Below, piece by piece: positions 1 through 64,000 of a DNA stretch of 64,000 bases. The stretch's first letter is position 1; every line of letters starts with the position of its first letter. Where the stretch lies: contig NZ_CM001441.1 of the NCBI RefSeq assembly GCF_000244895.1, positions 2,066,226 through 2,130,225 on the forward strand, given 5' to 3'. Both the position numbers and the translations under genes were made by a program. The notes under the pieces are model-generated. The model did no database searches. It was not told where the DNA came from and worked only from the letters and a program-made list of their open reading frames with translations. This DNA comes from Desulfosporosinus youngiae DSM 17734 (GTDB lineage Bacteria; Bacillota; Desulfitobacteriia; Desulfitobacteriales; Desulfitobacteriaceae).

Positions 1-58
1 TGGAAAGTATAGAAGTATGCGGGATCAATTATTTGGTACTGGACAGTAAAAGTACTGC

Positions 59-85
59 GGCCGTAATCCGCAAAGGATTACGGCC
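59..85. other. Perfect 11-bp hairpin upstream of the DUF4256 gene
   Basis: An 11-bp perfect inverted repeat with a 5-nt loop (GGCCGTAATCC / GGATTACGGCC) ends 16 bp before the first ATG. No T-run follows on the plus strand, so it is a poor intrinsic terminator. It could be an mRNA leader hairpin or the end of an upstream transcript. Confidence 0.5.
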
Positions 86-101
86 TGGGGAGGGCGATTG
101 A

Positions 102-644
102 ATGACAAACAGTGAATTGATGGGAATATTAAAGAAACGTTTTGAGGAAAACATGCACCGGCATAACGGTCTTGAATGGGCTAAAGTGCAAGCCAGGCTG
201 GAAGATCGGGCGGAGAAACTTTCCTCACTTAATGAAATGGAAAGAACCGGCGGCGAACCTGATGTGGTTGCTTGGGATGAGGCGACGGGTGAGTATATTT
301 TTTATGATTGTTCAGCAGAAACTCCGCTAGGGCGCAGAAATAGTTGTTATGACGGTAAAGGCCAGGAGGAGAGAAACAAGAAAGGAATATTTCCGCAGGG
401 CAATGCAGTGGATATGGCGGCGGCCATGGGTATCGAGCTTCTGACAGAAGAGCAATACAGAGAACTGCAGAAACTGGGAAATTTCGATCTGAAGACCTCA
501 AGCTGGCTGAAGACACCTTCCGACATCAGAAAACTCGGCGGAGCTATTTTTGCGGACCGTCGCTACGGCCAAGTATTCATTTATCATAACAGTGCCCCTT
601 CGTTCTATAGCAGCAGGGCGTTCCGTGGTTCCTTGAGGGTATGA
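102..644 (+). CDS. DUF4256 family protein
   Basis: A 180-residue soluble protein with no signal peptide or membrane segment, matching the usual length of DUF4256 proteins in Firmicutes. The recognisable family stretch is the central YDCSAETPLGRRN region (around residues 68-80), followed by an acidic/aromatic C-terminal half (SSWLKTPSDIRKLGG). The ATG start follows a GGGGAGGGCG ribosome binding site. The function of this family is not known. The gene stands alone: upstream is a hairpin, and downstream a 300-bp spacer ends in a terminator. The family call rests on remembered family features and is fairly sure; no catalytic role can be assigned. Confidence 0.75.
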   Translation: MTNSELMGILKKRFEENMHRHNGLEWAKVQARLEDRAEKLSSLNEMERTGGEPDVVAWDEATGEYIFYDCSAETPLGRRNSCYDGKGQEERNKKGIFPQGNAVDMAAAMGIELLTEEQYRELQKLGNFDLKTSSWLKTPSDIRKLGGAIFADRRYGQVFIYHNSAPSFYSSRAFRGSLRV

Positions 645-810
645 ATTGTTCATTTAGTGTTCTTATTTTTTTCGAACTGGGATCCAAACTTCACTATAAG
701 CGTAATCTTTTTTGTGTTCATTCATTTTAGTAAAAGAGAAAGCGGGGGTATTGATTACTTCGTAATATATTTTTGCCATTGTTGGAATGTTAAAAATGAC
801 TTGCGGCCTG

Positions 811-855
811 CCCCGTTGCCTCCTGGTTTGCTCCAGAAGGCAACGGGGTTTTTGA
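811..855 (+). terminator. Intrinsic terminator
   Basis: CCCCGTTGCCTTC-type stem (CCCCGTTGCC paired with GGCAACGGGG) followed by TTTTT. It closes the interval after the DUF4256 gene and insulates the PadR promoter. Between 645 and 810 I see nothing else. Confidence 0.75.
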
Positions 856-884
856 AATTGGGGGTTCAAGCTATTTTTAATATC

Positions 885-939
885 TTGACAATATCGATAT
901 TCGATGTTATTATGCAAACAAATTATATCGATATTCGAT
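885..939 (+). promoter_or_regulatory. padR-family promoter with duplicated operator
   Basis: TTGACA (885-890) and TATTAT (908-913) are separated by exactly 17 bp. The 15-mer ATATCGATATTCGAT occurs identically at 891-905, filling the spacer, and at 925-939, downstream of the -10. Each contains the palindromic core ATCGAT/ATATCGATAT. This is the expected layout for autorepression by the PadR protein encoded just downstream. Confidence 0.75.
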
Positions 940-959
940 ATTCGCGAAGGAATGATTAC

Positions 960-1280
960 ATGGCCAGAGAAAAATATCAAACATTAACAGAGCAAATGTT
1001 TTACATCCTTATTTGCCTAAGAAATGAGGCCTGTGGTGTTGATATTATGAAAATGGTAGCAGAGCTTACCGATGGCAGAGTGCTCATTGGCCCTGGAACC
1101 CTATACAGCTTATTGGATAACTTTGTCAAGGAAAAAATGATTATAGAGACTAAAACGGAAAATCGAAAAAAAAGCTATATTATTACAAAGCTTGGTGATG
1201 AAATGCTTGAAAAAGAATATCACCGGCTAACAAAGCAGAAAAATGATTACGAAGCACTGGTAAAAGGTGGTGGGCAGTGA
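960..1280 (+). CDS. PadR family transcriptional regulator
   Basis: A 106-residue winged-helix repressor of the short PadR type (PadR-s1). The start is the ATG after GCGAAGG; the open frame extends further upstream but that extension would run through the promoter. The fold is visible as LTEQMFYILICLRNEACGVDIM, the helix-turn-helix around residues 15-60, the wing GPGTLYSLLDNF (the family signature G-[TP]-LY-x-L-L), and a C-terminal dimerisation helix. Its stop overlaps the DUF2812 gene by one base, and PadR/DUF2812 pairs are a common Firmicute arrangement in which PadR represses its membrane-protein partner and itself. The duplicated operator at 891-939 supports autoregulation. The inducer is unknown. 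Confidence 0.85.
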   Translation: MAREKYQTLTEQMFYILICLRNEACGVDIMKMVAELTDGRVLIGPGTLYSLLDNFVKEKMIIETKTENRKKSYIITKLGDEMLEKEYHRLTKQKNDYEALVKGGGQ

Positions 1281-2668
1281 TGAACCATAAAGTTAAAAAG
1301 GTGATAAATTTTAGATTTGACCGTTATAAGGATATAGAAGTCAAATTGGAGAAACTGGCGGCAAAGGGATTATTTCTTGAGGAGTGCGACGCCTTTTTAT
1401 GGACATTTCGAAAAGGAGAGCCGAAGAAGTTAAAATACACAGTTACATATTTTTCCGAGGGGTCAGTATTTAATCCCGATATTACGGATAATCAGCAAAC
1501 CTATTTCGATTATGCCAAGGCTGCCGGTTGGGATTTCGTAACACAATTCAACCAAATGCAGATTTTTTGCAGCGAAGCTGACAACCCCATACCATTTGAG
1601 ACGGATGAAAAAGAGAAATTTGAGAATATCAAAAGATGTATGAGAAAGAGCTTTCTTCCATCTATAATAGTTATGATTCTGGTTTTAATGCTTAATTTGG
1701 TTGTGCAGTTCAATTCATTTCAATTGGATCCAATCGATTTTCTGTCGGATCCCAGTCGATTGTTTTCTGTTGCCATGATTTTGGCGGTTGTCATTTATGA
1801 AGTGTATTCCTTGCTTGATTACTTCATTTGGTGTAAACGCTCAGAGCGCTCGATTGCCGGTGGCGGGGAATGTGCTGAAAATATCAGCATGGTGCGCAGA
1901 ATTGTCCATATCATCTTTATGAGTTTTATTTTTGCTGGCTTTGGTTACTTACTGAACTATCTCGTTTTTAAAATAAGCTGGTTCGGTGCATTTCTATGCA
2001 TCATACAAATGCCCATTCTGCTGACAGTATTTTGGTTGTCAATCAAGTATTTGAAAAAGAAAAAAGCATCGGCTGCGATAAATAAAGTAATATCCTTTAC
2101 TGTGCTTATCCTTGCTGCTTTTGCATATCTGGCCTTCATTGTATGGTTCACCATTAAATTTGGCTTTAATGTAGGTGCTGACTCGGATTATCGCACCGTT
2201 GCTTGGCCGGTTACCGCAACAACCAGTCATGAGTACAGGCTATATAGGGATGATATCCCCCTCACCTGTGAAGATTTATACGGTGACATTGATTATGACT
2301 ATTATTCGTATGAAAAAAAGATAAATAGCACATTGTTCCTTACCAAAAGCAATTACCGGCAAGATTCATTGCCTGCAAAAGACGCACCTCCGCGGCTCGA
2401 ATACGATATCTTAGAACCGCAATTTAAGTTTGTTTATCATCTCGCCAAGAAGCATCTGCTTGAGATACCCCAGTGGCGAGATAATGTAAGCTTTGAGTCT
2501 ATCGACAATAAAATTTTCGGCACGGTTGAAGCTTATCAGCGGTATTATGATGATACACCAACAGGGAAATACATTTTGCTTTTTGAGAATAAGATGATTG
2601 AACTAACTATGGAAGAACCACCATCCAGGAAACAAATTTCCATCATTAAAGAAAAATTAAGAGTTTAA
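1280..2668 (+). CDS. DUF2812 domain membrane protein
   Basis: About 462 residues. The N-terminal ~110 residues are a soluble DUF2812 domain (FRFDRYKDIEVKLEKLAAKG, then a W-x-FRKG motif), the domain typically found beside PadR regulators. Four or five hydrophobic helices follow (roughly residues 128-148, 160-182, 213-232, 237-256 and 271-297). The C-terminal ~170-residue region is predicted to be exposed and rich in D/Y. The ATG at 1280 overlaps the PadR stop (TGATG), with AGGTGGTGGG as ribosome binding site; a GTG at 1277 is the alternative. It is translationally coupled to the PadR gene. The molecular function is unknown; the family is suspected to sense or respond to membrane stress, which is inference. 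Confidence 0.75.
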   Translation: MNHKVKKVINFRFDRYKDIEVKLEKLAAKGLFLEECDAFLWTFRKGEPKKLKYTVTYFSEGSVFNPDITDNQQTYFDYAKAAGWDFVTQFNQMQIFCSEADNPIPFETDEKEKFENIKRCMRKSFLPSIIVMILVLMLNLVVQFNSFQLDPIDFLSDPSRLFSVAMILAVVIYEVYSLLDYFIWCKRSERSIAGGGECAENISMVRRIVHIIFMSFIFAGFGYLLNYLVFKISWFGAFLCIIQMPILLTVFWLSIKYLKKKKASAAINKVISFTVLILAAFAYLAFIVWFTIKFGFNVGADSDYRTVAWPVTATTSHEYRLYRDDIPLTCEDLYGDIDYDYYSYEKKINSTLFLTKSNYRQDSLPAKDAPPRLEYDILEPQFKFVYHLAKKHLLEIPQWRDNVSFESIDNKIFGTVEAYQRYYDDTPTGKYILLFENKMIELTMEEPPSRKQISIIKEKLRV

Positions 2669-2695
2669 CGTTTTGCCATATAACTCAACATAATG

Positions 2696-2725
2696 AACCA
2701 CAAGGCCCAAAACCTTGTGGTTTTT
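2696..2725. terminator. Bidirectional terminator between convergent genes
   Basis: AACCACAAGG (2696-2705) pairs with CCTTGTGGTT (2713-2722) and is followed by T's on the plus strand. It serves the DUF2812 gene from the left and the minus-strand Nim-like gene from the right. Confidence 0.75.
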
Positions 2726-2739
2726 CACACAACCAAGAC

Positions 2740-3210
2740 CTATTTATGATACTTCCCGGTACATTCCTTAACCTGCAGTTCAATCACGGCAGTGCCTTTC
2801 ACCATATTTTCCGGAAGCTCCTTACCGGCAAACTGCGGTGTATATTTTTCAACCAATCTGTTCAGAACCTCACGTTTTGAGGGGATGTCTTCCAGAATAT
2901 GTGCCCTTCCCAGCACAACCACGCTGTTGTAAATAGCCTCTGTATCACAGGCCGCCGCTTCACCCGGCTGCAATCCCAACAACTCATCCACTTCAAAGCA
3001 AGCTCTCGGATTCCCCTTTACATTGTCAATCTTTAAACCCTTGGGCAGCCCGTGCATATAAATTGTTCCATTATAGTAGACAAAATGCATGGGGATGGCA
3101 TAAGGATATCCGTCCTCGCGAACTGTTCCGAATCGTCCAATATCCGCTCTTTCCAGGAGGGCGTCAATCTCCTCTTTTGTTAATTGAAAGTGTTTCATCC
3201 TGTTTTGCAT
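2740..3210 (-). CDS. Pyridoxamine 5'-phosphate oxidase-fold, Nim-like flavoprotein
   Basis: A 156-residue split-barrel FMN-binding protein of the NimA/PNPOx-like group. The N-terminal signature (ADIGRFGTVREDGYPYAIP followed by MHFVYYNGTIYMHG) forms the flavin-binding strands, and the KGLKIDNVKGNPRACFEVDE stretch is typical of Nim-like proteins. Related proteins reduce nitroimidazoles or bind flavin/heme; no substrate can be read here. The start has an AGGAGG box. It is divergent from a MocR regulator 145 bp away, and MocR proteins often control adjacent vitamin B6 or flavoenzyme genes, so regulation by that neighbour is likely. Confidence 0.8.
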   Translation of the reverse strand: MQNRMKHFQLTKEEIDALLERADIGRFGTVREDGYPYAIPMHFVYYNGTIYMHGLPKGLKIDNVKGNPRACFEVDELLGLQPGEAAACDTEAIYNSVVVLGRAHILEDIPSKREVLNRLVEKYTPQFAGKELPENMVKGTAVIELQVKECTGKYHK

Positions 3211-3277
3211 AGATCATTCCTCCTAAGTTTCATCATAAGATGTCTCGGATTTTTCCGATTGCTAACCATGTGCTTTT

Positions 3278-3340
3278 ATTATATGCTGAGGGTGTACCTG
3301 TTAAAAGATGCACTTTCAGCATATAATTATGGGTACACTG
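3278..3340. promoter_or_regulatory. Divergent promoter region with inverted repeat, probable MocR operator
   Basis: ATATGCTGA (3281-3289) and TCAGCATAT (3316-3324) form a 9-bp inverted repeat. TATAAT-like -10 boxes overlap each arm: TATAAT at 3322-3327 for the MocR gene, and the reverse complement ATTATA at 3278-3283 for the Nim-like gene. GGTGTACC and GGGTACAC motifs lie between and beside the arms. One protein bound here could control both genes. Confidence 0.5.
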
Positions 3341-3355
3341 GATGAGGGATGAATA

Positions 3356-4777
3356 ATGATTTATATTGATAAAGAAGTTGACACACCTTTATATGAACAG
3401 ATTTACAGGCAAATACAGGAGGACATTATTTCCGGAAATCTTGCGCCGGGAACGCTGCTGCCCGGAATCCGGACTTTAGCAAAGACGTTGGGTGTCGCGC
3501 GTAATACGGTGGACAAGGCCTATACACAACTGGCGGTGGAGGGATATATTTGCCCTCGCAAAGGTGCGGGTTTTGCCGTAGAGAGCATCAGAGATTCTAA
3601 AAGGAGCGGTGAATTTCAAAGTTTGTCTTGTAGGGTGTCTGCTAATCCGGGCAGGAAAGAAGAGCAAAAGCTTCCCTATGATTTTCAATACGGAAGCTTT
3701 CCTGACGAGTGTTTTCCTAAATCTGCCTGGAAAAAGCATCTGCTGGAGGTGTTGGCGTCACCCTATTCGTCGGCTCATATGACCCGGTATCAGGATAAAC
3801 AGGGGAACCTCTCCCTGCGCTGTGAACTTCGAAACTATTTGTACCGGACCCGCGGGGTGGTGTGTACGGAAGCTCAGATCCTCATTGGCTGTGGTCTGCA
3901 TTATTCGCTGGATAGTTTATGCAAGCTGTTTGCAAGCCATAAGCGGATTGCCATGGAGGAACCGGGATATAACGGAGCCAAAGAGGTATTTCAAAACAAC
4001 GGGTTTTTGATACGCCACATTCCATCGACAGAATACGGACTTGACTTCTCACAGCTAAAAGCATTGGATGTTCCTGCTGTTTATGTAACACCGTCCCATC
4101 AGTTTCCTTATGGAACCGTCCTGCCGATTTCCAAACGACGGGAGTTGCTGGAATGGGCGGCGGAAGAAAAGGCTTACATCATTGAAGACGATTATGACAG
4201 TGAATACAGGTATGATGCCAATCCGGTGCCGTCCCTGCAGTCCATCGACGGCCATGAGCGTGTTATCTATATCGGCACCTTTTCCAAATCTCTTTCCCCA
4301 TCATTGCGCGTCAATTACATGGTACTTCCCCAGCCATTGCTTCCGGCCTACCATCAGATGTTTTCTTCTTACAGCAGCCCCGTTGCTTGGCTGACCCAGG
4401 AAGTGCTGGCCGACTTGCTTCGTTCCGGAGACTATACCCGGCATGTGCGCCGGATGTGTGCGGCTTATCGAAAACGGCATGACGCTTTTGTCCAGCAGGT
4501 GTCGAAACAATTCGGGTCCAAAATCCTGCTGCACGGGCAAGGAGCGGGGCTGCATTTTTTGTGGGAGTTTTCGGAGGGAGTGCGTGCCGAGCGGTTGATT
4601 CAGATCGCCGAGAAAGCAGGAGTCAGGGTATACCCGGTAACCCCGTTCTGGAGTGTTTCAGAAGCCTGTCCTCCCAATCTGCTTTTTGCAGGGTACAGCC
4701 TGCTGAATGAGGAGCAGATACAAGAGGGCATCCGCCTTTTGAGACAAGCGTGGGCTCCAGTACTCTGTAACACCTAA
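3356..4777 (+). CDS. MocR/GabR-type PLP-dependent transcriptional regulator
   Basis: 473 residues, the typical MocR length: a GntR winged helix (residues ~1-75; PLYEQIYRQIQEDIISGNL, LPGIRTLAKTLGVARNTVDKAY) joined to a fold-type-I aminotransferase-like domain. The PLP-binding region is visible as EDDYDSEYRYD followed by YIGTFSKSLSPSLRVNY, where the lysine in FSKSLSPS is the expected Schiff-base lysine. MocR proteins sense PLP or amino-donor compounds and rarely act as aminotransferases. The gene is divergent from the Nim-like flavoprotein and followed closely by the DUF1848 gene, so it may regulate one or both. The ATG at 3356 is preceded by GAGGG. Confidence 0.88.
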   Translation: MIYIDKEVDTPLYEQIYRQIQEDIISGNLAPGTLLPGIRTLAKTLGVARNTVDKAYTQLAVEGYICPRKGAGFAVESIRDSKRSGEFQSLSCRVSANPGRKEEQKLPYDFQYGSFPDECFPKSAWKKHLLEVLASPYSSAHMTRYQDKQGNLSLRCELRNYLYRTRGVVCTEAQILIGCGLHYSLDSLCKLFASHKRIAMEEPGYNGAKEVFQNNGFLIRHIPSTEYGLDFSQLKALDVPAVYVTPSHQFPYGTVLPISKRRELLEWAAEEKAYIIEDDYDSEYRYDANPVPSLQSIDGHERVIYIGTFSKSLSPSLRVNYMVLPQPLLPAYHQMFSSYSSPVAWLTQEVLADLLRSGDYTRHVRRMCAAYRKRHDAFVQQVSKQFGSKILLHGQGAGLHFLWEFSEGVRAERLIQIAEKAGVRVYPVTPFWSVSEACPPNLLFAGYSLLNEEQIQEGIRLLRQAWAPVLCNT

Positions 4778-4840
4778 TTTCTCACATTTTTGGAGGTTAA
4801 ATTGCAGGAAGGGCTGACAAATGAACTCAGGTGGTGGAAC

Positions 4841-5776
4841 ATGATTATTAGTGCGAGCCGGAGAACGGATATTCCGGCATTTTATTCACAGTGGTTCATG
4901 AACAGGCTGAAAGAGGGCTATGCCCTAATCCCCAATCCCCGCAATCCAGGCCGTTTGGGACGAGTGGAGCTTTCCGCCGATCATGTGGACTGCATTGTAT
5001 TTTGGACCAAAAATTCTATACCCATGCTGGACAAACTGGAACAACTTGAGGCAATGGGGTATGCCTTCTATACTCACTTTACCTTAACTCCTTACGGCCA
5101 AGAGATGGAGAGCTGCCTGCCTCCAAAACCCAAGCTTCTGCAGGCATTTATAAAATTGTCCAAACAGACAAGCTCTCAGCGTGTCGTGTGGCGATATGAT
5201 CCAATTATTGTCGATGCCGACCACTCAATATCCTGGCATATTGAGCAGTTCACCAGGATGTGCGGAGAGCTGCATCCTTACACAAAACGTTGTATTTTAA
5301 GTTTCATCGATCCGTATAAAAGTATCAGCGATAAATTCAGAGCAATGACCCGGGATGAAATGCTGGCGATTGCTTCCGGCTTCTCTGAGGCGGCTCAAAA
5401 ATACGATATGGCACTTTACACCTGTGCGGAAGAAATAGAGCTTGCTGAATACGGCATTGGTCATGCTGCTTGCATCGATCGGAAATGGGTAGAAGAGATT
5501 ATCGGGTGCCGCATTACAGCGAAAAAGGACGCAAACCAACGCGCGGCATGTGGCTGTATCGAAAGTGTGGATATTGGTGTATATGACACCTGCACACACG
5601 GCTGCCTTTATTGTTATGCTACGTCCGACCGAAAGACAGCGCTCGGGCGCTTGAGGGCGCATGATACCCGCGCCCCTATGATTAACGGCTATCCTAAGGG
5701 CAACGAAATTGTTACCGACCGCACTGCATCATCAAAAAAAATAAAGCAAATAAGTATGTTTCAGGAGGAATTTTGA
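4841..5776 (+). CDS. DUF1848 protein with C-terminal cysteine cluster
   Basis: 311 residues from the ATG at 4841, chosen because AGGTGG lies 6 bp upstream; an in-frame TTG at 4790 would add 17 unlike residues. It begins with the family signature IISASRRTDIPAF and has FWTKNSIPMLDKL and VVWRYDPII motifs. The C-terminal part carries a cysteine cluster (CGCIESVDIGVYDTC, HGCLYCYA) resembling an iron-sulfur binding segment; the CxxCYA end recalls radical SAM-associated domains. The function is unknown. It lies 63 bp after the MocR gene on the same strand and could be co-transcribed with it. Confidence 0.75.
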   Translation: MIISASRRTDIPAFYSQWFMNRLKEGYALIPNPRNPGRLGRVELSADHVDCIVFWTKNSIPMLDKLEQLEAMGYAFYTHFTLTPYGQEMESCLPPKPKLLQAFIKLSKQTSSQRVVWRYDPIIVDADHSISWHIEQFTRMCGELHPYTKRCILSFIDPYKSISDKFRAMTRDEMLAIASGFSEAAQKYDMALYTCAEEIELAEYGIGHAACIDRKWVEEIIGCRITAKKDANQRAACGCIESVDIGVYDTCTHGCLYCYATSDRKTALGRLRAHDTRAPMINGYPKGNEIVTDRTASSKKIKQISMFQEEF

Positions 5777-5852
5777 TGTTTAGGAGACCAGGATCAGATT
5801 AATCTCATCTAGTATAACGGTTTAAGAAAAGAATAAGTGCTTCGAAAGCACT

Positions 5853-5886
5853 TCTTAAGGTTTTGCTAAGTTAAAATTTCAACATC
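5853..5886 (+). promoter_or_regulatory. VanR-type box and promoter before vanX
   Basis: TCTTAAG (5853-5859) and GCTAAG (5865-5870) are separated by 5 bp, an OmpR-type tandem half-site layout. A weak -10-like CAACAT lies 10 bp after the box. The same box with the same 10-bp distance to a -10-like hexamer occurs at 8755, 10666 and 13621. This suggests a promoter that needs activation by the VanR encoded at 8845. Confidence 0.7.
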
Positions 5887-5936
5887 GCCTGTCTGATTTC
5901 GCTAAGATGACATTGTCGAATCAGACAGGCTTTTAT
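5887..5936 (+). terminator. Leader hairpin plus T-run before vanX (conserved with operon 1)
   Basis: GCCTGTCTGATTTCG pairs with CGAATCAGACAGGC (one bulged T) and is followed by TTTTAT. The equivalent hairpin before transporter operon 1 (13655-13704) keeps the pairing through one compensatory change (T-A to C-G) and two G-U substitutions, which favours an RNA structure. It may stop readthrough from upstream or act as an attenuator or 5' stabilising hairpin. Confidence 0.6.
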
Positions 5937-6001
5937 GCGCTAAAAGCAAAGCAGAATGCAGTTTGAGAGGATAAGTCGTTGACACTGAAAGGAGAAAGAC
6001 G

Positions 6002-6610
6002 ATGAAAAATGATTTTGTCTTTGTAGACGAGTTTGTATCCGGAATACGCTGGGATGCTAAATACGCCACCTGGGATAATTTTACCGGCAAACCGGTGGAC
6101 GGATATGCAGCCAATCGAATTGTCGGTACCAGAGCTTTGTGCTTAAGCCTAGAAAAAGCACGGGAAAACGCCGCATCCTTTGGCTTTGGCTTGCTTCTTT
6201 GGGATGGTTATCGCCCTCAAAGCGCCGTAGATTGTTTTCTGCGCTGGTCAAAACAGCCGGAAGACGGCCGGACGAAACTGAAACACTATCCGAATATTGA
6301 CAGATCTGAGATAGTAGCAAAAGGATATGTGGCCGCTAAGTCGGGCCACACCCGGGGCAGCGCCATTGATTTAACCCTTTATTATTTAGCTGACGGTACA
6401 CTTGTGCCTATGGGCGGCGGCTTTGATTTAATGGATTCAGTTTCACATCACGGAGCAAAGGGAATCACCCAAGCGGAAGGGAGGAACCGTCAATACCTTT
6501 GTTCTATTATGGAGGCCAGCGGTTTTGTTGCCTATGCTTGTGAGTGGTGGCATTACACATTGAAACACGAACCTTATCCCAACACTTATTTTGATTTTCT
6601 CATCGCCTAG
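6002..6610 (+). CDS. vanX: VanX-type D-Ala-D-Ala dipeptidase
   Basis: 202 residues, the same length as VanX of VanA and VanB clusters. It is a cytoplasmic zinc dipeptidase that hydrolyses D-Ala-D-Ala so that normal peptidoglycan ends are not made. Visible family motifs: VRWDAKYATWDNFTGKPVDGY-like opening (here GIRWDAKYATWDNFTGKPVD), LLWDGYRPQSAV carrying the catalytic arginine, the zinc motif SGHTRGSAIDLTL (His and Asp ligands) and EWWHY (catalytic Glu, third zinc His). All key residues are present, so it should be active. The GAAAGGAG ribosome binding site fits the ATG. It is the first gene of the cluster, downstream of a VanR-type box and leader hairpin. Confidence 0.95.
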   Translation: MKNDFVFVDEFVSGIRWDAKYATWDNFTGKPVDGYAANRIVGTRALCLSLEKARENAASFGFGLLLWDGYRPQSAVDCFLRWSKQPEDGRTKLKHYPNIDRSEIVAKGYVAAKSGHTRGSAIDLTLYYLADGTLVPMGGGFDLMDSVSHHGAKGITQAEGRNRQYLCSIMEASGFVAYACEWWHYTLKHEPYPNTYFDFLIA

Positions 6611-6705
6611 CTGAGCTGAAATAACGCTCAGGCCGCAGCGGAGTTGAAATCCTTAAAACGGCCGCTGGGGCGGTGAAACCATATTCCTGAAAAGGGGTCT
6701 CAGAC

Positions 6706-7545
6706 ATGAAACGAAAAAGAATGACTCAGTTGTTTCCACTCTTATTGCCGTTGCGCAGGACACAAAGAAGATTATTCTTCTATGCCGAAATGTACTTTGA
6801 CCGGAACCGCTATGCAAAGGCAAAGGCTCCGGAGTTTTTGCCTTTTTGCCTCTATGAAACCAAGTCGAAGCTTGTCAATGAAAATACGGGCTTTGATCTG
6901 AAATATCAGGAAAACAAGGTGTTTAATCTGCGCCTTGCCGCAGAGACTGTCAATGGCCTGATCATACGCCCTGGTGAAACATTTTCATTTTGGCAGCGTG
7001 TGAGATACGCCGAGAAAAATCAGCGGTATAAGGACGGTTTGTGCGTGGTGAACGGCGAATTGGTCACGGTACCGGGAGGCGGTTCGTGTCATCTCAGCAA
7101 TTTGCTGTTCTGGCTGTTTCTGCATACTCCCCTCACCATTGTAGAACGGCATCCTCATCAGCTTAAGGATTTTCCTTCGCCTGATGAGGACGAACCTGAT
7201 GGTGTGGACGCTACGGTCAGCGAAGGGTGGCTGGATTTAAAGGTCAAAAACAACACCAATCTTACCTTCCAGATTAAAATAGCCTTCAATGAACCTTACA
7301 TTTATGGCTCTATTTTTATCGATCAGGCCATAGGGCATCGTTACGAGATTATTAATCGCGATAAGAGCTATTTCCGAAAAGAAGGGAAAACCTTTGAGCG
7401 GGTTTCTGTCTGCCGGCAGAGGATAGACAGCAAATCTAAACAAGTTGTCTCAGAAAACATTCTTTATACAGATGTATGTGAAATTGGCTATTTGCTTCCG
7501 GAAGGAACGGCCATCACGGAAGAAAAGGAATTATTCGAACTTTGA
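6706..7545 (+). CDS. vanW: VanW family protein
   Basis: 279 residues, typical of VanW from vanB-type clusters. The VanW domain occupies most of the protein, with the stretches RPGETFSFWQRV, GGGSCHLSNLLFW and the closing DVCEIGYLLPEG. VanW is an accessory protein of unknown biochemical role; the family also occurs outside resistance clusters. No signal peptide is obvious. It follows vanX after a 95-bp spacer containing an imperfect GC-rich inverted repeat and precedes the ligase by a short gap, so the three probably form one transcript. Confidence 0.9.
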   Translation: MKRKRMTQLFPLLLPLRRTQRRLFFYAEMYFDRNRYAKAKAPEFLPFCLYETKSKLVNENTGFDLKYQENKVFNLRLAAETVNGLIIRPGETFSFWQRVRYAEKNQRYKDGLCVVNGELVTVPGGGSCHLSNLLFWLFLHTPLTIVERHPHQLKDFPSPDEDEPDGVDATVSEGWLDLKVKNNTNLTFQIKIAFNEPYIYGSIFIDQAIGHRYEIINRDKSYFRKEGKTFERVSVCRQRIDSKSKQVVSENILYTDVCEIGYLLPEGTAITEEKELFEL

Positions 7546-7559
7546 AAGGGGAAAGCGGC

Positions 7560-8594
7560 ATGGATAAGTTGAAAATCGCAATTATCTTCGGAGGCTGTTC
7601 CGAAGAACATCCCATCTCCGTTAAATCTGCGCAAGAGGTCGCTAAAAACCTTGATCTGGAAAAGTATGAACCTTTCTATATCGGGATTACGAAAAATGGT
7701 GTTTGGAAGCTTTGTCCCCGCCCTGAGGCCAATTGGGAAAAGGGCAGCTGCCGTTCGGTTATGCTGTCACCGGACAGAAGCGTCCACGGCTTGCTTGTTC
7801 TGGAGCAGGGACAATACAAAACGATCCCTTTGGATATGGTGTTTCCCGTTCTGCATGGCAAACTTGGGGAGGATGGTGCAATGCAAGGTTTGTTGGAGCT
7901 TTCCGGCATCCCCTATGCAGGCTGCGATGTCCAAAGTTCTGCTCTGTGTATGGACAAATCCCTTGCTTATATCGTCGCTGGCAAGGCGGGAATTGCTACG
8001 CCAAATTTCCGGACTGTCACGGCCAAGGGGACTATTGATGCCGACGGGCTTACTTATCCTGTTTTTGTCAAGCCGGCCCGTTCCGGTTCATCCTTCGGCG
8101 TCAGTAAGGTATGCCGAAAAGAAGAATTGCTGAGTGCGGTGGCAATCGCAAGACAATATGACTCCAAGGTGTTGATTGAAGAGGCTGTCGCCGGCAGCGA
8201 GGTGGGATGTGCCATATTAGGGAACGATCCGGATTTAATGGCAGGCGAGGTCGATCAAATTTCTCTGTCCTATGGTTTTTTCAGAATCCATCAGGAGAAT
8301 GAGCCTGAAAAGGGTTCTGAAAACTCAACATTTATCGTTCCCGCCGACATTTCGGCAGAGGCGCGCCTGCAGGTTCAGGAGACAGCAAAAGCCGTCTATC
8401 GCGCCTTGGGATGCAGGGGACTGGCGCGGGTGGATATGTTCCTGAAGGAAGATGGAAAAGTAATCCTTAACGAGGTTAATACCTTGCCCGGCATGACCTC
8501 ATACAGCCGTTATCCGAGAATGGTGGCGGCCGCAGGGTTAAGCTTTGCCGAAGTGATCGATCGGATTGTGGCGTTGACATTGCAAGGAAAATAA
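7560..8594 (+). CDS. D-Ala:D-Lac ligase, VanA/VanB type
   Basis: 344 residues from the ATG at 7560 (AAAGGGGA ribosome binding site; a TTG 18 bp upstream is less likely). It is an ATP-grasp ligase that makes the D-Ala-D-Lac depsipeptide replacing D-Ala-D-Ala in the peptidoglycan precursor, which lowers glycopeptide binding. The N-terminus IIFGGCSEEHPISVKSA, the KPARSGSSFGV loop and LNEVNTLPGMTSYSRYP are family hallmarks. The omega-loop FRIHQENEPEKGSEN has the histidine used by VanA/VanB to choose D-lactate, instead of the K-Y pattern of D-Ala-D-Ala ligases. Oddly, no vanH (D-lactate dehydrogenase) lies beside it. I leave the symbol empty because the exact Van class cannot be read without alignment; vanA, vanB and vanI-type are candidates. 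Confidence 0.9.
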   Translation: MDKLKIAIIFGGCSEEHPISVKSAQEVAKNLDLEKYEPFYIGITKNGVWKLCPRPEANWEKGSCRSVMLSPDRSVHGLLVLEQGQYKTIPLDMVFPVLHGKLGEDGAMQGLLELSGIPYAGCDVQSSALCMDKSLAYIVAGKAGIATPNFRTVTAKGTIDADGLTYPVFVKPARSGSSFGVSKVCRKEELLSAVAIARQYDSKVLIEEAVAGSEVGCAILGNDPDLMAGEVDQISLSYGFFRIHQENEPEKGSENSTFIVPADISAEARLQVQETAKAVYRALGCRGLARVDMFLKEDGKVILNEVNTLPGMTSYSRYPRMVAAAGLSFAEVIDRIVALTLQGK

Positions 8595-8612
8595 TGCTTC
8601 AGGTTTAAGGTT

Positions 8613-8647
8613 AAGGGACAGTTTGCCGATAGGGCAGACTGTCCCTT
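8613..8647 (+). terminator. Hairpin after the ligase gene
   Basis: AAGGGACAGTTTGCC pairs imperfectly with GGCAGACTGTCCCTT. It is a strong stem but is followed by GAAGTCTC rather than a T-run, so termination efficiency is uncertain. It separates the vanX-vanW-ligase unit from vanRS. Confidence 0.55.
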
Positions 8648-8754
8648 GAAGTCTCTAAAAAATCAGGGAATTGATGCTTAAAACTCTTGCTATTGACAAA
8701 CTTGATATTTATATTAGTGTGTGAAAGACTATCGGTAGTGCGATATTCAGAAAG

Positions 8755-8788
8755 TCTTAAGGTTTCCATAAGTAAAAAGCCATAAAAT
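8755..8788 (+). promoter_or_regulatory. VanR-type box and promoter before vanR
   Basis: TCTTAAG (8755-8761), 5 bp, CATAAG (8767-8772), then TAAAAT (8783-8788) 10 bp after the box. The geometry equals that of the vanX box, which implies positive autoregulation of vanRS. Confidence 0.7.
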
Positions 8789-8844
8789 GAAATTATTGCT
8801 CCGCGGTATAATAATCAGGGGAGTATATGCTTTAGAGAAAGAAG

Positions 8845-9552
8845 ATGACGCTTTTGGCTGCCAATATTTTAATCGTTGATGATGAACAAGCGATTGCCGA
8901 TTTGGTTGAAGTTTATCTGAACAATGAAAACTATCATATCTTCAAATTTTATAACGGCCAGGATGCCCTTCGTTGTATTGAAAATGAAAAACTGGACCTC
9001 GCCATTTTGGATGTCATGCTTCCTGATGTAGACGGTTTTTCAATCTGCCGGCAAATCCGGGAAAAGCATAATTTTCCGGTGATCATGCTGACAGCCAAAG
9101 AAGAAGAAATCGATAAGATCACCGGGCTGACCTTAGGTGCGGACGACTATATCACCAAGCCCTTCCGTCCCCTGGAGCTGATTGCCCGTGTCAAGGCGCA
9201 GCTGCGGAGATTTACCAAATATAATTCTGCGGAGCCCAATCAGGAAGAGCATTTAATAGCCTTTTCCGGCCTGGTCTTGGACATAGAAACTCATGAATGT
9301 ACCTTGAATGAAAAAAAGCTGTCGCTCACGCCTACGGAATTCTCCATTCTTTGGGTCCTTTGTTCCAATCGCGGCCGGGTGGTCAGTTCGGAAGAATTGT
9401 TCCATGAGGTATGGGGAGATAAGTACTTCGCCAACAGTAATAATACGGTCATGGTTCATATCCGGCATTTAAGGGAAAAAATGCAGGACAGCGCCGAACA
9501 TCCTAAATATATCAAAACGGTCTGGGGGGTTGGCTATAAAATTGAAAAGTGA
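8845..9552 (+). CDS. vanR: VanR-type OmpR-family response regulator
   Basis: 235 residues: receiver domain (residues ~8-120) with acidic pocket VDDE, phosphoacceptor in LAILDVMLPD, conserved MLTAKEE and KPF lysine, then an OmpR/PhoB winged helix (LTPTEFSILWVLCSNRG, HIRHLREKM, IKTVWGVGYKIEK). The near-identity to VanR of the VanA type is recognisable, particularly in the C-terminal DNA-binding domain. It should activate the cluster by binding the tandem boxes described at 5853, 8755, 10666 and 13621. It overlaps the sensor gene, as in vanA clusters. Confidence 0.92.
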   Translation: MTLLAANILIVDDEQAIADLVEVYLNNENYHIFKFYNGQDALRCIENEKLDLAILDVMLPDVDGFSICRQIREKHNFPVIMLTAKEEEIDKITGLTLGADDYITKPFRPLELIARVKAQLRRFTKYNSAEPNQEEHLIAFSGLVLDIETHECTLNEKKLSLTPTEFSILWVLCSNRGRVVSSEELFHEVWGDKYFANSNNTVMVHIRHLREKMQDSAEHPKYIKTVWGVGYKIEK

Positions 9553-10660
9553 GAAGGACAAACGCAGGAATGATTATTCAAAATTAAAAAGGAAAGTACT
9601 TGGGCAAATGTTTCTGATTACAGTTGCCGCCGCTGTGACTGTTTTTCTGTTGCGCAATATCCTGCGCGGACAGATCGGAGATCGTATCGTTCAATTTTTA
9701 GTCCACGCTTATCATTTTAGAAATTCGGACGCACAGATGATCTATCAGTTGGTGATTCGCAACAATATGTCCACGATCCTTTTTGGTGTTATTATAATAT
9801 GTTTAGTTATTTTTTCAGTTTCCTGGTTCACTAAATATTTTGATGAAATCAGCGCCGGAATGGATAAACTTGCTGAGGAATCCGATGCTGAAATCACCTT
9901 AGCACCGGAATTGGATTTTATGGAAAATAAGCTGAATCAGCTAAAAAACAACTTGGAAAAACAAAAGAAAGCCGCCCTTGCGGCCGAGCAGCGCAAGAAT
10001 GATTTGGTAGTTTACTTAGCTCATGATATCAAGACCCCTCTGACCTCTGTTATAGGATACTTAAGTCTTCTCGATGAAGCCCCTGATATGCCTTCTGAAC
10101 AGAAGGCAAAATATGTGGGTATTACCTTGGAAAAGGCTTATCGCTTAGAGCAGCTGATCAATGAGTTTTTTGAGATTACCAGATTTAATCTGCAAAGAAT
10201 TGTTTTGAATAAAGAAAAAATCAATTTACAGTTCATGCTCCAGCAGATGGCCGATGAATTCTATCCCATGTTGGCTCCCCAGGCCAAGCAGGTGGCCGTC
10301 AATGTGCCTGACGGCTTAACACTGTGGGGAGATGCGGACAAACTAGCCCGTGTCTTCAATAACATTCTGAAAAATGCCCTGGCCTATAGCTATGAAAACA
10401 GCGTCATTGACATTGCTGCCGGTCAGCAGGACAAAAATGTCGTTATAACCTTTACGAATCAGGGAAATCCCATCCCCCAGGCCAAGCTGGAAACTATTTT
10501 TGAAAAGTTTTACCGCTTAGATTCGTCACGTTCCACAGACACCGGCGGAGCAGGGCTGGGTTTGGCAATCGCCCGGGAAATTGTCACGACTCACGCCGGC
10601 ACAATCTCTGTGGAAAGCAACCCGGAAACTACGACATTTACAGTAAAGCTTCCGTTATAA
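9530..10660 (+). CDS. vanS: VanS-type sensor histidine kinase
   Basis: 376 residues with a TTG start overlapping vanR by 23 bp; the opening AIKLKSEKD and NDYSKLKRKV resembles VanA-type VanS, supporting this start. Two membrane helices (about 25-45 and 83-102) flank a short extracytoplasmic loop. The H box is YLAHDIKTPLTSVIGYLSLL, the N box NNILKNALAYS, and the G box DTGGAGLGLAIA. The H-box region through FFEITRFNLQ matches the VanA sensor closely. It should phosphorylate VanR in response to glycopeptide or an envelope signal, and dephosphorylate it otherwise. Confidence 0.92.
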   Translation: MAIKLKSEKDKRRNDYSKLKRKVLGQMFLITVAAAVTVFLLRNILRGQIGDRIVQFLVHAYHFRNSDAQMIYQLVIRNNMSTILFGVIIICLVIFSVSWFTKYFDEISAGMDKLAEESDAEITLAPELDFMENKLNQLKNNLEKQKKAALAAEQRKNDLVVYLAHDIKTPLTSVIGYLSLLDEAPDMPSEQKAKYVGITLEKAYRLEQLINEFFEITRFNLQRIVLNKEKINLQFMLQQMADEFYPMLAPQAKQVAVNVPDGLTLWGDADKLARVFNNILKNALAYSYENSVIDIAAGQQDKNVVITFTNQGNPIPQAKLETIFEKFYRLDSSRSTDTGGAGLGLAIAREIVTTHAGTISVESNPETTTFTVKLPL

Positions 10661-10665
10661 GGAAA

Positions 10666-10698
10666 TCTTAAGAAGTTCATAAGCTGGAATTCCAACAT
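10666..10698 (+). promoter_or_regulatory. VanR-type box and promoter before the vanY-like gene
   Basis: TCTTAAG (10666-10672), 5 bp, CATAAG (10678-10683), then CAACAT (10693-10698) 10 bp after the box. The downstream AATTCCAACATAGC also resembles the vanX (AATTTCAACATCGC) and operon 1 (AATTACAACCTAGC) promoters. Confidence 0.65.
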
Positions 10699-10753
10699 AG
10701 CTCTTTGTTCTGTGCTTGAATAATATCAGTACAGAATAAGGAGTTGTTTTGTT

Positions 10754-11815
10754 ATGGTACGAAAAGTAAAAAGGAAAAAGTCAGGCATACTCAGATTTGC
10801 AGTACTTCTCTTGAAGGTTGGAATGGCTGCTTTTGTTTATAAATCCATCATTATGCCAGGATACCAGCACATCTTTGCCCAGGAATATGAGGATAAAACC
10901 ATGACGGCTTCAGCGTTGAAACCAGAATCCGAACCCTCTGTTTCCATATCTTCCGATCAACTGAACAGTTCTAATGCGATTCTGATCAATTTAAAAGATC
11001 ATAACATTCTGATGCAGAAAAACAGTGAAGAAAAAATCTATCCCGCTTCCTTAACGAAGATGATGACAGTCATTGTCGCCATAGAAAACCTGCCTGATTT
11101 CAAGAAAGAAATCACCCTTACCAATTCTGTGTTTCAGGGCCTGTCAGAAGCAGATGCATCTATGTCGGGTTTCCAGCCGGGTGAGAAGGTAAGGGTGATT
11201 GACCTTTTATATGGGGCTCTGCTTCCCAGCGGGGCAGAGTCTTGTGTCGGGCTTGCTGATTACATTGCAGGGTCGGAGAAGGACTTTGCCGGGATGATGA
11301 ATCAAAAAGCGGCAGGTCTGGGCATGCGCACCACACATTTTGAGAACTCAACCGGACTTCAGAATAAAAACCATTACACAACAGTCAAAGATCTGGCTGT
11401 TCTGCTCAGCTATGCTTTGCAAAATGATACGTTCCGGGAGATTTTTACTTCATCCCGTCATTCCATACAACCTACGAATAAGCATCCTGGCGGGATAACC
11501 TTTTACAGTACCATGTTTGAAGAACTCAACAATCAAAGCATTGCCGGCGGGAAAATCTTAGGAGGGAAGACCGGCTATACCCGTGAAGCCGGTCTATGTC
11601 TGGCGAGTCTCGCCAAAGTGGGCAACCAGGAATATATTCTGATTTCAGCCGGCGCCAAAGGAAATCATCAGTCGGAACAGTATAATATTAGCGATGCCTT
11701 AGCTGTATATAATAGTATAGGAAAGGATGATTATAACGTTAACTCAACAAAGGTACCCGGAGATGTTCAACACGATAAAAGGCGGTTGAACAATCCGCCT
11801 TTGAAGTTCAAGTAA
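10754..11815 (+). CDS. Serine D-Ala-D-Ala carboxypeptidase (S11; VanY-like role)
   Basis: 353 residues with one N-terminal membrane helix (about 13-32) and an extracytoplasmic peptidase S11 domain. Active-site motifs: SLTKMM (SxxK; nucleophile Ser), PSGAES (in place of the SxN motif) and GGKTGYT (KTG). It would remove the terminal D-Ala from pentapeptide ends, the job done by zinc VanY in VanA clusters; VanYD is a known serine-type counterpart. Unlike VanY of VanA, this protein should be penicillin-sensitive. It has its own VanR-type box, which supports membership of the van regulon. The C-terminal ~40 residues are basic and low in structure. A housekeeping DacA role is the alternative. Confidence 0.85.
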   Translation: MVRKVKRKKSGILRFAVLLLKVGMAAFVYKSIIMPGYQHIFAQEYEDKTMTASALKPESEPSVSISSDQLNSSNAILINLKDHNILMQKNSEEKIYPASLTKMMTVIVAIENLPDFKKEITLTNSVFQGLSEADASMSGFQPGEKVRVIDLLYGALLPSGAESCVGLADYIAGSEKDFAGMMNQKAAGLGMRTTHFENSTGLQNKNHYTTVKDLAVLLSYALQNDTFREIFTSSRHSIQPTNKHPGGITFYSTMFEELNNQSIAGGKILGGKTGYTREAGLCLASLAKVGNQEYILISAGAKGNHQSEQYNISDALAVYNSIGKDDYNVNSTKVPGDVQHDKRRLNNPPLKFK

Positions 11816-11819
11816 AATC

Positions 11820-11857
11820 AATCAACAACGGGCCGCATTTTCGGCCCGTTGTTGATT
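11820..11857. terminator. Bidirectional terminator
   Basis: AATCAACAACGGGCCG pairs with CGGCCCGTTGTTGATT around a short ATTT-type loop, T-rich on both sides. It closes the vanY-like gene and the convergent MerR gene. Confidence 0.8.
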
Positions 11858-11869
11858 TCACCGGTTGTG

Positions 11870-12415
11870 TTATTTTAAGATCATTTTCTGCAGCGCCTGT
11901 TTTTGTGCCTCATTAATGAGGGGCAGCATTTTTTTTAGCTTTGACTTTTTTTCTTCCGGAAGGTCTTTGAGGAAAGCTCTCATTTTTCCGGCCAGCTCGG
12001 GTGTTATATAATGACGTTCATTCATGCGGATCAACTCCATTATTTTTATTAATTGGTCTGAACTTATAGTTTGGTTAAATGACAGCAGTGTTTGCAGTTG
12101 TTCAAGCTCAGAGCGCAGCTTTTCCTTTATCTTTATCTGTTCCTTGACGATTTCCAGTTGAGCTTGAACGACGAGGAGAGGATTGAAATCAGGATTTTCC
12201 ATAAAGTTATGGATTTCTTCTAAGGAAAAGCCCAGTTGTTTCAGAGATAATATCTGCTGAAGTTTTAAGGCATCGGCCTTAGTGTAAAGCCGGTGGCCGG
12301 CTTCGGTAGTTTCGGAGGGGACTAATAGGCCTATTTGGTGATAATGGTGCAGTGTTCTGACTGTAATTCCACACTGGCTTGCAAGCTCACCGATTTTCCA
12401 AATAGTTTTTGGCAT
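11870..12415 (-). CDS. MerR family transcriptional regulator
   Basis: 181 residues. The N-terminal MerR helix-turn-helix and wing (KIGELASQCGITVRTLHHYHQIGLL, TEAGHRLYT) is followed by the dimerisation coiled coil (~residues 75-115, KEQIKIKEKLRSELEQLQTLL). The C-terminal part (RMNERHYITPELAGKMRAFL) lacks the cysteines of metal sensors and looks like the TipA/multidrug-type subgroup. The promoter has the classical MerR 19-bp spacer with the palindromic operator inside (12464-12482), so it controls its own gene by DNA distortion. No target gene is adjacent on the same strand; the ECF sigma gene is divergent. Confidence 0.85.
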   Translation of the reverse strand: MPKTIWKIGELASQCGITVRTLHHYHQIGLLVPSETTEAGHRLYTKADALKLQQILSLKQLGFSLEEIHNFMENPDFNPLLVVQAQLEIVKEQIKIKEKLRSELEQLQTLLSFNQTISSDQLIKIMELIRMNERHYITPELAGKMRAFLKDLPEEKKSKLKKMLPLINEAQKQALQKMILK

Positions 12416-12455
12416 TCTTTCACCTCGTTTCCGCAGGATTTTTGTCGACGAGTAA

Positions 12456-12486
12456 ATTATACAACCTGACGCTGCGTCAGGTGCAA
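12456..12486 (-). promoter_or_regulatory. MerR-type promoter with 19-bp spacer operator
   Basis: On the minus strand, -35 TTGCAC (12486-12481) and -10 TATAAT (12461-12456) are 19 bp apart. The spacer contains the perfect 9-1-9 palindrome ACCTGACGC-N-GCGTCAGGT (12464-12482). This overlong spacer is diagnostic of MerR-family regulation. Confidence 0.85.
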
Positions 12487-12586
12487 GAGGTTTTTAAATA
12501 TGGATGAAATTGGTATATTTAAATTTTATTAACCGGTGTAATATTTTTTAACTTAATGTGACTCATTATATGAGAGGGGGGTATCA

Positions 12587-13075
12587 ATGAAGGAAATTGA
12601 AAAAGTGTATTTTGAATATAAGCAGGATATCTATCATTATTTGTTAAGCCTGACTCATGATCCTGCCCTTTCGGAGGATTTGCTCTCAGAAACCTTTGTT
12701 AAGGCCATATTCTCTCTTCGTAATTTTAAAGGCAATTCCTCAATCAAAACCTGGCTGTTGGGGATTGCCCGCCATCTATGGCTGCAAAACCTGCGTAAAG
12801 TCAGACCCACGGTGGAATACAGCGATCTTTTAGATGTCTATGTGACAGACGGAACCATGGATAGGGTGATTGCCAAGCAAATAGCCGGTAGGGTCCGTGA
12901 GCTGCTGAAAACCAAAGATCAGCGCACCCAAAAGATAATCAGTATGCGTGTCAATGGGATAAGTTACTATGAAATCTCAGAGAAAATAGGTGTGTCGGAA
13001 AACTCCGCAAGAGTCATAGATTTCAGGACCAAAAAATGGCTTAGATCCGTTTTGGAAAGGGAGGAATTGATTTGA
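12587..13075 (+). CDS. ECF-type RNA polymerase sigma factor
   Basis: 162 residues: sigma region 2 (VYFEYKQDIYHYLLSLTHDPALSEDLLSETFVKA), with the DLLSETF segment of region 2.2-2.3 and FKGNSSIKTWLLGIARHLW of 2.4, then region 4 (ISYYEISEKIGVSENSARVIDFRTKKWLR). There is no region 1 or 3, as in ECF sigmas. It overlaps by 4 bp with a zinc-finger anti-sigma gene, the standard arrangement. The GAGAGGGGGG ribosome binding site is strong. The signal and target promoters cannot be read from the sequence. Confidence 0.88.
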   Translation: MKEIEKVYFEYKQDIYHYLLSLTHDPALSEDLLSETFVKAIFSLRNFKGNSSIKTWLLGIARHLWLQNLRKVRPTVEYSDLLDVYVTDGTMDRVIAKQIAGRVRELLKTKDQRTQKIISMRVNGISYYEISEKIGVSENSARVIDFRTKKWLRSVLEREELI

Positions 13076-13527
13076 AGGTGCCTTGTGAGATAATCCTGGA
13101 TTTGATACCCCTTGTGAAGGACAATGTTGCCAGCGAAGGCAGTATTAACTTGGTTTCGGAACATTTGAAGAGCTGTGCAAGCTGCAAGCTTGAGTTTGGC
13201 AAGGACGCCTTGCCAATCCCCAAAGAGGTTGATGATAGAAAAGTATTGTCTTTAATTAAGAAGAAACTTTTTCTTATCACCTCAGCACTATTATGCCTCG
13301 GAGCGATTATTGGCATGACAGTAAACCAAAGCACATCTCCAAACTTTATGCCGGTCATAATGATCGTCCTAAGCCTTGTTGTTATGGGGATACTAATCTT
13401 CAAATCCGACTGGAAAGGGGATGAAGGTGTGAGCAGATTTTTTCTGGGAAAAGCGATTGGGACAATGATTGTCTTTGCAATATTGGGAATTTACCTCTTG
13501 CTAAAATACGGACTTCATCTCTTTTAA
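13072..13527 (+). CDS. Zinc-finger anti-sigma factor, membrane-bound
   Basis: 151 residues with a TTG start overlapping the sigma gene stop. The N-terminal anti-sigma zinc-finger has His in VSEHLKSCASC (H-x3-C-x2-C), plus an upstream Cys in VPCEIILDLIPL. Three hydrophobic helices follow (about 62-80, 88-108, 125-145). It should hold the ECF sigma at the membrane until a signal arrives. Translational coupling keeps the pair balanced. Confidence 0.8.
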   Translation: MKVPCEIILDLIPLVKDNVASEGSINLVSEHLKSCASCKLEFGKDALPIPKEVDDRKVLSLIKKKLFLITSALLCLGAIIGMTVNQSTSPNFMPVIMIVLSLVVMGILIFKSDWKGDEGVSRFFLGKAIGTMIVFAILGIYLLLKYGLHLF

Positions 13528-13620
13528 AGAATTTGCTGAAATGTCATTTGCTGAACTGACGTATTCAAGAGCACGCCGTATACGACAGCATAAGAAAATA
13601 ATCAGTGCTTCATAAGAATT

Positions 13621-13653
13621 TCTTAAGATTTTGCTAAGTTAAAATTACAACCT
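13621..13653 (+). promoter_or_regulatory. VanR-type box and promoter before transporter operon 1
   Basis: TCTTAAG (13621-13627), 5 bp, GCTAAG (13633-13638), then CAACCT (13648-13653) 10 bp after the box. It lies in a block (13604-13704) that aligns without gaps to 5836-5936 before vanX, with 85 of 101 positions identical by my count. This is the strongest link between the transporter and the van regulators. Confidence 0.7.
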
Positions 13654-13654
13654 A

Positions 13655-13704
13655 GCCTGCCTGATTTCGGTAAGATGAAATTACCGAATCGGGCGGGCTT
13701 TTAT
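13655..13704 (+). terminator. Leader hairpin plus T-run before operon 1
   Basis: GCCTGCCTGATTTCGGTAA pairs with TTACCGAATCGGGCGGGC and is followed by TTTTAT. It is the counterpart of the vanX leader hairpin, with covarying bases. It lies between the box and the first gene, so it could attenuate the operon, or terminate readthrough from the anti-sigma gene. Confidence 0.6.
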
Positions 13705-13761
13705 ATTGCCGAAAGGAGGCGCGGACATGTTGCTTGGCCCATCACGCTTAGGGTGGTAACG

Positions 13762-14634
13762 ATGAGAACCGGAAAATTAACAACGAATAACGGCTGCCTG
13801 GCCTGGCTTTTCCTCGGGCCCAGCCTGCTGGGTTTTGCTCTTTTTTATTTGCTCCCCTTTGTCACCGGCTTTTACTATTCCCTGGTAGACAGTCCCCTTC
13901 ACGGCACCTTTGTCGGCTTACATAATTACGGCGCTTTGTTAAAAAACCCGAGCTTTCTATTAGCTCTGGGGAATACAGCCAAGTTCACTTTGATCTGTGT
14001 ACCTCTTAATCTGATTCTCTCCCTGGGAGTGGCCTTGTTATTGAATAAAAAGTTACCGGGCCGGAACCTGTTTCGCACCATCATGATCACTCCTTTGGTA
14101 GTACCCGTAGCCTCGGTTGTTTTGGTCTGGCAGGCTTTCTTTGATTTAAACGGCGTTTTAAATTCCCTGCTCCAGGCTCTGGGTTACCCGCCGGTGGACT
14201 GGATGAAAACCAACTGGTCCAGGATGGTGGTCCTGGCAGTTTATCTGTGGAAAAACATGGGTTACAGTGTCATCCTGTTTCTGGCCGGATTGCAGAATAT
14301 ACCGGCTGAATACTACGAAGCGGCCAGGATCGACGGGGCCGGCCGCTGGCAGGAGTTTTTCCGGATAACCCTGATTTACCTGACTCCCACTACTTTTTTT
14401 GTGTTTATTATCTCGATTATCAATTCCTTTAAAGTGTTCCGGGAGACCTATCTTATCTCCGGAGACTATCCCCATAACAGCATCTATATGCTCCAGCACT
14501 ACATGAACAATATGTTCATGGCTCTGGATTATCAAAAACTGACGTCCGCGGCCTTCATTATGGCTGCCTTTATCGTGACCGTCGTTTTACTGCTTTTTAT
14601 CGTGGAGAGAAAGATCACCAACCTGATTAATTAG
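13762..14634 (+). CDS. CUT1-type ABC permease, MalF/UgpA-like (operon 1)
   Basis: About 290 residues from the ATG at 13762 (AGGGTGG upstream). An in-frame ATG at 13675 would place the start inside the conserved leader hairpin, so I reject it. Six membrane helices are expected; the first is GPSLLGFALFYLLPFVTGFYY. The ATPase-contact EAA loop is EYYEAARIDGAGRWQEFFRI, typical of sugar/glycerol-phosphate importers. It pairs with the next permease. The gene order permease-permease-MFP-MacB-like-ATPase-binding protein is not a normal CUT1 operon. The substrate cannot be inferred. Confidence 0.88.
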   Translation: MRTGKLTTNNGCLAWLFLGPSLLGFALFYLLPFVTGFYYSLVDSPLHGTFVGLHNYGALLKNPSFLLALGNTAKFTLICVPLNLILSLGVALLLNKKLPGRNLFRTIMITPLVVPVASVVLVWQAFFDLNGVLNSLLQALGYPPVDWMKTNWSRMVVLAVYLWKNMGYSVILFLAGLQNIPAEYYEAARIDGAGRWQEFFRITLIYLTPTTFFVFIISIINSFKVFRETYLISGDYPHNSIYMLQHYMNNMFMALDYQKLTSAAFIMAAFIVTVVLLLFIVERKITNLIN

Positions 14635-14790
14635 AATCTCAGTCAGAAGCCGGGGATCAGGAGTCGGGCGTCAGGAGTGTAAAGAACAAAGAAAATTGTA
14701 CAGCACACGGAGGAAACCACCGGAGCGCCGGATACAAGTAACTTAAAAACTTTTTTATGGGTAGTAAGAAATTGAGAACCGGGGAGAGGA

Positions 14791-15684
14791 ATGAGCGCAT
14801 TGAATCGGAACCGTCTGATAACAAAAGTACTTCAGACGACAGTATTGCTGGTACTGGCTGTCAGCTTCATTTTTCCTCTGGCTGTAACCATCACCAATTC
14901 ATTGATGAGTGAACAGGCAATCGCCGATAATTATGGTCCGGTGACGGACAAAAATTTAAGCAGCTATAAGGAAGATACTGCACATCACTTTGCCCGGTTC
15001 CAGCTGATCCCTGATGTGGTGGTGCTTAAACAGTATTACAACGTGCTCATTAAAAAGACCCAGTTTCTTTTCATGTTCTGGAATTCCGTGCTGATTACCT
15101 GCCCTATCGTCATTGGGCAAACGATAGTGGCAACCCTGGCGGCCTATGCCTTTGCCAAGCTGAAGTTCAGAGGCAGAAACCTTTTGTTTTTTTTGTATAT
15201 CATTGTGATGCTGATGCCCTTCCAGGTAACTCTGGTGCCCAATTATTTAATGGCCGGCTGGCTGGGCCTGCTGGGTAGCCGCTGGTCCATTATCTGGCCT
15301 GGCATCTTCAGCACCTTTGGCGTATTTCTTTTAAAACAGTACATGGAGCAAATACCGGACTCCTATCTTGAAGCGGCCCGGGTGGACGGAGCCAACCAGC
15401 TCCAGATTTTTCTCAAAATCATTCTGCCCATGTCCAGGGCCGGCATAGCAGCCATGGCTATCCTTGTGTTTATCGATAACTGGAACATGGTGGAACAGCC
15501 GTTGATTTTTTTACAGGACGCGGCCCAACAGCCGCTTTCCCTCTATCTTTCCCGAATCATCGACGGTGAAAAAGGCTTGGCCTTTGCCGCCTCCGTTCTA
15601 TATATGCTGCCGGCGTTGCTGAACTTCCTTTACGCCGAAAAATACTTGCTGGAAGGGATCCGGCTTTCCGGAATCAAAGGCTGA
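14791..15684 (+). CDS. CUT1-type ABC permease, MalG/UgpE-like (operon 1)
   Basis: 297 residues, ATG after GGGGAGAGGA. The first helix (VLLVLAVSFIFPLAVTITNSL) is followed by an unusually long extracytoplasmic loop containing EDTAHHFARFQLIPDVV, then TM helices with YIIVMLMPFQVTLVPNY and the EAA loop DSYLEAARVDGANQLQIF. Operon 2 has a clear paralogue with the same MSE-A--G/NY loop start. It would form the heterodimeric channel with the upstream permease. The 156-bp spacer before it carries a repeat-like GGGGATCAGGAGTCGGGCGT segment. Confidence 0.88.
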   Translation: MSALNRNRLITKVLQTTVLLVLAVSFIFPLAVTITNSLMSEQAIADNYGPVTDKNLSSYKEDTAHHFARFQLIPDVVVLKQYYNVLIKKTQFLFMFWNSVLITCPIVIGQTIVATLAAYAFAKLKFRGRNLLFFLYIIVMLMPFQVTLVPNYLMAGWLGLLGSRWSIIWPGIFSTFGVFLLKQYMEQIPDSYLEAARVDGANQLQIFLKIILPMSRAGIAAMAILVFIDNWNMVEQPLIFLQDAAQQPLSLYLSRIIDGEKGLAFAASVLYMLPALLNFLYAEKYLLEGIRLSGIKG

Positions 15685-15774
15685 GCAACTGGTGACTTGT
15701 TATATAAATTCTTGCCCACCTACTTTACAAGGGCTATTGTATCGCTGCACTAGTTCAGGAAGGGAGACAGAAAA

Positions 15775-17025
15775 TTGGGGAATGAAGCCATTGCAGGTGA
15801 TGTGCAAAGAAAAAAGTTGATCGGAAAGTTGGGCCTGCTGTTCCTGATGACGATGATCGGGTTAACTTTCTTCTCCAATACCATCAATAACTTTGCTCTG
15901 CCCAGGGTCCAAACGGTCCGGCCGGGGAGCGGGGCGTTAATAAAAGAAATATTCGGTGAAGGGACGGTGGAGGTCAAATCAACCCGGGAGGAATACGCAG
16001 CTGCCAATTTGCGGGTCAAGGAGGTCATGGTGGAGCAGGGGGACAGGGTCAGTAAAGGCCAGCCCATCCTGAGCTTGGACGTAGACAGCCTTAACCTGGA
16101 GGTAGAGACCCTTAGACTGGAGGCGGACATCCAACAGTCCAATTATCTGGATGAACAGGCCCGCTACCAGCAGCTGCAGCTTTCCCTGGTGGGGGCCTTG
16201 AAGGATCAGGAGCAAAAACAACGGGATTACAACAACCTGAAAGCGCTGTTTGAGAAGGGTGCTGAAACGGCAGTAAACCTGCAGAATGCTGAAAGGGACT
16301 TGGCGGAGGAGGAAAGCAACTGTCAGACTATCCGGCTTAATCTGGAAATACAAGCCAGAAAGGTGGAAAACCTGGCTAAACAGGTGGCCAACACGATCAG
16401 AAAGGCGGATGCCCTGGCCAAAGAGGCGGCCAACAAGGGCGTCTATACAGCGCCCGTGGACGGCCTGATCACAGAGCTGAATTTCCCCGCGGGGTCGATG
16501 ACCAATAACTCCCTGCCCCTGTATAAATTGGCCGATCTGGGGCAGGGGTTCCGGCTGATCGTGCCCATTGACAATGATGTGGTTGATTACGTCAAACCCG
16601 GAGATACGGTGAGTGTTAATATTCTCTCCCTGGGGGATAAAAGGACCGAGGGGAAAATTGACAAGATCGTGGAAAACAGCCGGCACAACGGGGATAAAAA
16701 GGATTTGTGGATCGACGTCTCTTTGGAAGGCCTGACCGGCGGCGAGAAGGGAGAAATATATTTAAGCAAAAAAACCAAGCCTTACGCTACCCTCATACCG
16801 AACAGCGCCGTTTATGACGACAGCAGCGGCTCCTATGTCTTCGTTCTGGAATCAAGAAAAGGGCCTTTAGGTGCGGAGAACTATTTGCAAAAGGTGGACG
16901 TCAATGTGGAAGACAGCGATAATAATAAGTCTGCGCTCACAGATATGGTGATGGGCGAAGTGGTGATGCAAAGCAATAAACCGCTGGAGGACGGGGACAG
17001 AGTTCTGAAGGAGGCGGCAAATTGA
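15775..17025 (+). CDS. HlyD/MacA-type membrane-fusion (adaptor) protein (operon 1)
   Basis: 416 residues, TTG start after AGGGAG. One N-terminal membrane anchor (about 19-38) is followed by an external barrel-sandwich (lipoyl-like) domain split by a long alpha-helical hairpin (~residues 105-220, heptad-rich, DEQARYQQLQLSLVGALKD), closing with YTAPVDGLITELNFPAG, a beta-barrel domain and a membrane-proximal domain. Such proteins normally bridge exporters such as MacB, RND or YknXYZ. It is abnormal to find one inside a CUT1 importer operon. It overlaps the next gene by 4 bp. Confidence 0.85.
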   Translation: MGNEAIAGDVQRKKLIGKLGLLFLMTMIGLTFFSNTINNFALPRVQTVRPGSGALIKEIFGEGTVEVKSTREEYAAANLRVKEVMVEQGDRVSKGQPILSLDVDSLNLEVETLRLEADIQQSNYLDEQARYQQLQLSLVGALKDQEQKQRDYNNLKALFEKGAETAVNLQNAERDLAEEESNCQTIRLNLEIQARKVENLAKQVANTIRKADALAKEAANKGVYTAPVDGLITELNFPAGSMTNNSLPLYKLADLGQGFRLIVPIDNDVVDYVKPGDTVSVNILSLGDKRTEGKIDKIVENSRHNGDKKDLWIDVSLEGLTGGEKGEIYLSKKTKPYATLIPNSAVYDDSSGSYVFVLESRKGPLGAENYLQKVDVNVEDSDNNKSALTDMVMGEVVMQSNKPLEDGDRVLKEAAN

Positions 17026-18434
17026 AACCGGCCCACTTGAAACCGGCTAAATCAGCCTATCCGGCCTATCTTGTTCTGGCCCTGGGCCTGTTGGTTTTAA
17101 CCTGGAGCACCCTCCTGGGGTCATCCCTGCCCGCTAAGTTGGCGGATCTGGGCGGCCTGCACAAAACCGATAAAATCACCGCCACCTGGCTGGGCAATTT
17201 CCATCAGCCGGAGGCTGCCTCTTTTACCCTGAAAGATATGAGGCAGCTAAGCCAATACAACCTCCGGGATTATGATCTGGCTTACGCCGTGGAGGCTTCA
17301 ACGTCTGCCGCCTATCAAAAGAACCAGAACCCAGCCCAAGTGCTGGGGGTGAATGACAGGTATGATCAATTCCAGCAAATAAACTTGAAAGCGGGCGGTT
17401 TTTTAACCGTCGAACAGGAAAACCAGCAGGTCGCCGTCATCGATGAGGACCTGGCGCAGGCTCTTTTTCAGAACCGCAATGTAGTGGGCCTGGAGATAGA
17501 ACTATATGGCCGGAAATTCAGAATAGTTGGGGTGGCCGGAGCTGACCATTCCCTGATTGGGACACTGACGGACAGGGGCTACGGCACAGTGTACATACCG
17601 GCGAAAATATTGTTGGAACTGGAAGCGGATTCCCGAATAACCTTCTTGGCAGTTGAAACCAAGGATGCCGGCACCACGGGCCGCAATACCGCTGTTTTGA
17701 CAACGGCCCTGACCTCTATCGGTCAGGACCCCGCCAACTACAAAATCATCGATTATAACCTGGCGGGCCTCCTGATGGAACAAGGGAACCTGCTCCGCAA
17801 TTTCCTGGCGGGGGCAGTAGCCATGGTGATGCTTTTCGCTTTGCTCAGGGGAAAAATAAGGGGCCTTGATCATTTCTGCCGCCAGAGACTCCGGGATAAC
17901 TATTGGCGGGAGATGATTAAGGAGGATGCCGTCAGGCTGATGCTTGATATGGCGGTAATCTTAGCGCTTGTTGCAGTGATGCTTTTAGTGTGGAAATTAA
18001 TCAGATTCAGCTTATATATTCCGCCGGAAAACATACCCGATGAACTGATTGATATTTCGTTTTGGGTTGACCTCATTCAAAGGGGGATTCAAACCAGGAT
18101 GCAAAGCGCCGGCGATGCAGCACCGCCGGGAGAAGTTCAATTGAATGTTCTTAATACCATCCGGAACTGGAACTTGTTTTTAAATATCTTTCTTGGTTGG
18201 CCGCTGTTCTGGCTGGGACTTTATCAGACCCGGCTGTTGGGGGAAAAACTGCTCAAAGTTGAAGTGTTCTGCAGCGTTTTCCTACTGGCCGCCTTAAGTC
18301 TGGGCACCGCCTTGCTGTGGATCATAAAAATGACTCCTGTCATCGGGACCGGGGAGGCGTTGCTGGTATTCAGCTCTGTATTTTTAACCGCACTGACAAA
18401 AATAGGGCAAATGATCAGAGGTCACACCTGCTGA
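17022..18434 (+). CDS. Membrane protein with MacB-periplasmic-core-like domain (operon 1)
   Basis: 470 residues, TTG start overlapping the adaptor gene. One N-terminal helix (about 17-36) is followed by a ~220-residue external domain with MacB-PCD-like features: VLGVNDRYDQFQQINLKAGGFL, QQVAVIDEDLAQALF, VGLEIELYGRKFRIVGVAG. About five further hydrophobic segments follow (roughly 264-282, 306-328, 386-402, 415-438, 440-460), with an extracytoplasmic loop between. Unlike MacB it has no ATPase domain, and its C-terminal helices are not a canonical FtsX domain. It is probably the partner of the preceding adaptor. Domain assignment is by pattern only. Confidence 0.65.
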   Translation: MKPAHLKPAKSAYPAYLVLALGLLVLTWSTLLGSSLPAKLADLGGLHKTDKITATWLGNFHQPEAASFTLKDMRQLSQYNLRDYDLAYAVEASTSAAYQKNQNPAQVLGVNDRYDQFQQINLKAGGFLTVEQENQQVAVIDEDLAQALFQNRNVVGLEIELYGRKFRIVGVAGADHSLIGTLTDRGYGTVYIPAKILLELEADSRITFLAVETKDAGTTGRNTAVLTTALTSIGQDPANYKIIDYNLAGLLMEQGNLLRNFLAGAVAMVMLFALLRGKIRGLDHFCRQRLRDNYWREMIKEDAVRLMLDMAVILALVAVMLLVWKLIRFSLYIPPENIPDELIDISFWVDLIQRGIQTRMQSAGDAAPPGEVQLNVLNTIRNWNLFLNIFLGWPLFWLGLYQTRLLGEKLLKVEVFCSVFLLAALSLGTALLWIIKMTPVIGTGEALLVFSSVFLTALTKIGQMIRGHTC

Positions 18435-18545
18435 AGTCTTGGTATTTCAAAAGAGGTCAGGGGACACACCTGCTAAAGCCTTAGTATTTCTTTGTAGAAA
18501 GGAATGTCCCCAATAATAAGAATGTCCCTAATTAGCAGGAATGTC
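18419..18545. repeat. Short direct and inverted repeats (GGGACACACC type)
   Basis: A ~30-bp unit (AGGTCACACCTGCTGAAGTC... at 18419 and GGGGACACACCTGCTAAAGC... at 18462) is repeated imperfectly. Three GAATGTCCC/GAATGTCTC motifs then follow at about 18500-18545 and can pair with GGGGACA. It resembles the REP-like or transposon-end debris common in clostridial intergenic regions. It separates the MacB-like gene from the ATPase gene. Confidence 0.6.
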
Positions 18546-18568
18546 TCAAACGAATAGGAGGGCAGCGG

Positions 18569-19684
18569 ATGGCGAGTTTACATCTGAAAAATCTAGCTAA
18601 GACCTACCCAGGCGGAGTTACGGCGGTCAGGGATTTCTCTCTGGAAATAAGGGATCAGGAATTCTTAATCCTGGTAGGTCCTTCCGGCTGTGGCAAAACA
18701 ACCGTATTGAGGATGATTGCCGGCCTGGAGGAAATTTCAGCCGGTGAATTATATATTGATGACCGGCTGGTTAATGGCATGGCTGCCAAAGACCGGGATA
18801 TCGCCATGGTTTTTCAAAATTATGCCCTTTATCCCCATCTGTCGGTCTATGACAACATGGCTTTCGGACTTAAGTTGAGAAAGCTGCCCAAGGCTGAAAT
18901 CAGGCAAAATGTCCAGGAAGCGGCCAGGATTCTGGGACTTGAAGATCTTCTCAAACGCAAACCCAAGGAACTTTCCGGCGGGCAAAGGCAAAGGGTGGCC
19001 CTGGGTCGGGCCATTGTCAGAAAAGCTAAGGTTTTCCTGATGGATGAGCCTCTGTCCAACCTGGATGCCCAGTTGAGAACCCAGATGAGAATAGAAATTG
19101 CCAGGCTCCATAAAGATCTGCAGACAACCTTTGTTTATGTAACCCATGATCAAACCGAAGCCATGACCATGGGTACCAGAATCGTGGTGATGAAGGATGG
19201 CCTGATCCAGCAAATCGACAGCCCGCAAGCCATCTATGACCACCCGGTCAATATGTTTGTGGCCGGTTTTCTCGGCAGCCCGGGGATGAACTTTCTGGAA
19301 GTTTTAATTATCGAGGAAAAGGGCTGTATTTTTGCCAAACTGGCCGACGCTCTGCTGCCTGTTCCCGCTGCCGGGGGACAAAGGTTAAAAGAGCAGGGGT
19401 ATCTGGATCGGAAAGTGGTCCTGGGGATTAGAGCGGAGCACCTCTGCGGCAGCGGAGATTTTTTGAATGGCCATCCCGGGTGTGCTTTGTGCGGGAGGCT
19501 GGAGTTCAGCGAATTGAGAGGGGCTGAAACTTACCATTACGTGAGGATAGCCGGCAGGGAGGTGGTTGTCAGGGTGAGTCCGGAGCTGCGCGCCGAAACA
19601 GGACAGGAAGTCAGGGTGGGTTTTAATATGGCCAAGGCCCATTTTTTCGATCAGGAAAGTGGGGTGAACGTCATTAGACAGTAG
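18569..19684 (+). CDS. MalK/UgpC-type ABC ATPase (operon 1)
   Basis: 371 residues, ATG after AGGAGGG. Walker A GPSGCGKTT, Q-loop VFQNYALYPHLSVYDN, signature LSGGQRQR, Walker B VFLMDEPLSNLDA and H-loop VTHDQTEAMT are all intact. The C-terminal ~125 residues form a TOBE-type regulatory domain as in MalK. It is the only ATPase in the operon, so it must drive the CUT1 permease pair. Whether it also serves the adaptor/MacB-like pair is open. The paralogue in operon 2 also starts MASL. Confidence 0.92.
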   Translation: MASLHLKNLAKTYPGGVTAVRDFSLEIRDQEFLILVGPSGCGKTTVLRMIAGLEEISAGELYIDDRLVNGMAAKDRDIAMVFQNYALYPHLSVYDNMAFGLKLRKLPKAEIRQNVQEAARILGLEDLLKRKPKELSGGQRQRVALGRAIVRKAKVFLMDEPLSNLDAQLRTQMRIEIARLHKDLQTTFVYVTHDQTEAMTMGTRIVVMKDGLIQQIDSPQAIYDHPVNMFVAGFLGSPGMNFLEVLIIEEKGCIFAKLADALLPVPAAGGQRLKEQGYLDRKVVLGIRAEHLCGSGDFLNGHPGCALCGRLEFSELRGAETYHYVRIAGREVVVRVSPELRAETGQEVRVGFNMAKAHFFDQESGVNVIRQ

Positions 19685-19757
19685 TTAAGTCAGAATATCT
19701 TTTAGGGTTTAAATCCCTACTGAATCCTTGTGACTATTCAGGGTCTTGGGGAATTCT

Positions 19758-20025
19758 GAACGGGGAAACCACAGATTACCCATGAAAAAAACGATAAGAG
19801 AAACCACAGATTAACACAGATTTCACAGATTAAGAAGGATGAAGTATAGAAAAATGGCGAAGATGGGAGTCAATGAAGAACGATAATTATCAATTATCTG
19901 AAAACCACAGGATTAAATCGGCCTTTTATCAACTTTGGCGAATATCAATTGCGTTACAAGCGATTTGTAGTTTAGAACTAAAAATGTATTTTTTAAATCT
20001 GTGTTAATCTGTGTAATCTGTGGTT
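19758..20025 (+). repeat. About 270-bp interspersed repeat, copy 1
   Basis: This segment is repeated in inverted orientation at 29241-29523. It contains several ACCACAGATTAACACAGATT-type motifs, at one end forward and at the other reverse-complemented (AATCTGTGTTAATCTGTG), giving it terminal inverted repeats. The ~150-bp core (TGGCGAAGATGGGAGTCAAT..., GGATTAAATCGGCCTTTTAT) is shared too. No intact ORF is present. It looks like a non-autonomous, MITE-like element. Confidence 0.85.
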
Positions 20026-20079
20026 GATTAACTGAGTACCTGAATAGTCACGAATACTTAAAGAAAAAGGGGTGCTTTG

Positions 20080-21456
20080 ATGAGAAAGAACAAATGCGGA
20101 GTTGTCCTAAGCCTGGCTCTGGTCCTCGGCCTGGGAGTATTAATCGCGGGTTGCGATACCCAGGCCGTCGGGGAAGCTAATAAATCTAATTCTCTGACCA
20201 TTGCGGTAGTGAGCAAAGACATGTACCTGGATGCGGCAGTGAAAAAGTTTGAGGAACTTCATCCCGGCGTCAGTGTGGAAGTAAAAGAATACACCTCCAG
20301 TACCTCGGAAAAAGGGGAAGGTGTCAGAGGGACGGAGCCCGGCGATATTGAAAAATATGTCACGACCATGAATACCCAGCTCATGTCCGGTCAGGGCAGC
20401 GATATCATTTTATTAAACAACCTGCCCTATCAGACCTATGGGGATAAGAATCTTTTAGTTGACTTGGACGGGCTGATGCAGGCGGATCAAAGCTTCGACA
20501 ACAGCAAATACTACCAAAATATTTTCCAGGCTTTAGAATATAAAGATAAACTCTATGGGCTGCCGGTTAATATCAGTATCGATATGATTGCCGCCGATAA
20601 AACTTTACTGGCTGATTCCCAGGCGCCAATCGACGATAGCAGCTGGGATTGGCAGGATTTTGTCAAGACGGCGGAAAAGGTCGTTAAAGACAAGCAAAAC
20701 GGGGGAACCCAGGAGATGTATGCCTTGGCCGGGATGGATGAAAAAAAACTGATTGCGACTCTGGTTAAAGAAAACTATGCCAGCTTAGTGGATCAGGAGA
20801 AGAAAACAGCCAATTTTACCGGCCGGGAATTTCTTGATTTACTGGATTTGAGTAAATATCTGCTTGACCACAAACTGGTTAATACGGATATCGACCAGAC
20901 CAACATGATGGATATGGCTTCCCGGGGTAACCTGGTTTTTAATTTCACTTCCCTTGGAGGGTTTTGGGACCTGCAAGTGGCCAAGGCGATTTTCAGCGAG
21001 GGTGTTCAGCTTTTAAAGCCTCCCGGAAACCTGTTTTTTTCCACGGACTCTATGTATGGGATCAGCAGTAAATCAGCCCATCAAGAACTGGCCTGGGAAT
21101 TTTTAAAATTTATGCTCTCTGATGAAATGATGACTCAGGGAGGAATGCCGGTTAATAAAAGTGTACTTCCCCAGATTGCCCGGAATTTCAGCCAGGCTAT
21201 CCAAAAAAATGGCGGGAAAATGAGAATTAAGGACGACGGAATTCCAGATCAAACGATAACACTGCAGCCCCCCACCCGGGAGGATGTGGATTATATGGAA
21301 AACCTGCTCAGTCAAGCGAAGGTCTATATCGGAACGGACCAGAAGATTCTTGCCATTGTTCAGGAGGAAACCGCGGCCTTCTTTACAGGACAGAAGACAG
21401 CGGAGGCGACTGCCCAATTGATTCAGGACAGGGTGAGCACATACTTAAATGAATAA
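20080..21456 (+). CDS. Extracellular solute-binding lipoprotein, family 1 (operon 1)
   Basis: 458 residues from the ATG at 20080 (GGGGTG upstream). The signal peptide ends in lipobox LIAGC, so the protein is anchored by Cys. The family-1 (MalE/UgpB-like) binding fold is visible: LTIAVVSKDMYLDAAVKKFEELHPG, SGQGSDIILLNNLPY, LYGLPVNI, MYGISSKSAHQELAWEFLKFM. The C-terminus FFTGQKTAEATAQLIQDRV matches the end of the operon 2 paralogue. It is last in the operon, 395 bp beyond the ATPase and behind the 270-bp repeat, so it may have its own promoter. The ligand is unknown. Confidence 0.88.
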   Translation: MRKNKCGVVLSLALVLGLGVLIAGCDTQAVGEANKSNSLTIAVVSKDMYLDAAVKKFEELHPGVSVEVKEYTSSTSEKGEGVRGTEPGDIEKYVTTMNTQLMSGQGSDIILLNNLPYQTYGDKNLLVDLDGLMQADQSFDNSKYYQNIFQALEYKDKLYGLPVNISIDMIAADKTLLADSQAPIDDSSWDWQDFVKTAEKVVKDKQNGGTQEMYALAGMDEKKLIATLVKENYASLVDQEKKTANFTGREFLDLLDLSKYLLDHKLVNTDIDQTNMMDMASRGNLVFNFTSLGGFWDLQVAKAIFSEGVQLLKPPGNLFFSTDSMYGISSKSAHQELAWEFLKFMLSDEMMTQGGMPVNKSVLPQIARNFSQAIQKNGGKMRIKDDGIPDQTITLQPPTREDVDYMENLLSQAKVYIGTDQKILAIVQEETAAFFTGQKTAEATAQLIQDRVSTYLNE

Positions 21457-21556
21457 GCGCAAAGGTTTTTTGGACTCCGCTGTTTATTGCTTACTGGAAC
21501 ACAAAAAGAAGGAACGCTCCGTGAATTCTCATGGTTGAGCGTTAATATTAAATACT

Positions 21557-21597
21557 AAAGCCGGTTTCTCTATTTAAATGAAGAGAAACCGGCTTTT
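21557..21597 (+). terminator. Intrinsic terminator of transporter operon 1
   Basis: AAAGCCGGTTTCTCT pairs with AGAGAAACCGGCTTT, followed by TTTT. A strong rho-independent terminator 100 bp after the binding-protein gene. Confidence 0.85.
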
Positions 21598-21639
21598 CGC
21601 TGTTCAGAATTTATCAAATTCTAAAAAGGATTTGAATAC

Positions 21640-21812
21640 AACAATCTAGAAATAACTGTAAGGCCAATGGTTTTCAAGCATACAAAGAAGTCTTTGCCAA
21701 GGAGAGCTGGATTTTAGGTTTTTCTGCATTTGCCATTGGGAAAAACGATGAGTTCAAGAATTATTATCCAACTGATCAAAGTATCAGTGTTATAAACAGT
21801 TGGTACCGGTGA
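21640..21812 (+). pseudogene. Unassigned open fragment
   Basis: One frame is open for about 57 codons (…GFQAYKEVFAKESWILGF…, ending in NSWYR and a stop) but has no start codon or ribosome binding site. It reads like the tail of a lost gene. I do not recognise the family. Confidence 0.3.
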
Positions 21813-21889
21813 TATTAGACATATTTCTATAATGGCGGAATGCTGTCTAAGCGAATGCTTTAAAAGCATGAAATTAATGGGGTGATTTA

Positions 21890-22297
21890 ATGTTGGTTGA
21901 TAATGGCCTATCGGGTTTAATGTTTAATGTAATGCCGGGGTTTATGATGATATTTTTTGTCCTGGTATCCGGCATTGTTATATTTGGAATAATGAAGGGA
22001 ATCGGACAATGGAAATACAACAACTCACAGCCGATATTAGATGTTACGGTCAAGGTTACAGGGAAGAGAACGAATACTACGGGCAGTTTTCACGGCGGAA
22101 CGGGAGAATCCGGGGCGCATCATAGTCATTCCAGTACGACCTATTATGTTACTTTTGAGGTTGAAAGCGGGGATCGCCTGGAATTTACGGTTAATGGCCG
22201 CGAATATGGGCTGATTGCCGATAATGACACGGGAATCCTTAGATTTCAAGGGACAAGGTTCTTAGGGTTTACCCGGAGCAAATCTTCCGCCTTATAG
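21890..22297 (+). CDS. DUF2500 family membrane protein
   Basis: 135 residues, ATG after TGGGGTG. One N-terminal membrane helix (about 14-36) is followed by a soluble DUF2500 domain: VTVKVTGKRTNTTGS, the His-rich HHSHSSTTYYVTFEV and GREYGLIADNDTGILRFQGTRFLGF. The family is common in Firmicutes and its function is unknown. It stands alone between the operon 1 terminator and a broken DinB-like gene. Confidence 0.8.
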   Translation: MLVDNGLSGLMFNVMPGFMMIFFVLVSGIVIFGIMKGIGQWKYNNSQPILDVTVKVTGKRTNTTGSFHGGTGESGAHHSHSSTTYYVTFEVESGDRLEFTVNGREYGLIADNDTGILRFQGTRFLGFTRSKSSAL

Positions 22298-22341
22298 CCT
22301 AAAAAGTATTGCAAAGAGTTGTCATTTGAGAAATTTGAACC

Positions 22342-22650
22342 ATGCCAGGGCAATTAGTAGAATTTAAAATTCAGTTTGAGAAGCAGCCTTTTGTGGTAGT
22401 GCCTTATAATCAAAACCATTGGGTAGCGATTCAGGATTATCAAGGCATGCCTCTGGATGAGATTATTTCTCTCTGGACGGTATTTAATAGACATCTCCTC
22501 AGAGGTATCGGCAGGATACCGGAAGAGAAACTGGGGTATGTGTGTGATATAGGTGATAATCAATTCTGTACTTTCTGGGAATTGATTCAGGATTACCTGA
22601 GGCACATGGAGCATCACTTGAAGCAGATCTTTGGCAGATCAGAATTTTAA
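22342..22650 (+). pseudogene. DinB-like protein, N-terminally truncated
   Basis: 102 residues resembling the C-terminal half of DinB/YfiT-like four-helix proteins (HWVAIQDYQGMPLDEIISLW, YLRHMEHHLKQIFG, with the metal-site histidine pattern of the last helix). Full-length relatives are about 165-175 residues, so the first ~70 are missing. No good ribosome binding site precedes the ATG. Probably a remnant; expression as a short protein cannot be excluded. Confidence 0.6.
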
Positions 22651-22934
22651 GAGAGAAGAAAGTTTTGCTGCGTTTTGATATTTATAGAAAGTGCCTAAAT
22701 CTTCAGGGGTATAAGTCAATCAAATGATGGGACTTGAGGATTGTCGGAACACATATGCCTGTGAAAATAATAAGAATGAAAAGATAAGGAAAATACTTCT
22801 ATGGAATACGTGAGAAACAAAGGATATGTTCTGAACCTATCTTGGCGGTTCGGGACCGGTCTATATTGTAAGGGTTGAATCCTCACCGGATGATACAACA
22901 GCAATTATATATTGGTATAATAAGGAAGGCGACA

Positions 22935-23792
22935 ATGGTTTATTTAAGTATTTTTACATTTCCGGATGCGGAGAGGGAAACTAGCTTTTTCATGGATTTA
23001 AAGAGAACTTGCTATGATGTGTTCTATCCATTCAGGGTTTTATCCAGGCACGGTTTTGAGAGAATTGATTTTGAGCCGGTGACGATTCTATATGGGGGAA
23101 ACGGTTCGGGAAAATCCACGGCCTTAAATGTGATTGCCGAAAAAACAGGTATACAGCGGGATTCCATTTACAATAAATCGAATTTCTATCCTGACTATAT
23201 TAAGCGGTGCGGGATGCACCTGGAGGCCGACATCCCTGAAAACAGCAGAATTATCACCAGTGATGATGTCTTTGACTATATATTAAATGTCCGAAATCTT
23301 AACGAAGGAATTGATCAGAAACGGGATAAACTGTTCGAAGAATATCTGGATGCCAAGTATTCACAGTTTCAGATGAAGTCTCTGGCCGATTATGAGCAGC
23401 TTAAAACAGTCAATTTGGCCAGAAGCAAATCTCAGTCCCGGTTTGTGAGAAAGAAATTGATGGCCAATGTGCGGGAGTACTCCAATGGGGAAAGTGCATT
23501 CCTTTACTTCACGGAGAAAATCGATGAAAAGGGTGTGTATATTTTGGATGAGCCTGAAAACAGCCTGGCTCCCAAACGGCAGATGGAATTAATGAAATTT
23601 ATTGAGGATGCCGCACGGTTTTGGAATTGCCAGTTTATTATCTCGACTCATTCTCCCTTTTTACTGGCCTTGCGGGGAGCCAAAATATATGATTTGGATG
23701 AGAATCCCGTAGATGTCAAGCGATGGACGAAATTGGATAATGTACGCACATACTATGAATTTTTCAAACGATATGAAAAAGACTTTATATAA
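22935..23792 (+). CDS. AAA-family ATPase (OLD/AAA_21-like)
   Basis: 285 residues from the ATG at 22935 (AAGGAAGG upstream). Walker A GGNGSGKST sits in ILYGGNGSGKSTALNVIAEK, the signature-like segment is REYSNGESAFLYF, Walker B is GVYILDEPENSLAPKRQ, and the sensor/switch is FIISTHSPFLLAL. It is an ABC-type ATPase of the kind found in OLD nucleases and abortive-infection systems but has no TOPRIM domain. Whether it has a partner is unclear; the next gene (28 bp on) is an EFR1-type redox protein, an unlikely functional pair. Confidence 0.8.
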   Translation: MVYLSIFTFPDAERETSFFMDLKRTCYDVFYPFRVLSRHGFERIDFEPVTILYGGNGSGKSTALNVIAEKTGIQRDSIYNKSNFYPDYIKRCGMHLEADIPENSRIITSDDVFDYILNVRNLNEGIDQKRDKLFEEYLDAKYSQFQMKSLADYEQLKTVNLARSKSQSRFVRKKLMANVREYSNGESAFLYFTEKIDEKGVYILDEPENSLAPKRQMELMKFIEDAARFWNCQFIISTHSPFLLALRGAKIYDLDENPVDVKRWTKLDNVRTYYEFFKRYEKDFI

Positions 23793-23819
23793 ATACTGGA
23801 TTGAGCCGGGTGGTGAAGT

Positions 23820-24911
23820 ATGGGGTATAGCTCATGTATTATATATTTCCTGACTGGGACAGGAAATTCTTATCGAGCGGCTACGTGGATGGCGGAAACA
23901 TTTAAAGACAAAGGGATCAACACTAAGCTGTTTCAGATTACAAAATGTTATGGGGAAGCTGATTATGGGGAAAATGGAAAGGACTTAGTGGGATTGGTTT
24001 ATCCAACCCATGGTTTCACAGCACCTTGGCAGGTGATTAGGCATACATTGCGTTTACCGCGGGGAAAGGGAAGGCCTGCTTTTGTGGTGGCGACAAGAGC
24101 AGGCACCAGAATTGCTTCTCTGTCCTTTCCGGGTTTGGAAGGTACGGCAGGTTACCTGGTCGCACTTCTGCTTATGCTGAAGGGTTACATAATCCGCGGA
24201 GTCATGGGGCTGGATATGCCGTCCAACTGGATGTCATTACACTGGGGTTTAAATCCTGCAAACTCCAGGTTTATTATTGAGAGGGCAAAGATCAAAACAG
24301 ATTTTTTTGTGGAACGTATTTGGGAAGGAAACAGAGTGTTCAGGGGAATTTTTTCCGTGTTTTTAGGTTTGCTTCTGAGCCCCTTTTCTTTAGCATATCT
24401 GGTTATCGGCCGGTTTTTCTTGGCAAAGTTGTTTTTTGCTTCTGAAAACTGTACCGGCTGCGGCATATGCGCTGAATCTTGTCCCCTTGAAGCCATCAAA
24501 ATGAGAGGAAGCAAAAAGCCTCGCCCTTATTGGACATTTTCTTGTGAAAGCTGTATGAGATGTATGGGCTATTGCCCTAATAAAGCAGTTGAAGCAAGTC
24601 ATTCACTGGCGGTTTTTTTCTATTTCCTTACGATGCTGCCGGTCTCATATTATGTTCTGAATGAATTGAACAAGCTTATGCCGGTAGGACAGGATCATTT
24701 TCTTTTAAATAGCCTGATTGATTATTGCGGCACACTGCTGATAATTTTTGCAGTCTATTTTTTGTTTTATTGGCTTATCAAGATTCCTCTGCTCAACAAG
24801 CTCTTTACCTACACAACCTTGACTCACTTATATCGCCGGTATCATGAGCCGGATACAAGGCTGAAGGATATTAAGGCAGAAAGGAAAAAGTATCAGGATC
24901 AAATCTTCTAG
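23820..24911 (+). CDS. EFR1-type flavodoxin/ferredoxin fusion membrane protein
   Basis: 363 residues. The N-terminal flavodoxin-like domain has the FMN phosphate loop TGTGNS and VYPTHGF. In the middle are two ferredoxin-type 4Fe-4S motifs, CTGCGICAESCP and CESCMRCMGYCP. Hydrophobic helices flank the cluster region (about 187-206) and follow it (about 262-282 and 300-322). The architecture fits EFR1-family flavodoxin-ferredoxin proteins, thought to move electrons at the membrane in anaerobes; the partner and acceptor are unknown. The start is ATG; a GGTGGTGAAG ribosome binding site precedes it. Confidence 0.8.
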   Translation: MGYSSCIIYFLTGTGNSYRAATWMAETFKDKGINTKLFQITKCYGEADYGENGKDLVGLVYPTHGFTAPWQVIRHTLRLPRGKGRPAFVVATRAGTRIASLSFPGLEGTAGYLVALLLMLKGYIIRGVMGLDMPSNWMSLHWGLNPANSRFIIERAKIKTDFFVERIWEGNRVFRGIFSVFLGLLLSPFSLAYLVIGRFFLAKLFFASENCTGCGICAESCPLEAIKMRGSKKPRPYWTFSCESCMRCMGYCPNKAVEASHSLAVFFYFLTMLPVSYYVLNELNKLMPVGQDHFLLNSLIDYCGTLLIIFAVYFLFYWLIKIPLLNKLFTYTTLTHLYRRYHEPDTRLKDIKAERKKYQDQIF

Positions 24912-24949
24912 GTTTGAAAGGAGTGAGTAAAACGGTAAAGGTAGCGATA

Positions 24950-25017
24950 AAAAGGACAATTATGTATATGTCGCTGAACTTGATGACCAAGTTGTTGGGT
25001 ATTTCTCAATTGCATAA
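24950..25017 (+). pseudogene. GNAT acetyltransferase fragment
   Basis: A short frame reading DNYVYVAELDDQVVGYFSIA then stop. This is the beta4 region of a GNAT N-acetyltransferase (V-A-E-x-D-x-x-V-V-G). Nothing else of the gene remains. Confidence 0.5.
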
Positions 25018-25072
25018 ACAAAAGTTTCCATAAGTATCGGAAAGCTATTAATAACTCTGTGAGAGGTTAATT

Positions 25073-25309
25073 ATGCAGCAGCCTATATTTTGGGATATTG
25101 CAGGTCCCATTTCATTATTTCTTTTGGGAATCAGCTTTATCCTGTCTATATTTTTTTTTATTAAAAAAAGAGTAAAGTTTATTATTTTATGTAGTATAGT
25201 TTCGCTAATAGTGGCGTTTATAACCTTATGGTCAATAGGTTATTATGTACTAATTTTAGCTATAGTTCAATTTGGGGCAGCCGTCTATCTGTCTGTAAAA
25301 ATAAATTGA
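25073..25309 (+). CDS. Small membrane protein, unknown
   Basis: 78 residues that are almost entirely hydrophobic, with about three membrane helices (13-33, 36-56, 58-75) split by KKRVK. GAGAGG lies 8 bp before the ATG. I do not recognise the family. It is flanked by decayed genes. Confidence 0.5.
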   Translation: MQQPIFWDIAGPISLFLLGISFILSIFFFIKKRVKFIILCSIVSLIVAFITLWSIGYYVLILAIVQFGAAVYLSVKIN

Positions 25310-25508
25310 AAGTAAAATCGTCGTCAGTAGCGTAGAGGAAAATTAATTTTATAAACTATGTCATACTTCGAATAGTTTGTTGTCTGAACGCAGATCAATT
25401 CTCGAATGGCATGATAGCTCAATTATTTTTTCCGGGTTTCAAGGAATCATTACTTGAGAGATGGGCATTAAATGCAATTTAGGGCATAATGAAATGAGGT
25501 GGTTTTCG

Positions 25509-25700
25509 GTGAGAGATTTAGAAAAACTAATTGATGAGGTTAACGGCTCTATGGCGATGGAAGGGATGCCACTTACGCAGTCTGATAAGGATAGAATCAG
25601 ATATTGCGCAGGAAATAATAAATTGGTTGAGAAAACAATAGCTGAGCTTGTCAAAAAACATACAGCTGCCTACGACTACGACCATGAACAACAATTATGA
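25509..25700 (+). CDS. VbhA-type antitoxin of a Fic toxin
   Basis: 63 residues, GTG start after GAGGTGG. The helix SMAMEGMPLTQSDKDRIRYCAG carries the Fic-inhibitory motif S-x-x-x-E-G (here SMAMEG), whose glutamate blocks ATP binding in the Fic active site. The length equals that of VbhA antitoxins. The toxin that should follow is broken (25706-25884), so this is an orphaned but intact antitoxin. The extra upstream codons to 25461 are unlikely to be translated. Confidence 0.75.
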   Translation: MRDLEKLIDEVNGSMAMEGMPLTQSDKDRIRYCAGNNKLVEKTIAELVKKHTAAYDYDHEQQL

Positions 25701-25705
25701 GTTCC

Positions 25706-25884
25706 ACTTCGTTTGGCGTTCTACCTTAGTGAGATTAATGCCCTGCACCCCTTTTAGGGAAGGTAACGGCAGGGTGTAAAGACTCTTTAGCGAATATTTG
25801 GCTGAAAATGCAGGCTATCGGGTAGACTTTTCTCAAGTGACCGACAAGCAGATGATTGAAGCAGGCACAATCCTGTATTTTTAG
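25706..25884 (+). pseudogene. Fic-domain AMPylase toxin remnant
   Basis: The 3' end of a fic gene. YLSEINALHPF (ending at 25754) is followed, one base out of frame, by REGNGR (25756-25773), together rebuilding the Fic motif HPFREGNGR. After it, GTG TAA interrupts the frame, then RLFSEYLAENAGYRVDFSQVTDKQMIEA continues to a stop at 25884. The N-terminal two thirds of the toxin are missing. One inserted T and one nonsense codon inactivate it. Confidence 0.8.
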
Positions 25885-25886
25885 GG

Positions 25887-25961
25887 TGCGTTGAGCATGG
25901 ACCGGGAGAGCGCTTGCTTCGCATTTAAAGGCCGGGGATTCGAATCCCCTTATCTCTACCA
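25887..25961 (+). pseudogene. Degenerate tRNA-Ala-like gene
   Basis: The 3' half keeps GGAGAGCGCTTGCTTCGCAT (D-arm end and anticodon loop, apparent anticodon CGC), a T-arm with GGATTCGAATCC and an encoded CCA. The 5' acceptor strand (GGGTGCG) does not pair with TATCTCTA, and the anticodon stem is broken (CTTGC against TTAAA). It resembles clostridial tRNA-Ala but is unlikely to function. Confidence 0.6.
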
Positions 25962-25970
25962 AGTTAAAAG

Positions 25971-26012
25971 CTACATTTTCTTGTGAAAAGCGCACAAGAA
26001 AATGTAGTTTAT
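25971..26012 (+). terminator. Intrinsic terminator
   Basis: A perfect 15-bp stem (CTACATTTTCTTGTG / CACAAGAAAATGTAG) followed by TTTATTTAT. It lies right after the degenerate tRNA and before the VOC gene. Confidence 0.8.
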
Positions 26013-26032
26013 TTATAATGGGAGGCAGCATC

Positions 26033-26464
26033 ATGAATAAGATTACCTGTATTTGTTTAGGTGTAAGAAGCATGGAAAAGTCTATTAAGTTTTACCGAGA
26101 TAAGTTGGGGTTTCAGACAGAGGAAAAGGGCAATAATCCCCCGGTGATATTCTTCAATACGCCCGGCACCAAGTTTGAGCTTTTTCCCTTGGATTTACTG
26201 GCAGAAGATATTAACAAAGAGAACCCGCCGAAAATAGCAAACGGCTTTGGCGGTATCACTTTGGCCTATAATGTTGAGCATAAAGAAGATGTTAAAAAAA
26301 TAATTGAACTTGCTCGAAGTGCCGGAGCAAAAATCGTCAAAGAGCCACAGGATGTTTTCTGGGGCGGGTATCACGCATATTTTGCTGACTTGGACGGCTA
26401 TTATTGGGAAGTCGCTTGGGGCCCTGATTTTAAGTTCGATGATAAGGGTATGCTAGTATTTTAA
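26033..26464 (+). CDS. VOC (glyoxalase/bleomycin-resistance fold) protein
   Basis: 143 residues, ATG at 26033 after GGGAGG. It has two betaalphabetabetabeta units: CICLGVRSMEKSIKFYRDKLGFQ and GITLAYNVEHKEDVKKIIELARSAGAKIVKEP, ending with AYFADLDGYYWEVAW, the usual metal-site glutamate region. Such proteins bind or modify small molecules; the substrate is unknown. It stands alone. Confidence 0.8.
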   Translation: MNKITCICLGVRSMEKSIKFYRDKLGFQTEEKGNNPPVIFFNTPGTKFELFPLDLLAEDINKENPPKIANGFGGITLAYNVEHKEDVKKIIELARSAGAKIVKEPQDVFWGGYHAYFADLDGYYWEVAWGPDFKFDDKGMLVF

Positions 26465-26514
26465 GAAGCAAATCCCAATAAACACAGATTGATTATTCCT
26501 CATTCGCCTTCTCC

Positions 26515-26781
26515 GTGACTTTGCAGAGTTATCGTGCAGGGCTTATTAAGATGTATGCTTTAGTAGATGCCGGAGATTATCAAAAAGTTACAACGGGTAT
26601 TACTATCGAAGAAACGGTTGAAAAGTTCACGAATAGAGGAACCGCAACAACAGAGAAAGAGACACAAGAACCTAGAGAAGAGTTTGAATTAACAGCTAAG
26701 ATTACAGACATTCAAAATCTTGTTCTCGAAGGGAACACTTATTACGATATCCTGTTGGAAGGACAGGAGGATGTGGATTAA
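26515..26781 (+). CDS. Hypothetical protein, possibly a gene remnant
   Basis: 88 residues from a GTG with no clear ribosome binding site. The frame stays open upstream for about 12 codons without a start, suggesting the tail of a longer protein. The sequence is acidic with a T/E-rich linker in the middle. No family recognised. Confidence 0.35.
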   Translation: MTLQSYRAGLIKMYALVDAGDYQKVTTGITIEETVEKFTNRGTATTEKETQEPREEFELTAKITDIQNLVLEGNTYYDILLEGQEDVD

Positions 26782-26979
26782 AAAAAGAGAATTACTAAAC
26801 AGCTGTCAATCCGAACCCTTGATTTTTGGGGTTCGGGTTTTGTTTTCCCACCCCCTAGCTTATCTCCAGCTGACCTCGATTGCCTTCCGGGAAAATTCCA
26901 GGGGAAAAGGGATGCTGATTCCGGACTCCCCGCAGGATGCATCTTTAGCGGCTGCCTCTCTGCCAGTTGCTCAGAGGTT

Positions 26980-28431
26980 TTACCGCGGGGAAGCAATATC
27001 AACCCAAAACAGTACGCCACCGTCGGCGTTCTCGATGGCGAAGGGGAACCCTTGCAGCTGGAGAGCTTTTTGCACAATCGTCAGCCCCAAACCACTGCGT
27101 CCGCAGCCCGCCGTCCGCGCTTCGTCGGCACGGTAAAACGGCTCATAGAGACGGGAGAGTGCTGCTTTCGGAATGTGCGCGTTGCCGTTCCAAACGGAAA
27201 GCCGAACACTGCCCACCCCCTCCGTGGCCCAAACCCGGATTTCCGAGTTTTCAGGCGAGTTTTGCGCCGCGTTGAGGATTACGTTGGACAGAGTCTTGGC
27301 AAACAGCCCGGTATCAAGTGTACAAGGGATGTCCTTGGCGATTTCAACAGTCAGTTGTTGCCCTTTGGCCTCAATAATGGGAATTAGCGGAGGCAGGACA
27401 TGGTTGACGCAATCCCTAAGGTTTACCACCGCTTGCTCCCGTTTGTCGATATTGCCCAGCTTTACTATCTCAAGTATCTCCGACACAAGCCGGGTTTGCT
27501 CCTTATTCAGTTTCAGACACTCGCGCAGATACGCCGGATATTCCTCCGGAGCAATAACATCTCCCAGCAAACCCTCCAAAATTGCGCTTGTTGCAGCTAT
27601 TGGTGTTTTCAGTTCGTGGGAAGCGGCAGAAAAGAAATAGCGTTGCTTTTCTTCAATCTCCTTAACGTGTTCCATCTCAGCTTCGAGTTTGCGAATAGTG
27701 GATTTCAGCTCCTCGTACATCGAATAAACATCTTCGGCAAGCTGCCCGATTTCGTCACCCCGCGGGAGGGGCGGGGCAACGTCGCGTAATTGCGCCATAC
27801 TGCGCGCATCCGCCGCGATACGTCGTACCGGGCTGGCGATGAGCCAGGCGAATAAGGCAGCGGTTAAGAAGCTCAACACGAGAATCAGCCCGAAGGTCCA
27901 CGCCGCTTTAGCAAGTATTCCATCGTAAACGGTTCTGCCTGTAAATGGCGTGATAATGGATAGCTTTAGGCCGTTCTCTGCCGACAGAAACACTACACGT
28001 TCCGGAATGCCGCCTGTCGGGCCGGTGGCAAACCCATTGACGAATAGGTCGTTTTTTCGGGTAATGACCTTTCCCAAGGCAGAAAATTTTTTGTCAAAAT
28101 CCGGCGGTATCTCAAAACCTGACGGCATTTCAAAATCCTCTGTTTCAAATAAAATCTCCCCGTCCGCATTCTGAAAACGAAACTTAAAGGAGCGGTTTTC
28201 TTCGTGGAACTTCTGCGCAAACTCGGTGATTTCCTCATTGGTTTTCCCCTTCAACTGCGTCATCAGGGGCAGAAAGTCCTCTGCGGCTTGCTTTTGCTGG
28301 GTCAAGGTGACGGCGGCTTTGATCTGGTTGGAAAAAAACGCGAACATACCGCCGGTGACAATGAGCAGAATCAGCATAGTGTAAAGCAACACTTTGCCGA
28401 ATATACCGAAAAACCTCTTTTTACTCTTCAC
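26980..28431 (-). CDS. VanSB-type sensor histidine kinase
   Basis: 483 residues: N-terminal TM (about 10-31), ~135-residue external sensor domain, second TM (about 176-199), HAMP domain, H box RYFFSAASHELKTPIAATSAILEG, N box NVILNAAQNSPENSE and G boxes GRSGLGLTIVQKALQ. The sequence around FFSAASHELKTPIAA, YLRECLKLNK and GVLFWVDIASP resembles VanSB strongly, including overall length and sensor size. In vanB strains VanSB detects vancomycin. Here it faces an ABC transporter operon rather than resistance enzymes. Its start overlaps the regulator stop by 11 bp. The stretch 26782-26979 shows no gene. Confidence 0.88.
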   Translation of the reverse strand: MKSKKRFFGIFGKVLLYTMLILLIVTGGMFAFFSNQIKAAVTLTQQKQAAEDFLPLMTQLKGKTNEEITEFAQKFHEENRSFKFRFQNADGEILFETEDFEMPSGFEIPPDFDKKFSALGKVITRKNDLFVNGFATGPTGGIPERVVFLSAENGLKLSIITPFTGRTVYDGILAKAAWTFGLILVLSFLTAALFAWLIASPVRRIAADARSMAQLRDVAPPLPRGDEIGQLAEDVYSMYEELKSTIRKLEAEMEHVKEIEEKQRYFFSAASHELKTPIAATSAILEGLLGDVIAPEEYPAYLRECLKLNKEQTRLVSEILEIVKLGNIDKREQAVVNLRDCVNHVLPPLIPIIEAKGQQLTVEIAKDIPCTLDTGLFAKTLSNVILNAAQNSPENSEIRVWATEGVGSVRLSVWNGNAHIPKAALSRLYEPFYRADEARTAGCGRSGLGLTIVQKALQLQGFPFAIENADGGVLFWVDIASPR

Positions 28432-29098
28432 TGTCGTCAGCCTCCAAATAATAACCTACGCCCTTGATTGTGCGAATTAGTTTCTCCGGCAATTTATCCC
28501 GCAGTTTTTTCATACTGGCGTGAATAATGCCTTCGTTACCCTCGAAATCATATCCCCAAATGCGGGTCAGAAGGGTTTCGTGGGCAAGGATTTTCCCGGC
28601 GTTGCGGACGAACAGCTCCAAAATTTCAAACTCTTTTGGTGTAAGTGGGATTTTCTTGCCGTCATATTCCGCGCCGTAGGTCTCCGGGTACAAAGTCACC
28701 TTGCCCGCTTGAATTTCCTTTTTCAGAACGCCGCTGCGCCGCAAAAGGGCCTCCGTCCGCTTAACGAGAATCGGCATGGAAAAGGGCTTGGTTACATAAT
28801 CGTCTGTTTGTCCCTCGAAAGCCCGCAATTGATTGTCATCGTCCGACAGCGCCGTCATCATCAGCACCGGGGTGTCGTAATTTTTCCGCAGTTCGCGAAG
28901 CAATTCCTGTCCGTTGATACCAGGCAACATAATGTCGAGTATGATGAGGTCATATTTTTGGACATAAAAACGTTCAAGTGCCGAATCGCCATCACTGCAG
29001 GCATCGACAAGCCAGCCCTCTTTGCGGAGAAACTTGCAGACCATATCCTGCAAACGGGCGTCGTCCTCAACGACAAGAATCTGTATACCCACAGTCAT
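28421..29098 (-). CDS. VanRB-type OmpR-family response regulator
   Basis: About 225 residues from the ATG at 29098 (MTVGIQILVVEDDARLQ), with GGAGG just upstream; a GTG two codons later has better spacing. Longer upstream starts are rejected because they would run through the TTAGATT promoter box. The receiver domain has VEDD, LIILDIMLPG (phospho-Asp), MMTALSDDDNQ and KPF; the winged helix has LTPKEFEILELFVRNAG and IRTIKGVGYYLE. The order and MMTALSDD resemble VanRB. It should bind the 11-bp-spaced TTAGATT repeats present both before its own gene and before operon 2. Confidence 0.88.
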   Translation of the reverse strand: MTVGIQILVVEDDARLQDMVCKFLRKEGWLVDACSDGDSALERFYVQKYDLIILDIMLPGINGQELLRELRKNYDTPVLMMTALSDDDNQLRAFEGQTDDYVTKPFSMPILVKRTEALLRRSGVLKKEIQAGKVTLYPETYGAEYDGKKIPLTPKEFEILELFVRNAGKILAHETLLTRIWGYDFEGNEGIIHASMKKLRDKLPEKLIRTIKGVGYYLEADDSEE

Positions 29099-29122
29099 CA
29101 CCTCCGACTCCATTGTAATATG

Positions 29123-29142
29123 CCAATCTAACTTTAATCTAA
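29123..29142 (-). promoter_or_regulatory. TTAGATT direct-repeat box before the VanRB-like gene
   Basis: On the minus strand TTAGATT occurs twice with an 11-bp period (plus-strand AATCTAA at 29125-29131 and 29136-29142), one helical turn, typical of OmpR-family sites. It lies ~25-45 bp before the regulator start. The same box precedes operon 2. Confidence 0.75.
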
Positions 29143-29240
29143 TTTGACTCCATTGCCGCACCAATAATGGCGTAGGTCTGTGAATCCCGTTCCACATTCT
29201 CCATCGCCTTTATCCTTTGCCTGTTGTTCTAAAATTATAT

Positions 29241-29523
29241 AACCACAGATTACACAGATTAACACAGATTTAAGAAATAAATTTTTAGATCCAAACTATC
29301 AATCCCTTGTAACGCAATTGATAGTCGCCAAAGCTGATAAAAGGCCGATTTAATCCTGTCGCTTTGAGATAATTAATAATTATCCTTTGCATTGACGCCC
29401 ATCTTCGCCATTTTTTATACTTACCTTCTTAATCTGTGAAATCTGTGTTAATCTGTGGTTTCTCTTATCGTTCTTTTCATGGGTAATCTGTAGTTCTCAT
29501 GGGCAATCGGTAGTTCCCCGTTC
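29241..29523 (-). repeat. About 280-bp interspersed repeat, copy 2 (inverted)
   Basis: The reverse complement of this stretch matches 19758-20025 closely over its whole length, including the AACCACAGATTACACAGATT ends and the core. It adds a second partial CCCATGAGAACTACAGATT unit near one end. Each copy lies just before a binding-protein gene of the two transporter operons. Confidence 0.85.
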
Positions 29524-29528
29524 AAAAG

Positions 29529-29559
29529 TTAGATTGAAGTTAGATTAGCCTGCTAGAAT
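29529..29559 (+). promoter_or_regulatory. TTAGATT direct-repeat box and promoter of operon 2
   Basis: TTAGATT at 29529-29535 and 29540-29546 (11-bp period, spacer GAAG) is followed 7 bp later by a -10-like TAGAAT (29554-29559). The box covers the -35 region, as for class II activators. It matches the box before the VanRB-like gene, so that regulator probably activates this operon. Confidence 0.75.
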
Positions 29560-29609
29560 AAGGCCGCAAGACAAAAGTTGCTACTATTCAGGCCTAGGAG
29601 GTTATAACT

Positions 29610-31142
29610 ATGAGGAAAAAACTTGTCAGCAGTCTGTTGGTCACCGCCCTTGCCTTAACCACTCTTACCGGTTGCGGCACTAAAACGGCGACAGACTACC
29701 AAAAAATTATGGCAAGCGCTGTATCAGGTGAAATAACGGTTTCTTGTTATGACAGCACAACCTACAAAAGTTACTTAGAGCAAGGGGCAAAATTATTCGA
29801 GGAAAAATATCCGGGTACAAAGGTTAATGTGGAGAGCGTAGGCGCTATGCCCCAAGTGAAAACCCAGCAAGACGGCGGTAAAACTTTGGCGGTTGTAACA
29901 GCCGGCGGCAATGACCAACAAGCGAAAGACGATTATGTCAGCAGGGTAAACACAGAAATTATGAGCGGCGGCGGAGCCGACATTCTTGCTCTGGATGTAC
30001 TGCCCTATTATAAATATGCCGATAATGGTCAACTCGAAGATTTGAACAACTTCATCCAAAACGACCCCGGCTATAATAAAGCCGCTTACACGGAAAATAT
30101 TATAGCTGCCACGGCCTACAAAGGCGGACAGTATATTTTCCCAATGGACTATACCTTTAACTATTTCGCTTATGATAGTTCGCTGATGGCTGACTTCCCG
30201 GCTCAGGATAAACTTACCTATCAAGATGTGATCAAGGCCGCAAAGGATGCCTCGGCAAGCACGGGCAACAAAATTTTCGGCCAAAGTGCCTACTCTGTTC
30301 AAAAAGGAACCAGTTTCTTTGAAAAGGCATATGCACTGGACTATACAACCTTTGTAGACATTAGCAATAAAAAGGTGGATTTCACGGGCGGCGAGTTTGC
30401 GGAATTGCTGGAAACCGTTAAAAACTATGCCGACAGCGGTTCCATTAACCCGGCAAATGTGATAGCGGCGGAGACGTCCCGTGAAACTAGTTTGGATAAA
30501 TTCGCAGCGGACAATGCCGAAAAATACTATGCCAAGTTTAACTCCAGTCTTAATCTGGTTAATCAATTTACACGAAATTTAGGCACAAAAACCAACGTTA
30601 TCCGGCAAGCCGGCAGCGGCGGCAGTTCTGAACATGATGAAATAGCTGGGTTGGTAGCCAATGATCAAGGTGAGGTTGATTTCTCATACACTCAAGGCTA
30701 TGGCATAAATTCAAATTCAAAGAACAAACGCACAGCCTGGGAGTTTATAAAATTTTTAGCAAGTGAGGAAATGCAGTCAAGTGGCTTGGGTTCTCCCAAT
30801 AGTATCCCCATCAATAATCAGGCCAAAGAAAAAACAGCCTCCATGCTGATAACAGGCGAGGTTATACAAAATCGTGCCGCAGCAATGGGCGTGTCCGACG
30901 GACCGGCAGGCAATGGGCAGGAAGCGGCGAAAGAATTGACGCCTGAGCAGCAGCAGGCCCTGGCTAATTACCTGGCAACCCTGGACAGATTGACGAAATT
31001 GCTGAACAACTATGATCTGCACGATGAAAAGATAGACAATATGGTAACAACAGAGGTGAAAAACTTCTTCACGGGGGAAAAAACTGCCGCAGAGGTTGCC
31101 AAGGCACTGCAAAGCAAAGTGGAATTATATTTGAACGAATAG
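29610..31142 (+). CDS. Extracellular solute-binding lipoprotein, family 1 (operon 2)
   Basis: 510 residues, ATG after AGGAGG. Signal peptide with lipobox LTGC. Family-1 binding protein features: GAKLFEEKYPGTKVNVESVG, GGGADILALDVLPYYKYADNG, YIFPMDYTFNYFAYDSS, GYGINSNSKNKRTAWEFIKFLASEEM. The C-terminus FFTGEKTAAEVAKALQSKVELYLNE parallels that of the operon 1 protein, supporting common descent. It is the first gene of operon 2, unlike operon 1 where the binding protein is last. The ligand is unknown. Confidence 0.9.
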   Translation: MRKKLVSSLLVTALALTTLTGCGTKTATDYQKIMASAVSGEITVSCYDSTTYKSYLEQGAKLFEEKYPGTKVNVESVGAMPQVKTQQDGGKTLAVVTAGGNDQQAKDDYVSRVNTEIMSGGGADILALDVLPYYKYADNGQLEDLNNFIQNDPGYNKAAYTENIIAATAYKGGQYIFPMDYTFNYFAYDSSLMADFPAQDKLTYQDVIKAAKDASASTGNKIFGQSAYSVQKGTSFFEKAYALDYTTFVDISNKKVDFTGGEFAELLETVKNYADSGSINPANVIAAETSRETSLDKFAADNAEKYYAKFNSSLNLVNQFTRNLGTKTNVIRQAGSGGSSEHDEIAGLVANDQGEVDFSYTQGYGINSNSKNKRTAWEFIKFLASEEMQSSGLGSPNSIPINNQAKEKTASMLITGEVIQNRAAAMGVSDGPAGNGQEAAKELTPEQQQALANYLATLDRLTKLLNNYDLHDEKIDNMVTTEVKNFFTGEKTAAEVAKALQSKVELYLNE

Positions 31143-31158
31143 AGGTGCATAAGGGCTT

Positions 31159-32004
31159 ATGAAGAAAGCCAAAGAGCAAGCAATCTGGTTTATACTTCCC
31201 AGCGCCCTAGGCTTTATCATCTTCTTCATCTTCCCTTTTATGATCTCACTAGGCTATGCATTTTTGGATAAGCCGGTAGGCGGGCAGTTCGTAGGGCTGA
31301 AAAATTTTATCGACTTATGCCAAAACTCTTCCTATCAAAAGGCACTCCGGAACACGGCGATTTTCATGGGGCTCTGCGTTCCGCTGAACATACTATGTTC
31401 CCTGGCAATCAGTATGCTGATCAACACTGTGAAACGGTCTAAGCAGTTATTCACCCTGGTGTTCCTGATCCCCCTTGTCATACCCTCGGGATCTATGGTG
31501 TTCTTTTGGAAAATGATGTTTGCCAACGATGGCTTTATCAATGGGATCATCGTGAAGTTTGGCGGACCGGCCATCCATTGGCTGGAAACGGGCTGGGCCT
31601 TAGGCGTGATCGTTCTGATTTTTATCTGGAAGAACCTGGGGTATAATATTGTGTTATTGCTTGCCGGACTCAGTGCCATCCCTAAAGATTATTACGAAGC
31701 GGCCAGCATGGACGGCGCGGGCAAGTGGCAGAGTTTTAAGTACATTACCCTTCCTTATCTCGTGCCCACCTTCGTTCTGACCACCTTGATGTCGGTCATT
31801 AACTCCTTTAAGGTGTTTAAGGAAATCTATTTAATTACCGGCGACTATCCCCAGCATAGCATTTATATGCTGCAGCACTTTATGAACAATATGTTCAGCT
31901 CCCTGAATTATCAGAAGCTCACCACGGCAACGACAGTGCTGGTGCTAGGGATAACCTTGATAACCATGGGATTATTTAAGATCGAGCGGAGGGTTGCCGA
32001 ATGA
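31159..32004 (+). CDS. CUT1-type ABC permease, MalF/UgpA-like (operon 2)
   Basis: 281 residues with six expected TM helices. The first is LPSALGFIIFFIFPFMIS; the EAA loop is DYYEAASMDGAGKWQSFKYI. The closing motif TGDYPQHSIYMLQHFMNNMF is nearly the same as in the operon 1 paralogue (SGDYPHNSIYMLQHYMNNMF), so the two permeases belong to one specific subfamily. The start of the next permease overlaps the stop (ATGA). Confidence 0.9.
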   Translation: MKKAKEQAIWFILPSALGFIIFFIFPFMISLGYAFLDKPVGGQFVGLKNFIDLCQNSSYQKALRNTAIFMGLCVPLNILCSLAISMLINTVKRSKQLFTLVFLIPLVIPSGSMVFFWKMMFANDGFINGIIVKFGGPAIHWLETGWALGVIVLIFIWKNLGYNIVLLLAGLSAIPKDYYEAASMDGAGKWQSFKYITLPYLVPTFVLTTLMSVINSFKVFKEIYLITGDYPQHSIYMLQHFMNNMFSSLNYQKLTTATTVLVLGITLITMGLFKIERRVAE

Positions 32005-32852
32005 GGAAGAGCTATGCAATTTTAATCGCTTTAAGCCTTATATTCATGCTGCCTCTGCTGATCACCATGACCAACTCGTTGATGAGTGAAGCGGAAATCG
32101 GGCTGAACTATACCACGAAGTTATCAATTTTTGATGCGGTAGAGGGCATCACCCAAAAATTCGTTCAATTTGTGCTGATTCCCGAAAGTGTTACCCTTAG
32201 CCAATATGCAGCCGTTTTATTTAAGCAGCCTGCCTTTATTGTTTTGCTCATGAATTCCCTGAAGATCACTCTGCCCGTTGTCTTAGGCAATACGGCGGTA
32301 TCCCTGCTTTGCGCCTATGCCTTCACAATTTGGCAGTGGAAACACAAAGAGAAACTATTTTTTATTTATATCATTGTGATGCTGATGCCCCTCCAGGCTG
32401 TTTTAGTCCCCAATTACATCATTGCGGATTGGCTGCATATCAAAACCAGTTACCTGGCGATCATCCTGCCCGGAATTTTTTCTCCCTTTGGAGTTTTCCT
32501 GCTTAGGCAGAGCATGAAAGGGATACCCAAAGAATACTTCGAGGCGGCAAAAATTGACGGAGCCAGCGATTGGTATATATTCCTTCACATCGTCCTGCCC
32601 CAGATGAAATCGGGTATCGCCGCACTTAGTATGCTGGTCTTCATCGAATATTGGAATTTGGTTGAACAAGTTATTGTCTTTATCAAAGACTATTTTAAAG
32701 AACCCCTTTCGGTGTTTTTATCCAGAATTGCCGATGGACAAATAGGACTGATTTTTGCGGCAAGCTGCGTGTTTATGTTTCTGCCCCTGTGGTTTTTAGC
32801 AATCGGGCAGCGGAATTTAGAAAAAGGCATAGAACTTTCAGGAGTAAAATAA
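32001..32852 (+). CDS. CUT1-type ABC permease, MalG/UgpE-like (operon 2)
   Basis: 283 residues, ATG overlapping the upstream stop by 4 bp. First helix LIALSLIFMLPLLITMTNSLM, then an extended loop with FVQFVLIPESVTLSQY, later YIIVMLMPLQAVLVPNYII and the EAA loop EYFEAAKIDGASDWYIFLHI. The segment LQAVLVPNYIIADWL parallels FQVTLVPNYLMAGWL in operon 1. Forms the channel with the preceding permease. Confidence 0.9.
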   Translation: MRKSYAILIALSLIFMLPLLITMTNSLMSEAEIGLNYTTKLSIFDAVEGITQKFVQFVLIPESVTLSQYAAVLFKQPAFIVLLMNSLKITLPVVLGNTAVSLLCAYAFTIWQWKHKEKLFFIYIIVMLMPLQAVLVPNYIIADWLHIKTSYLAIILPGIFSPFGVFLLRQSMKGIPKEYFEAAKIDGASDWYIFLHIVLPQMKSGIAALSMLVFIEYWNLVEQVIVFIKDYFKEPLSVFLSRIADGQIGLIFAASCVFMFLPLWFLAIGQRNLEKGIELSGVK

Positions 32853-34100
32853 ATGAGTAACTATCTGAACCTTAAAACAATCGGAATGACCATTTTGACA
32901 ATTTTAGTGCTATGTCTGTTTTTGTCCAAAACAATCTATGCCTTTAACATGCCGCAAATCACGGCCACGATCCCTTTTAACGGGAAACTGAGCAAAACGG
33001 AAACGGCTAATGGGATGGCAGATTGGTCTGAAAAAGAGGCTGTTAGCAGTGAAGTTGGGGGAAAAATTGAGGAAGTGTTCGTTAAAGAAGGGGAAACCGT
33101 TGACAAAGGGCAGGAGCTTATGCGTCTATCCCTTAATAACGAGGATATGACTAAAATCGAAGAATTAAAGACTGCCCGGGCCAAACTGGAGCTGGAGATT
33201 GAAACTATTAATCTGAAAATCGAAAAAGCCAAAGCGGACCTGACAGCCTTGGCAGCAGAGCAGGCAGACGAGATAAAAAAAGCCCAGGACAATTACGACC
33301 GCCTGAACAGTTTGTATCGGGCAGGGGCAATAGCGCAGGTGGAATGGGAAACGGCGGACTATAATCTGAAATCCAACATAAGCAAGTATGACAAGCAAGT
33401 TGCGGATTTGAAAAACCTGATGCTGACCTATGATCAAGACATTAAAGGCAGGCAATTAGACCTCAAAAACAATGACCTTCAGCTGGCGCGCTATAGTGAC
33501 ATTTTATCAGCCAACGGGAGCATCAAAGCGGAAACCGCCGGAACAGTAGGCGGAATTGCCATTAGCAAAGGCGATCTTGTCACGGCAAACCAGTCGGTTA
33601 TGACCATAGGTATCGGTGAAAAATTCACCATTACATGCAGTATACCCCTTGAAAACAGTTTTGTGGCCAGCGGCGACACTTGCCAACTCACCAACTCCAC
33701 CCACTCCTTTGAGGGGATCGTTGACAAAATTGTTGCCGATGAAAAAGCCAAGACGGTTAGTATCACGGTTAGGGATGGGAAGATCACGCCCAACGAGAGC
33801 TTTTCCATAACCTTCTCCAAAGAGGGCGAACAAACAGAAAAACTGGTGCCTAACGGAGCAATTCAGCAGGATAGCTCGGGGTACTTCCTTTACAAAATCA
33901 GCCGCCGGGAAGGTGTGCTGGGCGATGAGTATTATACGGAAAGATTGCCCATCTACATCGGTGATTCAGACAACACGAACACAGTTATCTTGAATGATAT
34001 AGGCTTTTTTGAGCCGGTCGTTCTGTCGGGCAATAAACCGTTTAGTGAGGGGGAGACGGTAGTTCTTAAAAACGGTGGTGATTTCTTTGCCAAGGATTAA
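32853..34100 (+). CDS. HlyD/MacA-type membrane-fusion protein (operon 2)
   Basis: 415 residues, ATG after CAGGAG. N-terminal membrane anchor (about 11-29), lipoyl-type half motif IEEVFVKEGETVDKGQELMRL, a long coiled-coil hairpin (~residues 100-215), second half motif ETAGTVGGIAISKGDLV, then barrel domains. The C-terminal sequence SGYFLYKISRREGVLGDEYYTERLPIYIGDSDNTN parallels SGSYVFVLESRKGPLGAENYLQKVDVNVEDSDNNK in operon 1 (given as short matching stretches: RREGVLG versus RKGPLG, and GDSDN versus EDSDN). It overlaps the MacB-like gene by 26 bp. Confidence 0.87.
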   Translation: MSNYLNLKTIGMTILTILVLCLFLSKTIYAFNMPQITATIPFNGKLSKTETANGMADWSEKEAVSSEVGGKIEEVFVKEGETVDKGQELMRLSLNNEDMTKIEELKTARAKLELEIETINLKIEKAKADLTALAAEQADEIKKAQDNYDRLNSLYRAGAIAQVEWETADYNLKSNISKYDKQVADLKNLMLTYDQDIKGRQLDLKNNDLQLARYSDILSANGSIKAETAGTVGGIAISKGDLVTANQSVMTIGIGEKFTITCSIPLENSFVASGDTCQLTNSTHSFEGIVDKIVADEKAKTVSITVRDGKITPNESFSITFSKEGEQTEKLVPNGAIQQDSSGYFLYKISRREGVLGDEYYTERLPIYIGDSDNTNTVILNDIGFFEPVVLSGNKPFSEGETVVLKNGGDFFAKD

Positions 34101-35109
34101 CCTGGCTGTCGTCGCCTTAACGATTTGCGGGGCAGCGCTGCTGGCCCTGTTTGTTTTAGGGAGGGGTGCGCAAGGGAACGAGAATTTGTTTTTTGCCTGC
34201 CCGAAGGTGAATGAGGCTGTTGCCCTTGAAAAAGCGGATGAAACAGACGCGAAATTAACCTATGAAATAGTGGATACGGTTCGGGTTAAGTCTGCCGTCA
34301 ACCTTGAGGCCAGACAAGTGGGAACGAACCATTTTTATCAGGAGATTATGGGTTACGCCATGACGACGGGCAGCTTTTTTACCCTGAATGCCCAGCAGGA
34401 AAAACGCAAAGTAGCTGTGTTAAATGAAAGATTAGCCTTTGAAGCTTTTGGGAGTTTTGATATCGTTGGCATGCAAATAAGCCTGAAGGATGAAAGTTAT
34501 GTCATTCTGGGGGTTATCGAGGACAATCAAGAGGAAAGCGCAGTTTATGTGCCGTCGATTTTGACCAAGACCAGTGTAGCCAATTTTATAGAAGTTATGG
34601 CAACGGAAGAGGCGGCGCTGGCCAATCTGAAGAGTTTAGGAGTTAGTGAGGATCGTTTTTATTTAGCTAATTTAGGCGAGTTCGCCAAAGTTATTAAAGC
34701 AAAATTCGCCCTGGCCTGGTGGCTGATAGCCTTAGTAGTCTCAAGTTTTCTATCTGTACAAGGGGTAAAAGTTATCAGGAAATCAGTGCCTAAGGTCAAA
34801 AGACTAGCCAAAGACGAATATTTGAGGGAAGTTATAAAATCCCGTGAGGTACGGAGGATCATGCTAGTGGCCATGGCTGTTTTAACGGCAATTAGTATAG
34901 GAATTTATGCATTGCTGCAAGCAGCGCAAATATTGCTGTATTGGAGTCAGTATGCCAATGGGCTGGCAGGCATAGCGACCTTGGCATTCGGCGGAAAAAT
35001 CAGCGTCCTGCAGAAACTTGCGCTCTATTCAAATTCAGCTTTGGCATTTTTTATGGGGGGTGTGGGCATTGGCATCATTGGAGCTTTCAGGCCTAAACAA
35101 AACCTATGA
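34075..35109 (+). CDS. Membrane protein with MacB-periplasmic-core-like domain (operon 2)
   Basis: 344 residues, GTG start inside the end of the adaptor gene. TM1 (about 7-27) is followed by a ~180-residue external domain with TGSFFTLNAQQEKRKVAVLNERLAFEAFGS and VGMQISLKDESYVILGVI, the MacB-PCD-like pattern also seen in operon 1 (GGFLTVEQENQQVAVIDEDLA). Three or more TM segments then follow (about 212-228, 262-284, 322-340). It is about 125 residues shorter than the operon 1 protein, lacking part of the C-terminal membrane domain. No ATPase domain. It overlaps the ATPase gene by 41 bp. Confidence 0.65.
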   Translation: MVISLPRINLAVVALTICGAALLALFVLGRGAQGNENLFFACPKVNEAVALEKADETDAKLTYEIVDTVRVKSAVNLEARQVGTNHFYQEIMGYAMTTGSFFTLNAQQEKRKVAVLNERLAFEAFGSFDIVGMQISLKDESYVILGVIEDNQEESAVYVPSILTKTSVANFIEVMATEEAALANLKSLGVSEDRFYLANLGEFAKVIKAKFALAWWLIALVVSSFLSVQGVKVIRKSVPKVKRLAKDEYLREVIKSREVRRIMLVAMAVLTAISIGIYALLQAAQILLYWSQYANGLAGIATLAFGGKISVLQKLALYSNSALAFFMGGVGIGIIGAFRPKQNL

Positions 35110-36145
35110 TAACGGGTTTGTTGCCGTTCGTGATTTTAATTTAGCAATCCAAGACAAAGAGTTCGTTGTTTTTGTTGGGCCGTCCGGCTGCGGAAAATCC
35201 ACAACACTCCGTATGATAGCGGGGTTGGAGGGCATAAGCGCAGGTGAGCTTTATATCGGTGGGGAAAAGATGAACGATGTACCCTCTGCAGAGCGGGACA
35301 TCGCCATGGTTTTTCAAAGTTACGCCTTATATCCCCATATGACGGTTTACAACAACATTGCTTTTGGCTTGCACGTGCGCAAAGTGCCTAAAGGGGAAAT
35401 ACGAAAAAAAGTCCTGGAAGTCAGTAGAATTTTAGAGCTGGAGGAGCTTTTGGAGCGCAAACCCAAAGCACTTTCGGGAGGGCAGAAACAACGTGTGGCC
35501 ATGGGACGGGCTATCGTGCGCGAACCTAAAGTTTTTCTGATGGATGAACCCCTTTCCAATCTGGATGCTAAACTTCGTGTGCAAATGCGAGCTGAAATTG
35601 CCAAATTGCATCAGCGCCTGCAAGCAACCTTCATCTATGTTACCCATGATCAAACGGAAGCGATGACCTTGGGTGACAGAATTGTGGTTATGAAAGATGG
35701 GGTTATAAGGCAAGCGGACACGCCGGAGAACTTGTATAATAACCCTGCCGATAGGTTTGTTGCCGGGTTTATCGGCACGCCGGCGATGAGTTTTATTGAG
35801 GTTGAAATCCAGGGGAATACCCTAAAATGGGGTGATTGTGAGATTGTTGTGCCTGATTTGCAGGTCAATGCACGAACTGCTGTTATGGGCGTGCGCAGCG
35901 AGGATGTCCGGATTACCAATAACCTGAACGGTAATTACGCAACGGTGGAGGCAGTGGAAATGCACGGCGCAGATTCTTTCGTCTCGCTTAATTGCGGACA
36001 ACAAAGCCTGCTTGCGCGAATGGAGAGTTCAAGAGCAAAAAATATAGCCGGGCAAGTGCCTGTTTCTATAGACATAGATAAAATCCATTTATTTGATAAA
36101 GAAAGCGGAAAGGCCATGGGCTTAACAAAAGGCGGAGAAACTTAA
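35069..36145 (+). CDS. MalK/UgpC-type ABC ATPase (operon 2)
   Basis: 358 residues from the TTG at 35069, chosen because GGGGGG lies 8 bp upstream and the protein then begins MASLELSGLNKTY, parallel to MASLHLKNLAKTY of operon 1. Walker A GPSGCGKST, Q-loop VFQSYALYPHMTVYNN, signature LSGGQKQR, Walker B VFLMDEPLSNLDA, H-loop VTHDQTEAMT, and a C-terminal TOBE-type domain are intact. It is the sole ATPase of operon 2, and its translation is probably coupled to the MacB-like gene. Confidence 0.92.
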   Translation: MASLELSGLNKTYDNGFVAVRDFNLAIQDKEFVVFVGPSGCGKSTTLRMIAGLEGISAGELYIGGEKMNDVPSAERDIAMVFQSYALYPHMTVYNNIAFGLHVRKVPKGEIRKKVLEVSRILELEELLERKPKALSGGQKQRVAMGRAIVREPKVFLMDEPLSNLDAKLRVQMRAEIAKLHQRLQATFIYVTHDQTEAMTLGDRIVVMKDGVIRQADTPENLYNNPADRFVAGFIGTPAMSFIEVEIQGNTLKWGDCEIVVPDLQVNARTAVMGVRSEDVRITNNLNGNYATVEAVEMHGADSFVSLNCGQQSLLARMESSRAKNIAGQVPVSIDIDKIHLFDKESGKAMGLTKGGET

Positions 36146-36171
36146 AAATAACTAATGAATGAGATTTTCGG

Positions 36172-36354
36172 CGGGCGATTGCCAATATTGGCGCTATTGT
36201 GGAAGCGCCGTCCTTTTACGGTTATCTATCCGGTTACGATAATCTTAAGCTCATGGCTAATTTGCTGCCGCTGAAGACCAAGTATGAGGATACGAAGGAA
36301 TTTAAAGCGATTGACCGGTTGATGCGAGAGAATCACGGGGTGCACATAAAATAA
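36172..36354 (+). pseudogene. Fragment of a BcrA/lantibiotic-type ABC ATPase
   Basis: The frame RAIANIGAIVEAPSFYGYLSGYDNL is a hallmark of bacitracin/lantibiotic-type ABC ATPases, lying just before the Q-loop partners; about 60 codons remain. No Walker A or B motif is left. The last third (KYEDTKEFKAIDRLMREN) may come from elsewhere. It directly follows operon 2. Confidence 0.6.
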
Positions 36355-36381
36355 GCAGCCGGGTTAGGGCTGCTGTAATTA

Positions 36382-36786
36382 TTATATTCTATTGGTTTGA
36401 ATTCCCAAGTGTTCTTTTAAAGCCTCCTGAAGAATAGCTGAGAAATTCACGTTTTGAGCTTCCGCCTCTTCATTAAGCCAGGAGGGAATCGATAATGTTT
36501 TTTTTACAGCCTTTGAACTCTTATGCCGGCGATAGGCTGTCATATCGATGTCAATCATTGTCGTAAATTGTCCGTCATCTAAAGGAATATCCTTTGCCCT
36601 CGATGGAGTTGGGATGACCTCCTTTTCGTCTATAAGATAATCTAACCATGTTGCTAAAGCATCACGCGCCATATAAATAGCGTTTGCAAGATCGTTGCCC
36701 TGGCTATTGGTACCAGGTAAATCAGGGAATCGTATGGCATATCCATTTTCGACGGGTGTAAATATCGCAGGGAAAACATAGATCAT
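36382..36786 (-). CDS. hicB: HicB-type antitoxin
   Basis: 134 residues: N-terminal HicB degraded-RNase fold (YVFPAIFTPVENGYAIRFPDLPG, then A-x-x-MARDALATWL) and a C-terminal ribbon-helix-helix-like segment (TLSIPSWLNEEAEAQNVNFSAILQEAL) for DNA binding. It should neutralise HicA and repress the operon. The hicA gene upstream on the same strand is frameshifted, so the antitoxin is orphaned. Confidence 0.85.
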   Translation of the reverse strand: MIYVFPAIFTPVENGYAIRFPDLPGTNSQGNDLANAIYMARDALATWLDYLIDEKEVIPTPSRAKDIPLDDGQFTTMIDIDMTAYRRHKSSKAVKKTLSIPSWLNEEAEAQNVNFSAILQEALKEHLGIQTNRI

Positions 36787-36849
36787 GATTTTGCCTCCTT
36801 TATTATTATTTTCTTAGCTATTTATGATTATGAATCCTTTGAGTGGGGT

Positions 36850-37035
36850 CTATTTCAGCCCCGCATCTTTTAGGATTTGCTTTGCTGTCACTTCGTTGAT
36901 TTCTCGATGACTTGGACTTGAACGGCTCTCATATTAGGGGCTTTGTAGATGGTGTGATCTCCGTGGTCTCTTATTTTACTGAAGCCGTTTGATTCAAGTT
37001 TTTTAACCAAGTCCCGTCGTTTCCTTTGTATCACC
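36850..37035 (-). pseudogene. hicA: HicA-type mRNA interferase toxin, frameshifted
   Basis: A GTG start (37035) after AAGGTAG gives RKRRDLVKKLESNGFSKIRD and GDHTIYKAPNMRAVQVQ, with the catalytic histidine context of HicA. A one-base shift then moves the frame to SHREINEVTAKQILKDAGLK and a stop at 36850. Joined, the two parts give a normal ~60-residue HicA. One indel therefore inactivates it. Confidence 0.8.
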
Positions 37036-37052
37036 TACCTTCTGATATAATC

Positions 37053-37095
37053 ATGTTACGTATTTTACGTAATGTCAATAAAAATTATACGTAAT
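37053..37095 (-). promoter_or_regulatory. hic promoter with TACGTAA repeats
   Basis: TTACGTA (37057-37063) and TACGTAA (37067-37073) form an inverted repeat; a further TACGTAA lies at 37088-37094. A minus-strand TTGACA (37079-37074) is adjacent. This is probably the HicB operator. Confidence 0.5.
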
Positions 37096-37131
37096 TTATG
37101 TATTTGATAAGAAAGGTTGCATAGCCGATTG

Positions 37132-37236
37132 GGGGGGCATTTTTATTTTGGTTTATGTCGGTGAATGTAAATGCTTCTTTAGGAACGGTTTGTATGTGAT
37201 TATGAATGTTTCGTACAGAAATGAGAAATGCCCCCC
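37132..37236. repeat. GGGGGGCATTT / AAATGCCCCCC inverted repeat
   Basis: Perfect 11-bp arms (37132-37142 and 37226-37236) enclose 83 bp, downstream of the IS110-type transposase. The interval 37096-37450 has no gene. It may belong to the noncoding end of the IS element. Confidence 0.5.
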
Positions 37237-37450
37237 GGCATAGGGAGACTACACGTGGTGGTCGCGTGGGGGAAGGGGCTATATCTTTCCACCAGAAACA
37301 GGAATAATAAGATCAATTGCCAAAACAATGGCTTAGCCCTGCCGGAAAGCTTAGTTTGAAAGAACCCGGAAATATGATCGCATTTAAAAAAGGTCATAAC
37401 AAAATAAGCCTGCTAAATAGCGGCTTTCAAAAAAATTTGTTTGTAAGGTT

Positions 37451-38707
37451 TTAAGTTGTATTAGGCATATCGGGTATTTGGTAGCCTAAAGTTTGCAGGT
37501 AGCGAATAGCCATTTCCTCAGTGATCTGCGATGCATAAGTTTGTTTTGGTTTGGAGTCGATTTTGTATAGTTCAAAATTAAACGTCTCACCCTTATCTAG
37601 CATATGGTAGATACATTTTAGCAGTGTATGTGCAATAGCAATAATGGCCTTTTTGTGACCTCGACGTTTCTTAATCTGGTCATATCGGTTTTTGAAATAC
37701 GGACACTTTTTACTCTTAATTGCAGCATTTGCACATTGAACTAGTAATGGCTTGATATATACACCAGCTCGTGAAATACGAACAGATTTCTTCTTGCCAG
37801 CACTTTCATTGTTTTGAGGAGTAACTCCAGCCCATGAGCATAGATGCTTGGAGGAATTAAAAACTGCCATATCGCTACCGATCTCACCGATTATAGCGAT
37901 GGCAGTAAAAACATCCTTGATACTTGGCAATGATAAAATTATCTCTATTTGTGGCAAATAGGGCTGAGCTAAGCCTAAAACAACCCGTTCGATATCAGTT
38001 ATATGTTTCTCGATGTTCTCAAGATGATGCAGACAAACACGCATTTTATCTGCTTGAGGCTTAGTTAAATTCCCATTGATTGATTTTGTAATTGTTTCTG
38101 CTTTATCTTGCATTCTTCCGTGTAACATTGATGAAACCTCGAAATCCATATCATCCGGATTATCAAGTATGTGATTAATGATTCTCATCGAGCTTACGCC
38201 AAAAGTATCAGAAACAACACTAGAAATCATAATATTTGAAACAGTTAGAGAGTTTTGGATGCGGTTTTTCTCGCTTGACTTAACATTGATGAGCTTAAAC
38301 CGATACCGCATTAAATCACGAATTTGACGAATTGGTAAGGGTGGTATAAAGCTACTGGGAACTAAACCGTGCTTATGTAAATCGCAAAGCCAAATAGAAT
38401 CTTTCTTATCGGTTTTCTTGCCTCGAATACCTTTAACATACTTTGGATTAGCAACGACAACATCACAGTAATCTTCCAAAATGTTAAAAACAGGGTGCCA
38501 GTACTTGCCTGTAGACTCCATACAGACATGAACGCAAGAGTGAGCTTTCAACCAATCCAAAAGTTGAAGCAAACTCTGGGTAAAGGTTGAAAATTGCCTC
38601 GTTTGGTAATCCGTAACCCCCGATTTGTTAGTAGTACCAACCGTTGCAACAACAAACTTCTTGTGGACATCAATTCCACAGCAAATAGGAAAAACAATTT
38701 TGAGCAT
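37451..38707 (-). CDS. IS110-family transposase
   Basis: About 418 residues from the ATG at 38707 (start of LKIVFPICCGIDVHKKF). The N-terminal DEDD RuvC-like domain has GIDVHK (first Asp), CMESTGKYW (Glu) and GKKTDKKDS (Asp pair); the C-terminal Transposase_20 domain has LSLPSIKDVFTAIAIIGEIGS and CSWAGVTPQNNESAGKK, with the catalytic serine segment typical of the family. IS110 transposases are guided by a bridge RNA from a noncoding end. The ORF appears intact. Ends cannot be set because IS110 elements lack clear terminal repeats. Confidence 0.92.
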   Translation of the reverse strand: MLKIVFPICCGIDVHKKFVVATVGTTNKSGVTDYQTRQFSTFTQSLLQLLDWLKAHSCVHVCMESTGKYWHPVFNILEDYCDVVVANPKYVKGIRGKKTDKKDSIWLCDLHKHGLVPSSFIPPLPIRQIRDLMRYRFKLINVKSSEKNRIQNSLTVSNIMISSVVSDTFGVSSMRIINHILDNPDDMDFEVSSMLHGRMQDKAETITKSINGNLTKPQADKMRVCLHHLENIEKHITDIERVVLGLAQPYLPQIEIILSLPSIKDVFTAIAIIGEIGSDMAVFNSSKHLCSWAGVTPQNNESAGKKKSVRISRAGVYIKPLLVQCANAAIKSKKCPYFKNRYDQIKKRRGHKKAIIAIAHTLLKCIYHMLDKGETFNFELYKIDSKPKQTYASQITEEMAIRYLQTLGYQIPDMPNTT

Positions 38708-39030
38708 AAACACATCCCCGCATAAGTTTATAGTGGATAAAGCAGACATTGACTGTTTGCTACATAATAAACGGGAATTGTTTATACAAGGATTAGTTTA
38801 CGTGCTCTATGGCACACTTATTTGTACTTGAAAATAGCAAACGGCACATCTTAAAATGCGGGCAGGGTGCTAAACCCTGGACCACTCACCTCCCCGTGCT
38901 CTGTAGTGTATCTGCTTATCCAATTGGATTATATCCACTAGGAGACACTTTCATAAATTTTTGTGCCTTGAGCACAGCGAAAGGAATGGAACTTAAAATG
39001 AGAATAGCAGATAATAAAATTGACGTGACC
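38708..39030 (-). ncRNA. Noncoding flank of the IS110-type element, candidate bridge RNA
   Basis: About 320 bp upstream of the transposase start contain no gene. In IS110-group elements this 5' noncoding end encodes the bridge RNA. CCAGGGTTTAGCACCCTG-like pairing is possible around 38855-38885 on the minus strand. Exact RNA limits cannot be read by eye. Confidence 0.35.
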
Positions 39031-39056
39031 CGGTTTTAATGTTAACATCAATACAT

Positions 39057-39070
39057 ACCGAATGGTCGGT
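39057..39070 (+). promoter_or_regulatory. TetR operator 1
   Basis: ACCGAATGGTCGGT, a 5-4-5 palindrome, sits 21 bp before the TetR start. A near copy lies at 39713-39726. Confidence 0.75.
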
Positions 39071-39090
39071 TTGAAAAAGGAGATAAATTC

Positions 39091-39693
39091 ATGAATGACA
39101 CAAGAGAACATATTTTGAAAGTTGCCTTCAACCTTTTTTTAGTCAAGAGCTATAAGGAAGTAACCATGGCTGAGCTGGTAGAAAAAACAGGAATGTCAAA
39201 AGGCGCTTTTTATCATTATTTTAGAAGCAAAGAGCAGTTATTTCTGGAAGCAATTAAAAACTGTATGTCTTCCATAACACCTGATTTTAGTATATTGGAC
39301 AAGAATTCTCTATATGAGTTTTATCACCAGTATGCAGTTTATCAAAATAGAGTACTCAATTCACTTCAATTAGATGGAGATGATCTGGACCGTGGTTTAA
39401 CGGTGAACTATTACTCACTTGTTTTTGATGCCTTGAAGATTTTTCCAAGCTTCCGGGAAAAATTGCTCGAACACGAACAAGATGAACTGAAAGCATGGAA
39501 AGGGGTTATCTCTACAGCTAGAAAAAACGGAGAGATCCGGTCATTCATGAACGATGAACAAATTGCTAAGGTATTTATATATACAAATGATGGAATTGCA
39601 CTCCGTATTAGTTTAATAAAAGACCGCAGTGAGGATGTCAGTGATACCTTGTTAGAGTTATGGGATAGTTTTTATAGGGGACTAAAAGGGTAA
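39091..39693 (+). CDS. TetR family transcriptional repressor
   Basis: 200 residues. The N-terminal helix-turn-helix reads TREHILKVAFNLFLVKSYKEVTMAELVEKTGMSKGAFYHYFRSKEQLF (given here only as landmark stretches: VTMAELVEKTGMSKGAFYHY, the DNA-recognition part). The remaining helices form the ligand and dimer domain. ATG after AAGGAG. Matching palindromes before this gene and before the RND operon indicate it represses both. Confidence 0.88.
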   Translation: MNDTREHILKVAFNLFLVKSYKEVTMAELVEKTGMSKGAFYHYFRSKEQLFLEAIKNCMSSITPDFSILDKNSLYEFYHQYAVYQNRVLNSLQLDGDDLDRGLTVNYYSLVFDALKIFPSFREKLLEHEQDELKAWKGVISTARKNGEIRSFMNDEQIAKVFIYTNDGIALRISLIKDRSEDVSDTLLELWDSFYRGLKG

Positions 39694-39712
39694 ATTTTTT
39701 TCTATTAGACAT

Positions 39713-39726
39713 ACCGAACGGTCGGT
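39713..39726 (+). promoter_or_regulatory. TetR operator 2, before the RND pump operon
   Basis: ACCGAACGGTCGGT, differing from operator 1 by one base. The 260-bp stretch from here to the adaptor gene holds no intact gene. Confidence 0.75.
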
Positions 39727-39989
39727 TTATATAACGATTGGAATTTATTTAACTTATTGTACAAATGTGAATAAGGGGGCAAGTAATATGAAGAATTGTG
39801 TATCGCGGCTGATATAGGCATCATTAGGATAGGTACGCCGCTGCGACTCCGATAGAACATTTTTAAAAGACTGCATAGGCACTTATGGTAATGTGGGTGA
39901 ACGAAACGACCTTGGAGGATATTCGCTCTCAGATAAAAATAGGTGACCTATTACGGAAGTACAAATGAAGTATATGAGGGGGCTTTATC

Positions 39990-41204
39990 GTGTTAGAAAA
40001 AAACGGTTTAGCTATTAGGGACTTTAAAATTACGAAAAAGAAAGTTCTGACGATTGTTATGGTACTTGTTTTGGCTGGTACAGGAGTTAGAAGTTTCATG
40101 GGAAAGACGGAAAATACCATTGCCGAAACTACTCCAAATAAAGTTTATGTCAAAGCCACTGTGGCCGGGAATGTTAATGAGCAAGCCGTCATTTCGTATA
40201 AGGCATCATTAGAAGCCTCTGAAGAGGGTATTGTAAGTGGCAAGGTCAGTGGTAAGGTAGTTCAAGTGATGTTTGAAAATGGTCAATATGTAACCCAAGG
40301 AGACCCGCTAATCAAATTAGATGATCAGGAAATCAGAAACAACATAGCTTCTTCTCAAGCTCAGCTGAACGCTTCAGAAAGTCAATTAGTGTCTGCACAA
40401 ACCGGGTTGCAGAAAATGCAACTGACCGTGGAAAATGCAGTCCGTACCTATGATAGAACAAAAGAACTTTTTGACGGGGGAGCCATTTCCAAGGTTGAAC
40501 TGGAAAGCGCGGAAACAACGTTAAGTAACGCTAAAATTGATCTGGAAACGGCAAAAGCCAATATTGAAACAGCAAAAGCTAATCTTGCTACAGCACAGGT
40601 AGATTTGAATAATCTTACTGATTCACTGGCGAATACGACAATCACTGCTCCTATTACAGGTATTTTAGATGAGAAAAGCGTGAGTTTGGGACAATATGCC
40701 AACATGGGAGTTGTTCTGGCAAAAGTTAAAGCTATATCGCCAATCTATGCTGTGATAGAAGTAGACCAAAACCATATAAGTTCTTTGCAAGTAGGACAGA
40801 GTGCCAAGGTGACCGTGGGCAGTAACGCCGTTAAAGACTATGACGGCATAATTAAAAGTCTTGAAGCCTCTGCAGATGCTGCTTCAAGAGTTTTTAAATG
40901 TAACGTTGAGGTGGCTAATCCTGATCAAGCACTGAAACCGGGTATTTATGCTAAGGTGGATATTGTAAGTGACCAGACATCAGAAGTGATTGCAGTGCCA
41001 ACGGATGCTTTGAGTGGAAATCCGGGAAATTATACAGTGTTTGTGATTGATCAGGGGGTTGCCCGTAACCGTATTGTCAGTATCGGGAAAATTTCAAAAG
41101 GCTTAGTGGAGATTAAAGACGGCGTAAAAAATGGTGACAGTGTCATTATTACTAATGTGAATACACTGCAGGATGGCGATGCGGTTTCAGTTGTAACGGA
41201 ATAG
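39990..41204 (+). CDS. RND-type periplasmic adaptor (membrane-fusion) protein
   Basis: 404 residues, GTG start after GAGGGGG. N-terminal anchor (about 17-32), lipoyl-like halves (GKVVQVMFENGQYVTQGDPLIKL and ITAPITGILDEKSVSLGQY), an alpha-hairpin between with repeated ETAKANIETAKANLATAQ heptads, a beta-barrel and a membrane-proximal domain. AcrA/MexA-like. It forms an operon with the RND pump 12 bp downstream, under TetR control. Confidence 0.9.
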   Translation: MLEKNGLAIRDFKITKKKVLTIVMVLVLAGTGVRSFMGKTENTIAETTPNKVYVKATVAGNVNEQAVISYKASLEASEEGIVSGKVSGKVVQVMFENGQYVTQGDPLIKLDDQEIRNNIASSQAQLNASESQLVSAQTGLQKMQLTVENAVRTYDRTKELFDGGAISKVELESAETTLSNAKIDLETAKANIETAKANLATAQVDLNNLTDSLANTTITAPITGILDEKSVSLGQYANMGVVLAKVKAISPIYAVIEVDQNHISSLQVGQSAKVTVGSNAVKDYDGIIKSLEASADAASRVFKCNVEVANPDQALKPGIYAKVDIVSDQTSEVIAVPTDALSGNPGNYTVFVIDQGVARNRIVSIGKISKGLVEIKDGVKNGDSVIITNVNTLQDGDAVSVVTE

Positions 41205-41216
41205 GAGGACACGATT

Positions 41217-44200
41217 ATGTTTTTAACAGATATCAGCCTGAAACGGCCTGTATTTGCCACGGTAATAGTTATCGCTTTGCTTGCCCTGGGTGCTTTAAGT
41301 TATATAGGTCTGCCCATCAACGAAAATCCTGAGGTCGATGTTCCTATGATAACCGTTACCATTTCCCTGCCTGGAACTGCAGCAGAACAGCTGGAATCAA
41401 AAGTGACAAAAAAAGTTGAGGAAGCTGTCGGACAAATTTCAGGAGTGAAACACATTTCCTCCACTATTACGGAATCGTTCTCCCAGACAATGATTCAGTT
41501 TAGTTTTGATACACAAGTCAATGTGGCTGCGCAAGAAGTTAAAGATAAAATAAGCAGTATACGGGATGCTTTACCACAGGACATTAATGAACCCATTGTT
41601 CAAAAGTTTGACTTAGCTGCCGTACCCATTATATCTTTCGTGGTCACTGGCCCTCTTTCCAACAAGGACTTATCTCAAGTGGTCGAAGATCAGATCACCA
41701 AAAAACTAAATACGGTTAAAGGTGTTGGATCGGTTACCACCTATGGTGCGCAAATCAGGGAGATACATATCAAACTCGATAAAGAAAAAATGGCGGCTCT
41801 GAATGTGACAACTGCGGAAATCACCCAGAGCCTGCAAAGTGACAACATAGACAGAGCCAGTGGAAACGTTTCCAACGGTAATAAAGAAGTTTCCCTCAGA
41901 ACGAATGGTACGGTCAAAGAAGTTAATGATTTCTTGAATATTTTAGTCGCCAATCGTAACGGTACTGAACTTAGAATCAAAGATATTGCCCAAGTGGAAG
42001 ATACTGTTAAGGAGCGGGACAGTTTATCCTATTATAAAGGTGAAGAATCGATTGGTATTGATATTGTCAAACAATCCGGTGAAAATACCACCCAAGTCGT
42101 GGATGCTCTTAAAGTGAAACTTGCAGAGATTCAAGCGTCACTGCCTAAAGATGTAAAACTGGATATTGTCGATGACAATTCGCTGGTCATACGAGAGTCC
42201 GTGAGTGAAGTTCAGAAAACGTTGCTGGAAGGTTGTATTCTGGCGGTTCTCGTGGTTTTCGTCTTCCTGCGGAATGGGGCAAGCACGGCTATCAGTGCAA
42301 TTTCACTGCCCACCTCGATTATCACGACCTTTGCCGCTATGAAACTGATGAACTTTTCACTCAACAGCGTGTCACTAATGGGCCTTTCCTTAGCGGTTGG
42401 ATTGCTCATTGATGATGCAATAGTTGTCGTTGAGAACATTGTACGTCACATCAATATGGGAAAATATCCAATGCAAGCAGCGAAAGACGGTGCGAGCGAG
42501 ATTGGACTGGCGGTGACGGCTACAACCTTTACCATAGTTGCTGTCTTTTTTCCTATTACCATGGTTGAGGGATCGATCGGGGTCTACTTCGCGGAATTTG
42601 GTCTAACGGTCGCTTTCAGCGTCTTGATTTCGTTATTTATATCCTTTACCTTAGTGCCGTTGATGGCGTCTAAATATATAAAAAGTGAAAATGATGATAA
42701 AAATAAAAAACACGGTCCCCTGGGTAAATTTTTAATATGGTTCAATCACTTGTTTGTTAAACTTGCCGGAGTCTATACAACCCTTCTCAGTGTAGCACTG
42801 AAGCATAGGATTAAAACCATAGCTATTGCAACTGCAATGTTCTTCGGCAGTTTGCTCCTTCTTAACTTCATTAATCCTAGTTTTCTAGAATCCTCAGACA
42901 ACGGAAAGATCACAATAGCAGCGGCAACAGATGGAGGGACAACACTGACGAGCGCTGCAGAAACAACTAAAAAAATGGAAAGTATTCTTAATAAATATCC
43001 TGAGGTAGTGCACCTGTACTCGACGGTTACACCCAGCAACATCAACATTAGCGTACAGCTTATCGATAAGAATGCCAGAAAAGAGACCTTAAGTGAAACT
43101 GCCCATAAAATGCGGGAGAGTTTAAAGCAGATTCCGGGGATTACCCTTTCTATGGCGACTGGTTCAACTCTGGGTGGAGAAGCGAAGGACGCTGAGTACC
43201 ATTTTACCGGCGATGACTTTGAGCAACTTTTAAACTACTCGCAACAAGCGGTGAGCACCATAAAGAGAATTCCTGGGGCAGTTGATGTAAGCATGAGCTA
43301 TAAGACTGGCAAAGCAGAAGCAACCCTTGAAGTGGATCGTGATCGGGCGGCTGATCTCGGTGTGAGTCCACTGGTCGTAGCCAATACGTTGGAGACCCTC
43401 TTTAATGGTTCTCTTGTAACCCAATATGAAACAGAAAAAGATCGCTATGATGTTAAACTATTGCTCCAAAATGATCAAAGAAAGGACTTTGACAGCTTAA
43501 AAGGGATTTATGTGCCTGGTTCAAATAACAGTATGGTTCCTCTTGATCAGGTCACAAAGCAGGTTTTTGCCACGGGCTCTACGACCATCAATAGGTATGA
43601 TAAGGCCAGAGAAATTCAAGTGACGGCCAATGTCTTTGGAGTTGCAGCGGGTGACTTTAACACTCAAATTAAAGCAGCGTTGGAAAATGAAACAAAAATG
43701 CCTGCTGGAGTCAGTCTGGTTAGCGGAGGAGAACAGGAAGCGATGGAGGAAGCTATCCCTGGCTTAATGAAAGCACTATTTTTAGGAATTCTGTTCATAT
43801 ACTTGATCCTTGCCGCCCTGTTTGAAAGTTTTATTGATCCCTTGGCGATTGTCTTCGCTTTGCCCTTCGGTATTATTGGAGCCCTGTTAGCCCTGTTTCT
43901 GACCGGCAGCAGTTTAAGTATGATGACATTTATTGGCATTATCATGTTAATGGGACTGGTCACTAAAAATGCGATTTTGCTGGTTGACTATGCTAAGCAA
44001 AAGCTAGGCGACGGAGAAGAACTAAGCGCCGCATTACTTCTGGCGGCATCTACACGACTTAGGCCTATTATTATGACGACTTTAGCGATGATTTTCGGTA
44101 TGCTTCCTACAGCACTCTCCACAGGATTAGGATCTGAAGGACGCTCACCCATGGCTTATGCCATTATTGGTGGGTTAATTACATCAACTTTTTTAACACT

Positions 44201-44285
44201 CATAGTTGTACCTGTAATTTATACGTTGTTGGATGATGCTAAAGGCTTTTTTCGCAAGAAAGAGTTTACGGGTCTGTTTCACTAG
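41217..44285 (+). CDS. RND efflux transporter (HAE1/AcrB-like)
   Basis: 1022 residues, full length. Starts MFLTDISLKRPVFATVIVIAL; the conserved TM4 proton-relay segment is GLSLAVGLLIDDAIVVVENI, with its paired aspartates; later the usual GLVTKNAILLVDYAKQ and TTLAMIFGMLPTAL. Two large extracytoplasmic loops follow TM1 and TM7. It exports hydrophobic drugs or metabolites by proton antiport. RND pumps are less common in Firmicutes; no outer-membrane factor gene is adjacent. Confidence 0.93.
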   Translation: MFLTDISLKRPVFATVIVIALLALGALSYIGLPINENPEVDVPMITVTISLPGTAAEQLESKVTKKVEEAVGQISGVKHISSTITESFSQTMIQFSFDTQVNVAAQEVKDKISSIRDALPQDINEPIVQKFDLAAVPIISFVVTGPLSNKDLSQVVEDQITKKLNTVKGVGSVTTYGAQIREIHIKLDKEKMAALNVTTAEITQSLQSDNIDRASGNVSNGNKEVSLRTNGTVKEVNDFLNILVANRNGTELRIKDIAQVEDTVKERDSLSYYKGEESIGIDIVKQSGENTTQVVDALKVKLAEIQASLPKDVKLDIVDDNSLVIRESVSEVQKTLLEGCILAVLVVFVFLRNGASTAISAISLPTSIITTFAAMKLMNFSLNSVSLMGLSLAVGLLIDDAIVVVENIVRHINMGKYPMQAAKDGASEIGLAVTATTFTIVAVFFPITMVEGSIGVYFAEFGLTVAFSVLISLFISFTLVPLMASKYIKSENDDKNKKHGPLGKFLIWFNHLFVKLAGVYTTLLSVALKHRIKTIAIATAMFFGSLLLLNFINPSFLESSDNGKITIAAATDGGTTLTSAAETTKKMESILNKYPEVVHLYSTVTPSNINISVQLIDKNARKETLSETAHKMRESLKQIPGITLSMATGSTLGGEAKDAEYHFTGDDFEQLLNYSQQAVSTIKRIPGAVDVSMSYKTGKAEATLEVDRDRAADLGVSPLVVANTLETLFNGSLVTQYETEKDRYDVKLLLQNDQRKDFDSLKGIYVPGSNNSMVPLDQVTKQVFATGSTTINRYDKAREIQVTANVFGVAAGDFNTQIKAALENETKMPAGVSLVSGGEQEAMEEAIPGLMKALFLGILFIYLILAALFESFIDPLAIVFALPFGIIGALLALFLTGSSLSMMTFIGIIMLMGLVTKNAILLVDYAKQKLGDGEELSAALLLAASTRLRPIIMTTLAMIFGMLPTALSTGLGSEGRSPMAYAIIGGLITSTFLTLIVVPVIYTLLDDAKGFFRKKEFTGLFH

Positions 44286-44361
44286 CGATTAGTTTTTCAA
44301 CACTTGATGCAATTTGTAAAACCCTGTCATCTTGTTTTATGGGCAAAACCAATGTGACAGA

Positions 44362-44388
44362 AAGAGCACCGAACGGTTCGGTGCTCTT
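44362..44388. terminator. Long near-perfect palindrome after the RND gene
   Basis: AAGAGCACCGAAC-g-GTTCGGTGCTCTT (13-1-13). It could terminate the RND operon but lacks a good T-run. Its core ACCGAACGGTTCGGT differs from the TetR operators by one inserted T, so it may also bind the repressor. Confidence 0.5.
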
Positions 44389-44428
44389 AGTAATAATGTC
44401 AAACATAAAATGCTCCTGCAAAAAATTC

Positions 44429-44617
44429 TCAGAAGGAATCATCTAATATTTCAGGATAAGTCAGGACCATTCGGACGACCTTATTTTCCGGTTTAATATC
44501 CGTCAGGGATTGCCCTTCCTTCAGGTCGAATTGAAAATACAAAGCTGCTGCACCTTCGACCTTAAACATTCCATAAATTTTGCCTGTGGATGCTCACAGG
44601 CTCGATGTATCTCCCAT
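44429..44617 (-). pseudogene. Small gene with an internal stop
   Basis: AGGAG precedes an ATG (44617); after seven codons there is a TGA, then the same frame runs open through GKIYGMFKVEGAAALYFQFD and DIKPENKVVRMVLTYPEILD to a stop at 44429. About 62 codons in all. The family is not recognised. A nonsense mutation is the simplest reading. Confidence 0.45.
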
Positions 44618-44660
44618 TTTTAGCACTCCTTTTCTCCATACTGAATTTATACCGCTAAAC

Positions 44661-44780
44661 AAGTATCACAAGATGTTTGTTGAGAAATGGTATTTGATTC
44701 TCTATCAGCTTAAGGATCAGACGGTGTATGTTGACTATATCGTGGATTGCAGGTAGCATTATGAATGGCTGGTAAAGTAA
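44661..44780 (+). pseudogene. RelE/ParE-type toxin C-terminal remnant
   Basis: The frame KYHKMFVEKWYLILYQL, then VYVDYIVDCR-stop-HYEWLVK, matches the last two strands of RelE/ParE-like toxins (V-Y-V-x-x-I-x-D-x-R-Q-x-Y). The expected CAG codon is a TAG. The N-terminal half is missing, and no antitoxin is visible nearby. Confidence 0.6.
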
Positions 44781-44832
44781 AATTATTTATACTAACATGC
44801 AGACAAACAGGAATTTAAACAAGGGAGTTTTT

Positions 44833-45348
44833 ATGAATAACAAGGAAATAACAAGCAAAGAAAGCCTAATTGCTGTTCTAAATTTATTAGAAGATTTAAA
44901 CATAAAATACTGGGTTGATGGAGGATGGGGTGTTGATATCCTGACTGGAAAACAAAACAGGGAGCACAGGGATATTGACATTGATTTCGATAGTGATTTT
45001 GAGGAAGTTCTATTAGATGCACTAAAAGATAAGGGATATAAAATCACGACTGATTGGAGTCCTTCTCGTATTGAACTACACCACCCTGAGTTAGGCTATT
45101 TAGATATACATCCCTTGATAATCAACGAAGACGGAAGTGCTAAGCAGGCTGATCCATACGGTGGCTGGTATCAGTTTGAAGCAAAATGGTTCTCCAGGGC
45201 ATTATTTGAGGGTAGGGTTATACCTTGTATTTCCGCAGAAGCTCAAAAGTTATTTCACAGCGGATATGAACTGAGGGAAGTTGACCATATTGATATTAAA
45301 AATCTTGAATCTATTAATACAGCTTTAGATGAAGGAGATCGCAGTTGA
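44833..45348 (+). CDS. Lincosamide nucleotidyltransferase-like protein (Lnu/LinA type)
   Basis: 171 residues from the ATG at 44833 (AAGGGAG upstream). The nucleotidyltransferase motif is KYWVDGGWGVDILTGKQNREHRDIDID, with catalytic aspartates in HRDIDID; then YLDIHPLIINEDGSAKQADP and GRVIPCISAEAQKLFHSGYEL (short landmarks: WVDGGWGVDIL, HRDIDID, LDIHP). These fit the LnuA/LinA family, which adenylylates lincomycin and clindamycin. It overlaps an aminoglycoside nucleotidyltransferase gene by 4 bp. Confidence 0.82.
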   Translation: MNNKEITSKESLIAVLNLLEDLNIKYWVDGGWGVDILTGKQNREHRDIDIDFDSDFEEVLLDALKDKGYKITTDWSPSRIELHHPELGYLDIHPLIINEDGSAKQADPYGGWYQFEAKWFSRALFEGRVIPCISAEAQKLFHSGYELREVDHIDIKNLESINTALDEGDRS

Positions 45349-46139
45349 GAATAGGTTTGAATAACAAAGAAATACCTAAAGAAGCGATTGGAGCATTAGA
45401 AATCATCGAGGAACTGCTTGATAGTGACAGTGTATTAGTGGGGGTATATTTATACGGTTCTGCTGTAACGGAAGGTTTACGCATTAATAGCGATGTAGAT
45501 ATTTTGGTGGTAATGAATCATAGTTTATCGGAAAGAACTCGCAGAGAGCTTACCGATAGGCTGATGCTTATATCCGGGAAAATCGGCAACACAAATGCTA
45601 TGAGACCACTTGAAGTTGTAGTTATTAATCAAAAAGAGGTTGTTCCTTGGCATTTCCCCCCCAGATATGAATTCATGTATGGCGAGTGGCTAAGAGAGCA
45701 GTTTGAAAAGGGAGAAATTCCTCAACCAACGTATGATCCGGATTTAGCAATTCTTCTGGCTCAAGTAAGAAAACATAGCGTTAATCTTTTCGGACCCAAA
45801 GCAACGGAAGTACTTGAGCCTGTACCAATAAGAGATATTCGAAGAGCTATTAAAGAATCTTTACCTGGGTTGATAGCGGATATTAAAGGTGACGAACGCA
45901 ATGTGATTTTAACGTTAGCCAGAATGCTGCTGACAGCCTCTACCGGTGAAATTCGCTCAAAAGATCGGGCGGCAGAATGGGTAATACCTCAATTGCCTCC
46001 TGAGCAGGCAGCTTTACTCAACTTAGCCGGCAAAGCCTATCGAGGAGAGTATCTTGATAAGTGGGAAGGGCTGGAGTCCGAGGTGGCTTCACTGGTTAAT
46101 GATCTGAAAAAGTCAATAGAGTCTTGTCTTAATATCTGA
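45345..46139 (+). CDS. Aminoglycoside nucleotidyltransferase, AadA/ANT(9)-like
   Basis: 264 residues, TTG start overlapping the lnu-like gene. The nucleotidyltransferase motif VYLYGSAVTEGLRINSDVDILVV (GSA...SDVD) is intact. The C-terminal helical domain with EVLEPVPIRDIRRAIKESLP and ILTLARMLLTASTGEI is typical of AadA-type ANT(3'')/ANT(9) enzymes that adenylylate streptomycin/spectinomycin. Translationally coupled with the upstream gene, giving a possible two-gene resistance unit. Confidence 0.85.
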   Translation: MRIGLNNKEIPKEAIGALEIIEELLDSDSVLVGVYLYGSAVTEGLRINSDVDILVVMNHSLSERTRRELTDRLMLISGKIGNTNAMRPLEVVVINQKEVVPWHFPPRYEFMYGEWLREQFEKGEIPQPTYDPDLAILLAQVRKHSVNLFGPKATEVLEPVPIRDIRRAIKESLPGLIADIKGDERNVILTLARMLLTASTGEIRSKDRAAEWVIPQLPPEQAALLNLAGKAYRGEYLDKWEGLESEVASLVNDLKKSIESCLNI

Positions 46140-46159
46140 GAACATTTCAATTTCAAATC

Positions 46160-46220
46160 CGCTCGGGGGTTCCGGGGGGAGCAGGGCTTGGCCTGGCCAT
46201 CTGTCAAGCGCAGCTCATTC
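46160..46220 (+). pseudogene. Histidine kinase C-terminal fragment
   Basis: RSGVPGGAGLGLAICQAQLI, the G box of a sensor kinase, about 20 codons. It follows the resistance genes directly and joins the signal peptidase fragment. Confidence 0.5.
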
Positions 46221-46224
46221 TTCC

Positions 46225-46455
46225 GATGATTTTATCAAGCGCCTGATCGCTTTGCCCGGAGATACGGTGGAAATCCGCGATCATAAGACCTATATTAACA
46301 GGCAGGTTATTGATGAGCCTTATGTGGCGGAACCTCAGATTAAAACTATGGAACCGGTGGTGGTTCCGGAAGGGAACGTCTTTGTAATGGGCGATAATCG
46401 CAATTACAGCAACGACTCCCGGGAATATGAAGCAATTCCAGCCTCGCAACGTTAA
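46225..46455 (+). pseudogene. lepB: Signal peptidase I fragment
   Basis: The frame DDFIKRLIALPGDTVEIRDH carries the catalytic-lysine box (KRLIALPGDTV), and VFVMGDNRNYSNDSRE is box E of signal peptidase I. The N-terminal anchor and catalytic serine are missing, and the end is cut at EAIPASQR. About 77 codons remain. Confidence 0.8.
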
Positions 46456-46590
46456 ATCCACCTGATTCAGCCAGGTGTGTTGTTTAATTAATCAGAATAG
46501 AGTCGGGATTAATATTTATGAATAGACGTGATTTAACGCTTGCCTTATTGGTTGTAACAGTCAATAAGGGTGGTAAGGAGGTAATGGTGT

Positions 46591-46869
46591 GTGAGTGATT
46601 TCATTGACAGACTGAAACGTGGTAAAAAGGCCATCCAACAGGCAATGGATAAAAGAGGGGAGTTTCGGGCAGGGGGAAAGCAAATTGTCTGTCCACATTG
46701 CAGCAATGTTTTATTCGAAAAAGGTGAAGCCCAACTGAATACACAGGGGGCTACTTTTTTAGGTTTAGATTGGCTGAATAAATCAGCTTCTCTTTTAGTA
46801 TGTACAAATTGCGGTCTTATCCAGTGGTTTATCATCCAACTGGAGAAAATTCAGAAAAGCCAAGATTAA
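46591..46869 (+). CDS. Small zinc-ribbon protein
   Basis: 92 residues, GTG start after AAGGAGG. Basic N-terminus (DRLKRGKKAIQQAMDKRG), then two CxxC knuckles, IVCPHCSNVLFEKG and LVCTNCGLIQWF, 36 residues apart, forming a zinc ribbon. A typical Firmicute hypothetical; nucleic-acid binding is possible. Confidence 0.7.
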   Translation: MSDFIDRLKRGKKAIQQAMDKRGEFRAGGKQIVCPHCSNVLFEKGEAQLNTQGATFLGLDWLNKSASLLVCTNCGLIQWFIIQLEKIQKSQD

Positions 46870-46978
46870 ATGTTAGTCTGAACAAGACTTGCTGCTGTTG
46901 GCCTATACGGAAATTGAACAAAAGCAGTCAAGCTAAAAAAACTTGGGTTGTTGCATATAAGTTAAGAGGGGGGATTGG

Positions 46979-47929
46979 ATGAGGAAAACGATGGCCTATC
47001 TAGGCTATGGATTAGGTCTGATGCTGCTTGTGTATTATGGCTTGGATTATCAGGAAGCACTGCATATTGAAGCAGGCAGAAACTATGACCCGTTTCCATT
47101 AATGCAGTTTAGTTATGTTTATTCCCTGGTGATTGGTATGTATATTGCTTTGCCTGGATTTATAAGGAGAATGACCCTGAAAGGAACGTTATCTGTTAAC
47201 TGGTTAAAGATCTTGATTCTCGGAATACCGATGTTGTTAATCAGTGCTTCAGGTATCCTGTTTTATTATTCCGTTTCATCGCAGCTTAATTCATTAATCA
47301 GATGGGTATATCTCAAGTATAATATGACGGGAACCATTTTAATTGGAGTAGCTTGCGGATACACCTTACTAAACTCGATTGTCAAAAAAGAGAGCGAACA
47401 GGACATTGTCCCGGTTGTTAAGTCTCGCATTGCCAAAATCGCTGTCCTGCTTATCTTAGGATCTTCTTTACTTTATGTTGCTTTGAGCGGATTCCTTCAT
47501 CCTATGAAGCTTGTGGATGTTCAAGCGGAAATTGTAACAAATGATGACCAAACCGGATATTTAGCCAACGATGGAAAGGATAAAGTTTACTTTATACGCA
47601 CAGAGATTAATTACCGGTTGAAGTTCGAGAATATGCCGGTCCGATCTATCAGGCAACTGGGTGAGGAGCTCCAGATAAAGGTTGAACCTCAAGAAGAATT
47701 ACGCAGCTTATTTTCAGAGGATATTTTTAAGCAACCGGATGGCCATGGGCTTTCCGGCAGCGGTAAGGAGAAGGAAATAACCCTTACCTACACAATCGGA
47801 TCCATTGACCCGGAAGGCAATAATGTTGATATACCTCCGCCCTCCCCGGAGGTTTTGGAAGAGATCCAGGATCGTTTATATAATGCTGAATTAGTCGTAG
47901 AGCTTAGTGATACGGATACAAAAAGATAA
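46979..47929 (+). CDS. Membrane protein of unknown function
   Basis: 316 residues, ATG after GAGGGGGG. Four or five TM helices (about 5-22, 40-60, 76-95, 114-130, 150-170), followed by a ~145-residue soluble, acidic C-terminal domain (EINYRLKFENMPVRSIRQLG, PPPSPEVLEEIQDRLYN). No family recognised. It may be co-transcribed with the zinc-ribbon gene. Confidence 0.6.
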   Translation: MRKTMAYLGYGLGLMLLVYYGLDYQEALHIEAGRNYDPFPLMQFSYVYSLVIGMYIALPGFIRRMTLKGTLSVNWLKILILGIPMLLISASGILFYYSVSSQLNSLIRWVYLKYNMTGTILIGVACGYTLLNSIVKKESEQDIVPVVKSRIAKIAVLLILGSSLLYVALSGFLHPMKLVDVQAEIVTNDDQTGYLANDGKDKVYFIRTEINYRLKFENMPVRSIRQLGEELQIKVEPQEELRSLFSEDIFKQPDGHGLSGSGKEKEITLTYTIGSIDPEGNNVDIPPPSPEVLEEIQDRLYNAELVVELSDTDTKR

Positions 47930-48250
47930 AATTTATTGGATTATAAAGGGAATTAGCTCTTAAACTAAGCAATGGTTTCTATGATTGGAGATTAAAGAGG
48001 TAAGCATAGCTGTTTGTTTTTCCCGCGTTTTTGTCCCTGGCATCAACTGTTATTATCGGTGCTCGCCGATTTCATCGTGGCCATGATGTGCGGACACTTG
48101 ATTGATTTTTGCTTGTATAGTAGAATATTAGAAATTACTTAATTATTGATACATTATTTCCATATAAAATCACGGAGGTAGGATATTTTTGGACATGCCC
48201 CCTGGAAACAGTTACATAAGCATATGCGCAGTAAAAACGAGGAGATAAGT

Positions 48251-48559
48251 ATGGAAAAAAAAGCAAAACAGATCGCAGAGCTTTTGAAAGTATTAGCTAA
48301 TGAAAACCGTTTGCTGATTTTGTGTGTGTTGATGAAAGAGCCCCAAACTGTCGGCAAAATCGCTGAGAAAGTCCCTAATATTACACAGTCGGCATTATCA
48401 CAGCACTTGGCGCTTTTGAAAGCCCATAGGATACTGGATTTTACTAAAAATGGTCAAAACATTACCTATTCCATCGCTGACCACAGGGTCGAGGAAATTA
48501 TCCAAATACTGAAAAAACATTATTGTGATTTTAGGGAGGATAAAAACTATGCTGAATAA
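48251..48559 (+). CDS. ArsR family transcriptional regulator
   Basis: 102 residues from the ATG at 48251 (GAGGAG upstream). Winged helix: LLKVLANENRLLILCVLMKE, VPNITQSALSQHLALLKAHR. It has no metal-binding CxC at alpha-3; a single Cys occurs in ILCVLM and another in HYCDF. It leads an operon of methyltransferase, CcdA and TlpA genes, which suggests redox or metal(loid) control. The 320-bp region before it (47930-48250) holds no gene. Confidence 0.88.
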   Translation: MEKKAKQIAELLKVLANENRLLILCVLMKEPQTVGKIAEKVPNITQSALSQHLALLKAHRILDFTKNGQNITYSIADHRVEEIIQILKKHYCDFREDKNYAE

Positions 48560-49085
48560 GCTTGAAAACCCGGAGCGGGTTACAGAATTAAATCCTAAGG
48601 AAACCCTAATCAAAATAGGGCTGTCAGGGCATGACGTGTTGTGTGACATAGGTGCCGGAACAGGTATATTTACTTATGCTGCTGCCGGAATTACGGCAGA
48701 CACTATTTATGCCATTGAAATATCAGAGGCAATGCGTGAGATATTACACTTAAAAAACAATATCCCAAATGTCAGGATAGAAGATTCCGTTCAGAAAGTT
48801 CCAACAGACTCTTGTGATGTTGTGCTGCTATGCACAGTTTTGCATGAATTGGACAACATCCCTGCTATGATGCAGGAAATAAAACGCATTATGAAACATA
48901 ACGGGGTATTGGCAATCATTGAATTTCATAAAGAAGTAACGCCTATGGGGCCGCCTGTGGAGCGCAGAATTTCTGAAAGGGAGACAGTTGAAACCTTAAG
49001 TATCAATGAATTTGTAAAAATTAAGGGGCATAAATTAGGCGGAAATTTTTATTGTTTGGTTTTTAAACAGGCAAAGGTGTATTAG
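48549..49085 (+). CDS. Class I SAM-dependent methyltransferase
   Basis: 178 residues from the ATG at 48549, overlapping the ArsR stop; GGGAGG upstream. SAM-binding motif I is VLCDIGAGTGIFTYAAA, motif II around IYAIEISEAM, motif III DVVLLCTVLHELDNI, post-III LAIIEFHKE. The substrate is unknown; the ArsR/CcdA/TlpA context hints at metal(loid) or small-molecule methylation. Confidence 0.85.
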   Translation: MLNKLENPERVTELNPKETLIKIGLSGHDVLCDIGAGTGIFTYAAAGITADTIYAIEISEAMREILHLKNNIPNVRIEDSVQKVPTDSCDVVLLCTVLHELDNIPAMMQEIKRIMKHNGVLAIIEFHKEVTPMGPPVERRISERETVETLSINEFVKIKGHKLGGNFYCLVFKQAKVY

Positions 49086-49086
49086 T

Positions 49087-49752
49087 ATGCAATTTATTCT
49101 GTTATTTTTAGAAGGTATTATTACCTTCATATCACCTTGTCTTTTGCCCATGCTGCCTATCTATGTATCGTATTTTGCAGCAGGTGAAGTCAATGGCAGA
49201 AAAACACTCACCAATGCAATTGGCTTCGTTTTAGGGTTTACCATCGTTTTTACGATAATGGGTGCTTTTGCAGGGAGTATGGGAAGACTGATACGTGATT
49301 ACACAACCATTCTCAATATTGGCACAGGCCTGATTGTCATTGTATTTGGCCTGAATTTTTTAGGGATTTTAAAAATAGGATTTCTAAACCGTATAAGCCC
49401 TAAAAATGCGGCTGTAAAAAATCTTGGTTTTTTTTCAGCCATGGTCTTAGGGCTGGTGTTTTCGATTAGCTGGACACCCTGTGTAGGTGCGTTTCTGGGT
49501 TCTGCTTTGTTAATGGCGTCGCTGGAAGGATCATCGCTGCAAGGAATTTTTATGCTGCTTACCTTTTCGTTAGGGCTGGGGATTCCCTTTGTCGCAAGTG
49601 CGCTCTTAATTGACCAGCTAAAAGGTGCCTTCGATTTTATTAAGAGGAATTACCGGATCATCAATTTCCTGTCCGGCGGATTGCTCATTGTCGTCGGTCT
49701 GCTGATGGCAACGGGATATATGGGTTATTTCCTGTCACTTTTAACGTTTTAG
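49087..49752 (+). CDS. CcdA-type thiol:disulfide transporter
   Basis: 221 residues with six TM helices. TM1 holds ITFISPCLLPMLPIYVSYF (proline-flanked Cys) and TM4 SISWTPCVGAFLGSALL (second Cys), the two redox cysteines of CcdA/DsbD-beta. It passes electrons from cytoplasmic thioredoxin outward, here most likely to the TlpA-like protein encoded next. It starts 1 bp after the methyltransferase stop. Confidence 0.92.
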   Translation: MQFILLFLEGIITFISPCLLPMLPIYVSYFAAGEVNGRKTLTNAIGFVLGFTIVFTIMGAFAGSMGRLIRDYTTILNIGTGLIVIVFGLNFLGILKIGFLNRISPKNAAVKNLGFFSAMVLGLVFSISWTPCVGAFLGSALLMASLEGSSLQGIFMLLTFSLGLGIPFVASALLIDQLKGAFDFIKRNYRIINFLSGGLLIVVGLLMATGYMGYFLSLLTF

Positions 49753-49763
49753 GGGGCATATTT

Positions 49764-50351
49764 ATGAATAAGAAAACAAAAACAAGCATCTGGACAGCAG
49801 CCTTCGTTTTGTTTATCGTCACGGCTGTTTTGGGCTACAACCTGCTTAGCCAAAAGGTAGCGCCCCAAGACAATATTGACCTGACTCAGAACAAGGGTCA
49901 GGCGCCCCAAGACAGTCAAGAGCAGGAAAGAGAAAAAATAAAAGCACCTGATTTTACGGTTTTGGATGCAGAGGGCAATGCGGTGAAACTGTCAGAGCTC
50001 TTCGGTAAACCGATTGTTCTGAACTTTTGGGCCAGCTGGTGTCCTCCCTGTAAAGGTGAAATGCCCGATTTTAATAAGGTCTATGAGGAAGTTGGCCGGG
50101 ATATCACCTTTATGATGGTCGATCTTGTGGACGGGCAGCGTGAAACCAAGGAAAAAGGTGCCCAGTATGTCAAGGGCCAGGGTTTTACCTTTCCTGTTTA
50201 TTTTGATACCGAACAAGATGCAGCCCGCAAATACGGGATTGGGTCTATACCGACAACCATCTTTATTGACAAGGACGGCTATATTGTGACAGGGGCAGAA
50301 AGGGCTATTGATGAAAAAACCTTACAAAAAGGCATTGATTTAATAAAATGA
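49764..50351 (+). CDS. TlpA/ResA-like extracytoplasmic thioredoxin
   Basis: 195 residues: N-terminal anchor (about 9-27), acidic linker, AhpC/TlpA-type domain with active site NFWASWCPPCKGEMPDF (CPPC), cis-Pro region GIGSIPTTIFIDKDGYIV. It reduces disulfides outside the membrane using electrons from the CcdA protein. Last gene of the ArsR operon. Confidence 0.92.
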   Translation: MNKKTKTSIWTAAFVLFIVTAVLGYNLLSQKVAPQDNIDLTQNKGQAPQDSQEQEREKIKAPDFTVLDAEGNAVKLSELFGKPIVLNFWASWCPPCKGEMPDFNKVYEEVGRDITFMMVDLVDGQRETKEKGAQYVKGQGFTFPVYFDTEQDAARKYGIGSIPTTIFIDKDGYIVTGAERAIDEKTLQKGIDLIK

Positions 50352-50516
50352 ATTTTTTAAATCAGCGGCGGATGGCGCAGATTGCTTTGTCAGATTAATA
50401 ACGGGGACGGCAACTGATGTTCGATCGGTTGCAGAAACTGAAAATTGATGAATTACAGGCAGGTTTAGTGCTAAACATACTGCAAGGACTGAAATTAGCA
50501 AGGAGGACTCATAAAA

Positions 50517-50717
50517 TTGGACGGCCAAGTAAGAAGTAATATTCAGGCTGGAATTACAGTGGATATTGTTTTAAAAGCAGACCAAAGAACCGGAAAAAGG
50601 ACGCGTGGTATTGTCAAAGATATCATGACCAACTCCCAGAAACATCCCCGAGGAATTAAAGTAAGACTTGAGGATGGGCAAATCGGCAGAGTTCAGGAAA
50701 TTATCAGGACCATTTAA
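50517..50717 (+). CDS. YwbE family protein
   Basis: 66 residues, TTG start after AGGAGG. Nearly the whole length matches the YwbE family: GQVRSNIQAGITVDIVLKAD, GKRTRGIVKDIMTNS, HPRGIKVRL. Small basic protein of unknown function, common in Firmicutes. Confidence 0.85.
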   Translation: MDGQVRSNIQAGITVDIVLKADQRTGKRTRGIVKDIMTNSQKHPRGIKVRLEDGQIGRVQEIIRTI

Positions 50718-50769
50718 AAGCATGAAAGCATCTGCCGAATGAAGTCAGGGGCGGAAAGGGGACGGGGCA

Positions 50770-50904
50770 TTGCTGAAAGCCAAACTTCAGGCACCGGTTA
50801 TGAATCAAAGGATCATCAGCCGGGAAAAACTGCAAAACAAATTCCGGCGCGCCCGGGAATGTCATCTGACCCTGGTCACTGCACTTATCAATGAGACCGA
50901 GTGA
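50770..50904 (+). pseudogene. MalT/LuxR-type regulator N-terminal fragment
   Basis: 44 codons, MLKAKLQAPVMNQRIISREK and then CHLTLVTA, the start of large MalT-like LuxR regulators just before their Walker A loop. The remaining ~800 residues are absent. From 50905 to 51440 I see only an imperfect hairpin (51219-51253, AATACTCC/GGGGGTATT plus T's). Confidence 0.6.
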
Positions 50905-51444
50905 ATTCAATCTCTTTAAGTTACTGTATCTGTTTATACATCTTAAATCCTTTCATTCTAACAGCTCCTGACCTCTTTGCTAGCCCCTATTCTAACAAAG
51001 TCCGATCGCTGTATTTGATTTAAGTTGTATGGTTTAGTTTACCATTCACAGGGATACCCCTAAAAAGAATTGAGTGGGAATAAACTATAAAATAGATATG
51101 AAGGTTTTACGCTGATTTAATATGGATTTACGAGTTAATAGGAAGGTTAATTTTGCTTAAAATTAATTGGTTACCCACCAAACTACCCGCCAGAAAATCG
51201 GTGGGGCGTGAAAGCAAATACTCCTGTCAAATTCTGATGGGGGTATTTTTATTAGAGTTAGTGTGATGACGATAGTATTAATGTTTCATATATCAAAAAG
51301 AATTTAGGCTTTGATATAATAGATTATATTCGTTATAAAAGATGAAGGATTATACCTTTGTTAAACAAGCCAAAGAATATCTGCGGCAAAATAACAAATG
51401 AACAAGGCGGCAAGAAATATTGACCATTGTCTTAAATCAGTATT

Positions 51445-51534
51445 ATGCACTCACGAGCTAGAAAAGAAACCTATATCTGGTTTAGTAATCAAGAGACAAT
51501 GAAACATTTTCTGGAAGGTATGAAAGGAAATTAA
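51445..51534 (+). CDS. Short ORF before the MazG-like gene
   Basis: 29 residues (MHSRARKETYIWFSNQETMK...), ending 1 bp before the next ATG. It has no clear ribosome binding site of its own. It may be a remnant of a longer gene. Confidence 0.35.
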   Translation: MHSRARKETYIWFSNQETMKHFLEGMKGN

Positions 51535-51535
51535 T

Positions 51536-51871
51536 ATGAGTGAATCAATGCGGCGGATTAATCAATTTAGAGATGAGCGCAACTGGCGGCAATTTCATAA
51601 TGAAAAAGATCTGGCCATTTCCATCTCTTTAGAAGCAAATGAATTATTGGAATTATTTCAATGGAAAACACCAGAGGAAGCCAAGGAAAATCCCGAGCGA
51701 CTCAAAGAAGAACTGGCAGATGTGCTGATTTATTCTTATATGATGGCCGATAACCTAGGATTTGATATTGATGAAATCATCACTGAAAAACTGATTAAAA
51801 ATACCCGAAAGTATCCAATTCCCAAAAGCTTTGGTCAAAAAAAGAAATATAATGAATTGGATGAGGATTAA
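51536..51871 (+). CDS. MazG-like nucleotide pyrophosphohydrolase
   Basis: 111 residues, ATG after GAAAGGAAAT. Four-helix MazG fold with the metal-binding signature LEANELLELFQW and EELADVLIYSYMMAD (E-x-x-E and E-x-x-D pairs). It hydrolyses (d)NTPs or modified nucleotides to monophosphates. It lies 3 bp before a GIY-YIG/DUF2075 gene, a pairing that suggests a shared defence or nucleotide role. Confidence 0.85.
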   Translation: MSESMRRINQFRDERNWRQFHNEKDLAISISLEANELLELFQWKTPEEAKENPERLKEELADVLIYSYMMADNLGFDIDEIITEKLIKNTRKYPIPKSFGQKKKYNELDED

Positions 51872-51874
51872 GCA

Positions 51875-53140
51875 ATGGCTAAGTACAACTGTATAACATT
51901 GAAAGTGAAAAATGGAGAATTGGAAGGTTTCAATAAACTTCGCCAACCTGAACAAATTAATCTTAGAAATGGCAATGTCGTTTATATCTACAAAGGAACG
52001 AAGTCGAATAAGATTTACATTGGACAAACGAAACACTTTACTGAGCGGAATAAGCAGCACTACAATGGTCAAGAGAAAAAATTTAATATAGCAGATTTCG
52101 ACCAGGTAATTATTCTTATTTCAACCTATTTCAACGGTTCAGCCTTAGATGATGTCGAAAGCCAGCTAATTACCTACTTTATGGCCGACAATCCAAAATC
52201 TAAAAAGCAGCTGGTTCAATATGATAATGATGAGATTATTAATCGGACCAATGGCAACAGTGTGAATGATTACCGAGACCGAGAAAAGGTTGCTTCAGAA
52301 GTCATTTTGCCTTTTTGGGAAAAAGAGCTATACCCTAATGGATGGGTAGGCACACCGACTTTAGAGGAGCTGCGCAATAAAGCACTGGTCAAATATAGCC
52401 CCATCAAAGAATTAACAATCCAGCAAATGGACCTTCTTAAGGAGATTGAATCGAATCCTGATAAGAGCTTTGTGATTAATGGCGATGCAGGGACTGGCAA
52501 AACCGTATTGCTGACTCATATGGTTGCTAAGCTGTTGAAAGAAAAACCTAATCAGCGAATAGCGGTCGTTTTGCAGCCTAATTGGATTAAAACGGCAAAA
52601 GATATCTTTAGAGTATATGGAATGAACAACAGTAACCTGACACTTGCTACCTCGACACAGCTGATTAATGCCGATGAAAATTATGATGTTGTAATTGTTG
52701 ACGAATCTCATAAGCTTTCTAGAAAATTTCCCAAGCAAATGGCATCTTTTAACGAAGTGTATAAAGGAAGATTTGCCCAGGATGAGAACCACTTGGATGC
52801 TTTAAAAAAATTAGGCAGTCAAATCGTGTTAATGTATGACATATTACAAGCTATTCGCCCTGCCAATATAACACGTGTGCAATTCCATGAAGCAACCAAA
52901 GACTTTGAAAAGAGATACTTAACAACGCAATTTAGAATACAAGCTCCAGCGGGAAAGAACTATACATCAGAAGATTTTGTAAATGGCATAAAATATCTTT
53001 TGTATAAGGATACAGGTCTGCTAGGACAAACGAACTTTAACTCAAAATTTGATAGAACGGTGTTCCAAGATAGTGATGCTGATGCTTATTTTGGATATTT
53101 CGAAACAGAACCTTTAAACTGGGATTCAACCATAAATTAA
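51875..53140 (+). pseudogene. GIY-YIG nuclease + DUF2075 ATPase, 5' part (interrupted by IS)
   Basis: The first ~412 codons are real: GIY-YIG domain (VVYIYKGTKSNKIYIGQTKHFTERNKQH as VYIYKG and YIGQTKHFTERN), then a DUF2075 P-loop domain with Walker A NGDAGTGKTVLL, Walker B VVIVDESHKLS and motif LTTQFRIQ. At 53112 the reading frame enters an IS1634-type element and stops at 53140. The missing C-terminal part continues at 55044-55544. Such proteins resemble Schlafen/DUF2075 defence helicases. Confidence 0.85.
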
Positions 53141-55043
53141 GCTAAAAGCCCACACGATGCGGATTTCCGAAAAAATTTCTAGACTACATCTGGCAGTCCG
53201 ATCTTTTTAATGTCATAGGTATTAAGTAATCGTCGTTGGTCTTTACCAATCGTCGTCAAGGAATATCTTTTTTCTCCAGTGGGAAGAAGAATTTCTATCA
53301 AGCCAATCTTATTTAATTCGCTTAAGATCTTACGTGCCGATTTCTTCACATTCTTCCGATGGGCAATGGTTTCAAGCGCAATAATTGTAAAATAAGCTAA
53401 TACACAGACATAGATATGTCCTTTGACCCTCGCTTCTTTCCTATGATACATCGGTCGAATATCTAAGTCATTCTTAATGATGCGAAAAGCCGTCTCAACC
53501 TTATTTAGGTTTTTGTATATTTTGACAAGCTTCTCGCCCTCGTAACCCTGTTCATTCGTTTGAATGACAAACGTACCGTCCAGACGTTGATCCGATTCTA
53601 CTTTATCCGATTTTAGACTGTACTCCAAAACAAATCCTAAGGGGCTGTTAGTGTCTTCTTTGCCTTGAACATCAAAATATTTGCCTGTTTTGTTTTGCTT
53701 TAAGATCGCGCCGACCTTTTTCATCGCTTCATCGCGTGTCTTAATACGGCTTTTTTTATCCTCAATTAAGGTCTTGTTTAAGGTATTGAGCCCTTCTTTA
53801 ATAGCCTCTATACAATGATTTCGGTACTCTGTATCATCAGTTCTCTTCTGAGTATTTAGACATAACAGGAACCTTTGACCATCAATGGGAGGCAAAAACC
53901 GAACAAAGAGATTGTCCTGAATCTCCTGCATCTGAGTTTCATCGATAGCAATATCTATGAGGTATTTCTTGCTCCAGGCCCTCGGAATCGCCATAACGTA
54001 TTTCTGTTCCAGGCCGATAATCGCTTTAATATTTTTGTCGCTTAACATTCCTCTATCCCCGACAAAAATGAATTCTTTGATCTGGTAGGTATTCTTTAGT
54101 TCCTCCACAATTCTTGGCACAGTCGTTTTATCGGAAGTATTACCCGAGTAGATGTTACATTTAATTGGAAACCCGTCCGGGGTAGTAACTAGGCCGATAA
54201 CAAGTTGTTCCCGATCACCTCTGTGGTCACGAGAATACCCGTAGTCTGAGATGATACATTGATGACCTTCAAAATAAGAACTGGTAATATCGTAGTAAAG
54301 CTCCTGCATGTTCTGGTGGAAAACTAATTTGGCAAAATCATAAAGACACTGCTCTACGACAGGATAATTATCGTTTAAAACCTCAAGAGAACGGTAAATC
54401 GTTTGTAGATCAGGGACCTTCTCACCATCGAGAAGAAAATGGCGAACGGGAGTAGCATCGAGCCACTCCGTCAAAGCCAATTTACTATCGGGTTGAATAA
54501 TACGCTGAAAAATCATGGTCATCAGGCAGGTTAATGCCGTGTCAATCGTAATATGTTTATCCTTTGAAACAAAGTGTTTCTTAAAAAGAGGGAACATCTT
54601 AAGTCTTTCAAAGATAGAGTGAATCAAGAAAAAGGAACCATAGGGTACTGCACTCAAAAAATCCACTTTATTAATGTTGGTAAACGAATCAAAATCCTTA
54701 GAGAATACAATTTTAAGTTTTTCAGCAATCTCTAGGTCTACACTACCAAAGTATAAAATTCGTTTATGTTTTACCTTGCCGCCTTCGCGGTAAGCCTCAA
54801 CTAATTCGGCAAAATAATAAGTTTTCCCGCCCTTGGTACGTGGCGTAACTTTTACAAACAAGGTGATCCCTCCTCATAGGTCTACACTACAATTATAAGG
54901 GGTCATCCTTAAAAATCAATCTATTCCGACCACTTTCAAGGATAAATATTGTAAAAGTCTATACTACAACGCGTGTTGGATATGGCTTGATTACTGGGTT
55001 TGTGGAATTTTGGGGGTACTTATGGTTGAAGTCCAGTTTAAAG
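53112..55043 (-). mobile_element. IS1634-family insertion element
   Basis: About 1.93 kb bounded by terminal inverted repeats: CTTTAAACTGGGATTCAACC at the left end (53112) and its near complement, GGTTGAAGTCCAGTTTAAAG, at the right end (to 55043). It carries one transposase gene on the minus strand. It interrupts the DUF2075 gene. A clean target duplication is not evident (AGAACC against AGAATT). Confidence 0.85.
53179..54861 (-). CDS. IS1634-family (IS4-like) transposase
   Basis: 560 residues. The N-terminus FVKVTPRTKGGKTYYFAELV and KRILYFGSVDLE is typical of the family. DDE catalytic residues lie in LYYDITSSYFEG (Asp), EFIFVGDRGMLSD (Asp) and the C-terminal KVETAFRIIKNDLDIRP (Glu). The frame is intact, with an AGGAGGG ribosome binding site (minus strand). 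Probably functional. Confidence 0.92.
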   Translation of the reverse strand: MFVKVTPRTKGGKTYYFAELVEAYREGGKVKHKRILYFGSVDLEIAEKLKIVFSKDFDSFTNINKVDFLSAVPYGSFFLIHSIFERLKMFPLFKKHFVSKDKHITIDTALTCLMTMIFQRIIQPDSKLALTEWLDATPVRHFLLDGEKVPDLQTIYRSLEVLNDNYPVVEQCLYDFAKLVFHQNMQELYYDITSSYFEGHQCIISDYGYSRDHRGDREQLVIGLVTTPDGFPIKCNIYSGNTSDKTTVPRIVEELKNTYQIKEFIFVGDRGMLSDKNIKAIIGLEQKYVMAIPRAWSKKYLIDIAIDETQMQEIQDNLFVRFLPPIDGQRFLLCLNTQKRTDDTEYRNHCIEAIKEGLNTLNKTLIEDKKSRIKTRDEAMKKVGAILKQNKTGKYFDVQGKEDTNSPLGFVLEYSLKSDKVESDQRLDGTFVIQTNEQGYEGEKLVKIYKNLNKVETAFRIIKNDLDIRPMYHRKEARVKGHIYVCVLAYFTIIALETIAHRKNVKKSARKILSELNKIGLIEILLPTGEKRYSLTTIGKDQRRLLNTYDIKKIGLPDVV

Positions 55044-55544
55044 AATTTGATTGACTGGGTAGAAGAAGACAGAAATTTCAATCCTGAACATATAAACCGC
55101 GTGCTAGGTGGATTAGTTGAACCTTGGAAGCAGGCTGATGGCAAAGATCCGTCAATCACTCATTGGCATGAAGGAAATATCAAACGAAGATGGAATTCCA
55201 CACAAGAAAATTGGATTTATTCAGAGGATGCCGATGCTGAAGAGCAGATTGGCTCCGTCTTTGCAGTTCAGGGAATTGATTTGAATAAAGTCGGCGTTTT
55301 AGTCGGCAATGATCTTCAAGTCGATGCAAAGGGCCGGTTATTCGGCAATCCAGAGAATTTCCATAACGTTAACGGCAAGTTCTCCAAAGACGATGAAAGC
55401 CCGGAAAATGCACAAGAGTTCACCTTATTTGTGTTGAATATTTACTATATTTTGATGACTAGAGGAATTGACGGGATTCGGCTGGGATTCTGGAAAAATG
55501 ATGCATTTAAAAAGTATATGAAGGAAATATTGGAGATTAAATAG
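55044..55544 (+). pseudogene. DUF2075 protein, 3' part
   Basis: About 166 codons continuing the interrupted gene: NLIDWVEEDRNFNPEHINRV, GGLVEPWKQADGKD, SVFAVQGIDLNKVGVLVGND and YYILMTRGIDGIRLGFWKN, the C-terminal helicase-like motifs of DUF2075. It joins the part ending near 53111 if the IS is removed. Confidence 0.85.
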
Positions 55545-55742
55545 GTACGTGAAACATTGCAACTTACCTCGAATCCCGCCGGAGTAGTGATTTGGTGTAG
55601 CAAAATGGCCAAGACGTAAAAATTATGCCGCATACACCCACGAAGCAGTGTGGTCTTTTTCGGTTTATTTGTGTAATTTTTGCTAAACAAGAGGAATATT
55701 CCTAAACATGTTCAGTCCAATTAGTTTCCTAAGGAATGCAGA

Positions 55743-55883
55743 ATGAAAACAATTGAAAGCTGTAACAGGGCTTCTCTTAAAGATAAGTATACACTTGATA
55801 ATCTTGAAAAAGTCTTATATCCGATTATACCGGCGGCGGATGAAGATTGTGTAGAAAAGTTGACCTTAGGGATGTATATTTAA
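55743..55883 (+). CDS. Short ORF upstream of the group II intron
   Basis: 46 residues (MKTIESCNRASLKDKYTLDN...). No ribosome binding site stands out. It ends 43 bp before the intron start, so it is not obviously the interrupted gene. It could be a remnant. Confidence 0.3.
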   Translation: MKTIESCNRASLKDKYTLDNLEKVLYPIIPAADEDCVEKLTLGMYI

Positions 55884-55926
55884 AAAGATTCTAATTATCC
55901 ATATTCCAATTAGGCTAATAATGGTA

Positions 55927-58224
55927 GTGCGACAAGAAGTGGCTTCTTCTTAAATGATTAGTGCAGACGACTACAGTTTGATGTCCCAGTAGTAGGGACA
56001 TTCCCGTCCGAAACTGCGTCGGGGGTAACTCTGGGGTGGGTTGCATGAGGAAAAGCCCAACTGGTTGCCTAGTATCCATGGCAACCAGAGGCGAGGGAAA
56101 GAATGGTATGGTTCATGATTAAGCATCGTCATTAGCAGCAGTGGCTGGGATATGTTAACCACTGTATTGCAGATTGGAAAACGCAGCTTCTCATATGCGT
56201 ATGTTACTACCTACATATCTGCCGGTGTATTGAATGAACCTAACCCATCCGTATCTAATAATTACATACTTGAAAGGGTGCTGACTTCCAACTGGTAATC
56301 AACACGGAATAAAACGAAAAGCAAAATTTCAAAAGTGAGATAACAGATGCGAAATACTTCAAATTATAGGAAGTCCACATTACCTCCCGATACCCGATGG
56401 AAACAAATCGACTGGATTCATTTGAACGGGTATGTAGAAAAATTGCAACAGCGGATATACCGTGCCGAATGTCTTGGTGATCAACGCAAAGTAAGAAATC
56501 TGCAAAGACTCTTAGTAAGAAGTAAGGCAATGCTACTGGTATCCATAAAAAGAGTTACTCAAACAAACAAGGGCAAAAAGACCGCAGGTGTTGACGGCGA
56601 AACAGCATTATCCAATAAAGATAGAATAAAATTATTTTATGATTTATCCAAATTGGATATAGAAAAACATAATCCTAAACCGTCACGTAGAACCTATATC
56701 AAAAAGAAAAACGGAAAATTAAGACCACTCAGTATACCTACATTGCGAGACAGAATCTATCAAACTATCATTAAAGGAGCATTGGAACCACAATGGGAGG
56801 CAAGGTTTGAACCAATATCATACGGTTTCAGACCTAAAAGAGGGTGTCACGACGCTATTGCGAGGATCTTTCTGTCCTGCTGCAGAGGAAATAAACGATG
56901 GATTTTTGAAGGGGATTTTAAAGGCTGTTTTGACAATCTGAAACACGACTACATCATGGAGCAGATAAAGGAATTCCCCTTTACTAAGCTGATAGAAAAA
57001 TGGTTAAAAGCAGGATACGTTGACAACGGTGTATTTAACGAAACCGAACTCGGTTCTGGGCAAGGGAATATTGTATCACCGCTTCTTGCAAATATTGCAC
57101 TAATGGGTATGGAAGAATTACTTGGAATAAAATACAAACCTGTGAAGAGCAAGGGCAGAAATGTAAGTTATGCAAATGAGAGCAAATATACCCTGGTGTT
57201 TTATGCAGACGATTTTGTGGTAATGTGTAATACACAAAAGGATGCCGAAGATGTCTATGGACTATTAAAGCCATATTTAGAAACAAGGGGCCTGGAATTA
57301 TCAAAAGAAAAAACAAGAGTAGTGCCAATAGAGGAAGGCTTTAACTTTCTGAGTTTTAACGTTAGATTATACCCAACGTGTCAAGGAGAAAAACTGTTGA
57401 TAAAGCCATCTAAGGAATCTATCAAGAAAAGTAAGGAAACCATCTCAAAAGAAGTACAGAAACTGAAAGGCAATAACGTTAATGCAATAATTGACAAACT
57501 CAATCCCATTATTAGAGGTATAGGTAACTATTGGTCGCCTTCGGTCGCAAAACAGACGTATTCATATATGGACCACCATGTCTGGGGATGTACGTTTATA
57601 TTTTTGAAATATCTACATCCAAGGAAAAGCAAACCTTGGATAATCGATAGATACTATAAACCGGATATAACGGGACAAAGTAAAAATCGATGGATACTGA
57701 CCGACCCGAAAGAACACAAGCAACTCACAAAAATGTCCTGGATACCAATAGTCAGACATTCACTTATCAAATTCAGAGCAACGCCATATGACGCTTGCCT
57801 TAAAGAATACTTCGAGAATAGGGACGAAAAGGAGTTTGACAGAAACTGTATTAAAAGCAAACAGAAACTGGCTAAAATACAGAAATATAAATGCCCTATA
57901 TGCAGAATGAGTATTACGGATTTCAGTGAGAAACTGGTAGTAAAAGAAAAAGTACCAGTGATACACGGCGGGACAAGGAAATACAGTAATTTACAACTGG
58001 TACATGGATACTGTAATGGACATTATAGAAAAATGTTCCCGCTAAAAGGTGAGCCTCCAAAGGAACAACAAAAGCAGGAAGGCTGCAAAACCATAAGACA
58101 ACTGAGATTGGCGGAGATATCATAAAGACAGACGGATAAATGAGAGCTTGAGCTGTATGTCTTGAAAGGGACACGTACAGTTCTTAGGCGAGAAGGAGGG
58201 AGCAATCCCTCCGACTTAACCGAC
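55927..58224 (+). mobile_element. Group II intron (retroelement)
   Basis: The 5' end GTGCGACAAG matches the GUGYG consensus at 55927. About 420 nt of structured RNA domains I-III precede the RT ORF. Domain V is visible at about 58148-58183 (GAGCTGTATG...GAAA...GTACAGTTC), and domain VI with GGAGGG-GCAA-TCCCTCC and an unpaired A lies just after, giving a 3' end near 58224. Length ~2.3 kb. All parts needed for mobility appear present. Confidence 0.8.
56347..58125 (+). CDS. ltrA: Group II intron reverse transcriptase/maturase
   Basis: 592 residues. RT domain with RPLSIPTLRDRIYQ, GFRPKRGCHDAI, FEGDFKGCFDN, GSGQGNIVSPLLAN and the active site FYADDFVVM; maturase domain X (IIRGIGNYWSPSVAKQTYSY); and a C-terminal HNH endonuclease zinc-type motif (CPICRMSI, then HGYCNGHYRKM). 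It splices and mobilises the host intron. ORF intact. Confidence 0.93.
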   Translation: MRNTSNYRKSTLPPDTRWKQIDWIHLNGYVEKLQQRIYRAECLGDQRKVRNLQRLLVRSKAMLLVSIKRVTQTNKGKKTAGVDGETALSNKDRIKLFYDLSKLDIEKHNPKPSRRTYIKKKNGKLRPLSIPTLRDRIYQTIIKGALEPQWEARFEPISYGFRPKRGCHDAIARIFLSCCRGNKRWIFEGDFKGCFDNLKHDYIMEQIKEFPFTKLIEKWLKAGYVDNGVFNETELGSGQGNIVSPLLANIALMGMEELLGIKYKPVKSKGRNVSYANESKYTLVFYADDFVVMCNTQKDAEDVYGLLKPYLETRGLELSKEKTRVVPIEEGFNFLSFNVRLYPTCQGEKLLIKPSKESIKKSKETISKEVQKLKGNNVNAIIDKLNPIIRGIGNYWSPSVAKQTYSYMDHHVWGCTFIFLKYLHPRKSKPWIIDRYYKPDITGQSKNRWILTDPKEHKQLTKMSWIPIVRHSLIKFRATPYDACLKEYFENRDEKEFDRNCIKSKQKLAKIQKYKCPICRMSITDFSEKLVVKEKVPVIHGGTRKYSNLQLVHGYCNGHYRKMFPLKGEPPKEQQKQEGCKTIRQLRLAEIS

Positions 58225-58468
58225 ATTTGTAAAAATATAGGTAAAACTGGTTCTTCCTCTCTTTTTCATAACTATAACCGTAATGACTGGCATGAAATAA
58301 AAAAGTATACTAAATTAAGGTTATTATCTAGGGTAATTGGATAAAGTCATGACAAGTAGGTTGGTACTATAGAATTAACAAGTGGGAGTTTCAAGAATTA
58401 CAAATGAGAAAGGAGTTGGCCATCACATATTGCCAGGGCAATAACTGTGAAGCCGAGAATTGCAACCA

Positions 58469-59482
58469 ATGGAAACCAGAAATATTTTCAACAGGTTACC
58501 TGTTGTTATGATCATCGTAGTGATGATTATCTTCACAGCCGGGATAATCGTTGTTTTTAATTATCATAGAATCGTTGAAACAGACGCTAATCTTAATACC
58601 CTCGACGGCATTAGTTCAACACCCAACGAGAATAACTCATTCGCCGACAATACATCCTCCGGTGGAAGTCCTGCTGTTTCGGAAAGAAATGTGGCACATA
58701 CAACACATGAGTATTCTCAGGATTTTATTCCCGGCAGTAAGTTCTCACTGGATGATCCGAAAATCGGAAAGACTAGATATGTATATGACAGCACCAGAAT
58801 TGATGCCGATGGAGACGGTGCCGCTGACGATGTGCTATTGGTTGGAAGTGCTGCTTTTGGCAATCAAACCCGTAATTTGGCGGTGGTTGTCAGGGATGGG
58901 GTTACAGGGAAGTTCGCTTCTTTTTTACTGCCCGAAGACTTTGGGGTCATGTTGCCGCGATTAACTACTGGGAGTTTCACGGCCGCAAAGAAAAACGAGA
59001 TCCTAGTATCGGTTGAAACCGGTGGCAGTGGCGGAATTGTTCTTTATGCCCTGATGGCATATGAGAATAAAAAGGTAGTTTCAGTGGTATCTCAGGCAGA
59101 GCTGAACAAAGGCTTGGATCTGAAAGTAGTATGCCTTCCCGGGTTTGAGATGAAGATTATCGATAAAAACACAGGGGTTAATTCCAGTGTTGATTTTCAC
59201 GATGGGGAAGCTGCTCAGTTGTATATTGGCATGGGGGTCTATAACAAAGCAGGGGTATTCCTTAAAGACCAGGCGTATGTAGATGATGAGGTTATGGATG
59301 ATGTATTTGTCAGTCTGAATCCGGCTGACGATGACGGTGATGGTATTCAGGAGCTTCATGGCAAACAACGTATTTCATTTATTACCCATGCCAATACAGT
59401 TGCCTGGGCTGAATCGGTCTGGTCAGTAAAAGGTGGCCGGCTGAGGCTTGTCAGCGAGAAGATCGAAGCCTATAAGCCATAA
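58469..59482 (+). CDS. Membrane-anchored protein with a D-x-D-x-D-G repeat domain
   Basis: About 337 residues from the ATG at 58469 (a TTG at 58460 is possible). One N-terminal TM helix (about 10-32), a Ser/Asn-rich linker (to ~75), then an external beta-rich domain with calcium-type loops DADGDGAADDVLLVG and DDDGDGIQELHGK, similar to VCBS/FG-GAP-like repeats. No family assigned. It sits alone between the intron and a structured-RNA-rich region. Confidence 0.6.
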   Translation: METRNIFNRLPVVMIIVVMIIFTAGIIVVFNYHRIVETDANLNTLDGISSTPNENNSFADNTSSGGSPAVSERNVAHTTHEYSQDFIPGSKFSLDDPKIGKTRYVYDSTRIDADGDGAADDVLLVGSAAFGNQTRNLAVVVRDGVTGKFASFLLPEDFGVMLPRLTTGSFTAAKKNEILVSVETGGSGGIVLYALMAYENKKVVSVVSQAELNKGLDLKVVCLPGFEMKIIDKNTGVNSSVDFHDGEAAQLYIGMGVYNKAGVFLKDQAYVDDEVMDDVFVSLNPADDDGDGIQELHGKQRISFITHANTVAWAESVWSVKGGRLRLVSEKIEAYKP

Positions 59483-59723
59483 AAAGTGTTAAGAGAAAAT
59501 CTATAAGAGAAGCACTTGTCCTATGCTGAATTATAAATTTACAGGTGATTAAAAATCATTGGGAAGAAGATGTCAAGTATCACCAGAAATTTAGGTTGAA
59601 CATCCCGTTCTTATATACCTTTACGCCAGAAGCAGACAAGTCAGTTTTTCCCCCCTAACCCCTCTCCCATACCTTGCAATCCCCGTCAAAAAAGCTATAA
59701 TTAGAAATAGGTGGAAATTAAAA

Positions 59724-59812
59724 AGTCGCCGTGACCTGAAAGTGTTAGCGCACTTCCAGGCACGAGCAGGTGGTATGAGCACCTACACGTAACAGACTGT
59801 CCACGACGACAT
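59724..59812 (+). ncRNA. Multi-stem structured RNA candidate
   Basis: An outer stem (GTCGCCGTG / CACGACGAC, one mismatch) encloses two hairpins: CCTGAAAGTG / CACTTCCAGG and GGTG-gtatgag-CACC. It is followed by ATTTTTATT. The three-way layout and the T-rich end suggest an independent RNA or leader. The family is not established; a remembered similarity to HEARO/omega-RNA scaffolds is weak. From 59483 to 59723 I see nothing else. Confidence 0.45.
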
Positions 59813-60064
59813 TTTTATTATACAATGCTGCCCGTTTATGCACAAGCAAGCTACCTGTGCTGCGGGTGAAGCGAGTGTAATGGGACGTCGGCAGGGAGCA
59901 GACTGTGCGGCTTCACGCAGCAGGAGATTCAGCCTATTCCTGACCCAGGCAGCGGAAAGGAACTGTTCGTGTATCGGTTATGCGGACCGCTTTTCTGTTC
60001 ACGGCCGGTTTATTTCCGGTCGATGGGGCTCAGGTATTTAGGATTCAGCAAATAACGAAGCATG

Positions 60065-60110
60065 GCGCATGTGTAGGGTGAAAAAACAAAACCTCGCATG
60101 CGCTTTTTAA
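60065..60110 (+). terminator. Intrinsic terminator or attenuator
   Basis: GCGCATG (60065-60071) pairs with CATGCGC (60097-60103), with inner AGG/CCT pairing, followed by TTTTTAA. The 59813-60064 stretch before it has no convincing gene. Confidence 0.65.
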
Positions 60111-60181
60111 TTTCCCCTATAAAAGCAGAGGTTAGGACCGGGTCATGCCCCGGAGCCTTGCCGCTGCTTGAAATAGGGGGA
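60111..60181 (+). promoter_or_regulatory. Structured leader that pairs with the ribosome binding site
   Basis: TTTCCCCTAT (60111-60120) pairs with ATAGGGGGA (60173-60181), which is the Shine-Dalgarno sequence of the 55-residue ORF. Inner helices AAGCAG/CTGCTT and CCGGG/CCCGG stack inside. The result is a compact ~70-nt fold that would block translation unless opened. Confidence 0.55.
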
Positions 60182-60191
60182 GTAGATTAAA

Positions 60192-60359
60192 ATGTTGGAT
60201 TATCGAAAAATGTATTTTCAGCTGGCGGCTAAAGTAGCTGATGCCATGGATATCCTTTTAAAAGCACTGCAGGAGGGAGAGGCGGATTTCATGGACGCAG
60301 AGCCGTTTCCCGGGTTCAAAGTCGTTGCCATTAAAGATGAAAACTGTGATTCTGAATAG
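60192..60359 (+). CDS. Small protein, 55 residues
   Basis: ATG with AGGGGGAG 10 bp upstream. Sequence MLDYRKMYFQLAAKVADAMD then ILLKALQEGEADFMDAEP; a helical N-terminal half and an acidic tail. It resembles the small proteins found in clostridial prophage and integrative elements, but I cannot name a family. Its ribosome binding site lies in the hairpin described above. Confidence 0.55.
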   Translation: MLDYRKMYFQLAAKVADAMDILLKALQEGEADFMDAEPFPGFKVVAIKDENCDSE

Positions 60360-60361
60360 GG

Positions 60362-60720
60362 AAAGAGGATCACTCTTTGCGCTTATACGCAATAAGTGTC
60401 AGCGGAATTGAATACGACGAGTAACGCCAAGGTGCCGCATAAGATTAGCCCCTGGAGAGGGGCATAAAGACCACTGCTTGTACCAAGAATCTTACGCGCG
60501 TAAGATTCTTGGTACAAGCCCGGGCTAAAGGAAACCAATTATCAATGAAGCTACTATCCGGAATTCCCGGATACTTCAAATCGAAGGCCTGCGACTTAAC
60601 CTTTGTTTCCGGTCAAAAAGTTATAGGGTCAAGTCACTTTCCTGACGGTTAGCAGCTTTGCAAAGGGAAAGACTTCGGCTGTTGATAAAGAGCTGCTGCG
60701 ACCAATACAAGGATAATAAA
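60362..60720 (+). ncRNA. Large structured RNA candidate
   Basis: No ORF of note. Many short stems are visible: GCCCCTGGAGAGGGGC, the 44-bp palindrome (60476-60519), ATCCGGAATTCCCGGAT, and CTTTCC...GGGAAAG near 60640-60672, plus conserved-looking single strands (AACGCCAAGGTGCCGCAT, GGCTAAAGGAAACC). It ends before a strong terminator (60739). It looks like a large clostridial noncoding RNA; the raiA-motif RNA is one candidate to test. Confidence 0.45.
60476..60519. repeat. 44-bp perfect palindrome
   Basis: GCTTGTACCAAGAATCTTACGC (centre 60497/60498) is followed at once by its exact reverse complement, with no loop (first arm given as GCTTGTACCAAG plus AATCTTACGC). Such a long loopless palindrome is rare. 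Confidence 0.9.
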
Positions 60721-60738
60721 ATGGCCTAATAAAACAAA

Positions 60739-60777
60739 ACTACGCGGTTAATCCAAATTCAGGGTTAACCGCGTAGT
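60739..60777. terminator. Bidirectional terminator
   Basis: ACTACGCGGTTAA pairs perfectly with TTAACCGCGTAGT around a 13-nt loop, flanked by A- and T-rich sequence. It ends the structured RNA and the minus-strand MarR remnant. Confidence 0.8.
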
Positions 60778-61225
60778 CTCTTTGCAAACCGTTCCAGCTC
60801 CTCACGAAGTTCTTCTTCAGTATAGGTATTGGGGATCTGGATCTGCTCTTCGAATCCGTCCATTTTGACACCGTCAAACTGATAGAGTTTCAGCAGCAAT
60901 TGCCAGAAAACATCCAATTCTTGTTGGCTAAAGCCTCTGAATATATCTGCCCTGTAATCAATGGTGGTGTTTTTGGCGCATTTGACTATAGTGTCAAGTC
61001 CCGCTTGGGTCAGGCGCACGTTGATGGCGCGCTTGTCTTTTAGACTGGGAAGGATGGTTACGAATTCTTTTTTCTGCAGGCTGTTAATAATCTGGGTGAC
61101 ATTGAGGTGCCGAGTTTGTTGGCAATCTTGACAAAGGTGGTCTCATCGTCCGGCAAATGGAGAATCGCCAAAAGTGTCATATATTGTCTTGATGTCAACG
61201 GATTACAGTAGGCATCGCCAGCCAT
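60765..61225 (-). pseudogene. MarR family regulator, frameshifted
   Basis: The first part (ATG at 61225) reads [20 protein letters not shown] and [11 protein letters not shown]; one base out of frame it continues [20 protein letters not shown], then DKRAINVRLTQAG (the MarR wing) to the stop at 60765. The N-terminal ~35 residues of a normal MarR protein are missing too. Confidence 0.7.
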
Positions 61226-61477
61226 TTGCCCCTTCCATTTATGTCAGGAAAGTTGAATCAGGTTGTTTCAGGGTAAGGGTGGGCTTTGCTGAGATGGCTC
61301 TATATGGTTCAAAACCGGATCGCCGGATAGCGGTATGAAGGGCCAGCGGAATAGCAATTAACTGCCCAAGTTATTTGTATAAAAAATGCAGTATACAATA
61401 AATTCCTTGACAGTACGAGATTACCTGTGTTACCATGCTTTACATAAAGAAAATAGTCACATGAAAGGAGGATTACC

Positions 61478-61597
61478 ATGTATCGTCTGAAAAGCTATCA
61501 TCTCAATCAAGTTAATACCGTGGTGAAACCACAGGAATCAAGCAGAGAAGTCAGCTTACATGGTCTTAATCCTCTATTTATGAAATGTAGAAGTTAA
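61478..61597 (+). CDS. Twin small peptide gene 1 (39 residues)
   Basis: ATG with AAAGGAGG 7 bp upstream; TTGACA near 61409 may be a promoter element. The peptide ends HGLNPLFMKCRS. It is followed by its own terminator (61621-61673). A similar gene lies 125 bp on, with the same organisation. It is neither a fragment of a known gene nor a recognised toxin. Confidence 0.5.
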   Translation: MYRLKSYHLNQVNTVVKPQESSREVSLHGLNPLFMKCRS

Positions 61598-61620
61598 TGA
61601 TTATTATTTAGCATTTTATA

Positions 61621-61673
61621 AAAATAAAGGCAGTTAAGTCACAAAAGCTGGGACTTAACCGCCTTTATTTTTT
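61621..61673 (+). terminator. Terminator of twin gene 1
   Basis: AATAAAGGC-GTTAAGTC pairs with GACTTAAC-GCCTTTATT, followed by TTTT. Strong stem with one symmetric mismatch. Confidence 0.85.
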
Positions 61674-61723
61674 GGACTTTTTCGTATGGCACACAGTTCA
61701 AACTATGAAGGGAGGATTAACAA

Positions 61724-61858
61724 ATGATCCGGTTAGAAACGCTTGGCTCCATAAAATTAAACAACCATCAAATTGAAACAAAACCAAGTATGGGTCACTG
61801 CATACATTGGCTTAATTCTCTATTGCTTAAATGCGGGAAACAATTGTGTCCGGTATAA
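61724..61858 (+). CDS. Twin small peptide gene 2 (44 residues)
   Basis: ATG with AAGGGAGG upstream. The peptide shares M-x-RL near its start and HWLNSLLLKCGK near its end with twin gene 1 (HGLNPLFMKCRS). It has two extra cysteines (GHCIHW, QLCPV). Its own terminator follows. The pair probably arose by duplication. Confidence 0.5.
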   Translation: MIRLETLGSIKLNNHQIETKPSMGHCIHWLNSLLLKCGKQLCPV

Positions 61859-61883
61859 GGACTATAATTAAGAGCATTTATCA

Positions 61884-61928
61884 GGAGAGTGGTTAAGTCC
61901 GATGAAAGGATTTAACCACTCTCTTTTT
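61884..61928 (+). terminator. Terminator of twin gene 2
   Basis: GAGAGTGGTTAA pairs with TTAACCACTCTC, followed by TTTTTAC. It shares the GGTTAA core with the terminator of twin gene 1. Confidence 0.85.
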
Positions 61929-61984
61929 ACATAAAAAGAGAGTTCAGCCCGGAAATTTAACATTATTTTAGTGAGGTGTTCTAA

Positions 61985-62185
61985 ATGATCAAGCATTACC
62001 GTTACCAAGAGAAAGATGAAGTACTGTGCAGATATTGCAAGGATGAGGGGTTGGATTATCTGTATCTGCTTAGTGAGCATCGGAATGCGGAAAGGATGAA
62101 CGGATTTCGGACAAAGGTTTTAAGAAAACTGATAACGGGTTTACGTAAGCGCTTTGGTTCGGACGGCTTAAACCCCAAGACGTAG
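61985..62185 (+). CDS. Small Cys-containing basic protein
   Basis: 66 residues, ATG after GTGAGGTG. N-terminal half with LCRYC (single CxxC) and acidic/aromatic residues, C-terminal half very basic (KVLRKLITGLRKRFGSDG). Could bind nucleic acid; no family recognised. Third short ORF in a row with its own ribosome binding site. Confidence 0.45.
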   Translation: MIKHYRYQEKDEVLCRYCKDEGLDYLYLLSEHRNAERMNGFRTKVLRKLITGLRKRFGSDGLNPKT

Positions 62186-62297
62186 GTATGCGCAGAAAAC
62201 TGCTGTCCACGGAGCGTTTCAACCCTTCGGGGGCAGCTTTGGCAACCACTCGTCCTTTGTCGATGTTTGACTAAAACTTTCGGGAAATTAAATGTAA

Positions 62298-62357
62298 AAT
62301 TCGGCAGTTTTTGAAGTCACTAATCTAGATTAGTCTCCTCAAAACCGCCGAATTTTT
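62298..62357. terminator. Long bidirectional hairpin
   Basis: AAATTCGGCAGTTTT pairs with AAAACCGCCGAATTT, with the palindrome CTAATCTAGATTAG in the loop region and T's after it. Confidence 0.7.
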
Positions 62358-62374
62358 AAATCGGAGATATAATT

Positions 62375-62530
62375 TTAGTAGCATCCGCCCCCGCCGCCAT
62401 TGCAGCCTCCGGAATCACATGAGCCGGAATCTCCATGAGAGAAATCTGAAAACCCGCCATGATCAACATGTCCATGGTGATGAAAATGATGGAGATGCTG
62501 CTGCTGGAACGTAAAATCTGATGTATCCTG
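62375..62530 (-). pseudogene. His/Gly/Cys-rich protein tail
   Basis: The minus-strand frame HLHHFHHHGHVDHGGFSDFS, then SCDSGGCNGGGGGCY and stop, is a typical low-complexity Cys/Gly tail of membrane-associated proteins. A stop codon lies just upstream of the open frame and there is no start, so only a tail remains. Confidence 0.5.
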
Positions 62531-62571
62531 TGTGTGCTATATTCCATATATAGCTTTTTGTCCAAACTCTT

Positions 62572-63003
62572 CTAGAGATTATTATCTGTTACATAGAGGG
62601 CAATTTGCTTGAGATAGCGGTTAATGTCCTCGAGATTGTTATGAATTATGTTATAGACTACCTCAGGAGATATATCCCAATAAACATGGACTAATCGGTT
62701 GCGAAATTTAGCGATCTCGATCATGGCAGGTTCCAAGTCCTGAGTTATTCGATGTTTTTCTAATTCTCGAAAAACGTCGGCATAAGTTTTAGGAGCCTCG
62801 AATTGCTGATCCACTTGAAGCATGGAAATAAGACGATTTCCAACATTGATACAGGATTCAATGCATAACTGCAGATAACGCTCAGTGGCACCTTGTAGTA
62901 TAGAATTATTCACATAATCTTCGCGGGATGTTTGAGCGATTCCCTTCAATCGTTCGTAGTACTTGGAGATTTGACGAATTTGAAAAGCAAGTTTTTCATC
63001 CAT
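62572..63003 (-). CDS. hepT: HepT-like RNase toxin (DUF86)
   Basis: 143 residues, all-helical HEPN fold with the catalytic R-x4-H-x-Y motif in FRNRLVHVYWDI. The toxin of HepT/MntA systems, an RNase neutralised by AMPylation from its partner. The antitoxin gene lies 9 bp upstream on the same strand. ORF intact. Start ATG at 63003 after GGAGGTAG (minus strand). Confidence 0.88.
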   Translation of the reverse strand: MDEKLAFQIRQISKYYERLKGIAQTSREDYVNNSILQGATERYLQLCIESCINVGNRLISMLQVDQQFEAPKTYADVFRELEKHRITQDLEPAMIEIAKFRNRLVHVYWDISPEVVYNIIHNNLEDINRYLKQIALYVTDNNL

Positions 63004-63012
63004 AAAAAGTTG

Positions 63013-63462
63013 CTACCTCCCGGAAAGAGTTTTTAATAATGTTTCATTGCATTCATCTAGTAATGGTTTGAAATCCAGATAATACTTTACCGTTTGTTCC
63101 CAATAATCGATGTATTCATCCCGGTTATTAAGTAAAAGTATTTTCGATTGTTTTATTGCTCCATACTGAATAGTTAGAGGGGCGGTGTTCAGGTTAATTA
63201 CATCAATATCATCCGATTGAAGTAAATCGGTTATTATTCCCATGACGCGGATGTGGAGCTCGTTGAGTTGATTTGGACTAAGATTTTTATGATACAAAAT
63301 GGCCAGATCAACATCGCTTAAAGGTGTCTCTTTGTTCGCAGCTAATGAGCCAAAGAGTATCACAGCACTTATTTGTTGCTCTAAACCTACTAATGACTGA
63401 GGTAAATTCTTCAGTCTTTCGCGAATGAACTGAAAATCGAAAGGTTTACTTTGAAAAATCAT
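63013..63462 (-). CDS. mntA: MntA-like nucleotidyltransferase antitoxin
   Basis: 149 residues. Minimal nucleotidyltransferase motif ILFGSLAANKETPLSDVDLA (GS-x10-DxD) is intact. MntA inactivates HepT by adding AMP residues to its tyrosine. First gene of the two-gene operon, so antitoxin is made before toxin. Confidence 0.88.
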   Translation of the reverse strand: MIFQSKPFDFQFIRERLKNLPQSLVGLEQQISAVILFGSLAANKETPLSDVDLAILYHKNLSPNQLNELHIRVMGIITDLLQSDDIDVINLNTAPLTIQYGAIKQSKILLLNNRDEYIDYWEQTVKYYLDFKPLLDECNETLLKTLSGR

Positions 63463-63740
63463 ATATAATCACCATCCTATAAATATTATACCAGTAATTT
63501 CCTTTATATAACAGATGTCCTTTAGATGGAAATTCCTTGTTTAAGTTAAACCTGTTATTTTTTCAACATAAATCAAGGAGGATGTAGAGGAAGGATGTGG
63601 AAATAAATAGTGAGTCGTTTAGAGAACCTATTCTTAAAAATGGGCATACCAAAAAGGCCTAACTGCACTCTCCTTTTTAAAAGAGGCCTTTAGGATGAAC
63701 ATCTTGGTGAGTAGTGACTAATCAACCTTAGGGAAAATGG

Positions 63741-64000
63741 GTTGGTTTAGCCCTTTCAGTTCTTCTTTTCGATGAGTATACCAAGCATCCATATGCTGGC
63801 CCACCCGAAGAAACGGTATCTATAGATAAAATAAGCAAACCGGAGGACGTTATGGAGAATTACGCGAAACCGATATTGGAAAATACGAAAATCCCGCAAA
63901 ATGCAGTCTACGGGATATATGAGGTGCTGATAGACAAACAAAGCGATAACATTTCTCTAAATGAAATTGAGCGTGACGTCTACCTAATATGCAATTACGA
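63741..64000 (+). CDS. Partial ORF at the right edge, DUF4375-like
   Basis: One frame is open from about 63741 to the window end (DEYTKHPYAGPPEETVSIDK, then SDNISLNEIERDVYLICNYE). The L-N-E-I-E-R-x-V-Y-L region resembles DUF4375 (DMP19) proteins. No start codon is seen at the open end; an internal ATG at 63851 or a broken 5' end is possible. Confidence 0.4.

Follow-up and report, generated by a model that had tools for sequence, protein, structure and literature searches.

A predicted VanR-activated promoter common to vanX and an ABC transporter operon in Desulfosporosinus youngiae

Van clusters are usually viewed as a sensor together with wall-precursor enzymes. In the window (the whole 64,000-nucleotide stretch of the D. 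youngiae DSM 17734 genome analysed here), the sequence ahead of vanX is nearly repeated ahead of a six-gene transporter operon, which raises the question of whether a transporter can belong to a glycopeptide resistance regulon. It is considered likely (probability of about 0.82) that the block functions as a promoter activated by VanR, at the transporter as well as at vanX.

The shared block and its TAAG arrays

The two copies (5836-5936 and 13604-13704) were realigned and the 85 of 101 identical, ungapped positions counted previously were found again; the likeness runs 13 bp further upstream (114 bp, 84%). Comparing the vanX block with each 101-base stretch in the window gave scores of 101 (itself), 85 (13604) and 51 (10649), followed by 47 and 45, with at most 45 on the minus strand; the stretch at 10649 is the S11 promoter. 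A search of all 5.66 Mb of the genome gave two copies (E 3e-63 and 2e-29); the remaining 14 matches all have E >0.6. The genes downstream are indeed unrelated, vanX carrying Peptidase_M15 and the permease BPD_transp_1. The arrays and van genes are as follows.

5823-5870, + strand: VanR-type array of vanX; half-sites at 5823, 5834, 5845 (AAAG), 5856 and 5867; 19/20 bases matched
6002-6610, + strand: vanX, D-Ala-D-Ala dipeptidase (PF01427)
6706-7545, + strand: vanW (NF033128, 466.6 bits, cut-off 365)
7542-8594, + strand: VanI ligase gene (NF000372, 755.9 bits, cut-off 700)
8747-8772, + strand: array of vanR (TCAG, TAAG, TAAG); TATAAT at 8807-8812
8845-9552, + strand: vanR (NF033117, 426 bits, cut-off 350)
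9530-10660, + strand: vanS (NF033091, 407.8 bits, cut-off 400)
10658-10683, + strand: array upstream of the S11 gene, three exact half-sites
10754-11815, + strand: S11-family D,D-carboxypeptidase (PF00768), long-tailed form, as in loci L168 and L169
13591-13638, + strand: VanR-type array of the transporter; half-sites at 13591, 13602 (TCAG), 13613, 13624 and 13635; 19/20 bases matched

The NCBIfam models identify the regulator as VanR and the kinase as VanS, both above cut-off. The genes vanX, vanW, vanI, vanR and vanS are those of the vanI cluster (Kruse et al. 2014, PMC4229326), in which D. youngiae is given as vanI-positive; a search of that paper's text found no mention of an ABC transporter, promoter, operon or terminator. 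It places vanH outside the cluster, whereas vanH-like genes stand before vanI in Formimonas and a Herbinix MAG.

The preliminary description had recognised a two-part box, an AT-rich stretch and a hairpin followed by TTTTAT; all are present, but the box proved to be part of a larger array of five TAAG half-sites, not two, repeated every 11 bp. The arrays at vanX and the transporter are the top scorers in the window, those of vanR and the S11 gene being shorter, and direct repeats of one TAAG unit thus stand at vanR's own promoter and at the target promoters. The exact box TCTTAAG-N5-SMTAAG, a pattern derived from the same four sites that it then found, occurs at 4 places in 5.66 Mb (vanX, vanR, S11 and the transporter), all at this locus. 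Exact triple arrays number 3 in the genome, at S11, at the transporter and behind a vanS-like relic (68 bp that align with the vanS 3' end plus array at 78%). With one mismatch allowed, genome-wide matches did not exceed the reversed control for the box (45 versus 54) or the triple array (58 versus 76), and no further regulon members are therefore claimed.

Enterococcal VanR promoters offer a parallel. According to PMC4405338, VanR-G leaves a footprint from -100 to -43 on a promoter where three direct repeats of 12 bp precede a poor -35 and the -10 reads TACAAT, and the enterococcal unit has the 12-bp consensus (T/C)CGTANGAAA(T/A)T. The promoters vanA P_H and vanG P_YG likewise combine an OmpR-family VanR with direct repeats before a poor -35, but have one to three 12-bp units compared with up to five 11-bp TAAG-N7 units here; in D. 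youngiae, unlike in those systems, the array would also drive a transporter and a hairpin overlaps the promoter.

The transporter operon and its relatives

13575-13601, + strand: short-form S11 C-terminus surviving as a fossil (AVYDSIRK, stop), joined to the array of the transporter
13727-13759, + strand: leader ORF of ten codons (MLLGPSRLGW); its Shine-Dalgarno is strong, and 2 bases separate its end from the permease ATG
13762-14634, + strand: CUT1-type permease 1 (BPD_transp_1)
14791-15684, + strand: CUT1-type permease 2
15775-17025, + strand: HlyD/RND-type adaptor (TIGR01730 below its cut-off)
17022-18434, + strand: membrane protein with MacB periplasmic core domain (MacB_PCD only)
18569-19684, + strand: MalK/MsmX-type ATPase
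20077-21456, + strand: solute-binding protein, oligosaccharide-binding fold

Permease 1 likely starts at 13762 rather than at the ATG at 13675 inside the hairpin. The leader peptide is the same in one related locus (L167), two residues longer in another (L169) and shorter in a third (L123). Two BPD_transp_1 permeases, a MalK-type ATPase and a solute-binding protein make up a CUT1 ABC importer resembling those with an MsmX-type ATPase and an oligosaccharide-type binding protein; the additional HlyD-type and MacB-domain proteins and the VanR-type promoter set it apart. A MacB periplasmic core domain with an adaptor recalls MacAB tripartite efflux, but in MacAB the MacB carries its own ATPase domain, and a domain search found none on the membrane protein at 17022-18434. 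The MacB-like protein had no match in the plasmid collection at E 1e-15, and its structural model (mean pLDDT 50.6) was too poor for use; the model of the solute-binding protein (pLDDT 79.0) resembled sugar-binding folds only in general, with low identity, and pointed to no substrate. A 259-bp repeat between the ATPase and solute-binding genes may uncouple the latter from the operon in D. youngiae. A search of the literature at the level of text found no description of such a transporter in van clusters.

Co-oriented triple arrays were found upstream of homologous transporters in 17/20 loci, most of which share about 90% protein identity and amount to roughly three diverged lineages rather than 17 independent cases; array conservation thus partly reflects common descent or block transfer. 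The array lies within 500 bp in 16 of the 17, the exception being L125 (939 bp, through vanW). Minus-strand arrays and reversed-motif matches were both 0 in 421 kb. The diverged lineages, whose permease 1 is 63-64% and MacB 33-36% identical, keep the array, and so did 5/5 loci examined once the motif was fixed, one of them (L170) being nearly identical to L119. The three loci that lack an array (L082, L124 and L130) each have another two-component system. HlyD- and MacB-type partners were present in 20/20 loci, while the MalK-type ATPase gene was not found in L126, L128 or L129, where five of the six genes were seen. Near array-transporter loci the ligase is VanI-type (D-Lac) or VanG-type (D-Ser, on a single typing), and in some none was found; no close VanR was found in the fetched stretches of L126 and L128 (best 44%, L128), and in L127 vanR is broken and another two-component system lies upstream of an intact transporter. 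Sequence comparison supports the earlier assignment of the transporter to the VanR regulon, through the box matches, the arrays in the sampled and later loci, their co-orientation and the lack of reversed-motif matches.

The fossil at 13575-13601 matches ALAVYNSIRK*, the S11 end of L118, L119, L120, L122, L123 and L125. The S11 end overlaps the array in six sampled loci, and a gap of about 0.1 kb separates S11 from the array in L168 and L169. The idea of one promoter common to vanX and the transporter holds in that the blocks match, but the S11 fossil joined to the array led us to reject simple borrowing from vanX; the transporter copy appears instead to descend from an S11-transporter junction, and the transporter would be an old core member of the VanR regulon rather than a recent borrower. 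In D. youngiae an ECF sigma factor gene (12587-13075) lies directly upstream of the transporter. Simple insertion of the MerR/ECF genes at the junction is weakened as an account since the strain's own S11 gene is of the long-tailed form, which makes recombination between S11 forms equally possible.

Start site, hairpin and alternative explanations

5887-5936, + strand: hairpin plus TTTTAT over the vanX promoter (-22.6 kcal/mol, z -5.78)
5903-5908, + strand: predicted -10 TAAGAT of vanX in the hairpin loop; start predicted near 5915
13655-13704, + strand: hairpin plus TTTTAT over the transporter promoter (-29.9 kcal/mol, z -7.37)
13671-13676, + strand: predicted -10 TAAGAT of the transporter; start predicted near 13683

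A -10 region had been proposed before and a candidate is present, but conservation is highest for TAAGAT, which lies in the hairpin loop, rather than for the TAAAAT next to the box. The match to TATAAT (4.06 versus 4.14) did not separate the two. Across copies, 91.0% of hairpin cells were paired compared with at most 42.5% in slid controls; neither the 3 pairs with double changes (82 of 500 shuffles) nor the pair types (249 of 500) went beyond shuffles. The U-tract is weak. A terminator scan listed neither hairpin, a sigma-70 scan listed neither shared promoter, and an Rfam scan of 5000-22900 gave 0 families at gathering score. Intrinsic terminators are expected to have a run of about 7-8 U; the hairpins are stable and GC-rich and have only TTTTAT, and are described here as working like a terminator, with no claim to membership of the intrinsic class.

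Part of the block had been called a leader, a term that needs revision, as transcription probably starts within the hairpin. Were transcription to start just after TAAAAT, the hairpin would be a 5' leader attenuating or stabilising the mRNA; TAAAAT does match TATAAT at 5/6 positions in both window copies, and the hairpin is strong, conserved and followed by a short U-tract. This is nevertheless unlikely, as the array would then abut the -10, unlike the -100 to -43 footprint reported for VanR-G in PMC4405338 and unlike the vanR promoter, whose TATAAT begins 38 bp downstream of the first base of the last half-site. Moreover, TAAAAT is present beside the array in 10/35 copies, whereas the loop holds TAAGAT (27) or TAGAAT (5) in 32/35, one more copy being read one base out of register. 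A recognisable 3' arm is absent, by eye, in 4/30 hairpin copies, and these four keep the array; the transporter copy in genome G003 folds weakly (z -1.75). The conserved loop -10, a spacing that fits known VanR promoters and the unrecognisable 3' arms are the grounds on which the hairpin is read as probably a terminator overlapping the promoter.

A different objection is that the block means nothing for transporter regulation, being a passive recombination duplicate. The element does move, since in several genomes its copies adjoin fragments of vanW, vanX and vanR; however, the array stays before the transporter in diverged lineages and its half-sites outlast the hairpin arm, and the explanation was rejected as extremely improbable. 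Control by another regulator, either the ECF sigma factor or an OmpR-family protein, for instance the one belonging to transporter operon 2 (28424-29197), is very unlikely. OmpR-family regulators can have half-site types in common and the ECF gene is adjacent, but the S11-array junctions elsewhere leave no room for an ECF gene, on which ground ECF control was rejected, and an exact triple array is absent from transporter operon 2. That an ordinary sugar importer has been caught in the van locus, with no benefit against glycopeptides, is considered less likely than not. The solute-binding protein and ATPase do resemble sugar uptake systems; against this, the operon is kept behind the array whether the van ligase is D-Lac-type, D-Ser-type or not found, its HlyD- and MacB-type partners are constant, and transporter paralogues likewise adjoin two-component systems.

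Proposed regulation and significance

From the sequence, arrays, conservation, gene order and hairpin pairing documented above, we infer VanR binding, the start sites, terminator activity and glycopeptide induction as follows. VanS would sense a glycopeptide or the resulting wall damage and phosphorylate VanR, which would bind the 11-bp-spaced TAAG array at about -92 to -45 and recruit RNA polymerase to a promoter consisting of a poor -35 and the TAAGAT -10. One such promoter would serve vanX and another the six-gene transporter operon, and through the shorter arrays VanR would likewise control vanRS and the S11 carboxypeptidase. Read-through from upstream genes would most likely be stopped by the hairpin and TTTTAT, making expression dependent on VanR, and the hairpin would not form in the VanR-started mRNA.

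What the transporter does is the least certain point; the most plausible guess is that it takes up or removes a sugar-containing ligand appearing under glycopeptide attack, perhaps fragments of the wall glycan or else the drug, which is glycosylated. Because the pairing with the array recurs in many anaerobes, some without resistance enzymes, the transporter probably belongs to the response to vancomycin-type antibiotics and has been overlooked there. We tentatively suggest, at somewhat less than even odds, that VanRS, the S11 carboxypeptidase and the transporter form an old glycopeptide-response module of anaerobic Firmicutes, protective without a target-changing ligase, to which D-Lac and D-Ser ligase cassettes were added later behind portable promoter-terminator copies. 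Such a portable element suggests a route by which van gene order is reshuffled, and the conservation of a transporter behind the probable van switch, next to a D-Lac-type, a D-Ser-type or no found ligase, suggests that the glycopeptide response of anaerobes includes a so far unstudied step.

The shared promoter block and its locus

As first claimed, an ungapped alignment of 5836-5936 (upstream of vanX) with 13604-13704 (upstream of transporter operon 1) has identical bases at 85 of 101 positions. When all 101-mers in the window were scored, the runners-up reached 51 (10649, at the promoter of the S11-family D,D-carboxypeptidase gene) and 47. The genome, a single contig of 5,660,978 bp, contained two copies of the block, the other 14 matches all having E >0.6. 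The DNA block was present in 7 of 45 genomes of the family, this one included. The locus is laid out as follows.

From 6002: vanX, vanW, vanI (NF000372, 755.9 bits, cut-off 700), vanR (NF033117, 426 bits, cut-off 350), vanS (NF033091, 407.8 bits, cut-off 400) and the S11 carboxypeptidase gene, in that order
Downstream of the S11 gene: a MerR gene, an ECF sigma gene and a zinc-finger protein gene, then operon 1
13762-21456: operon 1, encoding two CUT1-type permeases, an HlyD-type adaptor, a MacB-domain protein, a MalK-type ATPase and a solute-binding protein, in that order

No murF gene adjoins vanI here; PMC4229326 likewise counts Desulfosporosinus youngiae among the vanI-positive species, lacking murF and with moderate resistance. 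A ten-codon leader ORF (MLLGPSRLGW, 13727-13759), which looks like translational coupling, lies upstream of permease 1; locus L167 has the identical ORF, L169 has one extended by two residues, and the counterpart in G003, a genome of a second genus, is a truncated vanW start. A 259-bp MITE-like repeat with internal inverted repeats was also observed in two 91% identical, oppositely oriented copies, one between the ATPase and solute-binding protein genes of operon 1 (19767-20025) and one upstream of operon 2 (29241-29495).

The TAAG array and predicted promoter geometry

The two-part TCTTAAG box of the preliminary description was present, but proved to belong to a larger array of TAAG half-sites spaced every 11 bp. 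Five half-sites were identified at each of 13591-13638 and 5823-5870, each array matching at 19 of 20 bases and scoring highest in the window; the S11 promoter has three exact half-sites and the vanR promoter reads TCAG-TAAG-TAAG. Exact TAAG occurred at phases 1 to 5 in 12, 22, 28, 29 and 29 of 30 element copies, one copy being a base out of register. The pattern TCTTAAG-N5-SMTAAG was matched exactly at 4 genome sites, all in the van locus; as it was derived from those sites, its informative value lies in the absence of further matches. The exact triple TAAG has 3 genome sites, the third of which (G000:C1:3579912-3579937, in this genome) adjoins 68 bp that match the vanS 3' end plus array at 78% and is flanked by two related short genes. 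One-mismatch searches gave 45 and 58 sites against 54 and 76 for reversed controls, and with no excess over the controls no weaker sites are claimed.

At the vanR promoter, TATAAT begins 38 bp past the start of the last half-site. In the shared block the hexamer at 36 bp is TAAGAT, or TAGAAT in a diverged group, in 32 of 35 copies; a further copy was read one base out of register, and the remaining two have TAAGAG and TAAACT. Next to the array, 10 of 35 copies carry TAAAAT. The mean match to TATAAT was the same for both -10 candidates (4.06 vs 4.14), so the case for the 36-bp hexamer rests on conservation and spacing. Counted from the predicted start, the array would span approximately -92 to -45; the region protected by VanR-G is -100 to -43, with a poor -35 downstream of it (PMC4405338).

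The hairpin

The hairpin was confirmed at both blocks, with fold z-scores of -3.8 or below in 5 of 6 copies (-1.75 for the G003 transporter copy). Pairing was assessed on 23 of the 30 copies, after setting aside 3 identical ones and 4 in which no 3' arm could be recognised. In these, 91.0% of cells were paired compared to at most 42.5% in slid controls, and 13 cells were changed on both sides (shuffle mean 2.5; 0 of 500 as high), while neither the pairs with a double change (3) nor the pair types went beyond shuffles (82 and 249 of 500). The hairpin is probably not a transcribed leader, since the predicted start falls at the 3' arm: mRNA started by VanR could not form the hairpin, while read-through RNA could. 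The arrangement fits a terminator that overlaps the promoter; a transcribed attenuator is less likely.

Relatives, origin and probable two-component partner

Homologues of the MacB-like protein were found in 3 of 45 family genomes (E 1e-10) and 4 of 73 order genomes (E 1e-20); searches of the phylum and of the class of genome G279 added matches in 4 of 398 and 11 of 113 genomes. When named genomes were scanned with the MacB-like alignment, 13 loci were recovered, including those of Formimonas warabiya, Desulfocucumis palustris, Desulforamulus aeronauticus, Desulfotruncus arcticus, Gracilibacter, Desulfosporosinus fructosivorans, Geosporobacter and Anaerosolibacter. Commonly, vanR and vanS are followed by a short array, S11, a long array with its hairpin and the transporter, then in many cases by another long array, and by a ligase; in G003 nothing but the block separates vanRS from the transporter. 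All five loci read once the motif was fixed (L155, L167-L170) had the array, L170 being nearly identical to L119. Upstream of permease 1, the array lay within 500 bp in 16 loci and 939 bp away in L125, with vanW between; vanW fragments separate it from permease 1 in L118 and L155. L082, L124 and L130 had no array upstream of permease 1 and instead a divergent two-component system. Across 421,200 bases of loci, minus-strand arrays and reversed-motif matches both numbered 0. The MalK-type ATPase gene was not found in L126 (where the contig ends), L128 or L129, nor a close VanR in the stretch covered for L126 and L128; in L127, vanR is broken and a different two-component system is present.

Element copies in L057, L059, L060, L061 and L062 adjoin broken vanR, vanS, vanW and vanX pieces, and the block apparently acts as a recombination point at which van gene order is reshuffled. 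In L118, L119, L120, L122, L123 and L125 the S11 protein ends in ALAVYNSIRK*, its final codons overlapping the first half-sites. Here, 13575-13601 reads AVYDSIRK*, while the S11 gene itself stops 1.8 kb upstream and has the longer tail also seen in L168 and L169; this fossil marks the transporter promoter as a relic of an S11-transporter junction. The long-tailed gene and the fossil, each of which bears AVYNSI / AVYDSI, enclose the MerR, ECF sigma and zinc-finger genes (11703-13601); either insertion of the MerR/ECF genes or recombination of S11 forms is likely.

By its score, the Desulfocucumis ligase is VanG-type (570.8 bits, cut-off 495), its gene overlapping or preceding an alanine-racemase-family gene; those of L119, L123 and L167 are similar to it, the VanG-type score being that of the Desulfocucumis ligase only. 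The VanI query gave one distant match each in G229, G279 and G497 (37-42% over approximately residues 91-348), probably the housekeeping ligase, and a search for VanX at E 1e-10 found none in 4 of 8 genomes, one of these four being a small MAG. As ligase type varies and VanX was not found in some, the link between transporter and array is independent of any single ligase chemistry. While vanI clusters are described as without vanH, the vanI loci L118 and L129 have vanH-like 2-hydroxyacid dehydrogenase genes directly 5' of vanI (L118:15047-16015, L129:17117-18073).

The solute-binding protein resembles the oligosaccharide binders CbpC and Lmo0181, the ATPase resembles MsmX-type proteins, and the fourth protein resembles the MacB periplasmic domain over residues 98-232. 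Operon 2 (29610-36145), a distant homologue, matches operon 1 in all six gene types (solute-binding protein, two permeases, HlyD, MacB domain, ATPase); identity is 46-48% for the permeases, 53% for the ATPase and 25-28% for the others. Within 26980-36145 it is accompanied by a divergent two-component system of its own, and it lacks an exact triple TAAG array. Transporters of this kind seem to move together with two-component systems. A co-oriented array was observed upstream of permease 1 in 17 of 20 loci, which are related and not independent cases (L121 and L171, which start inside the operon, were left out, as were L083, L084 and L172, duplicates of L125, L127 and L130). The earlier proposal that operon 1, sharing its promoter with vanX, belongs to the VanR regulon is thereby supported: judged from sequence, its two-component partner is most likely VanRS.
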